Origin: Argopecten irradians
Lineage: Eukaryota > Mollusca > Bivalvia > Pectinida > Pectinidae
Length of the DNA stretch: 64,000 bases
Assembly (NCBI RefSeq): GCF_041381155.1
Contig: NC_091138.1
Span: forward strand, 37,255,604 to 37,319,603
Direction: 5' to 3'
The translations under genes were made by a program, and so were the position numbers. The notes beneath the pieces are model-generated. The model was not told the DNA's origin. It did no database searches and saw nothing but the letters and a program-made list of their open reading frames with translations. Below, in pieces: positions 1 to 64,000 of this stretch; position 1 is the stretch's first letter, and the number at the start of each line of letters is the position of its first letter.

Positions 1-689
1 TGACTGTTATAAAATTATACAGCTAATGTTCGTCTTATCGAGTACATTAGCCTGAGTTCCTTATAAAAATGTAAACTCTAAAAATATATCGACCGTTCGG
101 ACCTGACTTCTAGTGATAAAGTAAAAAAATTTTTGAATGGATGTGTAAACAATGATTGTATATGTACATGTAATTAATGTGAAAATGGTGGAAGTGCATA
201 ATTAAAATAATTAATTAAAATATGGAAATTGGCATGGGAAGTCCTTCTGTGAAAGGAAAAACACTGTTATTTTACATGCATATATTGAATAATATTTTTA
301 AATAAAAAGAAAAAAAAAAAAAAAAATCTTTTAAAAAACAGCGTATATTTCGAATCAAATTCTATGTTTTGTATTAATCTAAAACAAAGGTCATATCTTA
401 TGCATCACAGGAAAATACAGAGCTTGAGGGCACGGGAATCCATATATAATGAAAGCAAATGTAATATACTGGTGGAGCGTATAAATATAATTATTAATAC
501 TATTATGTATGAAAAGAAAGTTCATCTCATGTAACAGCATATAAAAGAAAATCGTGTAAATGCATTTAATTAGTCTGTAAATAGACATGTGTTTCCATGA
601 CAAAAATACTATAAACAATCTTTACAGTTTTTTCATCAGTAATTCTCTTTGAATTAGAATAATTAGCAATCGATTTATTTTGGTATTAG

Positions 690-860
690 TCGATGGTAAA
701 TTTGGCCCCTGGGGAGAATGGTCGCAGTGTTCAAAATCCTGCGCTGGAGGTCAAACGATGAGGATACGGGAGTGTGACAGTCCAGCCCCAGATCCTGACG
801 GTAAACCATGTGCAGGTCTGGCCATGGAAATACTCGCCTGTAACTCAGACCCATGTCCAG
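690..860 (+). CDS. exon: thrombospondin type 1 repeat
   Basis: The exon encodes one complete TSP1 module: WGEWSQCSKSC with its W-x-x-W-x-x-C core, a GGQTMRIREC segment and a CNSDPC end, six cysteines in all. Phase 1-1. The acceptor is tattag at 684-689 and the donor GTACAG at 861. TSP1 modules are extracellular and often bind glycosaminoglycans or matrix proteins. Confidence 0.9.
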
Positions 861-3800
861 GTACAGACGACTTGAACATGTAGTGACAGGATAACTACGT
901 ATACATGTACATTGTACATATTTGCTTTATTGTGATGTGTTCATTTTATTATCTAATCCATAAAGTAATGATTTCTATATTCGGTACAGAATACGGATAA
1001 CTTTATTCGTGTTATTTGATAGGAAGACTTTGAGATGGTGATTCAATCTTTATTTTAACTTGATTGATATGGCAGAAGTGTTTGGTAGGTCGGAGGACGC
1101 TTTATTGTCTAGGGCATCTGTCTCTATTATTCTTACCTTAATTGTTTTGCCGTGAAACTCAATAAAAATCTAAGATAAAAAAAAAACCTTTTAATTTATT
1201 GGAAGGATTTTGACAATGAATTGTTGCTTTGTTGTGTAATCATTCTTATGTAATCATTCTTTTATCGTTTATAGGCATTTGTTTTATAGGCATTCATTAA
1301 TCTTACTTGTGTCATGTACATGCTTTGTAACCATTATCATAATTATGTTTCCAAAGTTTGTCCACCAACGCCACACTCCTACGGATCTCACATGTCCTGT
1401 AATACTTCTGACGACATGATTACATGTGAAGCCAGCTGTCGAGATGGTATGTGGTTTACACCAGGATTTACCCCCCTTGATGTGTATAAATGTGGTAAAG
1501 AAACAGCCTACCAATGGAACGGAAAACCACCATCCTGTTCTCGTGAGTATAGTGTATTGTTTATGCTACGTGCTCAGTACGCTAAAGTAAGACGGATGTG
1601 TCTTTACCTGCAAAGGCAGGTAGAGGGGCATTTAGTAATTATCCCAAAGATCGATTAACCTATTAGTCATGGAACATTGTAGTCATTAAATGTAAAATCT
1701 GTTCAGGAATCTCTGATTTATATGCTGAGATGAAGTTTAAAGGTGGATAGTTTCAAGCAATTGAAAAAAATATCAGTATTAGGATGAATAACATTAAAAA
1801 ACTTCAAACGTTATTCTGTTTTTGCATATTACAGAGTTATCTGTCCTTGCGGGTTGGTATTGATTGTAATGTCATCTGTTTACGACCGCAATGTCAAACT
1901 TTTCAGAGAAAATCACGTTTCGCTCACAAAACAATGACGTCACGATGGATGGGTAACTCAATAATATGCAAAGATGGAATACGCTAAAAATAAATTAGTT
2001 TTAATTTGTATCACAACAGCGAAATATGGTCAAAAATTGATAATAATTTTGTGTGGATCATGTTATCTTAGATTTCACTTCATATTCTTAATAGTTTAAA
2101 ACTACCTTAATTTGTAACATTTTTCAAAGTGAGGTTTTATGGTGAAAATATATGAGGTATTTTTCATCGGAATGAAAATATCACTTTTTATATTTCGCAC
2201 AGTTCAATATAAATGTTATTGATCATGGAACAAGGAATATTCCCTAACTATTTCTATTTTTGATAGTTTTACATAACCTTAATATATATCCTAGTTTAAT
2301 ATATGTGTATCCTACTACAATGGGCCCTCGATAATCTGGGCATTTTCGTTCCAAGCCTTAAAGCTGACAATGCAAGTTAAAAAATGTACATTTGAGATTA
2401 AAAAAAAATAATGAAATTTCTTTTTTTCAAAATTTGTTTCTGAGACAGCCCATTGCGTTTCTATGGACGGGCAGACGCCATTTTGTTTGAACTCAGCTTG
2501 GATACGAGACGCCTGCCGACCCCTATATAAAGCGCGTGAATCGACACACGTGCGCTCAGTCATGTACATATACACCTAGCAGTTGTCCACTGTGTATCAC
2601 CTACTGATACATAAACAAAACACCTTACCTGTAAATATGTGTAGGGCTGGTTTTAGTAAGCTAACATGTCAACTCTTCTAAGCTGTATTTAAAGGTTTCA
2701 CAAATTTAACTTTCCACACAAATGAATAAAAATCCTGATAATAATCCGTCCACATATCTCCATGTATGCTATCGTACCCGATGTACTCGACTGGCCACTT
2801 GCACGTGACCATCTGCCCCGAACAAGTGACGCTTCCATATATAAACTACCAAAGGCACACACGTTGTACATGTGCGTGTAATATCTAATATGTTGAAGTG
2901 TTTTTATTTGCTCGTATTTGACATATTTGGGATCTAGCTGACATTATTACTTCAATGAAACCTTGTCAGGTGAGAGTGCAGTATTTATATTTAGTTTGAC
3001 AATGTTATCTCCTATTAGAATTTCCGTGTCTGTTTACGTTATAATCAAAATGGATCTCGCACGTGGAAAGAATGTATGAATTCATGCATTACTTTTAATT
3101 TAACTGTATATATCTTTATATGGTTCTTAGAAACTTTATTTGAGATAACATTTAAGGTACTAACCATTTTATTATCATTACAGGCTTGGGTATATAGTAC
3201 AGTAGATCTAGAAACAGTCAGGTGTTAGTTGTTACACCTTGAACAGCAAGCGTTCGACTGACTGCACGTGTGTGTGGTTCACGCGCTTTATATAGGGGTC
3301 GGTACCCGGTGTTGTATCTAAGCAGAGTTAAAACAAAATGGCGACTGCCCGTCCTTAGAAACGCAAGGGGTTGTCTCAGAACCGAATTTTGAAAAAAAAA
3401 TATTGAAAAAAAAACTGTATTATTTTTTTTTTATACTCAAATGTATATTTTTTAACTTGCATTGTCAGCTTTAAACATCCGGATTGAGAATTTTCCGGAC
3501 TGCCAATTTCCGTGTTAATTTCTTTTCCGATCTTCTCCCTTTGTCCTTATAATCGATGTTGATTTTTTTATGTAATTTTCTTTGTTTTTTTGTGGTCTTA
3601 AAGCACAATAGAATATGAAATGTGTATTTTTCAAAGACTATTTTGTATTATCGTGTTTGCGAACAACGGCCTTCCGATTTTGAGAATTGTTTCAAAATTC
3701 TAAAACATGTCTTTGTAGTGATGACGGTTATTTTGAATAATATGTCTTATCATTGACAATTAATGCAAAACTGTTTTACTTTCTTGTGTACAGCCGTCTG

Positions 3801-6800
3801 ACTCACAGACGTTTGTAACAACCACGTTCATGTAGTGTTTTATTATTCCTCCTACTAACTTATTCCAAATAATATCTGTTCGTATTTCTAATAGTTTTCA
3901 CAATATATACTAAATTTGATCTTAGCCCTAATTTCCATTCAAATAGTTTCTCCTAGTCGATAACTCCAGATATTCTCCTAGCTTACAAGTAACCGTTTGA
4001 TATACACAGAAGGCTTTGTCATTAGGCTCTAGATATCTGCTAACATCAAGAATTCTGGTAAAACCTGTTTGTCTTTCACCACCACTGCTCCGTTAGTTTA
4101 TCTCTAAAATGACAGCCCTGTCTCTATATGTGAGTCTTTACCGGATATGTGCTGAAAATGACTTAGCGTTCATATTCTCGACTCTCAATTTATAGATAGT
4201 CTTAGCAAATCAAAAAACTATAAAGTATCAGCTATCCTACAGTAATAGAGATAAAAGCCATCCATAGTAAATCAATAAAGTGATTCATGATTTGTTATAT
4301 AGTTTCCTTACGATTACAATGTATATGTTTTCTAGGCGTGTACAGCCCGGGACAGTTGGAAACTTCAACTACACTTCATTACAGTTCATCATCATCATGC
4401 CAGGACCCGATAAAGTTCAAAGCTGCACTGCTGCAGAAATCTAAAGAAATACTTCAATGTTCTCATAATCGGACATGTGACATATCGGTCAGTGTTGAAG
4501 GTAAGCAAAACTCAACAACAATGAATGCCTAAATTCTGATACTGGAAGATCAGCTTCAAGTGGACGTTTGTATACCACTGGAATCAATGCACGCAACGTG
4601 CGTTGTAAGTGCAGATCACGTTCTTCACATGCGTTTTGACAGTTGTTCCTGAGGTGGAGCAAAGAAAGCACGTGCATGGAACAATCCCTTTTCCACGAAC
4701 GCAACACACGCGTACTTAGTGCGCGGTCAGTACCTGCCACATGTATGTGTACGATATGTTGTGTGCGTAGATAGAATGTACATGGAAGTATGGCGGGCAC
4801 AGGCGTAGATCGGAGAGGGAAATCATTTTATCCAAAGGAAAATATACCTACCCGCAGTTAATAAGTATTAGAAGGGCGTGAGGTTTTAATTTACACCTCA
4901 GAGGTGGAGAGTTAATTGTAATATATCACAAAAACATTAATCACTGTGTCATCGTCAATTTATCAATATCGATGATTTTGTTCCCCAGGCTGTTCTGATG
5001 ACCAGTCGAAAGACTCTCTAAGTTGGGTGAAAGCTATCATCACCCTTCAAGTACCACTTGTGAAAGGCGACAATCTGAATTTGGAAGACATTACGAATAA
5101 AACCACACGTACGTTTTTATCCCTAGATACTTAAAGCTGACAATGAAAATCAAAATCTATGTAATTGAGTTTTTCGTTCAAAATAAATAAACTTGTATAT
5201 CAGGAATCGTTTATGAGACATTCCATTGTTGAGGACAGCCATTTTGTGATAACTAGGGGTCTCTCAGAAACGAACTTTGAAAAATATTGCCTCAATGGAT
5301 TTTTTAAATCTCAAATACATGTACATGCTTTTAAACTTAAATTATCAGCTTTATTATGGATTCATTTGCATATATATCTTTGTAACGTGTAACAGAAAAT
5401 GATATAATTATATACCATTATACAACTAGATAACGCAACATAAGACGGAATTTGCTTTGCCATTGCCGATCTTGATTTTGACGTTGCGTGCCAGTGCTTA
5501 TGAGCAAAATCTTCTTCTCATACAATTATCAAGACTGGTTTGTCGGTTTTAGTGAGCTCAGCCATGTCGAAGCTTCTTCAGTCTGTTACCGACCTGGAGA
5601 CATCGGTTCAACAATTAAACAAAACTCAGGACTTACAGTTGAATGCCAATGGTAATGTGTACAATGTGCTTAATGTAACATCCACAAGCAGCGTCAGCTG
5701 TGACAAGGGCCAGGTCAGGTTGGATGCTTTATGTGGTAAGTATATCATGCATCACCTCATATGTCTTAATAAGGTCAATTGGATCTCGGAGCTTAGTTTA
5801 TATGATATGCGTTTAAGACAAAGCAAAGGGGGCTCTTACTCAACTCTCTCTTCTGGTCCCATTCTTTCATTTCCACTTTCGTGTTCTATGTTATTATGTT
5901 GGTATCCATATTGTCTTTCCATCTCACTCCTTCGTAATCAAACCGTTTGATATTGAATTCTGCATTCTCGGGATACTTCATATATCATGCGTTAACTTGT
6001 TCCTTTTGAGACAAGTACGCGGAACAAAGTTGATCACATATTATATACACATTGATAGTATCTGCAGGTATGCGATTGTTTGGAAGTCTACAATATTTTG
6101 TTTTACCAGGCTAAAAATGTTAAGGTATAATTGAAACAATTAATTAAGGTATATAAATGCTGTCATCATTCTTTCTGAACACTGCTTCGATTGAAAGCAA
6201 ACATGTTTGCAATAATGCTAGTTACTAGTTACATATGTGTCCTGGCATAGGGTAAAAATACAATTCAAATTCACACAAAAATATCAATAATCGTTTGCAT
6301 ACATCTAAATCAGTTACAGATACGGATTTATGGATGGCATAGGTCGTATCTCTCTAAACTTGTCAAATATCTTTAACATGTTGTATTCCTCATGATTTTC
6401 TTGCTTTAACTCTTTTTTTATAAATTCTTGCAGTCAATTGTCCTAAAGGGACCCACGGCACTGACTTGGATACATGCCTTCCTTGTCCTTACGGAGAGTA
6501 CCAGGATGGTATCGGAGCTGAAACTTGTAAGAAATGTCCCAAAGGGCTGTCGACGGCGTTTAAAGGGTCATCCGCACGAAACGATTGTTCGGGTTAGTAC
6601 TTCCTATTAAGTAAAATACGGAGTTAGAAAAGAAAAGAACGTAGGTAGAAAAAGCAAAATTAAACAAAGACGAAAAATGAAACATTTATATGCAACTAAA
6701 AAAAGAAAGTTTATGAGAAGAAACTGAAAAACAACAAGGAGTGACGATAGAAAAAAAATGCCTGGAAGAAATATACCTAATTGCGTTTTAAGGCAATAAC

Positions 6801-9694
6801 ATAGTAGGGGAAAGTCAGAGAGATACAATGTAACATAAAATAGAAGGGCATACTTTGCTAATAGATAGATAAACATGGTAGGAAAACGAAAGCATAAACA
6901 GAGGCAGAAAGATAATAATAAAGAATGAGAAAATGTAGGTCTACTCACATATGGTTTTCATCCACATATTTAATTGGTCAATTAAGATGATAAATACATG
7001 TTTTACACTCAACATTAACCCACAGGTGACCTGTAATTAAGGTGGTAATTACACTGTCATATTCTGACATTTAATGTTCGGAACGCTTTTATTAGCAAAT
7101 TAAATGTTTTGCTGCTTTTACTCTGTACACTTTGTTTTTACATTATACAATATATTTATATGATATGATATATTTTATGACTTCAGTCGCCGTTCCTGTA
7201 AAAGATGAAAGGACTGTTGACGGTAAATTCCTACCATAATTTGTTTACACATAAATTCACATATTACACGATATAAATATATATAATTACGTCTTATCTT
7301 GATTATATAGTATATCATTTCTTCCGTATTTTTTTATGAAACAGCCGTGTTCATTACAAAAAAAATGTGTCTAGTCATATGTGGGGTTTGTATCAACACA
7401 TCAATTTGAATAACTTTCCCGAAATTTAACCTAATAACATGTTATCATTTTATGCAACAACGATATTTCAACCATATATCAGGTTGATATATCAATAATG
7501 TCCCGATCCCCGGTAGATGTATTGAAGTTTAAACAACTGACGTATTACACATACATCCTTATGCAATTTTCATCAATATACATGAGTGTGTCAGAACTAT
7601 CTCCAGTTCCACTAATAAACGGGAAGATGTGTTTGGATATCTTTGTTTCTCAGGTAGCAGCGTTGTTAGATACATTGTATACTCAATACAATAGACATAT
7701 GGGATATGTAGGTAATGTAAAACAATTAACTTTTAATTAAGTAAACATAGTCTTTTGCAATATATGTTATAGCGAACTATTTAATTCGCCGTTTGTATAA
7801 AGTTTTACACCATATGTTATAATACCATATTCCGTCTTTGCATATTACAGAGTTAGCTCCCTTGCGGGTATGTATCGATTGTTACGTCATTGTTTTGTGA
7901 GCGCAATGCACGTCGTTTTCTCTGAAAAGTATGACGTTACGCTCGCAAACACATGACGTCACAATCAATACCTACCCACAAGTGCAGATAACGCTGTAAT
8001 ATGCAAATTCGGAATGCAATTACATATATAATATACCTCTATCATCTTATCATTAATCAGACGAAGATAATGGTAGGAATTTGGGAGTTATTATTGGGTG
8101 CACAGCTGGCGCCATGGTGCTTTGTGGAATCGTTTTGGTTATCTGCATGCGTAAACATCTTAGGTAAGTAATTTTACATATAAAGTAACAAGCGTTCAGT
8201 TAATATTTATTATCATAATAACGAGACTAACAAGATAGTGTTGTTTTGTAATTATCAGGATCAACTATAAAATAAAATTACCCTATATAATTATGTTATA
8301 GATTGACCGCGGGATTATCAGTGATAATGACAATGATATCCCGGGGGGATGACACTAGGTACTTCCGCGCTCTTATGCAGTTTGTTTCCATTTCAACCCT
8401 TTAGCAATATTCAAAACCTCACGTTTCGGCAGTTAAAACAAAAGACTAGCTTCCACATATCTTTTTACCAAGTCGCATGTAAATAGCAAATCTATTAAAT
8501 ATCTTTTTACCAAGTCCCATGTAAATAGCAAATCTCTTAAATCTCGCTGAATTCTGACTTCACATTGTCATAGATAACTTGCATTTGATTACAATATTGG
8601 CGACGTCACGAAGGCGCTTGTCTAACTGTTAGTCAGATTTGTTCTATTTCCCTAATCACCGAGTTCATATAGTTCATAAAAACATAGCGTTTTGACGTAA
8701 GCAACAATTGATTAACGGTAATTGAATTGAAACTGTGAAGTGATTGTGACGACATTGACATGACGTCACAATGCAAGATTTCTATATTTGGATACGACCT
8801 GGGGGTTTTGGAATTAAAGAATAGATGTTTATTTTGTTGATGGTATGGTTGTATAATGATAATGGAGCACGTGGAAGCCGGGTTACATAAGATTTACACG
8901 GGCTCCATTATCATTATACCCTCATAACCACAACAAAATAAACATCTATTCCTTATATTAGCAGTTTTTCAAGTAAATGAATATTATCAATTCCCGCGGC
9001 AGTTGTATATTTTTTTTATTAAAATACACATATTTTATCTCTCCCGTCATCGTCAACGAATTCGATTGAATAGCTGATTGGAATCGAGTCATTCTATGTT
9101 CCCGCCAAAAGTGGGGTCATGTATGATCCCACGTTGCTACGCCACCGACTATTCACGTAACAATAGAATCGCCGCGCGTGTTGTGCTAACATTATACACT
9201 GATAATGATAATACTAGAAAGCATGGTTATTGAGTCCATGTCAGTGCAAACTGTAAATATTCTTATATCAACCTGGGATTAGTCAATCATGAGCGAGCAA
9301 AACACACAGCCATATAATAATATCATTGCTATTCATCATGTTATGTAATGGAATAGCGGCCTATGTATTCAATGAATGTTGGGTAAACAAAGGGAGACCC
9401 ATTACCTCTTTATTAGACGCAAGTGCTATTTATAATATGACAAAATACTTACTGATCATTTGTGTCCGAAACATCATATAATGGAAGAACTGAAAAATAA
9501 AGATTTGATGTGTTTTATATCAAAATCATAAGTGATAACAATATAATTCAGGGATTTATCTTGTTTACAGATCAAAGGCAAAGGAATCAAAGATGGGAAG
9601 TTTATCAAGAATAAATTTTAATGCAAAAGCACCCTCGAATGTGTATGAGGACTGGACAAATCTAAACAATGACCACTATCAGTCAATCTCTTAA
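690..9694 (+). CDS. TSP1-sushi-GCC2 single-pass membrane receptor, 5' partial (9 exons)
   Basis: Exons read by hand: 690-860, 1357-1542, 4336-4500, 4989-5108, 5553-5735, 6434-6592, 7187-7222, 8061-8163 and 9571-9694, stop TAA at 9692-9694. Every boundary has AG/GT, and all junctions are phase 1 except the last (phase 2), the usual arrangement for shuffled extracellular modules. Domain order is thrombospondin type 1, sushi/CCP, a stalk of about 155 residues, a GCC2/GCC3 (ephrin-receptor-like) cysteine module, a short linker, a transmembrane helix and a 40-residue cytoplasmic tail. No signal peptide is visible, so the gene starts upstream of the window. Function is unknown; the module set suggests a cell-surface adhesion or recognition protein. 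Stalk plus GCC2 resembles parts of SVEP1-like proteins, but orthology cannot be claimed. Confidence 0.82.
1357..1542 (+). CDS. exon: sushi/CCP-like module
   Basis: Begins VCPPTPHSYGSHMSC and ends WNGKPPSCS. It carries six cysteines, the late Trp and the terminal P-x-C of sushi domains; the extra cysteine pair is typical of invertebrate variants. Phase 1-1, acceptor ccaaag, donor GTGAGT at 1543. Confidence 0.8.
1809..1986. repeat. foldback MITE, CRE-containing family, copy 1
   Basis: Copy of a dispersed family whose ends are inverted repeats of TTTGCATATTACAGAGTTAT and whose subterminal parts carry TGACGTCA-like palindromes. Other copies: 7829-8015, 20452-20608, about 38765-38997 and 54414-54615. 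The short ORF over it is an artefact of the repeat. Confidence 0.8.
2345..3475. mobile_element. long-inverted-repeat (foldback) element, about 1.1 kb
   Basis: Arms of about 220 nt at 2345-2570 and 3250-3475 are inverted copies of each other. Shared landmarks are TTAAAGCTGACAATGCAAGT, a GAGACA..CC..GCGTTTCTA block, GGACGGGCAG, CGCCATTTTGTTT and CCCTATATAAAGCGCGTGAA. The centre (2571-3249) has no coding potential that I can see. It lies in the intron between the sushi and stalk exons. Confidence 0.8.
4336..5735 (+). CDS. exons: receptor stalk (4336-4500, 4989-5108, 5553-5735)
   Basis: Three phase 1-1 exons with good acceptors (tctag, ccccag, ttttag) and donors (GTAAGC, GTACGT, GTAAGT). They encode a Ser/Thr-rich stretch, a cysteine pair in CSHNRTC, a segment with N-linked sites (NKTT), and a leucine/glutamine-rich heptad-like segment (MSKLLQSVTDLETSVQQL). 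The last exon ends SCDKGQVRLDALCG, the usual lead-in to a GCC2 module. No named domain was recognised in the first two exons. Confidence 0.7.
5133..5357. mobile_element. short foldback relative of the 2345-3475 element
   Basis: Starts TTAAAGCTGACAATG and ends with the inverted form TTATCAGCTTTA. Its interior keeps the ACAGCCATTTTGTG and GTCTCTCAGAAACGAA blocks of the larger element. It sits directly after the 4989-5108 exon. Confidence 0.7.
6434..6592 (+). CDS. exon: GCC2/GCC3 (ephrin-receptor-like) cysteine module
   Basis: The exon translates as NCPKGTHG, then CLPCPYGEYQ, then CKKCPKGLST, ending NDCSG. This is the CPxGtY..C..CPxGxYQ..C..CPxG pattern of the GCC2/GCC3 family. The coding frame differs from the longest ORF over these bases, which runs in a neighbouring frame and is meaningless. 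Phase 1-1, acceptor ttgcag, donor GTTAGT at 6593. Confidence 0.88.
7187..7222 (+). CDS. microexon: juxtamembrane linker
   Basis: A 36-nt exon with acceptor cttcag and donor GTAAAT. It encodes AVPVKDERTVD in phase 1-1 and fits exactly between the GCC2 exon and the transmembrane exon. Being 36 nt, it could be skipped without changing frame. Confidence 0.62.
7829..8015. repeat. foldback MITE, CRE-containing family, copy 2
   Basis: The best-preserved copy: ATTCCG..TTTGCATATTACAGAGTTA at the left and its inverted form ending AATATGCAAATTCGGAAT at the right, about 187 bp. It lies just before the transmembrane exon. Confidence 0.85.
8061..8163 (+). CDS. exon: transmembrane helix
   Basis: The exon encodes EDNGRNLG, then the hydrophobic run VIIGCTAGAMVLCGIVLVIC, then MRKHLR. 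This is a single membrane-spanning helix with a GxxxA-like small-residue face and a basic stop-transfer end. Acceptor aatcag, donor GTAAGT, entering in phase 1 and leaving in phase 2. Confidence 0.85.
8459..8543. repeat. tandem duplication, 42-bp unit x2
   Basis: Two adjacent copies of a 42-bp unit starting ATCTTTTTACCAAGTC and differing at a few bases. Intronic. Confidence 0.85.
8818..8956. repeat. foldback hairpin, about 50-bp arms
   Basis: GAATAGATGTTTATTTTGTT at the left matches the inverted AACAAAATAAACATCTATTC at the right. The arms continue through ATAATGATAATGGAGC and GCTCCATTATCATTAT around a short loop. Probably a small nonautonomous element. Confidence 0.85.
9571..9694 (+). CDS. 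exon: cytoplasmic tail and stop
   Basis: Acceptor tttacag. Forty residues, starting SKAKESKMGSLSR and ending in VYEDW, seven residues, then YQSIS and TAA. Two tyrosines sit in acidic or Yxx(hydrophobic) settings, so they could be phosphorylation and SH2-docking or sorting sites. Downstream, GAAATAAAAC near 9780 may supply a poly(A) signal. Confidence 0.82.
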
Positions 9695-12600
9695 ACTGCG
9701 ATATATATATATATGTGTGTGTGTGTTTGTGCATTATAACTAAGAAACAAACACGTGTCCATGTCGAGTTAAATATATAGAAATAAAACTAAACGACCTT
9801 CCTCTAGTACATGTTATTGGCAGATCATCTATATTTCTAAAGAGCCATCAAGACATGGCGACAGTACTAGAGGAAGTTCGATGGATTTTATTTTGTATGT
9901 GTTACAATTATATATTGTCACCCTACCAATACAACACAAATATATATTTTCTGTATGTGATTATTTATTTAAGCATTGATGTCACTATTTTAACTTCATC
10001 GCGTTATGAAATAAATTTTGTTTGCAAATTGTGTGAATCAATGCGTAACATCGACGTCTTTATTGTGACGTCATGATAAAGTCGGGTTTTCGCGCCATTC
10101 TCTTATTTTTTTTTCATAGTATATGAAGAAAAAAAATCTGCCAATCGGAAATCGGGTATAGTATGAAAACAAATAAAAATTGATTATAAGCTATTATTTT
10201 CTCGCTAATTAATGAAAATCAGGCTACATAAAAAATGATTCATAGTATATTTTATGTATTTGTATACATTATGTAATTGCTGTTTGAGCGTGTATCGATG
10301 TAACATGCGGAGCATTCGTGTGATATCAACAATATATACCTTTGTTTGTAACTATCTTCCGTTTTTGTCATGAATTTCAACATTGAACACTGTCAAGTAT
10401 GTTTTTGTAACGACGACATTTTCTCCTTGTGACGTATCGTATTGCCGGTTATTGTCGCGAAATGGACCTAATTCAATTTTAGTGGATCAAAATTTACCGA
10501 CCAAGGCGATAGTCCGCAAAATCTCGGAAACCCCGCCAAAATAATCGGCTATACGGTTCTTTAGTCTTGAACAATTTGCGTAATATAGATAAGTTTATTG
10601 ATTAATTTAGGCTAATTGTAATAAGTATGCATTACTTTAAATGGGCGACAGGTACATTATATCAATCACTGGTAAAGAAAAATCAGGTATACGAAACGCC
10701 GGGTTATATCATGATATATCTTAACATGTACATGCATATAAGCACACGTGATGTTCGCAAATTTAAATATAATATAGGTATAAATCAAACACACTGTGTC
10801 AAGAAAAATATTTATCTCGTAACTGCCGCACAAACTTCTGCTTTATCCGTCAATACGAATCACATGAATAAGTTCCACATCTGACGGAACTATATTGACC
10901 CCGAACTTTAACCTTTCGGTTGATTATAACGTCATTCAATCCTGCCAAAACGTGACATCACATTCACGTTCATTTTTTGCTATGATGAAACCTCCATTTT
11001 TCGATAGTGTTTTTCAGTTGCAATATATCGGTGGAATCCGTCAATTTTCGGAAATATCTTAACATGACATTCTGGATTTCTGAGTTTCCTAAGTCTCCCA
11101 ACCAAAATAAACCTTGTATTGTAAGATACTAACCATATATTCTCTCAATATATAACCAACATGATGACAATTATATATAAATATAGCTGAAGAGTAAGGT
11201 ACTATATTTATAAATTTTCCTTAGTATTCTTGCGAAACAAGAAAATGTATTTTTTCAAAGATATTCATCAAGTTATAGAACACTTTAATTATTTTTTTAC
11301 TGAATTACAAAATCAACAGTTGTGGAAATGTGTTTCATGTACATGTACATTTGTATATGAATGTATGAAATGGAGACCTAATTATGATACATATGTTAAA
11401 AGTAACTGCATGAATCGATGATTAATTTTACATAATATACTGAAAAACTGAATTTATCGTTACATACAACTAAAATAAATTGAAAATAACAATTCACGAT
11501 GATAATTTTTACATAATATACTAAAAGATTGAATTTATCGTTACATACAACTAAAATAAATTGAAAATAACAATTATGATAAAATTACACTAAATCAGGT
11601 GAAGATTTTTACCTTTTCAAAACAATATCGAAGATAACATCTACCGCTATGTAATTTAGATAAAAACGGATGTCTTAATCGTTATATTATGACTGGGAAA
11701 CCTCAATGTCAGCCGGAGGGGATGGAACGGATGACAGTGAACGGTGCAATTGACAGATATAAATGGCGGGAAGCGATTAGGCAACAGCAGACGACAGTTT
11801 TATAAAAAGTCGATGTGTATTTATTGATAAACGCCTTGTTTGTGTTTACAGATTATGATGCATGTGTGATCAAGTCGATATAAGAATTAATCATTTCTGT
11901 AACTCTGCGAAACACGTGAGTAAATACAATGTATACTGTTTATCAGAAAACAAGAACAAAGCTTTTCGAAACAAATCAGTTAGTAATTACTATATTAAAT
12001 ACACTTTTTTTGCAATTTTCTTGCAATATCATTTAAAGCTAGCAATATGTCCATGAATAGGGTACATATAGGGAAAAGGAAAGTTAAAAAAGATATCATA
12101 GATGTTATATTGATTTAATGATACGATAATTACTTATTGTCTATGTAACTAAGCAATAAACTCATATTGTAGAATAATCAATCAATGTGAATTGTTATAA
12201 AAAATAAGAGCGTTGTCATCGTTACACCTGAACAGTAATTTTCGTTTTATATAATATGTGCTATACCGGTATTTGAATGGAAAAAAATAATGGGATTTTT
12301 CACAATACATATAAAGTATTCATCAATACACAGTACACATATATAGTATATATCGAAATACAGCATGACACCATGAGTTATTTTTCGATGTTCAATTTAG
12401 GTCACAATCTCATACATACATGATAAAAATTGTCCATAGCTCTTTCTTTATTGATGAAACTAATAACACGTATAATGTTTAAAGCGGTGAAAATGAATTT
12501 GAAGCAAGAACCTCGATATTGAATTGTTCCTGTCAGACATTGAACTACGAATGCAATTAAAAAAGTTCAAAAACATTCTCCGTGTTCAGAACCTCGTAAA

Positions 12601-13048
12601 CTAACTCTGTTAATTGTCAATTTTACATAACGATATCAATTATTTCTTTGACAAATTAAAGATATGAAATGAATTGGCAGTGATAATCACCTATTAGCGT
12701 CTGTCTTATCAAGCACATACACGTTCATTTATTTTCCTTGTTTTGTCATTTTTTTATTTCAAACATCACGAGATGCGCATTTAAGTATGTGATGTAACCT
12801 TCAATAAACTTATATAAGAGTAATAAATAATGCTCAAAGTATATTCCAAACATAGCGCTGATAAAAAAACCAATGCCTCGGGGGATTTTATATACACAAA
12901 TAACAACTGTCAATGATAATACCTGCACGCCATCTTTTTACCTGTGGGAGCTATCTTGATTGATGACAATGACTCCAGTCACTCAAGACCATCCGAGCGT
13001 GTCCGTTTGTTTCAGTACAGTCAGAGACACTGTCTGGTCAAAAACAAT
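9695..13048. other. intergenic region between receptor and P4HA genes
   Basis: No exon or RNA gene is supported here. It holds a short foldback at 9781-9892 (arms ending CCTCTAGTAC and GTACTAGAGG) and a two-copy tandem repeat of about 78 bp at 11423-11580. The short ORFs of 60-85 codons are AT-biased and show no family resemblance or splice context. The promoter of the downstream gene should lie in the right-hand part. Confidence 0.6.
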
Positions 13049-13221
13049 ATGATCAGCCCGATATCATTGCTTGTGTTATATTCCATTCTCCATGTGTCCT
13101 ATTCGGAATTATTCACGTCTATGGATTATATCTATTCCGCTATTAGAGATGCAACTCAGATTTCATTGAGATTGGATAATTACATTGCACAAGAAGAAAA
13201 CAGATTGGCCGAATTAAAACA
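13049..13221 (+). CDS. P4HA: P4HA exon 1: signal peptide and start of N-terminal domain
   Basis: The first ATG with a good signal sequence is at 13049: MISPISLLVLYSILHVSYS, then ELFTSMDYIYSAIRDATQIS, matching the conserved start of mature P4HA. The reading frame is open upstream but lacks another ATG. Donor GTAAGT at 13222, phase 2. Confidence 0.82.
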
Positions 13222-16200
13222 GTAAGTAGCTGGTGACATAAAAGTTATTCAACAACCATTTCACTGATTTTTCCGATCGATTCAAACCTTTGCTCATTCT
13301 TTTCGGTATAAAAATAATAAAAGCACTTCTCTATAAATTACAAAAGAATTTTCATCGGTTCTTATATTTTAGACACGTATGTTTTTTGTTGGAAGTCTGT
13401 GTGATTGACGTACCAAATTGATCTATCACAGCTGTTGATTGTATAAGAAAGCTTATTGTCTATGTAACCTTGTGGTGTAACTTGTCCGTCGAGTTAATTA
13501 AACCTTAACATTTCCTCTTTCTTTTTAGCATTAACCATACACTCCCATATAGTGGATTAAAGAGTTGTTAATACACGTCCTAAGGATCCGGGTGGTATGG
13601 TTATATAATGCACAACATATATACTAAGTTACGTTCACATCATGATTATACACCATAAGTAATCCTGTTATATAACTGTTATAAAATCATTGTGAGTTCC
13701 ATTATTATTCTTCACACACAATAACTAAAATGTAAAATTCACAAAGGTCACCCCACGGAAACTCTCCATGCATAATTTAACATTAACACTTACTGAAGTG
13801 ATATTTGTCATAATTATACAATTATCATTATCACCTTATGGAACTAGTTGATAACAAAAGTTCAAAATGCATATACATATATATATCTGACGGTAAAACA
13901 TGTCCATTGGCAAACGTCATTAGAGCATTAGAATGGTAACTGACAGGTATAGCTTTTATGATATGTCGTCCAATAGCTGCCAATAAAATGTATATTTATA
14001 GAGGGTTTATCAGGCCACTTACATTACCATGGAACCTGATGATACTACATTTGATCAACTCACTATTATTATACATAAAAAACACACGTCATACGTCTTC
14101 AGTAAAATCAGAAAGAAAAAGAACATTACTAGAGGTTCGTTATGACCGTGTTTCACTGTATACCATGTATTAAGATAGTTTATACCATGTAATTTACATC
14201 TAAATAAGTCAGAGTACAAAAATATCTAAACGCACTAGCATTCAAAACATAAGACAGTATAATTATTACCTTATAAAATAATAAACAGGGTTTTTTCGTA
14301 GAAAAACACTATATATAGAAACTATAACAGTGATATTAGTGTGCCGTGACCTGCTGTATGTATATATTTAGGTCATATATGGTTTTTTAATATTATCTTT
14401 TTAATTTCATTATGTTTTTAATTTTCAGAATAATTGACAGATATGCGACAAAACCTTTTTCAAATTTAGCGTTAATGATTTAGACTTGAAATCTTCATTT
14501 AACCTTAATAGTGATAAATCTGTTTAATTTCTCTAAGATATTTTTGCGCTGAGAGAAATGTTAACGAATTTGTCAATTTCTAACACTTATAAACACCGCT
14601 GGTTCTCTTTCTTGTTACTCTTTCCTTTTTATATGTGTTCACTTAAAGTGAACAGTAGGACAAGGAAAGATAATGTTGGTAAAATGGTGTAAATGTATCC
14701 GATATAATTTCTTATGGAATAGAAAAATAAAATTTTCCGTCAAAACCTCTCTGCATGCGAAAAAAATTAAATTATAGTGTAGGAATCCTAAAACGTCCCC
14801 CGGGCTGACTATGTTCGTGGTTACATTTCCACGCAGCCTCGCTTTCAAAGAGTTATTCCAATGGTCAGAACTGTGCAACGTAAGCAGAACTTCACCGTCA
14901 TTCTAATATGTGAGAACATTTGGAAGGCCAATGAACGCATTAAGACTGGTTTTCTTTGCCCGACTATTCACTTTAAGGAAAATAACGTAAGCTCGCTCGA
15001 ATAGAGGGAATTCAAATGCTCCTCGAGTTAATACAACTATAAAGTATATGGGGAATCATTTGAATTTAACTTCCTTTAGTAAATATGATATGTCACTTTA
15101 CTGCGGTAAGATGAATAGTTGACACGCTACACTGCTCACGTTTTACGCCTCCTCTAAAGTAAGCATAGAATAAAAACCGTCCAATAATGTTGTTAATGAT
15201 TGTACAAGAAACGACTAAAATTTCGCGACAAAGTCTGTAGTGTGTAACATACATTGTCACTATCTGTAATAGATGTTAAGCTGAAAGGACTATTGTCTAG
15301 TTATTGTTAAGTTATGACATTAAAAAATACATAGCAGGAAGGGAACACATTTTCACAGCAATGTGTCATATTAGAAACAGTGTCATACTTTTCATTAACC
15401 GTAAGGAAGGAAAACTGATATTTGTTTAGCTAGACATTAAATGCCCTGTCTAAAATCAACATTTTTGCATTTATCAGACGTTGGCTACAAGATGAAATTA
15501 TGTTCCTGAATTTTGTACATTATATTAGCTGCAGGCGTTTTATTTTTGCTGAAATAAATTTCAGAATATAACATAAACATTTTAAAGAGTGCGTTGTAAA
15601 TTATATATATAATCCTAAAATAAATCAACGAAAAGGTTTATTTACTTAAATTGAAGCTTCAAATGGTTATAGACTTTCAAAAGAAAAAAAATCAAAAATT
15701 TTGAATGATGGATTTCACCTTACTTGATAGAAAATACTGTATGATACTGTATAATAAATAATATAGATTTTGCAAATGTTACTTTTGATGTGGTGTGTAT
15801 GTATAGAGGTAAAAAAGACCTTAAAAGGAAGCCATGAAACTTTTTTATATTAACAATAGTTAAGATAAACGATGCTACCTAAATGAAAGGTTAAAACCCT
15901 TAACAAATGATAATTAGCGATTTTTCAATATACATTTTACACTTTTTTTTAAAGTTTGTTTCATGCAATAGTTAATTGTCCCCTTGAATCTGACAACGTT
16001 GAGGAATATGGAACACTATTGAAGATACATGGCCATGAACTATGGGACAAAGAAGTAATTCCAACCGTGTGGACGAAAAAAAACGTCAAATTTCCGAGGC
16101 GATCTGCCCCTTTATCAAGACTCACAAAACGAACACGATTACATAATATATGTATTTATTGCGTTTTTCCTCCAAAGTCTATTGATAAGATAGAGGAACC

Positions 16201-19200
16201 TTCTGGATAAGTAATGACATTGTGAATTAACCTCGAATTACACTAACAGTATGAAACTTTAATTACTTCATAACTTATAAACTTACTTGAACTTAATTGT
16301 AAAAGTCGTTCTGAATTAGTAAACTAGAAAATTAGTAAATCTATGTCCCATGCAATCATTACGCCATGGTATCAGCCAATCAGAAGCGGCGTCATGTTTC
16401 CTTTTCTTATCTGATAAAGTATAGTTTTCAGCCAATGAAAATACAATATTGAATTATATGATAATACAATAATATTTCTTTACATCTATCTATCAATATG
16501 ATCAATCTACCCTGATCAGTTAGATGGTATTAAACTATGAAAAATATACGTGTATAATATTTTTTACAATAACTGCCATCTTTATTAAGAACCATAAAAA
16601 TCGAGAACTGTAATGTGTTCTTATCCATGAGTGTATTGTGCACTTGACAAAATAAATCTGATGTTGTTGCAAAATCACTGAATATACAGAGCAATGTGAA
16701 TTATGTTTACCAATCTTTCTGTATTGTAACAACTTTAATGTTTTGCAAGAATGGTAAACTTATCAGTCTGAATATGATACACACACTTAAAAGAAGGTGG
16801 TTCTGTTGATATATCCATAATCAAACTGTCAAATTCCTTTGTCTGATATTAATGGGTTTTTTTCATCAATTATCCCCTGTACCTACGCCCTGTTTACAAT
16901 TGTCAATGAAAGGTAGTATGATTCATTAATAACATCTACTATCAGATGCAGTAATGTATTAAGCATACAAACTTAATGACATCACTCTATCTACCACGTC
17001 CATGATGTATGGCAACCACAGTGACGATATAGACAGTTACTGTGTCTGGGAATTAGAATTATGTGTACATTATAAAAATGTTATATCCACCTCACGACAC
17101 CTTTCAGTCACACTAATGTGTCAAAGTAACATATTGCCATTGCAAGTCAGCTTAACTGTCTTAAGGTCTTCTTTTAACCAACTCTTATGCGGCTTACTAG
17201 GCCTACCGAATATAGCCATTTAAAGACTTGTAAAGACGTGTGGTTATTTAGGAAAGATGGAAATCGTCCCTCTCTAGAAAGTACCTTACCTTTGCTCTAA
17301 GGAGAATTCGAATACACAATAAAGTAAACGTACAGGTGATTGTGTAATACCAGTTATTGTACATTAGGCTTATATATGTATAAGTAATATCTTATTCCAT
17401 GTCACGTCCATATGACATAAAGTTCGAACTAGTTACAAGTAGAATTTATAGCCATCACACCATGCTATTAGAATATGCATTTCATTCAGTATCGCAGCAA
17501 GCAGCACAGAGTAACAGGATAACAGTACATAATATTCTGCTACTTAATTATTCTGATTATAATGAAAGCGTTCTATCAATGTTACATCGAATAAATTTGT
17601 TTCGTAAAATGAAGTATGGTTTTAATAGAACAAGCTTTGAACGAAAACATAGAGATATTATTTTTAATTCGAGATATTCGATGCAGTATCAAATAATCAA
17701 TAGAACGAAAATAATGTCTTTAAGGTGTTAAATGTATCACAGTCAAACATTTCTACAAAGAACACGTTAGGGGACAAAGAATACAAATGGCCTTATATAG
17801 CAAAATGGTCTTTATATACAGGTCAAATAATGTTGGTTTGAACATTCGGGATCCTGAATCAAGTAGTTAGTTGTTATACAGATATACAGAGGTGCCCATA
17901 GGTTAAGCTGTATTATCAGATGGGATGCAATATAGTTCAATTAGGCGTATTTATATATTTTTCTCAATTTCTGTCAAAGCTGAAATGTTATACATGTGCA
18001 TGGAGTAAAATGTTTTAATAGTGTGTGTGTGCTGGGGACAGAGTATGATATGATGGTGAAGTATCTCCTTGTGATATTGGAAACACCAGTCTGATTTATA
18101 GTAATAACTTTGGCTGAGCTGTATGTCTATTTATTTATAACACCTAGGAATGTGACTTATAACTATAACTCATGCTAGTATTTATTGTTCTGTCGCTCAA
18201 GATCATCAAATGTCCACTGTATATTATACAGGTCACTGCATTTAGGGGTGAGACGTGTTTCGCCTTTATCTATTTCTGTACAATAAGTTCACAACGGAAT
18301 ATTTATACTTCATTTATATATACAGATATTTCTCTCATGTTAATGTTTTCACTTGCTAGATTTGCCGAAAAGTTAACACAGCTACAGAATGAACTGGTGG
18401 GCGACGATGACGGCTGGGCCGGTAACCCCATCAGTGTGTACAAGTTCACAAAGGCATACACTGATGAATGGGGAGAGGCGTTTGAGACGTATATACAGAA
18501 TGATCAGCAAGAGGGTATGTCAGATCTCTGTCAGACATACCATTATATAGATATTGCAAGTTGATGAAAGTGAAAACAAACATTTCAAACATTATGTAGA
18601 TATTGTAAGCTGATGAACATGAAAGCAAAGATTTTCAACATTACGTAGATATTGCAAGTTGATGAACATGAAAGCAAAGATTTTCAACATTATGTAGATA
18701 TTGCAAGTTGATGAAACTGAAAACAAATATTTCAGACATTATGTAGATATGGCAAATTCAAGAAAGTGCAAACAAACATTTAAGACATTGTGTAGATATA
18801 GCAAGTCGATGAAAGTGAAAATAAATATTTCAAACGTTCTTGTAGACATTGCATGTTATTGAAAGTGAAAACAAAAATTTGATTGTACATAAAAACACAA
18901 TCGAAAGAAGCATAATGTTGCACTTCATTTAGATTAAGACACATGAACCCGAGGCAACAGCTTTTACAGTAAGTACTCTTCAGTAATGAGATGATCACGG
19001 CATTAAAATGAAAGTGAAAACAATTGTTTCAGACATTACGTAGATATTGCATGTTATATTTAATGAACGTAAAAAATACAAAATATTTAAGACATTTTGT
19101 CTGTTATGGCATGTTGATAGAATTGATATCCATATGATTAAATTTGCTTTAACAGCGCTTGAAGAGATCCTGAGCCTTAAAAAGACTTACATGCCTGGTA

Positions 19201-22200
19201 AAGAGGATATGGATGGAGTAACTGACGGATTAGCACGACTCATCAGCACATACGAAATACCGGCCAAAGAAATCGCCAACGGTACCATAAAGGGAATCTA
19301 CACAGGAGAATTAACAGGTTGGGTGTTTTTGTATATAAAATATTCCGTTTTTAACATTACTTTCATTTTGAACTTTGATTTAGCGCAGATTGGCTGGATT
19401 ATAAGGAATGTACTACTGTAATTAAACATTCTTTCGCATGATTTACATTCGCGAATTTCAACCAAAAGTGAATCTGCGACATTTTATTTCCGCAAACGAA
19501 TTATTACCAAATATGTTTTGAAAGGAAGTTCTAATAATTTTGTTTACTGTATTGTTTGACACGCTGAAGTTGGATATATCAGAAGCATTTATCAAATACA
19601 TGCTGTTTGTTTTTTTCCTTTTTTTTAATTTAGTATATTTGTATATTACTTTTTCACTTGAATTGAAACAAAATACTGTTGTTAATGCTTTTGGATAACA
19701 TTGAAATGCAAATCTCTTTTCGATTGCTGTTGTTTTATTCCGAGGGGATATTTTCTCGTTTATACAAATTAGTGGCGGCCGATGTTGCTTTCTAAGTATA
19801 GTTATTAGTTGTACAGCTTATTTCTCTAGTAATTCGATAGATTCGTAGATAGTTAAGATCACACAAATTGGCTTGACCACGAATAATGCGATATAAAGCC
19901 ACTATACAGTATTCATTATTTTTCTGGTGCCAAGTGATAACCCATCATGAAAGTAAACATATGTTTTATAATCATACAATGTGCCATTTTGTATACACCA
20001 CTAAAGAGTAAGTTACGGAAACATCCGTCAAATATCGCTAATTCCATTTATTTGATAGTTCTACATCATTATATATCCAATAGCCCATGAGTGTAACAGT
20101 ATAGCTAACGACCTCCATTCACGGGAGTACACACAGCTCGCCCTAGAATGGTATGATGTCACTTTGGAAAAAATCCAGAAAGAATTCAGTGACATGGTGC
20201 CGACGTCGTGCCAGAATGAATCATGTTCAGATTGGACGCAAGACTATGTTGATCTCTCCATTAAAAATATCAAAACATCAAAAGCCTTAGCTGTCGAAAT
20301 GGTAAGTCATCCTAACGCGTATAAAGACGCCGACATTAGATCTATTTCCTGTTCAATATTTCTCATACTAACTTGTCATTTTCTGTTATTCCATGATAAA
20401 ACACAACAGTGATTTATTGTGGATTTGAAATTATTATGATAAAACTAAAATATTCCGTCATGCGGTAAGATATCCATTGTGACGTCATTATATTTTGCAA
20501 GATTTTACTCTGAAAAGTATGACATTACACTCGCAAACACAATGACGTTAAAAATCAATATCTACCTGCAAGAACAGATAACTCTGTAAAAATTAAAATA
20601 TACGGAATGATATGTTTACAGAGAATGAAAATTGAATGCAAATATACCAGAACCCATCTTAAGCATTTGCAATGATGTTAATGTGCTGTAACGAGAACGA
20701 TATGTCGTGTCCAACATTTTCTTTGTGCAATCCTCAAGATAGGGATCGGTAAATACTTCACTGATTTGACATGGTTAATGAAGTTATCGTTGTTCGATAC
20801 ACACTAGGAATAAACTATGGACAACTCCAAGTTCGATGGGTTTTAATTTCAATCGTTACATTATGTTAATAACTGTATTCATTTCAAATTTCAGCTGGAG
20901 AAACAAAAACGAAACTTCACAATAGATCTGCAAGCTGTAATGGAACAGCGTAAGTTATCATATTAGTAGAATCATAAAAATAAATAGAAATCTAATACCG
21001 ATATTTAAACACTATAAACGTCTACACGTCGAATTTACATACGTTTCTATTTTATTTAAAATCCGCTGATATACCATTTTATTTAAATTACTCTACTCAG
21101 TAGATGTTTCCATTTGTGATACACTTCAAACAGTCACTGTCTTGATGAAAATTATCATTATACTGCATAATCAGAGTAATGTGGATATTTATGTGAATAT
21201 ATAAACGTATATATAGGTAACACTGATTATAACATACATGTTGCATTTTTTAAACATCACACTAAATTTCAAATTACGTTAAAATGAATTAGAATTGTCT
21301 CCCTTCTATTTTCTCTCACAAAAGAAGAGTTGGCTCCCCTGGTATCCATTATTGTTTTTCTTATAAAAATATAGCTGAAATTTAATTACATTAAGTAAAT
21401 TATCTATGTGATTATTTATTGGATTTATTTATGTTTATTGGATATGGCTGAATGATTTGTAGTAAAGAGAAAGTAATTAAGCTTATCTTAAAATAAAATA
21501 AGGAAATATGGAAATGATGTGAGAGCTAGTCCTTCTGCGAAAGGAAAATATATTTTTCTCTGTAAAAAATATCAAAGTACACTTTAAAATGTTATTGTAC
21601 ATGCAGTTTCTACGGTGGCTGGGAGCGGACATGAAATAAATACAATTATTGCGTGCGAACGAAATAGTATTGCGTGCGAACGCAAAAGTATTGCGTATGA
21701 ACGACCGTAGTACGGTGGCTGGGAGCGGACATGAAATAAATAAAATTATTGCGTACGAACGCAATAGTATTGCGTGCGAACGCAAAAGTATTGCGTGTGA
21801 ACGCAATATTATTGCGTGAGAACGCAATAATTATTGCGTGCGAACGCAATACTATTACGTTCACACGCAATAATCATTTCGTTCGCACGTAATATTATTG
21901 CGTTCACACGCAATAATTATTGCGTTCGCACGCAATACTTTTACGTTCACACGCAATAATTATTTCGTTCGAACGCAATATTATTGCGTTCACATGCAAT
22001 AATTATTTCGTTCGCACGCAATAATTATTTCGTTCGCACGCAATAATTATTGCGTTCGCACGCAATACTATTGCGTTCACACGCAATAATTATTGCGTTC
22101 ACACGCAATACTATTGCGTTCACACGCAATATATTTTTTTTATTTCATGTCCGCTCCCAGCCACCGTAGTTATCACATCTTAGACTATCGATATCTCGTA

Positions 22201-25200
22201 TTTCTATTGTTTTTAGTAAGCATTTTATTTTTGTTTCGGAAACGTTAAGGGCATGTTTGAAAATAACGAATTCGAGACAAAGAAGTGTAGAATAAAATAT
22301 GGTACAGGTGTAGCAAACCAAAAAGAGAAATAAAAAACCTGTTCCTCTATTTCCTCTGTATTTCAGATGATAATGATGGCATGCGGGACGGTATTGAGGA
22401 TGAAATCATGGGGATGCATCATGATGGAACTATCAAGTTTTACGGAAGAGATCTCTTGAGGAACGTGCATACCAAACGCACATATGAAAAGTTATGCCAA
22501 GGAGCCGATGAGGTACTTCACTGCAGACTCGATTACACAAATATGTAACTTACTGCAGCCTCCCAAAATACACTAGCATTTCACATATGCAAATCTCTGC
22601 CTACACAGGAGTCCGTCCTTAAATGCATTGCAAATATGGAATTCTATGGTTATGGGCTTTAAATAATTATTCTATTAGTCTTACGTCAAGGCAACATAAC
22701 ATAAGGCTATTCTTGTTTGTGAGATATACGATATGATTTTATTGTGCACCACTCCCATACACAGATGAATCTTTTTGATAGTTTTGTTACTCCTATTGGA
22801 TTACAGAGTAGAGTAAAAGATCCTTCCCTGGTGTGTTTCTACTTCAACAACGGTAACAACCCCTTAATCGTGCTGCAGCCCGCAAAGATAGAGATTCTCA
22901 GCAAGTCCCCTTACATCATAATCTACCACGACATTATATCGGACACCGAGACGAAGACACTGCAGAATCTTACCTTTGACTACGTAAGTTTACTGTAATC
23001 ACACTCGTAACTAGTGTAATTCAACTCGCATGCGATTTAATTTCTCGAATTTTATGACCAAACAAATCCCATGAAAGTTTATCCTCATGTACCCATGGGT
23101 TAATATAATTTAACCTCGTTTGGAATGTATATTTCATATCCGCGAAAGTTAATCCCCATGTACCCATGGTTAAATATTAACCTCGTTTGAAATGTATATT
23201 TCATATCCGCGAAAGTTTATCCCCATGTACCCATGGTTAAATATTAACCTCGTTTGAAATGTATCTTTTATATATCCGCGAAGGTTTATCCCCATGTACC
23301 CATGGTTTAATATTAACCTCGTTTGAAATGTATATTTCATATCCGCGAAAGTGTATCCCCATATACCCATAGGTTAATGTTAACCTCGTTTGAAATGTAT
23401 ATTTTATATATCCGCGAAAGTTTATCGCCATGTACCCATGGTTTGATATAAACCTCGTTTGAAATGTATACATTTTTGTTTTTCATATCCACGAAAGTGA
23501 ATCTTCGCGAACCTGTTATGAATGAAAATCGTGAAATTTCAAAAGTTGGTTTACAGTATTTTATTTTTATTAGGCGCTGGAATAAGAGCGTCTATATCTG
23601 CATTCACTCGTGAAAAGTAATATTGTTCACACATTCTCCTTTAATAATGGCTACATCAAGAATATATCGGAGTCTTTTACTGTCGGCTGCTCTCTTCACG
23701 AAGCAGAAAAGATTTGACTATTTCAAATTCCAATCAGTTAATATTCCATCTAGGATAGTATCATACCGCCATCCCAATATTTATTGAATGAAATATAAGA
23801 GATTGTTAAAATATTTTCCTGATAAACGTGTTTCAGCTTGAAAGGTCACAAGGAATTCCTACAAATCCGACTGGTGATGAGGAAGGATTGGAAATGGATT
23901 CCCGAATAAGTCGATAGTATGTACATTGTATTGACAACCGTATAGTTATAGGACAGTCACATTTCTTCGTTATAATTGGCCGGAGTTGATTTTAAAAAGA
24001 TGCCCTTGATAAAATGTATTGTCACGCAAAATATCGAACGGTTATCAAGTTGTTATCCTCGACTATACTTAATTGTATCCGATATTTTTATCAATTCCGA
24101 ACAGACGAAGCTGCTGTTACTGTGTCATTTGTCTTTCTTTACATATTCTTTTCAAGATTTGTCACTTTTTATTATCATTTCAGTCAGAAACACTCAATAT
24201 CTTTTAATTACAGGGCTTTCAAATTTTACAAGTGATACCTTCATATGTATTCTTAGTTCTTAGAAATAGAATGTATGTACATCCATATTGATAATTTATG
24301 TCATATACCGACCTATCATAAAAATCAACGTAATCATTCATTATAACTTTTTTGATTTTATCAAATAGTCAAAAAATTAGTTATAAACAGTCAAAATTGC
24401 CTTAGCGACCTTCTGAATTCAGCGACCTTCTGTCTTAAACGACCTAAATTATTCCTCTCAGCGAAAATTACTATATAATCTATCTGTATTAAACGACCGT
24501 CTGTCTTATGCGACAAGCGACCATACTTTTAGGATCCAACGACACTCGATGTTCTGTATTTAACGACCCAAATCACACCTGCATTTGTCTTCTATTCATA
24601 TATAAAGCCAAGCCAGTTAACCATCCTGTAGGGCTTCCAACCCAGCCCCATTAAGGCAAGACAAAAGAGCTATCCATATGGCTTGGTTATATACACAAGG
24701 TGTTCACTTTGACATAAATTAGCACTTATTCATGCATGAAGTCTCTCGGCTTCGGTACTGATGACCGAAGCCGTCTGCATGTCTGAGCTGGATATTGCAA
24801 GGAAAACGTGCTATTTATTCACGATGTTTGTGATGAAAATCAAGAATAATCACTTCCAAAACCAACTAAAATATTGATGAACAATGATTTACGCACAAAA
24901 GAACGACATGAATGTAGAAATACTGAAAATGTATCAGTGTAGCTAAGCATGATGGCAGCCATTTTGGGAGATAGTAAGAGAGGAGTCGGAAATAGCTGAT
25001 TTCCGGATTTTTCTTAAAATTATTTTTTTTTTCACACTTATTTTTTTTCCATTTTTTTTATCTATGAAATAAATGAATAAAATGATGAAAGAAAGAAAAA
25101 AAAAAAAAAAAAAAAAAAAAAAACCCCATTAAAAATCATTTTAATTTTTTCTGCTTTTAAATACATTGTAATTTTGTAGCTAATTATGATATATAAGTGG

Positions 25201-26348
25201 TAGGCCTAAACAAATATTTGTTTTAGAAATTCTTAATCTTATTCATGAATAAAAACAGAAAGATAAATAAAAAATAAATAGATAATTGAAAAATAAAAGT
25301 GCCTAAAATTAAATACTGTACATAATTAAAAGATGTATTATATTATGTGATATATTATATATTTAATAATTTCCTATTATTGTGACTGTTTTTAGTACAA
25401 CAAAACTGTCAAAACATGTCCCACAATATACATTGATACATGTATTTAATTGTTTCGAAAGGGGTGATTCAATTAAGAGACCAACTGTCATATGTGACCT
25501 ATTTTTTCAATCTCCTTTGGAAGGTCTCTTAAAACAATTTTGACTGTATAAACATTGATGTCACATTTTTTTTCAAATTTTATGTGGTATGAAAACAATT
25601 TGTTTGTCAATACTTGAGAGAAGAGAATCCGCGCAACGCAGATTCACACAGTTTACAAAACAAATGGTTTCATATCCCAATAAGTGACATCCATGTTTGA
25701 TTACCATTTCTTAAACTTTATATTGATAATAAATTGTTTCGTTGTCACTTGTAGCCATTACGTCGACGATGAGAACCCTATGGTGAAAAAGCTCAACAAA
25801 CGGATACAAGCAATAACGGCACTAAAACCTGTATATCCTTCGGCTGAGGTTCTACAGGTAATATAACATAACTGTCTATCAGTTGTCTCCTTAACACGGC
25901 ATTTCCTCTGTAAGTCTGATAGCCGTTCTTACAATACATCCTCGTTAAATTGGATACCTAGAGGATATGATGATGATAATGGTGATGATAATGGTGATGA
26001 TGGCTGGTAAAAGTGAAGATTAGAATTATGATGGTGATGATTATGATATGATGATGATGATGATGATGGCTGATGATGATGATGATGATGATGGTTGATG
26101 ATAGTGAATATTGTAATTATGATGATGATGATGATGATGATAATGATGATGATGATATGATGATGATGATGATGATATGATGATATGATGATGATGTTTG
26201 ATATCAGTGAAGATTGTAATGATGATGATGATGATGATGATGGATGATGATGATTATGATGATGATAATGATGATGATAATGATGATGATGATGATGATA
26301 ATGATATGATGATATGATGATAATGATATGATGATTATGATGATGATA

Positions 26349-26389
<41 letters not shown>

Positions 26390-26544
26390 AATGATATGAT
26401 GATATGATGATGATGATATGATGATTATGATGATGATAATGATGATGATGATGATGATGATGATGATAATGATATGATGATATGATGATGATAATGATAT
26501 GATGATATGATGATGATGATGATGATGATAATGATGATAATGAT

Positions 26545-26582
<38 letters not shown>

Positions 26583-26619
26583 ATGATGATGATGTTTGAT
26601 CATAGTGAAGATTGTAATT

Positions 26620-26654
<35 letters not shown>

Positions 26655-26816
26655 AATGATATGATGATGATGATGATAATGATATGATGATGATGATGAT
26701 GATGATGATAATGATGATGATGATGATAATGATATGATGATGATGATATGATGATGATGTTTGATCATAGTGAAGATTGTAATTATGATGATGATGATGA
26801 TGATGATGATAATGAT

Positions 26817-26890
<74 letters not shown>

Positions 26891-26902
26891 TGATGATGAT
26901 GA

Positions 26903-26940
<38 letters not shown>

Positions 26941-27000
26941 ATGATGATGATGTTTGATCATAGTGAAGATTGTAATTATGATGATGATGATGATGATGAA

Positions 27001-27031
<31 letters not shown>

Positions 27032-29385
27032 GCTGATGATGATTATGATGATGATGATAATGATGATGATGAAGTGGATGATGATGATGATGGTTAATGA
27101 TAGATAAGATTATAATTATAATGGTGATAATTATGATATGATGATGATAATAGAAATTTAATGAAGAGGTGATTTATCATGATCGTGATGATGATGATAT
27201 TATGATATATATACTAAAACATTGAAATTTTAATCATATACCCTCTTACGTTTTGCATCTGCACAATAAGACTTATTATTCTTGAATAAGAAAATGAATA
27301 TTTATACTACAGGTTGGAAATTACGGAATGGGCGGACAATACGAGCCACATTATGATTGGTTTGGAAAAGAAGTAAGTGTACAATTAATGTTTTATCTGA
27401 GTTTAAATATAATTTTTTGATACATTTCCATTGAATTTTCCACAATTAATATAACAAATGTCTTTGTTTGTTTTATCTATTTTTTTTCAAATCAAATCAA
27501 CTGATTTTCGTGGTGACTTAATTTCGCTTTTTCATTTTCAATGATGTTCACAGGTAAAATGTTTTATTGTATTGGAAGTTTTATATTTGCGCGAAATCCC
27601 CGAGAATAAGTCGGATTATAGAACTTTCTCTGGAGTAATCATCGACCTTTGTTGTTTTAGCAAGTCCAAGTGTTGACGGAGAACAAGTCTAACAGAATAG
27701 CCACCATGTTGTTCTATGTGAGTATTGTAACACATTTGATCGACTACCTGACTTATCTGAAATAGTTAACAGGCAATGTGAATTTTATATATGATAAAAG
27801 ATGGTAAGGTTATAGTCAGATATGGTAGATGCGGCTACAACGAAAGACCTGGCAGAGTCGCAGAAGGGAACAACTCTGATATATCATAATTGAAGATGCG
27901 ATAAGACGTTGCTTAGCAATATGCTCAGAGAACCATTATAATTGTTTTTTAATCATAAGTTATAATGCTATACGGTGATTACATCATAAATTATACAATG
28001 TTATAAATGTTACACGTCATCAATATTTTTATAGATACATTGCATCATAGTACTTAGTATAATGATGTATATGTTCAATACATCAATATTATATCGATAT
28101 TACATCGTTATAAATATCATAAGTGTATTGAATCATCAATTATAAGAAGTAATTATTACAGAAATGCATTATATCATAAGTCATATAATGTCTGATTCCG
28201 GGTACGAGTATTGTATGGATTATGAATAACATAATTTAATATAAGGTATATAATTAAATGTATTTTTTCACATCTATATAGCTGAGTGATGTACGAGCGG
28301 GAGGAGCAACAGTATTCCCACAAATCGACGTACATATCCCCGTCAAAAAGGTATGTCAGTGTATCATATCATATATTCCTCAAGGACTCCTGGATCAATA
28401 CAATGATATCAGACTTTATCGACTAGTAAGAAATTCAAGAATTTCGTTCACGGGTCTAAAATCACTGGCGTCCCTAAAGAAGAAAATTCCTTATGATTAT
28501 TATTATGAGTATTTAACGCTGTTTCGTAAGGAAATGCTACAAGTATAGATTTCGTTCTCATATCTCAATAAAGGTGAAACCAAACAATATGTGAAACAGA
28601 TATGACGACGTACAGAGTTAATAGTGAAATCAACCTCCGTCTTAAGGCTGGTTACCTTCCATTTTGTGGATTTAACAGCAAAACATAAATTTATGTTAAC
28701 TAAACATAATTAATCCAAGTATTATACCTCATTTTTATAACAGTGTCTGTGATTAGTTGAAACACATGCCCTTCCGATTGTACAACAATGACAGACGGAA
28801 CTTCGTTTTAGTTTAAGGAATATATTACATAGGTCTAAGTGACATTGTAAAAGTGGCCACGTTGCTGTAAACTACTTCATTTTCACGAGACACAGATTTT
28901 CGTTTAATTTCGATCGCGAATTTTCAGATATAGTTGTGTAAACGTCTTATGTGGATGTACAACTGCCAGCAAAAGTCCTTAAACGCGTAATTATGTATTA
29001 GCAAACATGGTGAAAAAAAATAATAAATACGCGAAATATTGTGTACGCTAAAATAAATTGGTTAAAACGTCATTTTTGTTACTTTTTGTTTTTACATTAT
29101 AAAGACTTAGATAATAAGAAAACGTTATTGTTGTTGATAACATTGAAGAACCACTTTATGTTTATAAATCCTCTTTTTCAGGGTGCTGCTGCCTTCTGGC
29201 TGAACCTCGATGATGACTTGGAAGGATTAGAGGACACCCTCCATGCTGGCTGTCCGGTTCTGCTCGGTTCTAAATGGATTGCCAACAAATGGATACACAC
29301 TCATAATCAAAATACTCAGTGTTTCAAAAAACGATCAAAGAACGCCAAAAATAAGTCCCTAAAGGTGTCTTTGTCCAGTGAATGA
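13049..29385 (+). CDS. P4HA: prolyl 4-hydroxylase subunit alpha (13 exons, 566 aa)
   Basis: Exons: 13049-13221, 18360-18514, 19156-19317, 20084-20301, 20895-20949, 22367-22512, 22765-22983, 23837-23916, 25755-25857, 27313-27372, 27661-27717, 28282-28350, 29182-29385. They total 1701 nt with unbroken phase, close to the roughly 530-550 residues usual for this subunit. The enzyme makes 4-hydroxyproline in procollagen in the ER, using Fe(II), 2-oxoglutarate, oxygen and ascorbate, in a complex with protein disulfide isomerase. Order: signal peptide, helical N-terminal dimerisation domain, TPR-like peptide-binding region, then the 2OG-Fe(II) dioxygenase domain. Ligands H450-x-D452 (EPHYD), H520 (LHAGCPVL) and the 2-oxoglutarate Lys K530 (GSKW) are present, with the family's 10-residue H-to-K spacing. 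The TPR region is divergent. A basic C-terminal extension follows WIH. Confidence 0.93.
13222..18359 (+). other. P4HA intron 1 (5.1 kb)
   Basis: No exon with family similarity was found inside. Two ORFs, 15956-16210 and 17399-17731 (84 and 110 codons), look like chance ORFs: no recognisable motif, strong A/T codon bias and no matching splice phases. Confidence 0.6.
18541..18883. repeat. 49-bp minisatellite, about 7 units
   Basis: Units start CATTATGTAGATATTGCAAG and recur at 18541, 18590, 18639, 18688, 18737 and 18786, with a degenerate last unit. It begins just after exon 2 of P4HA. A related fragment lies near 19030-19125. Confidence 0.88.
20452..20608. repeat. foldback MITE, CRE-containing family, copy 3
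   Basis: Begins ATTCCGTCATGCGG, contains GTGACGTCATTATATTTTGC and ends ATATACGGAAT. It sits in the intron after P4HA exon 4. Confidence 0.72.
21611..22168. mobile_element. TIR element filled with a palindromic minisatellite
   Basis: TACGGTGGCTGGGAGCGGAC occurs at 21611 and 21711 and in inverted form at the right end (22149-22168). Between them lie about twenty copies of ATTGCGT-NCGA-ACGCAAT type units, each close to a perfect palindrome. P4HA intron 5. No coding capacity. Confidence 0.88.
23040..23475. repeat. minisatellite, about 66-70 bp unit x6
   Basis: Six units containing CCCATGTACCCATGGTTAA, AACCTCGTTTGAAATGTATA and ATATCCGCGAAAGT. It begins about 60 bp after P4HA exon 7. Apparent minus-strand ORFs here come from the repeat. 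Confidence 0.88.
24388..25546. mobile_element. TIR element, pogo/Tigger-like ends, 1.16 kb
   Basis: Left end CAGTCAAAATTGCCTTAGCG; the right end is the inverted form of CAGTCAAAATTGTTTTAAGA. Inside are GCGACCTTCTG-type repeats, a CGGCTTCGGT/ACCGAAGCCG hairpin near 24750 and a long A tract at 25094. No transposase reading frame is present, so it is nonautonomous. It fills P4HA intron 8. Confidence 0.72.
25968..27150. repeat. GAT/ATG trinucleotide microsatellite, about 1.2 kb
   Basis: Nearly continuous GATGAT repeats with ATGATA variants. A higher-order block around TTTGATCATAGTGAAGATTG recurs about every 180 bp (26593, 26758, 26953; a variant near 26197). It lies wholly in P4HA intron 9. The His/Ile/Ser-rich minus-strand ORFs are artefacts. 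Confidence 0.97.
27313..27372 (+). CDS. P4HA: P4HA exon 10: first iron-ligand exon
   Basis: Encodes VGNYGMGGQYEPHYDWFGKE; the HYD triplet supplies two of the three Fe(II) ligands. Human P4HA has the near-identical VANYGVGGQYEPHFD here. Phase 0-0, donor GTAAGT. Confidence 0.95.
29182..29385 (+). CDS. P4HA: P4HA exon 13: distal His, 2OG lysine and stop
   Basis: Encodes GAAAFWLN, LHAGCPVLLGSKWIANKWIH and a basic tail (FKKRSKNAKNKSLK), stop TGA at 29383-29385. H520 is the third Fe ligand and K530 binds 2-oxoglutarate. Candidate poly(A) signal AATAAA at 30031. Confidence 0.95.
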   Translation, partial: GAAAFWLNLDDDLEGLEDTLHAGCPVLLGSKWIANKWIHTHNQNTQCFKKRSKNAKNKSLKVSLSSE

Positions 29386-30227
29386 TAATAATACATATAA
29401 ACATTATAAACTGTCAACCGTGTTATGGTGAAATCAAATTTCAGCGCAAATCTTAACAGATGAACACATTATTCCACAAATGCAAAATTAGAAATGTAAA
29501 CCATACACAGTTAACAGACATAACAAATTAATGCATTTATATTTTGTAGTAAAATCCTGACGAGAAAATCGCTTCAATCTGCATGCTTGCAAAGTTTAAA
29601 ACAAAATACATTCATTTCATTGTCATTGTCATAGATAAAATATAAGATAGCAATAACTAAATGAAAAGATCACAGTCATCAAGACTCATCCAATCTAGTA
29701 CTACTAGTATTCATTTGCCATGCGACGCAATTACCATGTTTGCAAGCCTTCATGGTAGTCTAACGAATTGTTTAATTTAAAATGCCAAATTATCGTGAAG
29801 GTGTGCAGAAGAATTTGTGTGTTTAGTGTGTGTGTATGAACAATTCTAAACTTGGTGCGAAAACTGTGCGGAAGTTATCAGTAGTGTGTACGAATTATTA
29901 TAAACTAGGTATTAAGAGAGGACTAAAGAAGTATCAGCGTGTATAAAGCTTGTTGTATCTGTAGGAGTCATGTAAGAGCGCGGAGAAGTGTGTGGATGTT
30001 TGGTGAGCACGCACGTATGATTAAACAAGCAATAAAATTATTATTTACATAAAAATCATCAGTGTTCAGGTTCTTGCTTACAAACGCTTATGGAATTGCT
30101 AATAGATATTATCGATAAAAATCAACATTCGTCAAAGTGAAGTAAAAAGCAAAGGTATAAATAATAACAAATATTACCTTAAGTTTGACAGACTACATTA
30201 TTAAGACTTATCACAAAAATATTTTTG

Positions 30228-31124
30228 TAACGCTTTAAAACCAAACAGTTATGCGGGAGACAAAGTATTCTTAGAATGGAGCATTTTGTCCATATCGAAA
30301 ATAATGTATCAGAGTCACCTATTTTACTAAGGTACGTACCTCGACTTGCAATAAACATCAATACAAAATCGGGAAAGTCAAACTATGTGTGTGTAGAAGG
30401 CTGCCAGTATAAACGATATAAGTCGCAGGGACCTCAATTAGAATACCATCTGGCATTGCACTACCCTGTAGCTTCAATTTATCTAAGACCAGTATTTCTT
30501 GCAACTCCAGTGAACTTGGATTTAGTAGAAGTCGTCAAGTACCAACAGGCGTTGATGGTACACGACCAGGTCCTGTATATACAGTAGTGCACACAATGCA
30601 AACTGAAAGTGTTTTCAACTTATTACCATTGTCAGAGTAGAGGAGGACAATATGTTTCGAATGAGTCAACGTTGGAGCCCATTGGTAGGCTTGGAGTTTT
30701 TTCCTAGATTAGTGGAGACTCGCTTGAGACCAAACATGAATCGTTAGCCAGTTACCGAACAGAAATTCGTCCTGGTGGTGTTGATAGGGTCAAAGAGTCA
30801 AGGACGCAGACGCAAGAGGCGCACGAGAGCAAACCAGGCAGGTCCTATGGAGGAGTGTAGAGAAAGCCGGGATTATATGGAATGGTGCTCCCCAAAATAA
30901 GTGGGAACTATGGGATGTCCATCATCTTCATGCTTGAAGATTTTGGAGCCCTTATATCAAGGGAGGAACTAGAAATCGACCATCAACAACAAATCTGCAG
31001 ATCTAGAGAAAGCTTTTCGTTAGTTGTGGATAAGAGGAATGACCACTATCTGGAAGCCAGACAATTGATGCCCGGTCCTCTTGTTGACCAAACATCTCAA
31101 TTTAGAGAAGAAAACGTCCACTGA
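30228..31124 (+). pseudogene. decayed reading frame with three in-frame TAG codons
   Basis: One frame stays open from about 30228 to 31124 except for three TAG codons, near 30585, 30709 and 30857. The segments share codon usage unlike the flanking AT-rich DNA. The first segment contains CVEGC, 14 residues, then HLALH, a C-x3-C-x14-H-x3-H arrangement resembling a C2H2 zinc finger. The last ends in an Arg/Glu-rich stretch. I do not recognise the protein. It could be a dead retrocopy or transposon-derived gene, or an expressed gene whose exons I cannot delimit. Confidence 0.4.
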
Positions 31125-33466
31125 CGGATGTGCTTGGCTGATGAGCTGCTTGCAGATAATCTAATTTGTCTGTAAAATTGAAACCCGTGTCAACTGTTAC
31201 TAATTGAAAATGCCAGTAAACGTAATCGGATAAATTACGTAAATGTGATGCCTAATGATACTCTCATACACAACATGAGCGCTCTGAGCCGAATGAGACA
31301 AAAGCCAGAAGATCTGGAGTGCACACAATGAATTCAAAGAAAAAGCGATATTTTCATTAACGCTGATCATGAAACAACACCCATAATCTGGAACTTATTC
31401 AATGAGAATGACGCATCTAGATTACAGAAAACGTCTTTTTTTTGCAAAAAGCACAATGCGATCTTGGATTTGACATTGAAGTTTTGATAATGCAATTTCT
31501 AAGAACAATTCTTATATTGAAGAGATCCTCATGTTGCTTTCACATTCGTCTGTTTCCCAATATTTTTCGTTTGGGAACAATCAAAGAACTATACGCCCCG
31601 CAGACGACAATATTTTGAACTTTGTTACTGTACCTTTGTTAAGTTTCGTGGTGAGAATATTTTGCTATTTCCTATGTACATGCTCTATATCCCAGAGTGA
31701 TGCCTGATTTTTTTTAGCAATCGGAGTAGTTTACTGTGTCAACACTGTCTCAATGGAAATGGCAAAAGAAAGATCCAATATCCGACTGATACACATCACT
31801 TGATAATAGGGACTAGCTTCAGTTGCATGATTTTCAGTTTATAATACATTACAATTAACAAAGACTGTTATTGCTTTGGAAATCTCTTTCCAACCGGACT
31901 TCATATGAATAACAACAAGTTTGAATCCCATTCACCATGACAAAAACACAGGATTCATCTGATTTGTAAGACAATGTTGAAGGAACAAATCTGAGGTGAC
32001 AATGCTGAACAGGAGGATCACAATGCTATGAAAAGTCACAATATTATGAATAATCTCATGAGACCTCAAATTATTAATAAGAATCCTGGAACTATTTTTG
32101 AAACCATGTCTGTACAAAACGCCCTTCGCATGCTGTTTAATCTCATTTAGTCATTTATCCCAAAAAAATCATAGTCGACTAATATAGCTTTAAAATTTGG
32201 GGAGATGGTATCAAATGTACCTTCATGAATGAATGAGTTAAGATGCATCACATAAAAGTAACAAAAACAAAAGTTTGGGAAGATTTAATGAAGTACATTA
32301 TATAGTTCCACAGATTCCATGTCATTATGTACAAATGATTTAATGATAGATAGTTCATCATAGATTCTATGTATATGTACAATATATCAAAAAGATGCTG
32401 CATCTTCAAATCCTTTATAAAACAATGCCAAATATCTGTATCAAAGTTGCTGATCAGTAAACTTTTCTTTGATGAATTTCTTCCAGTAGTTATCAATGTT
32501 AAGAAAACAACCTAAATATGAATCATATTTGTCAACATAATCAACATACAATGGAAAACAAAACAATAAATGTGAACACATGATCATTCCATAACAGCTA
32601 GATACATATTGTATCCATTTAACTTGTAACCATCAGCTTCTACCTTGTATGAAAGGTAGCTATCCCTCTTTGAAACTTTAATAACCTACCTCAAAGGTAG
32701 CATTTTCCTCATATTTCCTTATCAACTTTAATGAACTATGTGAAAGATAGTTATCTCCCATTATCTTTAATAGTCTTAAATTGCCTTCTTGAATAGCCTT
32801 TGTTACACATAGAGTTGTCTTCCATTAGTTTCTATCCAAATACAGAATCCATATGATGGGATCAGGCAGGTAAAATGATATGAAAACAATCTTACATACT
32901 TGCTAATAAAACAACATCTAAAATATCTAAAACAGTCATTATATCATATAAAGAGACATTTAATGCTACTTAATCATAATATCCAGAAGCATCAGGCTTG
33001 TGAACATCATAAAATATTCTGCTTCAGCTTACAAAATTATCCCCCATACATAAAACACATGTTTCTGAATGTAATCTGTCTGTGATTTCAGTGTCAATGT
33101 AAACAGTGTTTTTAATAATATGCTGATTAGCTTATAAAATCTTTTTAAACATCAACGCTGCTGAAGTGGAGAGTCTACAGGCCATTCACAGTTTTTATCT
33201 TTTCATCCACAGATCTGGCGAAAATGCACAACACAAATACGATCACTGACAAATGGTTGTCATTTGTCACAATCAAAATACCTGGTCCACCATTCTAAAA
33301 CATCATCTATAAATGCTTCTCATTTAGAAATGAAAACTAAAAATATGGTCCAGAATGCATTTTCAAATGCACATTGACAAAGTGTGTAAATGATTTCTGC
33401 CAGGAATTGCAGTTCATGCATATCCATGGATATTGTTCAAAAGTCAGTTTCACTATGAGACACATT
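31125..33466. other. region between decayed ORF and nucleolin stop codon
   Basis: No gene seen. The right-hand part should hold the nucleolin 3' UTR (minus strand, running down from 33466). Near 32650-32760 there are degenerate repeats of a GAAAGGTAGCTATCCC type. Confidence 0.5.
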
Positions 33467-33522
33467 TTAGTCATCAAAAGTCTTCTTCCTTCCTTCATAA
33501 CTCTGTATACTTCCTTTAGCAG
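33467..33522 (-). CDS. NCL: NCL last coding exon
   Basis: Acceptor ATTACAG, joins the RGG exon in phase 1, encodes SAKGSIQSYEGRKKTFDD, stop TAA at 33469-33467. The basic/acidic end resembles the GKKTKFE end of vertebrate nucleolin. Confidence 0.8.
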
Positions 33523-36500
33523 CTGTAATGAAAAGCAAACAGTCACCATAAAGTAAAAGTTGTTCTACTACAATGACATGCAATCACACACAATGTACCT
33601 AACCTGATTTGATATTGGTTAATTATATTGATAGAAATGGTATACATATAATTTGAATAATTGATAAATTTACATTCCTAACTTTACATAAGGATCAAAA
33701 TATGATAAATGCTTTACAGCACAGTTAATGTACTTTATATTTTGGTGCAATCACATTTCAGCACTCAACTGAATTTGAAAAATTAGTGGAATGAAGAATC
33801 CATGCATGTACAATCATTGCTACATCAAGACCTGCAAAACATGTAATGAACACAATCATATTTTAGCAGAAAGTTTCTAACAAGAGAAGCGCTAAAATAT
33901 GTATGTTGTCATTTACACCGATAGGTTTCAGAATTTCAAAGTATTTTCTTTATGTTAAGAAACTTACAGGGACTTTTTCCTCCACCACGTCCACCCCTTC
34001 CTCGGAATCCTCCACGATCTCCTCCTCGTCCTCTACCTCTGAATCCCCCACGGTCACCACCTCTTCCACCTCTGCCTCGGAAACCTCCTCCACGGCCTCC
34101 GCGCCCTCGGCCACCACCACCGCCGCGGCTACCTCTCTCTACAGAGAACAAAGCATATATCACCATTGTTAAAGATCATCAATGAAACGCCATGAAAAAG
34201 AAAGTTAATTGTTATTAATTTGAATAGCAAAGTTTATTGTTAATTTAAAGATATCACTATATATCATTTCACCACATAAAATACCAATTGATAACACTCA
34301 CCTGCAGCAAAGTTTAAGAATATTTGCCTGCCATCAATCTCCTGTCCTGCCATGGATTTATATGCTGCCTCAGCATCTTCAACTGATTCAAAATCCACAA
34401 AGCCAAACCTGCAATTCATTATAAATGCAAATTTTTCATTGTGAAGTTATATATAAATACATATAATTTATATCAGAATTTCAATTTTGAATAAGAATCT
34501 TCGAGTAGTGAATATTCACGTATCAGTGAACACCTATTTACTTGGCTTACATGTGTTTCTGTCAAATTTTTCTGACAACGGAACATGACATTTCTAACCT
34601 ACTGGCTGTAATCTCAAGGTCTCTTTTATACATACCCTCTTGATTTCTCGGTATCTGGGAATTTCGCAATTCTTGCTCCTACACATCCTTCAAATGCCTC
34701 TTGTAAAGTATCACTGGTGCACGAATACGACAGATTTTTGACAAATAATACCTTTGACTTATCTCCTCCTTCTGAAATACAAAATGATAGCAAGGTGTCA
34801 TACCTATTACTGATCATTCCAGAAATTCAAAGCATACAAATTATTCTTAAAATGAAAATGCATCATATACTGTATTTAAGAAGCAAAAAAAAAGTATGAA
34901 TATAATATGCATCAACTTCTACTGTAAACCAACTTTCTTTCGCGGCTCCCAAATTTCGCGATTTCCGTTTCAAAATATTTTCGCGAAGATGAAGTTTCGC
35001 AGATTTAAAATTGAATGGAGATATTTTGTAATTTTAATCATGCAAGAATTGTAACTGAGAAAAACTTTTGCGAATTTACCTTGATCGCGAAAATAAAACA
35101 CATGCAAATGAAAATTGGTTTACAGCATTTGGTTAACACTTTTTAGCGATTTTGTTTATGCAAAAAATGCAATCTTTTTAATCAGTTATGAGAATAATCC
35201 AGGATTTCGTTTCACTGACAAAAACACATGTTTAATGTTAACTGATCTTGAAAATGCAAAGTTAATAGGTTGCATAGTGTTTTCACCTTAAACATACAAT
35301 GAACCATTCTTACCTGATCTGCCCCCTGGGGATCCAAATTGATTTTTAGGTTTACCACCTGCTTTATCTAAAAATAGAGCATTTCCTTCTAATTCAGCTC
35401 CTTGTTTTTCTGAAAGCATTTCTTCAACTTCTTCAGCACTTGAGAAAACCACATATGCAAATCTGAAAAGAAAACAAAACATTTTGTATAAATCAATTTT
35501 TATTTTAAATACACTTACTAAATCAACAAGAACACAGCTTCTTATTCTGCAATAACTGCATCAGTCAACAATCTTATTTGAACAGCTGATTTTTTTTTTA
35601 TTACACCATAAACCACACATCATTCTGGTATGGTGAAGATGATATGGATTACACATGAAATTCTGGTATGGTGAAGATGATATGGATTAGCCATGAAACT
35701 ATATCTGTGGTTACAAAATCTAGAGACAAGACATTATAAAAATCAGTCTGACAAGATACCTCATGTTTCTATTAAACATGACGAATACAAACTATTGGTC
35801 TTGAGCTTCTATTGCCATGCATCATTACAAGAACTGGATCTTACCCCTTAGGAGAGCCATCATGTTTCTTGGGCATACGAATAGATGTAGAACCAGTGAA
35901 GAATTCCTGTAGTGAATCTTCTGTGACAGTTTCTGCTAAGTTCTTCACAAACAGTGTCATTGCATCTGTATCCTCTGGAGAAGATTTATAAATTGATGGT
36001 AAAAGTTTAGAGCCAGAATATGTATACTGTTTGGCCATTTTTTTTCAGAGATAGTACTGCTGTTTCATGGGACATTGCTATTGTAACAAAATTGATAACG
36101 AAATTTTACAAAAAGGATGAATTATACATAGTATAATACCCATCCTTATAGTCAGATGTCAAAATTTTACGTGCTGAAATTTCATTTTCTGTAATCGACA
36201 ATTGTAGATTTTCACCCACAAAATTAACCTGCAATACAGTTTCATAAATATCAAGTGTAACTATAAGGAGCTCTCTCCGTGTATCGCAGATGACAGTATT
36301 ACCATATAGGGGAAAAAAACACCATTTATTTGTACAAGGATAATACTTTTCTAATTAGCAGATATTTTGAGACATTCAATTCTTACTGAATGATTTAAAG
36401 TCATCTTTCTTCTGTTGATTTGCATCTGATCTTGCCAAAGCCACCTTCATGTCTTTTGTGCCGTCCAACTTCAGAGCTTTGTCAAGTTGTGATGCATCAG

Positions 36501-39500
36501 CCAGATCAATATATACAAACCTGTCCACAAACAGAAGCAATGATTAAAACCCTTAGGATATCAGGATTTTGTTGAAGACAATTATAATGTGCTATTGTAT
36601 TGACATTATTGAATTTAGATAGATTTACAGAGTATGGATATGGATTTAGTAGCAAAATTAGTTGATTTTAAAATCATTGAACCTTTGAAATTTTAACTTA
36701 GTCACTAATATCACAAAGACTTTATATGAATTTGAAACAAGTATACTTCAAATCAGGCCTTGGTAAGAAATCATTACTACAATTAAAATTAGTTTGGTGC
36801 TTCATCTTCTATTCCAAATCTGGTCGTCTATGACCGGTCTTTTTGACTATGTGTTAACTTGTTATGAATATCATGTCGATGTCACTCAGTATAGAATGGT
36901 AAAGTATAATACTTACCGTCCGCCTGGTCTTGGACGCCTGATTTCTGCTACAGAGATTCCCTTCTTTTCAAATAACTTCTTCACCTTATCATCCGGCATT
37001 TCTGCTACGTTATTAACATGGAGAGTTGCTGTAAAGCAAATGGATAATAATTCTAAAGTTTTTAAAATTTAATAAGTGAGCTAATTTTTATCCAAATTTG
37101 TATATTTTCTACAAACACTTGGTGCGACTATAATCTATTTTCTATTGGACTTTTAATAGAAGGTTGATTGACTTAAAAAATAAAATTTGGATTTTTTTGT
37201 TGACCATAGTAATGTTCCATCTTCATCAGAACTACTTTTCAATAGTTTTTCAATTAACAGTTACACTATTTATTAACCTTTCTTTATCTTTAAAGATGCT
37301 CCACCGCCGACAGAGCATAAACGATGTTCATCACTTGAACAATAATTGGTGTTTAATCGTGTATATATATATGTATAATTAACACAAAAAATAATATAAA
37401 ATAATTTACTTCGCCTTTGGTGCATGAGCAATCAGGACTTCATTCCATATAGGATAAAGTGGCACGGAATTTTTTCGGGATGCAATTAATTATTTTAGAT
37501 ATTTTTAACTTGAAGTAAAATTAGAAGCTCAAACATTTCAATGATGGTAATGGTGTAAAGTAAGTAACTTCAAGTAACTTTTGTAAAAGAAGAAAAATAC
37601 TAAATCGTCTGCTCCTGTTTTTAATAGTGAAAAAATACCATTTGTCAGCGGGGGAGCATCTTTAAAATTTCTATTCCTAATGATGCTCAAAATATGGCCT
37701 TTAAAATAACACTTATGGGTGATCATGTGGTGTAGTGGTTAAGCCACTCCCCATTCACCCAACCTGCAAGGACGTGAAAAGGTTAGGGGTCACCTGCCCG
37801 ATCACGTGGGTTTTCTTTGGGCACTCCGGTTTCCTCCCCAGGGCTCTCTCTTACTTTTGTGTGAATGGGGCCATCAAGAGTGATTTGCATAAGTTGTATA
37901 ACTTGTTTCGTAATCGATGAAAATAAATAGTTTTATAATAATACTTACTTTTTTCTACTGCCTCAGTTTTAGCTTTCTTTGCTGGTTTATTATTTTGGGT
38001 CTTTTTTCTCTTCTTTGAATCTTCTTCTTCTTCCTCATCATCACTGTCCTCTTCATCTTCGTCGTCATCATCTTCATCGTCATCGTCATCATCATCATCT
38101 TCTTCGTCGTCGTCATCATCATCATCTATTGTTTAAAAGTTTATCCTGACCTTTCAATTTTGATTATTTTTTACTTTTGACAAAATTTTAGGTGATTTTA
38201 CTACAAGACTTGATGTAATATTTATCGTTCAAACCCTTTCCTATCTAAATCAGACATGAATTAAAATGACTTCATTGTAACATCACCACTACAGCCGAGT
38301 ACCGAGCAATTTTCCTGGTCAACATGGGCACCTTTTCACCTTTTCTACTAGTGTCTCCATTATTTCACAAGTTCACAATCTTGCCTTTCTTTTAACACAA
38401 TCAAGCACCCCATTTACATGTAAACTTGTTTACTTATTCTTTCATCACATTCTAGCTATAGGTAATGAATAATGATTGGTTTAAAATCTCATAAATCAAG
38501 CATGAAACATTTTCAAATGTTACAATTAACTTAGGTAATTTTTGAATTTTAACTCAATTTTCATGTAGATAAATATGTATAAGCCATATCTAGAGGTGAT
38601 AATGCTAAACCTACCAGCTTGAGCTACAACTTTAGCTTTGGCTACTCCATTAGTCTTGACAGGAGCTGCTTCTGAAGAGAAATAATGACGGAGTATTGAG
38701 ATATGGCTGGCACAACTTGCATTTGCCCAGAAACAGTAAAGAAATGTGCTGACAATCGAAATCTGTATTTGCATATTCCTGAGTTATCTGCCCTTGCGCA
38801 TAGGTATCAATTGTGACATCCCGTTTGCAAGTAATAAGCTACAGAGGATTTAGGTCTGCCTCCGTTTGCAATGTATGCAAATATGATATCAGTTTCGTTT
38901 ACTTGATAAATAGTAAATTATTTTACATTTTATCAATTGTTAGACGTACACGTTTGCAAGCAAGGGAGAAATTTAACATCTGTAATATCGTGCGAAGATG
39001 AATTGAATATGCGTTCTACATCGACCTAAATGTCTTTTGAGACTTCTCCTGTATGATTGATCTATACGGCGAATAGCTTGAAAACATTTCAGAATTAATG
39101 CATATCTTCAAGTATCTTTTGTATCCTAAGCTTACATACTGTGTGCGGTTCATTTCATGCTTTTATGTCTCGTCAACGAGACGCTTTTTGTCGTATCAAC
39201 AAGACTCTGGTTGAACGAGACTAATCATGAATGGAGATTGTTGTAAGGAAGCATGGTTTCTCCAAACGATCGCGATGGAATAGCAAATTGCTTTAATTAG
39301 TATGTTTGAGTCAGTGAATATACTTACTTGGTAAATAAGGTCTTCCTTTTTATTCTTTGTATTGTGATACACTCAGGTAGGAATGAAAGTTTATGCATAC
39401 TACATAAATGTAAAAGTTAAGTGGCTCATTTCAGAAGTCCTCCTAACTCTGCGAAATTAAATACACAATCTTATGCCTGAAGTCATCATACTTTTTAATC

Positions 39501-41757
39501 AATAAATATAAGGGATTAACCTAAAATTACTCAACATACCTTCCTCAGAAATCATCATCATCATCATCATCATCGTCATCTGAAAATGAATATGAAATTT
39601 TGTATTGCACTATTTAAATGATAAGGCAAATACTCAAGTTTCCAGTTATTCTCCCCTAAAGAACTTAAAAAGTAGATAGAAAGTCATAAGAGATCATTTT
39701 TGATAGTGAATTTAAATTTCAAGAGATACTGTAAATCTCAGATTTCAAAGACTATACTTTTTTCTGTGTCCCAGTGAAAAATAACTTTTTTTTTTGCACT
39801 CAGATGAAAAAATCAACTGATTTCCAGCTTTTTTCTTTCTCAAAACAAGAAATTAAACAGCATATTTATCACAATGACCAAAATAGCCTGGGCACCATAT
39901 TTGGCACTGCTTTTAGTCTTCCCTTAAATTAAAGAGTTAGAACTCAAAAATGTATTACAACATTCACAAAATAGAGCTAATCATTTTGATGGAGGCACAA
40001 TCAGTAAGCACTGTCACACACACAAAAATAACTAAAACAAAAAATATAAACTACACAATTTACCATCATCATCGTCGTCGTCATCATCATCGTCATCATC
40101 ACTTTCTTCTGCTTTTTTAATTTTCTTTGGAGGACTTTTCACTACTGTCATAGGCTCTACAATAGGATGCACAGAAAAATCAAATATATTCAAATGCATT
40201 TGATATAATTTTGTTATTGACTTTATGTCAATTTCTTTGAAAATGATACACCCATACAGCATATGTTCATCCAGCTGCCCGTATTTAATTTTATTATGAT
40301 AAATACTTCCTTTCTGGATTACATTCATATCTAGTATGCTTCATTTATGAAATATATCCTTTAAAACTGTCTTACCATCCTCATCATCATCATCGTCGTC
40401 ATCATCATCATCTGAATCATCATCATCGTCACTCTCAGCTTTTCTTTTAGGTGCAGCTTTATTTGCTTTTGCTTTTACAGGTACAGGTACCTTCAAAATA
40501 AGTTCATTTTTTTAAATTACCAATTAGACATATTCTGACCCATCACAATACTTCAATCTGGACCAGACCATCATACTGTGTATTTGACCCAATAAACGAC
40601 CCTAGCTCTTCATTCTCCATTCATTTTTCAATTTTTTAACCACCCTGTAGAAATATCTCTGTTAAGTTTTGGGTTCCCACAGAAGTCGAAGTTGTATCGG
40701 CCAGCCTCTCTTTCAAAAAGTTATTTGTTTATTATATCAGATCAAATATGTAACGGTCCTAAAGTCAACAATGTAAAATTATAGCAGATAATCCATGGCA
40801 TCCAGTAATAGACCCTTGAAAGTATGTTGTTTGATTGCTACAAATCAGATTTGGCTCTTTGGTTAAAGCATAATCCGATCCGAGTTTTTATTCAAAAATT
40901 TGGCTCTTTGGTTAAAGCATAATCCGATCCGAGTTTTTAATCAAAAATTTAACACTTAATTTTAATACCTCATCTTCAGAATCGTCCTCCTCATCAGAAT
41001 CGTCTTCCTCACTTTCAGATTCTACAGGTGGGGGAGGTGCTACAGCCTTTCCTTTCTTTCCTTTGTTTGGAGTCACTGCTCCCTGAAACACCATCACAAA
41101 TCTGGCATTACACACTACACAGTGTTTGATATCATTCAAATAGTCGCACCATTAGTGCACTTTAAAACATACGATAATGGTCATGACGGAAATGCATGTG
41201 CAGTAGCACGAATAATTCAACGCTGCATGAATCATTATTAATGAGTAACATCCGATCCATACACAATTGTCCAACTGCAGAGTTTGTGTTCTCCTTATTT
41301 ACCAACACTTGGTTCACATGTTCAGTATGTATATAAAATTAAAGGTGTGATAAGCCTTACCAAGACACGTTTGATTGGATGGATCTCTAACGGTCGGAAC
41401 GAATATCATTGATGAAGACGGCATCAGTGCCAGTAACCAATAAACGATTAAACGTAGTTTCTTAATTCTAATCAGCATAATCATTTTTCATAGGATAGAA
41501 ATCACCTTTAACAATCATCAATGTTTAATCAATTCTAATGTAAACGGTCTCCTGCCATCCGTTATAAATCTATTTAGTTTTTATATTTTGTACGACCACG
41601 TGGTCCCAGACAACATTTGAGGCACGTGGAGAAAGCGTCAACACTACCCATTTAAATGTCTATTTCAAACTTAACAAAACACATCTGTGTTTTGATTTAT
41701 ATCGAATAGTATAACTTATTAACTTACCTTTTTGCCTTTAACGTTCTTTGGAGCCAT
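33467..41757 (-). CDS. NCL: nucleolin (14-15 exons, three RRMs, RGG box)
   Basis: Minus-strand exons in order: 41757-41728, 41082-40969, 40490-40376, 40156-40064, (39579-39540), 38671-38615, 38125-37949, 37028-36917, 36520-36387, 35974-35845, 35462-35314, 34771-34636, 34408-34302, 34138-33968, 33522-33467. Without the bracketed exon they give 1581 nt, 526 residues, in frame. Nucleolin is a nucleolar RNA-binding protein acting in rRNA transcription, pre-rRNA processing and ribosome assembly. Order: basic N-terminus MAPKNVKGKK, repeated Asp/Glu blocks separated by Lys/Ala/Pro linkers, a basic SKKRKKTQNNKPAKKAK stretch (likely nuclear localisation), RRM1 (about 196-270), RRM2 (280-355), RRM3 (375-451), an RGG box (452-508) and a GRKKTFDD end. 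Vertebrate nucleolin has four RRMs. Each RRM is split at the same phase-2 intron just before RNP1. Confidence 0.93.
33968..34138 (-). CDS. NCL: NCL exon: RGG box
   Basis: Encodes about 57 residues of Gly and Arg with Phe/Asp insertions (RGGGGGRGRGG, GDRGGFRGRG twice), ending GGKSP. RGG boxes bind RNA and are targets of arginine methylation. The plus-strand Pro/Arg ORF here is the antisense shadow. Confidence 0.93.
34302..34771 (-). CDS. NCL: NCL RRM3 exons (34771-34636, 34408-34302)
   Basis: RNP2 is VLFVKNL and RNP1 is GFGFVDFE, the best-conserved RRM of the gene (LSYSCTSDTLQEAFEGC; AGQEIDGRQIFLNFAA). The split lies between SRG and FGFV in phase 2. Confidence 0.93.
34921..35126. repeat. foldback MITE with ACTGTAAACCAA ends
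   Basis: Left ACTGTAAACCAACTTTCTTTC, right TTGGTTTACAGC, with TTCGCG-rich interior, in the NCL intron before RRM3. Related TTCGCG / TTTACAGTA-like fragments occur near 19405-19510, 23490-23560 and 28868-29035. Confidence 0.78.
35314..35974 (-). CDS. NCL: NCL RRM2 exons (35974-35845, 35462-35314)
   Basis: RNP2 is LFVKNL in DTDAMTLFVKNLAETV and RNP1 is GFAYVVFS. A Gly/Pro/Lys linker ending GSPGGRS follows. The chosen acceptor (cttctccag, exon from 35974) keeps phase with the previous exon. The longer frame reaching an ATG at 36038 lacks an acceptor. Confidence 0.88.
36387..37028 (-). CDS. NCL: NCL RRM1 exons (37028-36917, 36520-36387)
   Basis: RNP2 is LHVNNV and RNP1 is RFVYIDL, weaker than the other two. 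The text runs TLHVNNVAEMPDDKVKKLFE to ASQLDKALKLDGTKDMKVAL. Phase 1, split in phase 2, leaving in phase 1. Confidence 0.88.
37290..37665. mobile_element. TTAA-flanked MITE, copy 1
   Basis: TTAA then AGATGCTCCACCGCCGACA; the right end is TGTCAGCGGGGGAGCATCT then TTAA. About 370 bp. A second full copy in the same orientation lies at 45190-45552. TTAA flanks and about 20-bp TIRs suggest mobilisation by a piggyBac-type transposase (inference). Confidence 0.88.
37719..37930 (+). mobile_element. tRNA-derived SINE
   Basis: Starts with a tRNA-like head containing GTGGTGTAGTGGTTAAG, which fits a Pol III A box. It is followed by the GTGGGTTTTCTTTGGGCACT and CCGGTTTCCTCCCC blocks typical of a conserved central domain shared by many invertebrate SINEs. 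The tail is AT-rich. It lies in the NCL intron next to the acidic exon, antisense to NCL. Confidence 0.75.
37949..38125 (-). CDS. NCL: NCL exon: longest acidic block plus basic signal
   Basis: Thirty-six residues almost all Asp/Glu, then DSKKRKKTQNNKPAKKAKTE. Phase 1-1, 59 codons. The acidic run mixes GAT/GAC/GAA/GAG, unlike the pure GAT runs elsewhere, which suggests selection on protein charge. Confidence 0.9.
38765..38997. repeat. foldback MITE, CRE-containing family, copy 4 (degenerate)
   Basis: ATTTGCATATTCCTGAGTTA on the left, and GCAAGGGAGAA..CTGTAATATCG in inverted sense on the right. The interior differs from the other copies. In an NCL intron. Confidence 0.6.
39540..39579 (-). CDS. 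NCL: NCL small poly-Asp exon, out of frame as read
   Basis: Acceptor TTTTCAG and donor GTATGT are good and the exon begins a poly-Asp run. It is 40 nt and reads Asp-Phe-stop in the incoming frame. One base fewer in the T run at 39549-39551 would give an Asp-Ser-Glu-Glu end in the right phase. Alternatives are exon skipping, a natural frameshift or an assembly error. Confidence 0.45.
40064..41757 (-). CDS. NCL: NCL N-terminal acidic exons (41757-41728, 41082-40969, 40490-40376, 40156-40064)
   Basis: Exon 1 encodes MAPKNVKGKK from ATG 41757-41755. The next exons alternate Lys/Pro/Ala linkers (GAVTPNKGKKGKAVAPPPP; VPVPVKAKANKAAPKRKAES; EPMTVVKSPPKKIKKAEES) with runs of Asp/Glu containing Ser sites fit for CK2. 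This is the layout of nucleolin N-termini. Confidence 0.88.
40851..40949. repeat. tandem duplication, 49-bp unit x2
   Basis: TTGGCTCTTTGGTTAAAGCA begins each unit; the copies are almost identical. Adjacent to the donor of NCL exon 2. Confidence 0.9.
41597..41628. promoter_or_regulatory. two CACGTG E-boxes in NCL intron 1
   Basis: CACGTG at 41597-41602 (inside the palindrome GACCACGTGGTC) and at 41623-41628, 100-130 bp into intron 1. CACGTG is the MYC/MAX site, and nucleolin is an established MYC-responsive gene. Use here is inferred. Confidence 0.5.
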
Positions 41758-42305
41758 CTTATTGTGTAATTGTTAAAAGTTGTAGAATAGTAGACCCCTT
41801 ATTTCTAGCGTGGCTGCAATTTCGACCATGTGTTATGAAGACAGAGCTGCAATGTTTAGTTTGGTATCTTTAAATAATTTATTTTTCAAAAAAATAAAAT
41901 AATAAAATCTAGGATTTTTTAGATTGATAAAAATATAACACCTCTAAATAAATTGAAAATATTATATGTTTTCGATGCAACTATTGCAACTATCATCGTA
42001 GTTTCGTATAAAGGACTATACTAAAGCTCTGATTTGACGGAAGTGACATGATCTCCTCATGACACTCGCTGATAGTAGGCGCTAGGCTGAGTCATGTAGG
42101 AGACATATAAGTAACTCGCTAGGCGTATTTTAAACAAAATCAAATCTGTGATTATTTAAAACAGAGATTTAGATAGTAATGAAATACCACTGACAATAGC
42201 CGAGATGAAATATTCATTTTTAATCAAACTAACGACTCTGTATTGCATAATGTGATTCCTCAATTTCCTGTCATGCGAGATAATGTATACAAGTTAAAGT
42301 GCCAA

Positions 42306-42377
42306 CATCCTCGATACTCCAGGGGTTACTATCACTGACGTTATATCAATGATAGTAACCCCTGGGTATCAAGGATG
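42306..42377. repeat. hairpin repeat, CATCCTCGATACTCCAGGGG family
   Basis: CATCCTCGATACTCCAGGGG with its inverted copy CCCCTGGGTATCAAGGATG, arms about 30 bp, loop about 8 nt. Further copies or halves lie at 42807-42879, about 43075-43150, 56003-56068, 62764-62825, 63340-63400 and about 63870-63905. Confidence 0.8.
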
Positions 42378-42479
42378 AATTGTCAGGTAAGTTCACAGTA
42401 ATTAAAATCTTACAATAGCTGCAAGGATTTACAGTTGTATTTTTTCTTTTTTTGTTTGGTTTTTTGTGTGTGTTTTTTT

Positions 42480-42514
<35 letters not shown>

Positions 42515-42806
42515 GGGGGGGGGGCGGATTTCACCCTTTTCTTATGTTCCTTATTATGAAAAAAGTATATTTTCATAATAAACTCAACACGATCTTTATT
42601 CAGCTTCTGAAAAACCAGAAATAATAAAGAATGATCTAATTTAGGAAAATTTATCGTTTTAATTTTTTTTTTTGGGGGCACAAAAAATTTACTGAAAGTA
42701 AATACCCTAAGTTTTGCTGCACTGTATGTAATCCCGCACCTCTTCCGGTGACCGGTAAGGTTAATGAAGAATATTGGAAATTGGTACACGTAGTCAACAG
42801 TCGATC

Positions 42807-42879
42807 CATCCTCGATACCCCAGGGGACACTGACGTTTAGCGTCAGTCAGTGATAGTAACCCCTGGAGTATGGAGAATG
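42807..42879. repeat. hairpin repeat, second copy
   Basis: CATCCTCGATACCCCAGGGG paired with CCCCTGGAGTATGGAGAATG, around a CACTGACG/CGTCAGTG core. Confidence 0.8.
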
Positions 42880-44762
42880 TACATATAATATTGCAGATCA
42901 TCCAGAAGTCCCTTTCATACATCCGCGGATGAGGCTCCAGATAAACACGTCCATAGAAATAAAGGAGTTTTACGTAACACAGATTTGTTCCCCTGAGCTG
43001 CCACCAGTTTTTACTCTGCGATAGTCCAGGGATGTAGAGGTCGTATGTGATCGGAACCCCTGTAGTAATGAGGATGCATCCTATGATACTCGGTCAACCA
43101 AGGAATCGAGAGTTATTTAAAGTCAGTTGACCCTTGGAGTACCCATGATTCTACCAAGTTTTCATGATTTTTTAATATCGCATATAGATTTTAACAAACC
43201 GTACGTATAATGGAAAATCATCAATCATTTCCTAAGATGGCAGAGGATAATTCCATCAGCCTTTAACACAATCAAAGTCAAATATTGACCTGACATTTAA
43301 TAATATAAACAGTGTTTTATAATATAATTTACATATTCAGGAGATTTTAGCTTTTTTAGTTGCCTGGATAAAGAGTCATTTCGCTGTTTTGTCGTCTGAT
43401 GCAGTAAGTCAACTACCACGCGGTATTTAGGACGACGGCGGGAAACATAAGACGACCCGCTTTTTGAAAATTGACATTTTATTCATTTTAGATAAAATGT
43501 TCAGAATGTAATGATAAATGTAGTGATAACGGTAAGTTAATAACTTATGCAACTTTACATCAATCTCGTTTGACATTCCCATTTTAGAAATCAAAAGCCG
43601 TTTCGGAAAGGTAGTGGCCCTTTAAAAACATTGATGACATAAGAAAATAGATATCGACGGTCTAATATGAGTAACAACACCAAATATATGCAAGATCGAC
43701 ATCCTGTGTAATATATGATAACTGTGGAGATTCATTTCGCTGTTTGCCATCTGGCACAGTGATAGTCAACTACCGTACGACCGCGTTATGAAAATTAACA
43801 TTTCATTTATTTTAATTTGTTTTTCAGAAATGATGATCGGTGTAGTTGTAATGGTAAGCTATTTACTTTTGCTACTCTACAGAATTATCGATTTCGTTTT
43901 ACGTTCTCATTTTAAAAATCAAAAGCCGTTTCGGAAAGGTAGTGGGCCTTTAAGGTCTTTACAATATAAATGAAAATAGCATTATTTTATCTTATAGACG
44001 TCGCTAAGGTGTTTGGGATAAAATGGATTTTTTTATAATTGTTTTACGTAATTCAGTATAAGCAGGTTTACCCGAGTTACATTGGCTGACATAAGTAACT
44101 CTCCTTACTTCTCTAGGATAGCCACTAATCAGTAGGTCTAGTCTAATTCTAGACTGAATATTTTATAGTAGTACAGGTTCCGAGTACGTGTTCCATCGGT
44201 GCTATAGCGACAACATGTAAATACAATATATCATAATCATACAATCTATAAAAGTTCTAAGGAGAATATCAGTCAAATTAATTCTTCATAGTTTTATTTT
44301 GGAAAAAGAAAAAGAAGGGATGAAAAAAGAACATATGGATAATTTTTATCTGAAATTGCAGTTTATTTTCGTTTTTCTTTAGATTATCGAAAAAAAGTTA
44401 AATAATTAGAATAAATTATGAATTAGATTCTAATGATATAATCTCATTTTTGTCTACAAATAGAATTTAGCTCTTACATATAACTTAACATTGTATCTTC
44501 ATTGGATATAGGAGCTAACTATATTATAAGTGTTCCTGACTTTAGTATGTTTACTTGATTTCCTAAATCTAGTTCATTTTCGTACTATTTGTACCCTGAT
44601 TGTATATCGAGTCAGCCGATTCATATATATCCTTTGTTGATGTGAAATATTACTATTTTTTATCAAAATAACCAGACGAGACACTTATTGTTCAAATTGT
44701 TAAAATTTGTCGAAAATAGAATCCTGCGGTTCGAAACTAACGTTCTAGCTTTACATACTGCC

Positions 44763-44796
44763 CACGTGCACTTTCCCGTAAATTTACAAACACGTG
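44763..44796. promoter_or_regulatory. two CACGTG E-boxes upstream of the nucleolin paralogue start
   Basis: CACGTG at 44763-44768 and 44791-44796, only 42 and 14 bp before the ATG at 44805, in the proximal promoter or 5' UTR. NCL itself has a matching pair in intron 1, hinting at shared MYC/MAX-type control (inference). Confidence 0.5.
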
Positions 44797-44804
44797 GATC
44801 AGAA

Positions 44805-47800
44805 ATGCCACCAAAAGGGAAGACTAGAGCGAAGGTAAAATTGCGCATTTTTTTCGTTAATTTCGTTATCATGTATTCATGTTTGTATTTACTCTATGGT
44901 AAAATGAAAATACTCCAAATGCCTGCTTCATCGGGTAGACACAGTGCGGTTTCGGCTCCACAACGTATCATGATCAGTGAACATGGGATTCATTTTGTAC
45001 AAACAATGTGTACATAAAACTTTTCATAATGGACTACATATGCAATGAATGCATAGTATTTTATGTAATATCATAGACCTACTGCACGTGTATAGACCGA
45101 ATAATCAGGTTGGTTAAACCATCAACTTGCGCTTTTTCTGCAAAACTTTTAGAAAATTGTACTTTATCTTGGCATTTAAAGGGATTTTTTTAAAGATGCT
45201 CCACCGCCGACAGAGCATAAATGATTTTCATTATTTGAACAGTAATTGGTGTTTAATCGTGTATATATATGTCTAATTAACACACAAATGATATAAAATA
45301 TCTTATTTTGCCTTTGGTGCAAGCGCAATCAGTACTTCATTCCATATAGGATATAGAGGCACGGATTTTTTTCGGGATGCAATTAATTATTTTTCATATT
45401 TTAAACTTGAAGTAAAATTAGAAGCTCAAACTGTTGAATGGTGGTAATGGTGTAAAGTAAGAAACTTTTGTAACTGAAGAAAAATACTAAATCGTCTGCT
45501 CTTGTTTTTAATAGTGAAAAAATACTATTTGTCAGCGGTGGAGCATCTTTAAGTCATGTATCGGTACTGTATGCTGTAGAAAAGATATTACCTTCTGACT
45601 GACTTTTTATTAGAAAAACATATGCTTAATTACCGTGATATAACTCGTAATACTGGTTAATATTGCAAAAGTGGAGTCCATGGGTAACTATATGATATGT
45701 AAGTTATATTTGCATGCACAAATGGATATGTAGTGTAATAGGGAGGGTTTTCCACAAGAGACCCGGAGAGGCGATCTGACTGTAGCTCCCGTTATATGTA
45801 TAAGTCCCAAATCGTGATCGTATAGTATTTTTAGTATACAACAGAGTCCACAGTCGTCACAAATCCTCTCCGGATCCCGTTTCCTCCACAGGTTACAGGC
45901 CTGTATCACAACAAGTTCGATCTCTAGGATGTAGCGGAAGCACAGATACTAATCCAATAACTCAACTAGGTAAATACAGGTACAAATAACTATTTATTAT
46001 ATAAAGACAAGTAATATAGAATTGATAAAGAATATATTTACAATAGTGCCTGATGTAGACAACTTACAGTAAGAGAAATAAGCATACAGTCGTCGTATAT
46101 GTAGTGAAATCCTAATTATATAGCTACAGAACAACAAGACCACGTGTTCCCAAACACAGTCCAACAACACCTAACGGGAGACAACCGACCTACCAAATGT
46201 TCCCAACTCTAAGAGACATAACTAACTGCGTAAATAGGTTTCCTATGGATGTCTAAGCCCTAAGCCCCTGACGATCCCCTACTACACTGTGCGAACTAGG
46301 TTTCCTATGGATGTCTAAGCCCTAAGCCCCTGACAATCCCCTAGAACGACACAAACCCTTGTTAGCCATGTAGCTCTCAGTATAAACCCAAATGGTAGTT
46401 CAGAGAATCCGCAAGTGTTGCACTGTTGACAGTGCACGGCGTGGTTCTGTCCCTAACCCATTCTCCCTAGTCAAGACCAAAGCTTCCTTAGAAGCAGCCC
46501 CTTTTATAACGACACATCAACCCAGTACCCCAAAGTGACCACTGATTGGTCAAAGTCCGGTCAGAGCACCATATTTAGGTTAAACCGTTGCTACAACAAC
46601 CCACCTACACACTAAATATAACTTCCGCTTAAATACAGACAAGGCTCAACTGACTGATAAACACCTCCCACGTGTACCACACGTGTAGTCCGGCCAGCGG
46701 TCATCATCGGGGTGATCATGAGGACAACTAGGTTGATGAATGTGACTGCTAAACAGCAAACACACCCTAGATAAGACCTGTTCTCACGGTTTTCCCCTGA
46801 ATTTGGGTCAAAGATACATAAACAGATCACTGAAGTGAAGACTTAGAAGAGTGCAATAACAAATATACATACTGTAGAAATAAATGCAACAATGATAGAA
46901 ACCCGTTCTATCACAGTAGCAATTGTAACCATGTTATATTTTTTAGTACCTACATATTCAAGTATTGCATTTGTGCATATAACTGTAACCGTTATATATA
47001 CATATTTATATGCAAATTATCATTCTAGGCTCCTGAATTTGTGCATTTAAGTATTCTTAAAAATTATTGCATCTATTCGAATTGTCATTTCAGACTACTG
47101 AATTACTGTATAGATGTTAAGTATGTTATCATTTCAGACCCCTGTGGCACCTAAAAATGCCACAAAACTGCAACCACCAAGATCTGCTCCAGCAACACGA
47201 AGGACACGCTCATCGGTTCAAAAAGATGATGAGGTAAAAAAAAATGTATTGTGTTAATTAATATGCACAAATAGTTTTACTACATGTTCATCAAATGTAA
47301 ATGGTGATCTGACAACATCCCATAAGAGGTCATGTTCAGATGACCCTCTTATCATGTGTACTTCAGATCAAATGCATTTGATAATCAATTGTTAAATGCC
47401 ATTTCGCCCCAGTATACATATACATTTAGCTTTGTAGTGCTCTTTGGGCGAGATGACTACGTACACAGAAATAATTCGGACATCTTTTTACAAACTATTT
47501 CGTCCCAAGTCAAGATTCTGGCAGCAGCAATTTGATTGGCCATTTTTCAAAGGTCACCAGAATGTGACCCCTAATGGGATGTTGTCAGATCCACTTAGTA
47601 TCAATCGTAGTGATAATAAAGGATCTTTATTTTAAACAGATTGGGTACCACATGATATTTACACTGTAAACCCCTGCCGTAGATAGAATTAAACGTTTGT
47701 GGTGTATGTGGAATATACATTCTTTAATTCTATTTACATGTAATTAAAGTTGTCTCTAGGAAAGGATATTGAATGAGTTGCAACTTTTAAATTTAAATTA

Positions 47801-50800
47801 CATAAATATAAAGCTTGAAATATGAAAAAAAAAAATAGAATTTTCAGTATACAAAATAAAAGCAATATTAATGCCTGAAATTATTATGTTTGCAGACAGA
47901 GGCACCTCTCCCGAAGAAACTCTTTTTGGATGGGCAGGTATACATACTTATTAGTAAATCAGTGTTATATATCAATTATTTTTTCCGAGCCTTTTTTCAA
48001 CATCTTGTATTATATTACAGTAATATATACCATAATGTTTTTAAAGCAGATAACATCATTATTCTGTACAGTTTTGTCTCTTGTTCAATACAAATTTCTT
48101 TATTCTTTTGGATTCATGCAAGTTATGTAGTTAAATGGTAAAATATGTTCTCACAGATTGCAACAAATAATTAACTATTGAAATAGTTCTTGAAATTTTA
48201 TTTTAATGGTTTTATGATTTTTTTAGGATGCTGGAAATTTAGAAGCAAGAAAAGGTGAGTAGAGATCTATTTCTAGTTTGCTGTTATAATTAGACACCAT
48301 ATAGTCTCTCCCAGACTGCATTGTAGTCCCCACATTTCACCTCTGAAAACAGCCCACAGAAATTTCAAGATTCTTGAAACACGTTTTAAGGACGCATGTT
48401 AAATTCTTAAAAGATATTGTAAGTTTCCTTTTGTATTATTTTCCTGTAAACAACTGTCAGTTCTGACATTTATAATTTTATCATTCAATATCAAACCAAA
48501 GAGGTATGGACTCTTTAGCAGATACACTAGATTTACTTGTGAATAAATAGTCACAATTTGTTTACAATGTCTGACGTTCACTGTGACTTCACTTATGCAC
48601 AGTTCGCAATGTATTAAACAATCATCGTGGTGTAATATTATGTGACCCAAGGTCAACAGCCAGCCAGTTCTTGAGCCGTTGATGACAGAGGTGAATGTGG
48701 GGACCGCAATGAACCCTGGGAGAGATTAGTTAGACACACCATACAGATGAGGTTTTAATGCTCTTGGATACTGAATTCAGATGAACTAGCTGTCTTTTCA
48801 AATTGAATTACACTTAAAGACAAGATTATACAATTCAAAGCTTTTATTGAACACAATTATTTTGGAAATCTGATCTCTATCCTAGATATTTGTAAATCTT
48901 TATGATTTCTGTATACAGTGTAACTTCCCGAAACCGAACCTTCTCAAAACCGATCACCTCTAGAAACTAAAAATGGATGTCATGTATGGAATGAATTCCT
49001 CTTTATTAATAGTAAATAAAACTTCCCAAAACCGATCCCTCCCAATTCCGAATACCGAACGGAATAGTCAAATGTAACTAAAATACACTTCTGAAAACTG
49101 GCCTTACCTGAGCGACTCCGATAGTTTGCATTGAGGTCTGATCAACCGACCTTGAAATACACACGTACCTGTATCCATAGTTGTCGCATGCCATGTCCTG
49201 GGGCATGTATACAGGTGTGAAGGCTATAGGTATATATACACGGTAATTATGCCAGAGATGGTGGTGTAGTTATATATATATTTATTTAATCATGTCTTTT
49301 TTTTAGATATTCAACGAAGGTTTACTACGTGCACTGGTCTGGCGGTTTGTTTACTGTAGGAAAACAAGCAGAGCTAGTAATAAACAGAAAGTTTCTTATT
49401 CAATTTTGAGTCTCACACGGGTTATTTATTTACTTATGTAGTGGTCAGATAACGTAAATTATCTGTATGAAGAAACCGAAGCCATGTATTACTTTGTCAT
49501 ATAATGCCCAGCATCGACTGATCATCGTGTTATTAGACCATATTTAATTTGATTCTTGACGTAACCGGAAGTGATCGGCCAGATGAGAACATCCCCAAAA
49601 ACATTCACGCAACTAACTACGTTTATTATAAGTGGTAACAAAGTCAAGATCGTTGTAATCCATTCCTTTTAATGGTATGATTTTCTCATTTGTGATAACA
49701 TTTACATTAACAATTACTATCGGTTGGTTATAATGAACACTCGTCAGTACAGTGTAGAATAGAAAATGACTTCCGATCAATAAAATCTGGTTCGTTATGA
49801 TCAATATTCGGTTCACTTCTCTAAACCGGCAGAAATTCTATGCACCGGGAAGTTCCACTGTACAAGGTATGCATAATAACATAGATTGTTTTGTTTTACA
49901 GATGGAAAGAATACACCAGCTAAAAAAGCCCAAACACCAAATCCTAAAACAAAAACGCCCAAGACACAAACACCAAACTTAAAGACAAAAACTCCTTCTA
50001 AAGTAGAAACTCCAAACCCAGCAACAAAGTCTGCAGAAAAGCCAACTCCAAAAATGAAAGTAGAAACACCTGCAAAAGTGCAAACTCCTGTATCAAAAGG
50101 AAAAACACCAGCAAAAGTGCAAACTCCAAATGTAACAGAAAAATCTCAAGCTAAGATGCAAACTCCAAAATCGGCAGCAAAGACACCAGCTAAATTAAAA
50201 ACTCCAGATGTAAAGACTCCTAAAGTAGAAACTCCAGCTCAAAAGACAAAAACACCAGCTAAAGTAGAAACTCCAGCTCAAAAGACAAAAACACCAGCTA
50301 AAGTAGAAACTCCAGCTCAAAAGACAAAAACACCAGCTAAAGTAGAAACTCCAGCTCAAAAGACAAAAACACCAGCTAAAGTGCAAACTCCAGTTCAAAA
50401 GACAAAAACACCAGCTAAAGTGCAAACTCCAGCTCAAAAGACAAAAACACCAGCTAAAGTGCAAACTCCAGTGTCAACAGCAAACGTTTCTCGTGCAAAA
50501 ACTCCAGTCACAAAATCACTGGCTGCTGAAGGATCAGCAAAAAAGAAAACTCCATCTCTGAAACAGGAAGAGGTAGAATCTGATGACAGTGATGATGGTG
50601 ACATTGAAAATACAGGTGAGTTATGGAAGGCTATCTTAAATATCATACTTATATTTAGTGTAATTCTCAAAGTTTATTTTTCAAAGAGAATGATTTTTGA
50701 TACAGTAAAATTTGTTTCAGTGCAATAAAAAGATGTTATGAAACATTTATTGATTAATATGAAATACATAAGCATGTTGGATATAATACAATATACCCTA

Positions 50801-53800
50801 ATTGATGGAGTTTGATATCATATTGCAATTGACAATCATTCATAAAAGTGGTATAGATATATTATGATTAATCAAAATGAATAATTTTTATTCTTGAAGA
50901 CAAAGCAATCTTAGATGACAGTGAAGATGAGAATGATGAAGACATAGGTAAATACAATTATCTAAAGCTATATATTGAATATGGGAATAAAGCAAACACA
51001 CAATTTACTCATTCACCCCTGAAAACCCATTTGAATGCTTCCAATTCAAAGGCTTGAAGAGTTCATTATGAATTTCCAGTGGTCAATGAGATCATTATGG
51101 TATTACATCATTTCTCCATCTTATCTGTCGAGAGAATTATTTGGAAAAATGATTGAAAGATATTTTATCCCCTATTACATCTCTTATGACTTATCTCTAG
51201 TTTTACACTTATATTATAGCTATGGAGAGTGATGACTTTGAAGACATTGACGATGATGAAGATGATGATGATGATGATGATGATGAAGAAATGGTTGAAA
51301 GTGATGATGATGACGACGAAGATGATGAAGAAGAAGATGATGATGATGATGATGATGATGATGAAAAGGAAAAGGAGGAGGAAAAGAACAAAGAAAACAC
51401 AGGTGATTTATTATAGGAAGCAGATGCTATCCTATCTCGTTGGTGTTGATCTGTCTACTCGTTGTGATTCTTTAATGTCAACCAGAATCTTAATAACATG
51501 TATATGATATATTAATTAACCCTATGTTTCTTATAATATCATCAATATTAGTTTTGAATTTATCCACTGCTATTTGAATATGGGATCTTTTTATTCCATT
51601 ATCAATTGATATCACACGATATAATTAATATTAGTTTTTCTATCAAACTAAATACCTGGCATTGTTGGACTTTGCTTCTCATGATAGTTTGTTTTCATGC
51701 TTGCTGAAAATGCTTGATTGTTCAAAGAAAAGTCAGGTTACTGTTGTTAAATAATAAAATGTCAATAGTCTAAAATTCTGTTTAAAGTCATGAAATGTCT
51801 TAATCATAAGGTTTGTTGAATTCATAAGGTATACTTTGGCCTCCATTTTTGGCAGATTCTTATTTATATGCTGGTACATGCAAACAATACTTAGAAACTA
51901 AGAAGAGGGAAATTCAGAAACTCATACAAACGTACATAGGTCTATATCTCTATTGGACTGTCTACCATTTTGGTTGATTATAGACTTTTACATCTATGTA
52001 ATTATATAAATAAAAATAAGACGCATATATCAATATCAACAGAGTACATGCGTAGCATCTTGTAGGTTTTTTACCTCATTGGATTTTTTTAATTTAAAAA
52101 TTGTATACATGCATTCATTTGCTTTTTCAGTTGGAGCAAAAACATCAGTAAAGAAACCAGACACAGAGGTGCAAGGTGAATATGATGAAACTTGAATCTC
52201 TGTTACAATCCTAAAATAAAAGTTATATCAAGTCTGTAAATCTTGTTTCAGAAATGTTTACAAGACATCTGTTTCTTTCCTTCCTGCAATGAGTGTTAAA
52301 GCTCTCTTGGTTCATGATCAAGAATGATATTCTAAATGATATTGTATTTGTGCCATACATTTTGGTTGGAAAATTGATTTAATATGCAACCATACCAATA
52401 TTATAATATGCATAATTGATTTAATCTAAGATATATAATACAATATATATGTATATAAATTTTAATTATATGAAAGTCATAAAGATGGTTTTGAAATGTT
52501 TCATTACCATGTTGGTGATGAATGTTAGCATATCAAAGGCACCCCTACACAGATGCGTATCCTGCAAATATTACAAGCGTGCATTTAAGAATAGTTATAT
52601 AGCTTCAAACTTGTATTTCAGTTGGAACAAATACATCCCTGAAGAAACAGGACACTGACTGGAAAGGTGAACATCAACAGTTTTACTACAATATATAAAT
52701 AGATTGATAAATAGATAAAATAAATCGATATATGAAAAACAAAATACATCAATACATACCAAAGACTTTCATGTTCAGTCAGGGACTTGTGTTTGCTGCA
52801 CACTTCTCTTTTAGATATGTTAAACTTTTAAATTTGTTCTTTAAATGTGAGAATTAAGCTTCTAATTTGGTCAGCTATGCAAGTTATTAGTCTCCCAAAT
52901 GGCCAGGAAATTTGTTATCAACATCATGGTTGTTTTTTTCAGATGTCCTTGACAGAAGGTCATTGTTTGTGAAAAATTTCCCAAGTAAAACGAAGGTTGC
53001 AGACTTAAAAGAATTATCCAAAGATATCTTAGAAGTATTCGCCAAACCATATCTAGGCAGTAGAAATGGAAGTCTACCGTAAGTATAAATATAGCTGTCC
53101 GAATAGGATAGTAAGTGTTATATACATTGTAGGTAGTTAGTAATATTTCTGTTGTACCACTGTACTGGAGTATATGTAGTTTATAATGCTCAACTTTCCA
53201 TTAAGACATAATAAATGGAAAGTACAGAATAGCCATTGAATGTCATTGACTGGTTAAGTCTGGAGGAAGGATTGACTTGCTTATAATTAATAAGGTGCAT
53301 GGCTAGTTAAAGTCAAGGTGATTTGGGGGCAGAAATTTACATTTAAATACATCTTAATTTCAATATTTTACTGATTTTTGCACTATTTTGAGCCCACAAC
53401 GACCTCTCCCATGTTGTTCTGGGTCAAGCAATAATGCTACAGCAATACAGACTCTGATTTTGTGGACATTTTCTTTTCTGGTGTTTACAAATGAAAGTCA
53501 TGTAACAAATGTTTTTATTTTTTTATTTTCCAAACAATGTTGTAACAAAGACTACATTAGCCACATATACATGCACATTACTGCCATTTCATTCCATTCT
53601 GGCATTTTCCTCTCATACACTAGAAATTACATTGTTTTTTATTATTATTTATGAAAAGGGGGCAGGGGGTAAGAAAAAAAAAACAGATGGGGAGGGGGGA
53701 AGGAGGTAAAGGGGGATAAAGGTATGAAGAGGGATGGTATATAAACTAATAAATACCGGTAAACAATTAACATAAGAGATAGAAAGGGGAAAAAAAGGAC

Positions 53801-56800
53801 AGAAAATGGATATCACTTCACAGATCTATACAAATTTATACATAGGGCAAGCATGACACATGGAAAAAACATGTATAAATAACTATTTTATTTCAATTTA
53901 AAATATGGACAAACTGTCAGGGGTTTGCAAGTTCCACCAGTTTTAACCATTTTTGCCAATCTTTATTGTGACTTGCTTATAATTAATAAGGTGCATGGCT
54001 AGTTATATAATTATAATGAAGGTGATTCGGGGGCAGAAATTTACATTTAAATACATCTTAATTTCAATATTTTACCAATTTTTTGCACTATTTTGAGCCC
54101 ACGACGACCTCTTCCATGTTGTTCTGGGTCAAGCAATAATGCTACAGCAATACAGACTCTGATTTTGTGGACATTTTCTTTTCTGGTGTTTACAAATGAA
54201 AGTCATGTAACAAATGTTATATTCTTCCATATTTTCCAATTTGGATGCAATTCTGGTAATCATCAGTGAATATTGAGACACAGATGCCTTGTCATCACAT
54301 GCAATCTAAACGGGACAGCAAGATCGACAGAAATATATAACATACCCGCTCTCTCCCCCTACCGCCTTTAGATTTCATAGGAGGTGGGGGTATAACACAT
54401 ATAATTTCTTATATTCTGTATTTGCATATTTCACAGTTATATGCCCTTTCAGATACATGTAGGTATTGATTGTGACGTCATGTATTTGCGAGAGTAACGT
54501 CATACTTTTTATAAGCAATTACATGGGTATATATACCCTTACAAAATAATGATGTTCACAATCAATCACCTACTCGCATGGCAGGTAACTGTAGCATATG
54601 CAAAGAACAGAATAATTAGTTAGTATGACAGAATTCTTCTCATACAAGTTACCGGGTAGTTATTTATTGTCGGTGCAACTTTTGAGTAGGACTTTAACAT
54701 AAAATTACACAAAGGTGTTTGACGTTTAGTTGTTTCCTGTTGGTGATGCTAGAAGTTAGAACTATTAAAGGCTGTGTTGTTATTTCAAGTGTATACATGT
54801 ATATAAATATACTCTTACAATTGCACTATTTTGAGCCTGCAACGACCTCTCCCGTGTTGTTCTGGGTCAAGCATTTGTGCTACAGCAATACAGACTCTGA
54901 TTTTGTGGACATTTTCTTTTCTGGTGTTTACAAATGAAAGTCATGTAACAAATGTTATATTGTTTAAGTGATTAGAAAAATAATTTGTCATGCATTCTTT
55001 GATACTTTATTAATATATATATACAGAGTCCATAAAAGTGAGTCAATTTGAGTGACACAAAGATACAAATTATACTCAGAGAAAATAGTGATATAATCAG
55101 ATGAAAAAGGTTTATTCTCTGTAGATAATGGACTATTGGTGTAGACTGGACAGACAGCTAAATAGCCAGATAAAGTGCCGTAATACACAAAGTTTTAGAT
55201 AATCTTTGCCCATTCTTATATCTAAATGATCTATCATTTTAAAAGCATCATTTTATTGCTTTGGTGTTAAACTATATTTACAATTAATTAAGCTTTACAT
55301 TTTGACAAGTTTAGATAATTTGGTTTTGGCCAATTCACATTTGTATGCTATATATACTGGTGCATGCATAATAAATTTTTGCACTATTTTGAGCCCACAA
55401 CGACCTCAACCGTGTTGTTATGGGTCAAGCAATAGTGCTACATTAATACAGACTCTGATTTTGTTGACATTTTATTTTCATGGTGTTTACAAATGAAAGT
55501 CATGTGACAATATATATATATATACTGCTGAAGATTCCAAGATTCAGTCTTAACTGTTTTGGTAAATATTAATGCACGAAAAAGTCATCAGCAAAATTTT
55601 GATCGTAATCAATCATTTGATTAGTATACTGGTGCATGCATAATAAATTTTTGCACTATTTTGAGCCCACAACGACCTCAACCGTGTTGTTATGGGTCAA
55701 GCTATAGTGCTACATTAATACAGACTCTGATTTTGTTGACATTTTATTTTCATGGTGTTTACAAATGAAAGTCATGTGACATATATATATACTGCTGAAG
55801 ATTCCAAGATTCAGTCTTAACTGTTTTGGTAAATAAATGCACAAAAAAGTCATCAGCAAAAATTTTGATCGTAATCAATCATTTGATTACTTAAAATACA
55901 TAGTTGATGTATAATACATAGTTGATGTATAAATTTGAGTCTATTTAAGTGACACAAAGATACAATAATGATGTTATCGGATGAAAAAGGTTTATTCTCT
56001 AATCATCCTCAATACTCCAGGGGTTCCGATCACTTTCGATCTCTACTTAGTATTGAGAATGTTCTCTAATGGACTGAGAATGTTCTCTAATGGACTCTGT
56101 AGTTGTAGACTTGACAGACAACTACAGATCTAGAAAAATGGATATACACATGAAAAGTTTTAGATAATCTTTGTCCATTCTATGATCTTCATTGAATCTA
56201 GATCTATCATTTTGAAAGTATCATTTCATTGCTTTATTAGTCTACATTTAACTTTAGCTTTACATTATTGCAAGTTTAGATAATTTGTGTTTGGCTAATT
56301 CACATGTCTATATATATACAGGACATAACTGGTACAAATAAAATAAATTTTTGCACTATTTTGAGCCCACAACGACCTCAACCGTGTTGTTATGGGTCAA
56401 GCAATAGTGCTACAGCAGTACAGACTCTGATTTTGTTGACATTTTATTTTCATGGTGTTTACAAATGAAAGTCATGTGACATGTATATTCTATTAAAGAT
56501 TCTAGCAAGCAGTATGAACATAGAAAACAATTTTATGGTAAAATATAAATTTTATGTCATCCATTCTTTCATACATACTGTGTGCATTCAAATGACAAAA
56601 GACAGTATATTATTTTAAAAAAATGTTGTATTCAGATTAAAAAAATGATTATATATCCATTTCTGTTTCCATGGTTGTGAACTAATCATTTAAACAAAAA
56701 GCCTTAGAACAAGTTTTGGGACAATTACTGCATATTCGTTATACTGCATATTTCCTCTCAGTGATGATCTTCATTGAATTCATTTTCTATAATGTTGGTA

Positions 56801-59800
56801 ACTATCATACTTTAACATAGGAAGGGCAATTCACATGTGCATATTAATAGTCATATATATGAATAATCACTTAATCAATTTTTGCACTATTTTGAGCCTA
56901 CAACGACCTCTTCAATGTTGTTCTGGGTCAAGCAATAGTGCTACATTAATACAGACTCTGATTTTGTGTACATTTTATTTTCTGGTGTTTACAAATGAAA
57001 GTCATGTAACAAATATCAATCACGTAATAACTTGAGATTTGGAGACTCTGTTTAAATTGTTTTAGTGATTATTAACGCACAACGAAAAAGTGATCAACAA
57101 AAAATTAAATAGCCATCCACTTATATAGTCCATATACAAGTGAATGAGTTTAGTGACACAATGATATAAATAACAATGATGTAATTAGATGAAAAAGGTT
57201 TATAGTCTAATGGACTCTGTTGTTGTAAACTAGGCAGACAATGACAAATCTAGAAAATTTGATACGCATTGAATAGTTTCAGATAATCTTTGCCTATATT
57301 TTTTGACCTTCATTGAATTTAGATCTATCATTTTAACATCATTTTATTGCTTTGTTAGACTACATTGAACTTTATCTTTACATTTTTGCAAGTTTAGATA
57401 ATTTGGTTTTGGTTAATTCACATTTAAATATACTGGTACATGTATATCAAATACTTGGCACTATTTTGAGCCCACAACGACCTCTCCCATGTTGTTATGG
57501 GTCAAGCTATAGTGCTACAGCAATACAGACTCTGATTTTGTGGACATTTTATTTTCATGGTGTTTACAAATGAAAGTCATGTGACAGACAATCAATTACA
57601 TGTAAATTTTAACATTCTTATCATGGGTATGTATGCCATGGTTATGAGAGTCATGGACAGTCGGACATTATTAATTTATATACATGTACCTTTGTATTTA
57701 CATTTGCTTCCACTTTATTGCAGATGGGCAATTTTACGTTTTAAGAATGAAGAAACTGCTGTGAAGAACCACAAATTTCTGAGTGGAATGATGATGGAAA
57801 AGAATAAATTGTATGTTGACTATGTTGGTGCAAAGAGCAAGACGGCTACCAAGCAATACAAACAAAATGGTATGTATATTTATAGGATTTCAAAGAAGTG
57901 TTCATTTTATATTGACATCATTGTTAATGCCATTCAAATGGAATTCCTGTACTGACACAAATTTGCTCCAGATCATATTACTCAAATGACATTATATACA
58001 TATATGTGCAAAAGAAATAATGGACAAGTCGCTGAATAAGAAGCTGATTAAGGAATAGATATATTACATATATTCTTCTGTCATTCTCACAACAGGACTA
58101 TAGCTTATAGCTTATAGCTTATGTAGCATTTGACTCCATGTATCAGCACAATTTTGTAGTTTCTTTTCCTGTTCTCAGACCAATGGAAAAAATGGTGTTT
58201 ATGTAACAAGTATAAATTCTTATGAAATAGCAATCTAATAAAAATTAGACTTTTAATTCCGCTCCACTATAATGCTCTACTTTGAACTCCAATACAAGAT
58301 ACAACAATGGCCTTTTCGGGGTCACCTCAGCATCACCCATGGCCTAGAATAGGAACATCTCGGGACAAACTGTTAGCCGTTTATACTTCCGATAGTATCA
58401 CACTGAAAATTTTGTTGGCAAGACACTATTTGACTAACCACAAGGTCATGCTGAGGTGACCCCGAACGGGGCATTGTTAGATCTTGTATTGGAGCGTAAC
58501 GCAGAGCATCGTAGTGGAGCGGAATTATAAGTCTAATTTTAACTATGGATGTAATAGAAAAATAAAATTCAACTTAAAAATCTATATGTTTGTATGTGAA
58601 GAAATTAATTTGTTTTAAAGGAATCCTAAAACTGGTTTCTTTCCCCGACCATTCACTTTAATATTGTAATAATGTTCAACTTTTAGTTGTTTGTTTATTA
58701 GAAAATATACGGTTTATAAATGAAATCTATTGTTAAACCGACTATTGTGTAATATATTGTTTTGATGTGGGACTCAACTATTGGCTTTAAGTGTATCCAA
58801 AATTATGTATGTACACTTTCCTGTTACAGTTCCATTAGACCCTTTACTGTTGTACGTGTCTGGTTTGCCAAACACATGGACGGAGTTGGATCTCAATAGG
58901 CTATTCCCAAAAGCCAAATCGGTTCATTTCCCCACCTCTAAAAAACACAAGAAGGCGCACAAAAAAGTTCTCAGTGCTGTAGGGTAAGTAAACAAAAAAT
59001 TGCCTTGAAATTTGTACTGACAAGAAAATCGTGGAATCCATTATGTTAAAACACTAATCTTTGTTCTACTCTTCCTTTCTCGTCTGAAAACAATATAAAA
59101 TAACCAAATCTGTCTTGAAATCATAAATGAACAACTATGTCTAACCAGTCAAATGGTATGATCGAAAAACAGTGTCATCCATCCCATTGTGTCTGGTCAT
59201 ACCCTCCCAACCTACTCGACTTTGAAGGCTGGGCATTCATGTCTTATAATTACAGATATTTCTTGTCCTATTTCAAAATATCACATTTCTTATCATTTTA
59301 GCATTTTTATGACAGGATATACAATGTGCATAGTCATACTAGTAGCATGTACATGTAGTTGATGACACCCATGTCTGTCTTATAATTTAAACATATTTTA
59401 TTGTAATATTTAAAGGGACAATTCAGTCTAAGAGAATATTAAAATTTGTATATATATCGGGAAAAAAAACCCCAGTTCTAATGGAAATTAGATCAGTCGG
59501 TTTTACTGTGATATGCCATAAAAGCCCATGGTGGTTAAATGCGTGTGAAATGTTCAAACTCGCTCGCTGTCCGCCTTTACACATTGTGGTCGAACATCTT
59601 GTATGCCGAACCCTGTCCCTTGCTCGAAGAGTAATGCAACTTTTGTCTAGAACTGCTCAAATCGCTCTGACAGTAGTGTGTTTACCTTATTAGGTGAATT
59701 GTCTTGCCTAAAAAATAATTTTATCACCTCCTTAGTGGTTATGTAGTTCATTTGTTTAACGTGTGTAACTTCTGCTCGGTTATATGGGTACAGCGTACAT

Positions 59801-60972
59801 ATTGTATCTGCTTAATCGTATTCATCAATGATTTGTAATTACAACGGTATCAATTAAAAAACTAAACAATAACATGAAATTTGTCGATATTTTATGCTAT
59901 ATGTTTCATAAGAAATGTAGAACAATACATTTATGTCATATTTTGCTTCTTGGTTATGTAAAAGAAATAGCCTGAGTGAATTGTCCCTTTAATCTATACT
60001 TTATATAGAACGGGTTGGGGCACAAGTTTTCCAGCTTATATGAAGCCATGTCTATCATATCCCAGCAATGTTACTGACATCCCATTCCAAGTTTACATAG
60101 AGCCAGGTGTATTTGTGTTGAACAGACATTTTCAGTTGACGTTAAACAGAATTGTTTTGTTATAGGTTTGGGTTTGTTCACTTTGCCAATGAAGCTGCAG
60201 CCAAACAAGCACATGACAAGATGCAGGGGAAGATGATAGATGGCCGGACACTGGTCGTTATGTATGCTCACAAGAGAGGGACCACAACCCCTGCTAAAAG
60301 GAAACCTCAAGTAGATAACAGACTTGACGGTGAGAACAAAACTTTTAAACAGAAACTTTATCGATTTTATAACAATTACAAAAACGGTTCAAATCAATCA
60401 CCCCTGAAGACACATTTTGACACTTCTAAATCAAAGACTAGACCAGTCCATTATAGATATCAGGGATGAATGGGTTAATAATCTTTATACTGTGTGACAT
60501 GAAATGTTCATTGTAAAGAATACACCTGTTGTTTTTGTCGTCGTTGTAGAACCACTAAACAACCAAATTTTGTTTTACACAACATTGTTATCTACAGGAC
60601 AACCATGACTATTTCTACTCATGAAATACTTTGAAACCTCCAATGAAACCACAAAAGGAGATACCCACGAACATGTCATGCTATATATATGTATATACAG
60701 TCTGTACACAGTAGCTGGAAGAGTAGTGCTTGAGGGTTCGTAACTTGTGAAGAAGCCCAGATTAGCCCAGAGAAAATTCATATAGTTGAAAGGATGACTA
60801 CATCATAAAAAATGCTACATTTTTCTTTGCTACAGCACCAAGTACAAAAAAGGTAAAGTTATCAACAAAGGAGGATGACGATGATGATGATGATGACGAC
60901 GACGACGACGATGATGATGATGATGACGACGACAACGATGATGATGATGATGATGATGACGATGACGATTGA
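44805..60972 (+). CDS. divergent nucleolin-like protein (14 exons, 655 aa, no RGG box)
   Basis: Exons: 44805-44834, 47138-47233, 47896-47937, 48227-48254, 49902-50615, 50900-50947, 51220-51402, 52131-52175, 52622-52666, 52943-53078, 57724-57869, 58830-58983, 60166-60329, 60836-60972. Total 1968 nt in unbroken phase. Order: basic start MPPKGKTRAK; Pro/Arg-rich segment; about 240 residues of Lys/Thr/Pro repeats (66-303); two acidic blocks (to 380); two paralogous 15-residue exons; RRM1 (about 415-495); RRM2 (about 508-590); poly-Asp tail. The 30-nt first exon and phase 1/2/1 RRM introns match NCL next door, so it is most likely an NCL duplicate. The TP-x-K repeats recall the TPAKK/TPGKK repeats of vertebrate nucleolin, which are CDK sites. 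Likely nuclear or nucleolar RNA binding. RRM2 has canonical RNP motifs; RRM1 is degenerate. Confidence 0.88.
45190..45552. mobile_element. TTAA-flanked MITE, copy 2
   Basis: Same orientation and ends as 37290-37665 (AGATGCTCCACCGCCGACA / TGTCAGCGGTGGAGCATCT), TTAA on both sides. The right TIR here is a perfect inverted match of the left, apart from one base. Confidence 0.9.
46235..46344. repeat. tandem duplication, 62-bp unit
   Basis: TAGGTTTCCTATGGATGTCT begins both copies (46235, 46297). CCCTAAGCCCCTGAC follows in each. Confidence 0.9.
47306..47591. mobile_element. TIR MITE, GATCTGACAACATCCCAT ends
   Basis: GATCTGACAACATCCCAT at the left and ATGGGATGTTGTCAGATC at the right are a perfect inverted pair; the arms extend further with mismatches. 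Intron 2 of the paralogue. Confidence 0.88.
48303..48731. mobile_element. TIR MITE, about 430 bp
   Basis: TAGTCTCTCCCAGACTGCAT..GTCCCCACATTTCACCTCTG on the left pairs with CAGAGGTGAATGTGGGGACC..CCCTGGGAGAGATTA on the right. Intron 4 of the paralogue. Confidence 0.85.
48914..49862. mobile_element. pogo/Tigger-like nonautonomous element, 0.95 kb
   Basis: TA-CAGTGTAACTTCCCGAAAC at the left and CCGGGAAGTTCCACTG-TA at the right form short TIRs with TA flanks, as in Tc1/mariner-pogo elements. Interior CTCCCAATTCCGAATACCGA-type sequence; no transposase. Intron 4 of the paralogue. Confidence 0.72.
49902..50615 (+). CDS. paralogue exon 5: Lys/Thr/Pro repeat domain
   Basis: Encodes 238 residues dominated by TP-x-K units. 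The 3' half carries six near-identical 39-nt units (KTKTPAKVETPAQ or VQTPVQ variants), residues about 170-257, followed by a Ser/Asp-rich end. The repeat gives about thirty Thr-Pro pairs, potential proline-directed kinase sites, in a strongly basic, low-complexity chain like histone H1 tails. Confidence 0.92.
51220..51402 (+). CDS. paralogue exon 7: acidic block
   Basis: AMESDDFEDIDDDED then runs of Asp/Glu to DDDEKEKEEEKNKENT. Phase 1-1, 61 codons. Mostly GAT codons, so a microsatellite-prone exon. Confidence 0.9.
52131..52666 (+). CDS. paralogue exons 8 and 9: duplicated 45-nt exons
   Basis: 52131-52175 encodes VGAKTSVKKPDTEVQ and 52622-52666 encodes VGTNTSLKKQDTDWK. Same length, phase (1-1), acceptor and donor context, so a recent exon duplication. 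Confidence 0.85.
52943..57869 (+). CDS. paralogue RRM1 exons (52943-53078, 57724-57869)
   Basis: RNP2 is SLFVKNFP; the RNP1 position reads WAILRFKN, lacking two of the usual aromatics. The tail is MEKNKLYVDYVGAKSK. The junction is phase 2, like the RRM introns in NCL. The 4.6-kb intron between the halves hosts the H/ACA array. Confidence 0.82.
53380..53510 (+). ncRNA. box H/ACA snoRNA-like unit, copy 1
   Basis: 131 nt. Hairpin 1: GCACTATT pairs with AATAATGC (one C-A mismatch), then TTGA/TCAA, CCCA/TGGG and CAAC/GTTG. H box ACAGCA at 53439-53444 (ANANNA). Hairpin 2: ACAGACT pairs with AGTC-a-TGT and GTGGACA with TGTTTAC, with an internal loop between. ACA box at 53505-53507, three nt before the proposed 3' end. 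Sense to the host; intronic, so it would be released by splicing and exonuclease trimming. Confidence 0.72.
54085..54215 (+). ncRNA. box H/ACA snoRNA-like unit, copy 2
   Basis: Differs from copy 1 at a few bases (CACGACGACC, CTTCC). H box ACAGCA and the ACA box are kept. About 100 bp of upstream flank is also shared with copy 1, so the pair arose by segmental duplication. Confidence 0.72.
54414..54615. repeat. foldback MITE, CRE-containing family, copy 5
   Basis: TATTTGCATATTTCACAGTTAT left, inverted GTAACTGTAGCATATGCAAA right, with GTGACGTCATG and a central ATTACATGGGTATATATACC palindrome. Inserted between snoRNA-like copies 2 and 3. Confidence 0.78.
54823..54953 (+). ncRNA. box H/ACA snoRNA-like unit, copy 3 (hairpin 1 weakened)
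   Basis: Hairpin 1's 3' strand reads CATTTGTGC, breaking part of the basal stem. H box ACAGCA, hairpin 2 and the ACA box are intact. May be losing function. Confidence 0.6.
55381..55512 (+). ncRNA. box H/ACA snoRNA-like unit, copy 4
   Basis: AATAGTGC makes the basal stem of hairpin 1 fully paired (C-G in place of C-A). The H box is ACATTA, a different sequence that still fits ANANNA. The base closing hairpin 2 is G, pairing as U-G instead of U-A. Confidence 0.72.
55653..55784 (+). ncRNA. box H/ACA snoRNA-like unit, copy 5
   Basis: Nearly identical to copy 4 and followed by the same CTGCTGAAGATTCCAAGATT flank. H box ACATTA, ACA box at 55779-55781. Confidence 0.72.
56353..56484 (+). ncRNA. 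box H/ACA snoRNA-like unit, copy 6
   Basis: H box ACAGCA, ACA box at 56479-56481, hairpin 1 basal stem fully paired. Confidence 0.72.
56884..57014 (+). ncRNA. box H/ACA snoRNA-like unit, copy 7
   Basis: H box ACATTA, ACA box at 57009-57011. Loop and upper-stem changes only (TTCAATG, GTGTACA). Confidence 0.72.
57458..57589 (+). ncRNA. box H/ACA snoRNA-like unit, copy 8
   Basis: H box ACAGCA, ACA box at 57584-57586. It lies about 130 bp upstream of the acceptor of the next exon (57724). Confidence 0.72.
58241..58540. mobile_element. TIR MITE, 300 bp with about 95-bp arms
   Basis: AAAATTAGACTTTTAATTCC left, GGAATTATAAGTCTAATTTT right. The arms continue through TGGAGTTC/TACAAGAT..GGGGTCACCTCAGCAT and its inverse. 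Intronic. Confidence 0.9.
58830..60329 (+). CDS. paralogue RRM2 exons (58830-58983, 60166-60329)
   Basis: RNP2 is LLYVSGLP and RNP1 is GFGFVHFA, both canonical, with KMIDGRTLVVMYA as beta 4. A Lys/His-rich KKHKKAHKK loop precedes RNP1. Phase 1, split in phase 2, leaving in phase 1. Confidence 0.9.
59410..59992. mobile_element. TTAA-flanked MITE, AGGGACAATTCA ends
   Basis: TTAA-AGGGACAATTCAGTC left, GAGTGAATTGTCCCT-TTAA right, 583 bp. A second TTAA family, different from the AGATGCTCC one. The 70-codon ORF inside is not supported as a gene. Confidence 0.85.
60836..60972 (+). CDS. paralogue last exon: poly-Asp tail
   Basis: APSTKKVKLSTKE, then about 30 Asp with one Asn, stop TGA at 60970-60972. 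The GAT repeat continues to 61100 in another frame and ends GAATAA, so the present stop follows from an extra T at about 60970. AATAAA at 61101-61106 is a possible early poly(A) signal. Confidence 0.82.
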
Positions 60973-60982
60973 TGATGATGAC

Positions 60983-61033
<51 letters not shown>

Positions 61034-61044
61034 AATGATGATAT

Positions 61045-61075
<31 letters not shown>

Positions 61076-62165
61076 GATGATAATGATGATGATGATGATG
61101 AATAAAATATTTTTGTGTAATATGTGGAAAATAAGATTAATTGAGGAAAAATATTCTGTGATATTTAATGAAATTTGATTTAAAAGGCATTTTCATGGAT
61201 CTTAAAATAGATGTCATTGATCATTCAATGTAAGATTTTAACATAAAGTTGTGATTTTGCAGATAAAGTAGTTGTCCCTATCAGTTTCTTCTCAATTACT
61301 ATAAGGCCAAGAGATTTAAGTCCTGTAGCACGTTGAGATGAAGGTCTCGGGAGTCATATTTGCAAAAATATTTTATCAACTTCATAACCATGAACCCCAC
61401 AGACCAAAACCATGAACCCCACAGACCAAAACCATGAACCCCACAGACCAAAACCATGAACCCCACAGACCAAAACCATGAACCCCACAGACCAAAACCA
61501 TGAACCCCACAGACCAAAACCATGAACCCCACAGACCAAAACCATGAACCCCACAGACCAAAACCATGAACCCCACGGACCAAAACCATGAACCCCACGG
61601 ACCAAAACCATGAACCCCACAGACCAAATAATGGGCCTGTAAAATGATTAGATGAAGTTAATTCTGAAATGAATTACGAGTTCAAAACTCAAATGGTGTA
61701 GTTGCTAGGTACTGACCTCGGTTGGGTGATTTTTTTCCTGGTAATCAGTCTTTCATGCACCAGGTCAATGTTTGGCACACTGACTGTACAAACGGTCAAA
61801 CAGCAGTATAAAATTGTGATTTTATTCACAGGTAATAAAGTCCAACACTTTGATTGTTAGTAGAAAAAAATGTTGATGAAATTACTTTTTCCACCCAATA
61901 CAGTTTACCGTAATACATTCTATTACTAAGTAGGGCTTTGTATTACCGTGTACAGTTATAAAATGATAATGTACCTACTTGATAGGTATAGGTAGCACAA
62001 ATGGAGTTTATGAGAAACAGATCTTTTCATTCTTTCATTTAAACATTTTTGTTACCCCCAGTGGTATAGATACGATTTGATACTTATATTTTATTCAATT
62101 TTGCCATGTTTTATAAAATGTTGTACATGAAAATGTAAAAAGACAATAAAGAAAAGAAAAAAAAA
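60973..62165 (+). other. 3' UTR region of the nucleolin paralogue
   Basis: The GAT microsatellite continues to about 61100, followed by AATAAA at 61101. A second signal-like AATAAAG near 62144 is followed by an A-rich run at 62150-62167, where transcripts may end. It also contains the 22-bp minisatellite at 61386-61627. Confidence 0.45.
61386..61627. repeat. 22-bp minisatellite x11
   Basis: Eleven copies of ACCATGAACCCCACAGACCA+AA, almost identical; two units carry G for A (CACGG). Open in all three minus-strand frames because 22 is not a multiple of three. Confidence 0.97.
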
Positions 62166-64000
62166 ATCCACTCGATTTATTATGCTTCAAACTACTGTAT
62201 TCGCTGTAATTAGCTCTCAGGGCGTTTAAATAATTGTAATATGGGGGTCACTTATAAATAAACCAAAATGTAAGTTGTGGACAAAAAAAGCCATATTTTT
62301 AAATCTTTCTGTACTCATGGTACATTAATCTGTTACAGTAAACATGCATATGTGCCTTTTATCCTTTGAGACACATTATTTTGTCGTTATTCACATGCAA
62401 GACTTGCAAGTTCATGTAATATGGGATACAATGCTGATGTCAGAGGTATCGCATGTTATAAAACATCCTTCAATCTATGGAAAGGGGGCGTTTATACAAC
62501 TCCCAAAAAAGGGGACGGGCACTTCTTATGGTGAACGCTGTCTGGAAAATTAGCAATCTAGAGGTTTAGGCCAGAAAAGCAAGTGTTCAGATAACGGAGG
62601 GTGTATTTTGACGCATCATTACTTACTGTTGATACATGTAAGCTGGTAAGGAAAATAAAACCAAACCCAAAGGGAAAATCTCATAGGATATTACCTGAAA
62701 CATTAACTAAAATAAATAGGAGTGAAATGGTATTTTCAAAGCTACCTTAGAAACATAGTGACACATCCTCAATATGATGTTACCATCACTGTCGTTATAT
62801 CTGCATGTACCCCTGGACTATGTCATAGCAAAATTGAAGGTTAAATATGCAACATGATATGGACATAGGTAGTTTCATTCTTTGCCATTGATTAGTCAGT
62901 TTTGTTCTCCTGAAATGCCTTTAATTTCACTAAGACTTATATAATTAGTCCAAAGGTGGACAAAATATATGATGTAGAATATCAAGGATGGCGGGGAAAC
63001 TAATACCTAATACACTATACAGGTTAGGTATGTATATGTAGGCAGTTAAAGAGGGAAAAACTGACCAATCACAGGTGTACAGAGTTCCTTTGGAGATTAC
63101 AGAGATCTACGCCTAACTTCAAAGCCATACAGTATACGGTTATTCAATTCTTTTGATGTACATCAAAGGACCAAACTACATGTCACATCTGCTGTCGCAC
63201 AGCCTTCAGTGGTGCTATGACATATTCCAATGGTGGATATGACGACAGCTCCGATTTATTGAAATACAGCTTATGTAAAAAAAAAGAGAGAGAACTAAGT
63301 TTGTATGAGAAATCGGGTTGTGGAATATTGCACCTTTATATTCCAGGGGTACTATAAATGACAATAACTCTTGGAGTATCGAGGTTGGGAGTATTTAGGA
63401 TGGTAGACCCATGAACCTATACAAGCTAGGATAGGGATCCCAGTGATTTTGTTAATGCATGGGGGTTCGTACATGTACCAATACATGTATGGTTCTATGG
63501 CAGTATGGCATTTCCCTTCAATGCTGAAACTCGTCTTGATACTATACGTATTATCCATGTTTTAATAGCGGTAAGGCATTGACCCTATATGCTGAAATTC
63601 GTATTATTCAGAAGTGGTACATTCATATGAAGAATTCCGTTTTCTCATTAATAAGACAATATTAGAAGACCCAATGGTACTTTGGTACTAACATTGAAAC
63701 AGTTTAGATTCTATTAGTTTTGTTTTTTGTTTTTTTTTCGTTCAACAGCTCCGAAAGTAGTATCTGGGGTAATGCAAACAATTATCTCGTACTGACACTA
63801 TCCCAAAACTGATGGTTTTCGGATATACGTGCAGAGTAATTTGGAACAAAACTTGCTCACGCAGCACTGGGATCATCCCCGATACCCCAGGGGTTACTAT
63901 AGGTTATGGAGATAAGCCTCAAACTGTACAATATGTGGGGGAGAGAACTATATCGAGGCCCGTCAGAGTCGAGATCTGTTCTCTCTCCCACATATTGTAC
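62166..64000. other. 3' flanking region, no gene seen
   Basis: No exon recognised. It carries two to three halves of the CTCGATACCCCAGGGG repeat family (about 62764-62825, 63340-63400, 63870-63905) and a terminal hairpin at 63926-64000 with 24-bp arms (GTACAATATGTGGGGGAGAG / inverse) that runs to the window edge. Confidence 0.6.

Follow-up and report, generated by a model that had tools for sequence, protein, structure and literature searches.

A putative array of eight box H/ACA snoRNA genes in one intron of a nucleolin-like gene of Argopecten irradians

Introns of the vertebrate nucleolin gene NCL host SNORA75 (U23), SNORD20 and SNORD82. Intronic clusters of H/ACA snoRNA genes have reportedly been found in Drosophila, to go by the titles of Huang et al. 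2004 and 2005, and PMC2780460 speaks of several snoRNA genes in one intron in Drosophila clusters. According to PMC11028025, animal host genes mostly carry one snoRNA per intron, and multiple snoRNAs in one intron are a stated route to sno-lncRNAs such as SLERT, which are ended by two snoRNPs. SNORA50 and SNORA76 (ACA50 and ACA62) are guides of 18S Psi34 and Psi105; PMC2653536 tables their chicken homologue, located in intron 16 of CNOT1, as the guide of 18S-34, with 6+6 nt in the 5′ hairpin.

The locus described here lies in a window of 64 kb, the whole stretch of A. irradians DNA that was analysed. Its units appear to share the hairpin 1 target, the size and the box layout of SNORA50 and SNORA76, but they fall below the Rfam cut-offs, their hairpin 2 is without a Psi105 guide, they number eight, and they lie in a nucleolin-like gene rather than, as in chicken, in CNOT1. 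The nucleolin-type host is as in vertebrate NCL, whereas the putative target is different from those of SNORA75, SNORD20 and SNORD82. Multiple genes per intron are also reported for the Drosophila clusters, but the array consists of eight copies of a single guide in a nucleolin-like host, and eight copies of one guide in one intron look unusual. The intron would share with the stated source introns of sno-lncRNAs the presence of more than one snoRNA, but retention of its spacers as RNA is hypothetical.

The eight units and their host intron

The snoRNA-like array extends over 53380-57589, with all eight units on the + strand in one intron, and no further copy of the unit was found in the window. 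The first-pass annotation had described eight same-strand units of 131-132 nt, and this was borne out: the length is 131 nt for unit 1 (53380..53510), unit 2 (54085..54215), unit 3 (54823..54953) and unit 7 (56884..57014), and 132 nt for unit 4 (55381..55512), unit 5 (55653..55784), unit 6 (56353..56484) and unit 8 (57458..57589), the latter four being longer by a single nucleotide in the loop of hairpin 2. The spacing of 0.3-0.9 kb given in that annotation was not reproduced; the measured start-to-start distances were 272-738 nt. Pairwise identity among the units was 89.3-99.2%, with the highest value for units 4 and 5. The H box does switch between two forms, ACAGCA in copies 1, 2, 3, 6 and 8 and ACATTA in copies 4, 5 and 7, both of which fit ANANNA.

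The predicted host intron (53079..57723, + strand, 4645 nt) begins with gtaagt, ends with ttgcag, has GT-AG splice sites of canonical type and splits an RRM with the reading phase preserved. Unit 1 starts 301 nt past the 5′ splice site, and unit 8 ends 134 nt short of the 3′ splice site. An intronic snoRNA gene cluster is defined by more than one snoRNA gene per intron, and this intron, if spliced as predicted, contains eight units. The exons on either side, all on the + strand, encode KTPAKxxTP repeats with a 39-nt period in part (49902..50615), an RRM-like domain in two halves, the first with LFVKNFPSKTK... (52943..53078) and the second with WAILRFKNEE... (57724..57869), and the first and second halves of a second RRM (58830..58983 and 60166..60329). 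The earlier reading of one intron in a nucleolin-type host was confirmed at the level of sequence. The function of the host fits the H/ACA snoRNA reading, nucleolin being the best PDB relative (E 5e-13). No relative of the RRM part of the host was found in the protein collection at E 0.001 among 126 candidates, and the neighbouring canonical nucleolin had a bivalve protein as its closest match. The host is nucleolin-like but divergent, and the canonical nucleolin gene lies beside it on the opposite strand.

Predicted fold of the units

When each copy was folded, the claimed architecture of hairpin, H box, hairpin and ACA was recovered in the predicted folds of all eight. A hinge with ANANNA joins the two hairpins in 8/8 units, and ACA follows hairpin 2 in 8/8, the unit end having been set by us at ACA + 3. 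The fold z-scores were between -2.11 (unit 3) and -4.14 (unit 7), and the numbers of shuffles that folded as well, out of 200 for each of copies 1 to 8, were 1, 0, 11, 1, 0, 1, 0 and 0. A de novo scan of the host gene on structure only recovered 8/8 units, and its control, one shuffle per scanned region, gave 0 matches, the + strand shuffle being 6.5 kb long and omitting nearly all of the host intron. On the sense strands of both nucleolin-type genes, the scan also gave three extra matches: two, of energy about -33, in which hairpin 1 of units 5 and 6 serves again, and a weak one in partial overlap with an RRM exon of the gene on the minus strand.

In the lower stem of hairpin 1, a C-A mismatch occurs in both copy 1 and copy 2, and two U-U mismatches occur in copy 3. 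The reported change of the C-A mismatch to a C-G pair is real, but it is found in copies 3-8 and not, as had been stated, in copies 4-8 only; the alternation of U-A and U-G at the base of hairpin 2 was confirmed, with a 4:4 split among copies. The further proposal that changes tend to preserve structure held only weakly: 7 of 328 cells were unpaired, four stem pairs differ on one side, and compensatory, two-sided changes, which would support membership of the H/ACA class but do not define it, were seen in 0 of 41 pairs among these eight close copies, a comparison of low power. Column shuffles matched the observed stem-pairing values in 500/500 cases.

Guide pockets, targets and related families

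No Rfam family reached its gathering cut-off for any unit. In listings that omit a match when a better one of its clan overlaps it, the nearest families were SNORA46, SNORA50 and SNORA76. SNORA46 had the highest bit score for 8/8 copies (26.6-35.9 bits; cut-off 80), SNORA50 (RF00407) scored 24.0-32.6 bits in 7/8 copies against a cut-off of 90, and SNORA76 (RF00598) was listed for copy 8 only, at 31.6 bits (cut-off 37). Kinship with SNORA75, which the first-pass annotation had raised, found no support among the Rfam matches listed to E 10 (53000-57800) and to E 3 (window), and SNORD20 and SNORD82 were likewise absent from the matches listed. A pattern of the unit had 0 matches in viral contigs and 0 in genome contigs, and an 18S pattern had 0 in viral contigs.

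The consensus pocket of SNORA50 (CUUUGA / CAAGCa) is nearly identical to the hairpin 1 pocket of the units (UUUUGA / CAAGC), and that of SNORA76 (CUcUGa / CagGCU) is similar to it. SNORA46 (ACA46) was rejected as the family, its consensus pocket being UUUAA / UACGC; the 18S target that PMC2653536 tables for ACA46 is a different one, 18S-610 by the chicken numbering.

Pockets were scanned against an algal 18S rRNA (PMC8125830, Appendix D) as a stand-in for that of the species. It was found that the hairpin 1 pocket pairs over 6+6 nt (one U-G) with the 18S rRNA around human Psi34. Here UUUUGA covers the six nt that start at Psi+2, including the U-G, and CAAGCA the six that precede Psi. The distance from this pocket to the H box is 14 nt in 8/8 copies, within the range of about 14-16 nt expected of the class, and the guide matches one site only in the algal 18S. 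At the equivalent of U34, five copies pair over 6+6 nt, copy 3 over 6+7, and copies 5 and 8 over 6+5. With the register fixed, 4/1000 shuffled 18S sequences reached the score (9/1000 with the guide that copies 5 and 8 carry, 3/1000 with that of copy 3), and with 12 registers allowed, 7/300 did; 4/2000 permuted guides reached the Psi34 score. Matching of the pockets to rRNA, which had been suggested as a check with no position derived, gave Psi34 as a candidate target, and the most likely function of hairpin 1 is to direct pseudouridine formation at this position of the 18S rRNA.

The hairpin 2 guide pocket is identical in all eight copies. As a Psi105 guide it was rejected, its 3′ guide forming no more than 1 pair, across 7 registers, with the U of AAAUCAG, which we take to be human 105. 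Its fit nearby was to the U four nt upstream, presumably human U101; in the all-register null 44/300 shuffles did as well, and among permuted guides 45/2000 attained the score. A candidate at position 884 of the algal 18S has 7+5 pairs, with 1/300 shuffles as good, and we keep it tentative because this stretch presumably differs in animals. Further candidates lie at algal positions 955/956 (5+7 and 4+8). Among the best 14 fits listed, none was better in U1, U2, U4, U5, U6, 5.8S and part of 28S.

Duplication of the array and its interpretation

Parts of the intron were duplicated together with the units. The spacers before unit 4 (54954..55380), unit 6 (55785..56352) and unit 8 (57015..57457), all on the + strand, are homologous to one another, and the 5′ part of that before unit 6 is also homologous to the spacer after unit 4. 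For the older pairs, the alignable co-duplicated flank, the only flank counted, was two- to six-fold more diverged than the units. In 5/8 comparisons (copies 4 and 6, 4 and 8, 6 and 8, 4 and 7, and 5 and 7) the flank had 15-22% mismatches and the adjoining units 2-8%, with Fisher p values of 3e-5 to 0.014 that are uncorrected and come from copies common to several comparisons; in the other 3/8 the difference was without significance. The spacers before units 6 and 8 were pooled over three aligned pieces and served two unit pairs, and those before units 4 and 6 were pooled over two pieces. Flank divergence greater than unit divergence in the older pairs indicates, therefore, that the units are constrained or have been homogenised.

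We consider it likely that the units are paralogous genes for box H/ACA snoRNAs, all eight of the same guide type and within one intron of a nucleolin-like gene, with hairpin 1 directed at 18S Psi34, and that the array grew in tandem. The units would be set free once the host is transcribed and its intron spliced out, and H/ACA core proteins would shield the ends of each one. The boxes, the predicted fold, the pocket match, the co-duplication and the slower divergence of the units were seen in the sequence, and expression, processing and modification are inferred. The array probably grew by tandem duplication of a unit plus intron DNA, after which selection (or homogenisation) would have held the units as the spacers drifted.

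It is possible, if somewhat unlikely, that one or a few of the eight are active guides and the others are duplicates becoming pseudogenes. A single active copy would be enough for one site, the lower stem of hairpin 1 carries mismatches in copies 1, 2 and 3, and one guide pair is lost in copies 5 and 8. However, 8/8 copies retain the H and ACA boxes, the guides of hairpin 2 and 5/6 or more of the 3′ guide pairs of hairpin 1, and the lower divergence of units than of their own flanks in older pairs also speaks against such decay. A transposon or SINE that resembles H/ACA RNA by chance and was repeatedly inserted is very improbable. The unit of about 130 nt is repeated, and dispersed snoRNA retrocopies exist in mammals, but the copies are confined to one strand and one intron of the 64 kb, their flanks were co-duplicated with them, no A-rich tail was seen in the flanks examined, and words shared by the two flanks were 3-7 nt, a length equalled or exceeded in 55-500 of 500 shuffles; nor would such an element be expected to have a pocket that fits a conserved rRNA site. 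We give almost no credence to conservation of the units as coding, repeated cassette exons: copies 1, 2, 3 and 7 share an uninterrupted frame, but it meets a stop in copies 4, 5, 6 and 8, the ones with the extra hairpin 2 loop nt, and no frame is open across all 8 copies.

The array of H/ACA genes could have a further role, which we regard as doubtful. Because exonucleases would free only the outer ends after splicing, the intron might yield a ladder of snoRNP-closed RNAs, up to seven H/ACA-ended sno-lncRNAs with spacers of 140-607 nt, made in step with the nucleolin-like mRNA, nucleolar, and with hairpin 2 acting on a lineage-specific new site, and so would be more than dosage for one pseudouridine.

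As a set of eight snoRNA genes, the intron would offer a clean natural test of how internal copies are excised and of whether copy number sets the extent of ribosomal modification. The array shows that divergent H/ACA genes may be overlooked by Rfam cut-offs, and the co-duplicated spacers provide an internal clock by which the constraint on each copy can be measured. If the target is indeed shared, it may also be asked how guides for one site came to lie in CNOT1 in chicken and in a nucleolin-like gene here.

Eight repeats in one intron of a nucleolin-like gene

All eight units described in the first-pass annotation are present in the sequence: box H/ACA snoRNA-like repeats of 131-132 nt each were found on the + strand at 53380-57589, with pairwise identities of 89.3-99.2%. 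As had also been proposed, they lie (8/8) within a single intron, 53079-57723, with splice sites gtaagt and ttgcag, and the flanking exons keep the reading frame across an RRM-like domain, with LPW at their junction. A model made from the copies gave 197.6-214.2 bits for the eight units and found no extra copies in the 64-kb window, other matches reaching at most 24.3 bits (the highest overlapping unit 4 on the minus strand), and comparison of the units with the window minus the intron by blastn gave no match at E 1e-3.

The host product has KTPAK repeats, acidic exons, two RRM-like domains (one detected by Pfam), and an Asp-rich tail. In a PDB search with its RRM part, nucleolin ranked first (9cb5, E 5e-13, across both domains), which bears out the nucleolin-type host that had been suggested. 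The minus strand carries a further gene at about 33900-41150 that looks like a canonical nucleolin, with acidic exons, RRMs, and an RGG tail; its joined RRM part matched nucleolin with E 3e-66, and it is 27% identical to the host over 186 residues. Because it adjoins the + strand host, the two would be transcribed divergently. Among the 120 of 338 matches listed for the minus-strand gene, the closest protein was from Tegillarca granosa (48%, E 2.5e-69), other relatives were from abalone, scallop, oyster, Dreissena, and Capitella, and salmonid proteins were at 31-35%. Judged by this one gene, the window would probably come from a lophotrochozoan and likely from a bivalve.

A 39-nt tandem repeat in the host coding sequence (50220-50471, 6.5 copies, 98% match) encodes KTPAKVETPAQKT-like peptide repeats, and the consecutive host exons 52131-52175 and 52622-52666 (VGAKTSVKKPDTEVQ and VGTNTSLKKQDTDWK; 78% over 59 nt) are apparently duplicated with adjoining intron DNA. 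The next host intron contains a MITE-like inverted repeat (58236-58545; 102-nt arms, 84% complementary, 106 nt apart), and a 22-nt tandem repeat lies 3′ of the gene (61386-61628, 11 copies, 99% match). The window also holds an ATG-period array of about 1.2 kb (25967-27148) and, at 18169-19421 (+), two open frames with Pfam matches to the prolyl 4-hydroxylase alpha N-terminal domain, at 33.2 bits (above the 25.3 cut-off) and 22.8 bits (below it).

Fold and predicted 18S rRNA target

The fold ascribed to each unit held up when the copies were folded singly: z-scores were -2.11 to -4.14, and equally good folds arose in 1, 0, 11, 1, 0, 1, 0, and 0 of 200 shuffles for copies 1 to 8, that is, at most one in seven copies and 11 in copy 3. 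A structure-only scan for two single hairpins, an ANANNA-bearing hinge, and an ACA gave ten matches in 49800-61000 (+), of which eight are the units themselves and the other two are built on hairpin 1 of units 5 and 6, and one weak match in 33700-41400 (-). One shuffle of each stretch gave none, the + shuffle being 6.5 kb with nearly all of the intron absent from it. Therefore, the H/ACA shape can be recovered without prior location. Among 41 stem pairs examined, four vary on one side and five have unpaired cells (97.9% of 328 cells are paired). None changed on both sides, and column shuffles were as good in 500 of 500 trials, the copies being too alike for power; covariation adds no support for the fold. 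As to the first-pass view that changes preserve structure and not a reading frame, the latter part stands, since no frame is open across all eight units, and the former is without covariation support.

The hairpin 1 guides, UUUUGA 5′ and CAAGCA 3′ of the upper stem, are complementary, with one U-G pair, to AUAUGCUUG-U-C-UCAAAG of 18S rRNA, the target being the single U, which we take to be U34 (Psi34) of human 18S. In all eight copies, 14 nt separate the start of the 3′ guide from the H box. The pockets were matched to an algal 18S sequence (PMC8125830) as a stand-in for the species' own 18S, a comparison that the first-pass annotation had proposed. For hairpin 1 in fixed register, the Psi34 equivalent was the best fit, and thus the predicted target, and no other site reached 3+3 pairs. 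Its score was reached by 4, 9, and 3 of 1000 shuffled 18S sequences for the three guide variants (the common form, copies 5 and 8, and copy 3) and by 4 of 2000 permuted guides; with 12 registers allowed, the same site was still best (7 of 300 shuffles equal). Copies 5 and 8 keep five of the six guide pairs on one side, and copy 3 has seven pairs.

Candidate sites for hairpin 2 were found at algal 18S positions 884 (7+5, 13 nt to the ACA; 1/300 shuffles), 955/956 (5+7 at 13 nt or 4+8 at 14 nt), and 99 (6+4, 14 nt; 44/300 shuffles); the stretch around 884 presumably differs in animals. The number 34 agrees with a table excerpt of PMC2653536, in which 18S-34 is guided by the 5′ hairpin of the chicken ACA50/ACA62 homologue (6+6 nt) and its partner hairpin is tabled for 18S-105. 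A guide for this second site, Psi105, was absent from hairpin 2: with its 3′ guide set against that U in 7 registers, at most one pair formed.

No Rfam family reached its gathering score anywhere in the window. Below threshold, where only the best of overlapping same-clan matches is shown, SNORA46 matched all eight copies (26.6-35.9 bits, cut-off 80) and, among the matches listed, SNORA50 matched at least seven of eight (24.0-32.6 bits, cut-off 90) and SNORA76 copy 8 (31.6 bits, cut-off 37). SNORA75, which the first-pass annotation had brought forward for comparison, was not among the matches listed for the window (one per overlapping clan group). The hairpin 1 pocket is nearly identical to the SNORA50 consensus (CUUUGA/CAAGCa) and similar to that of SNORA76; judged by sequence, it fits SNORA50/76 and not SNORA46, and hairpin 1 is predicted to work like their first hairpin. 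The units are not classed as SNORA50/76 members because the scores lie below the cut-offs and the Psi105 guide is missing.

Growth of the array and slower divergence of the units

The spacers, or intron DNA flanking the units, form homologous groups (before units 4, 6, and 8; before 1 and 2; after 4 and 5), so the array grew by tandem duplication of a unit together with intron DNA. Divergence was compared by Fisher tests, uncorrected, with copies shared between comparisons and alignable flank only. Flank vs unit divergence was 15.0% vs 2.3% for copies 4 and 6 (p 3e-5), 16.6% vs 5.4% for 4 and 8 (p 8e-4), 16.5% vs 4.7% for 6 and 8 (p 2e-4), 21.5% vs 7.0% for 4 and 7 (p 4e-3), and 16.5% vs 8.4% for 5 and 7 (p 0.014), the last using the same spacer alignment as 6 and 8. 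The young pairs gave no significant difference (copies 1 and 2, 5.6% vs 1.5%, p 0.08; copies 4 and 5, 1.0 and 0% in two comparisons vs 0.8%). Selection is the simplest reason for the slower divergence of the units, and gene conversion restricted to the units may account for it instead. Insertion-type flanking duplications at the units showed no excess over shuffles.

Between units 2 and 3, the spacer stretch 54413-54614 has five matches elsewhere in the window (73-76% identity, both orientations) and is probably a mobile repeat inserted into the array. At 42294-42384, the MIR781 model matched both strands at 45.4 and 34.7 bits, below the cut-off of 88; this sequence probably represents a repeat family, since it has short relatives in the spacer after unit 5.

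Intronic clusters and proposed processing

Intronic H/ACA clusters were reportedly described in Drosophila by Huang et al. in 2004. An excerpt of PMC11028025 states that one snoRNA per intron predominates in animals, with intronic clusters a known arrangement, and that sno-lncRNAs arise from two snoRNAs sharing one intron. Many fly clusters are spread over different introns of one host (PMC5932544), and fly mfl carries one gene per intron (PMC1821038). No nucleolin-hosted array of this kind was found in a non-exhaustive search of the open-access literature. Where a host intron holds a single snoRNA, trimming can proceed from its two ends inward (PMC11028025). In the eight-unit intron, the inner copies would require a cut in every spacer or else would remain linked, and because the boxes are intact in all eight units, such spacer cuts would be expected.
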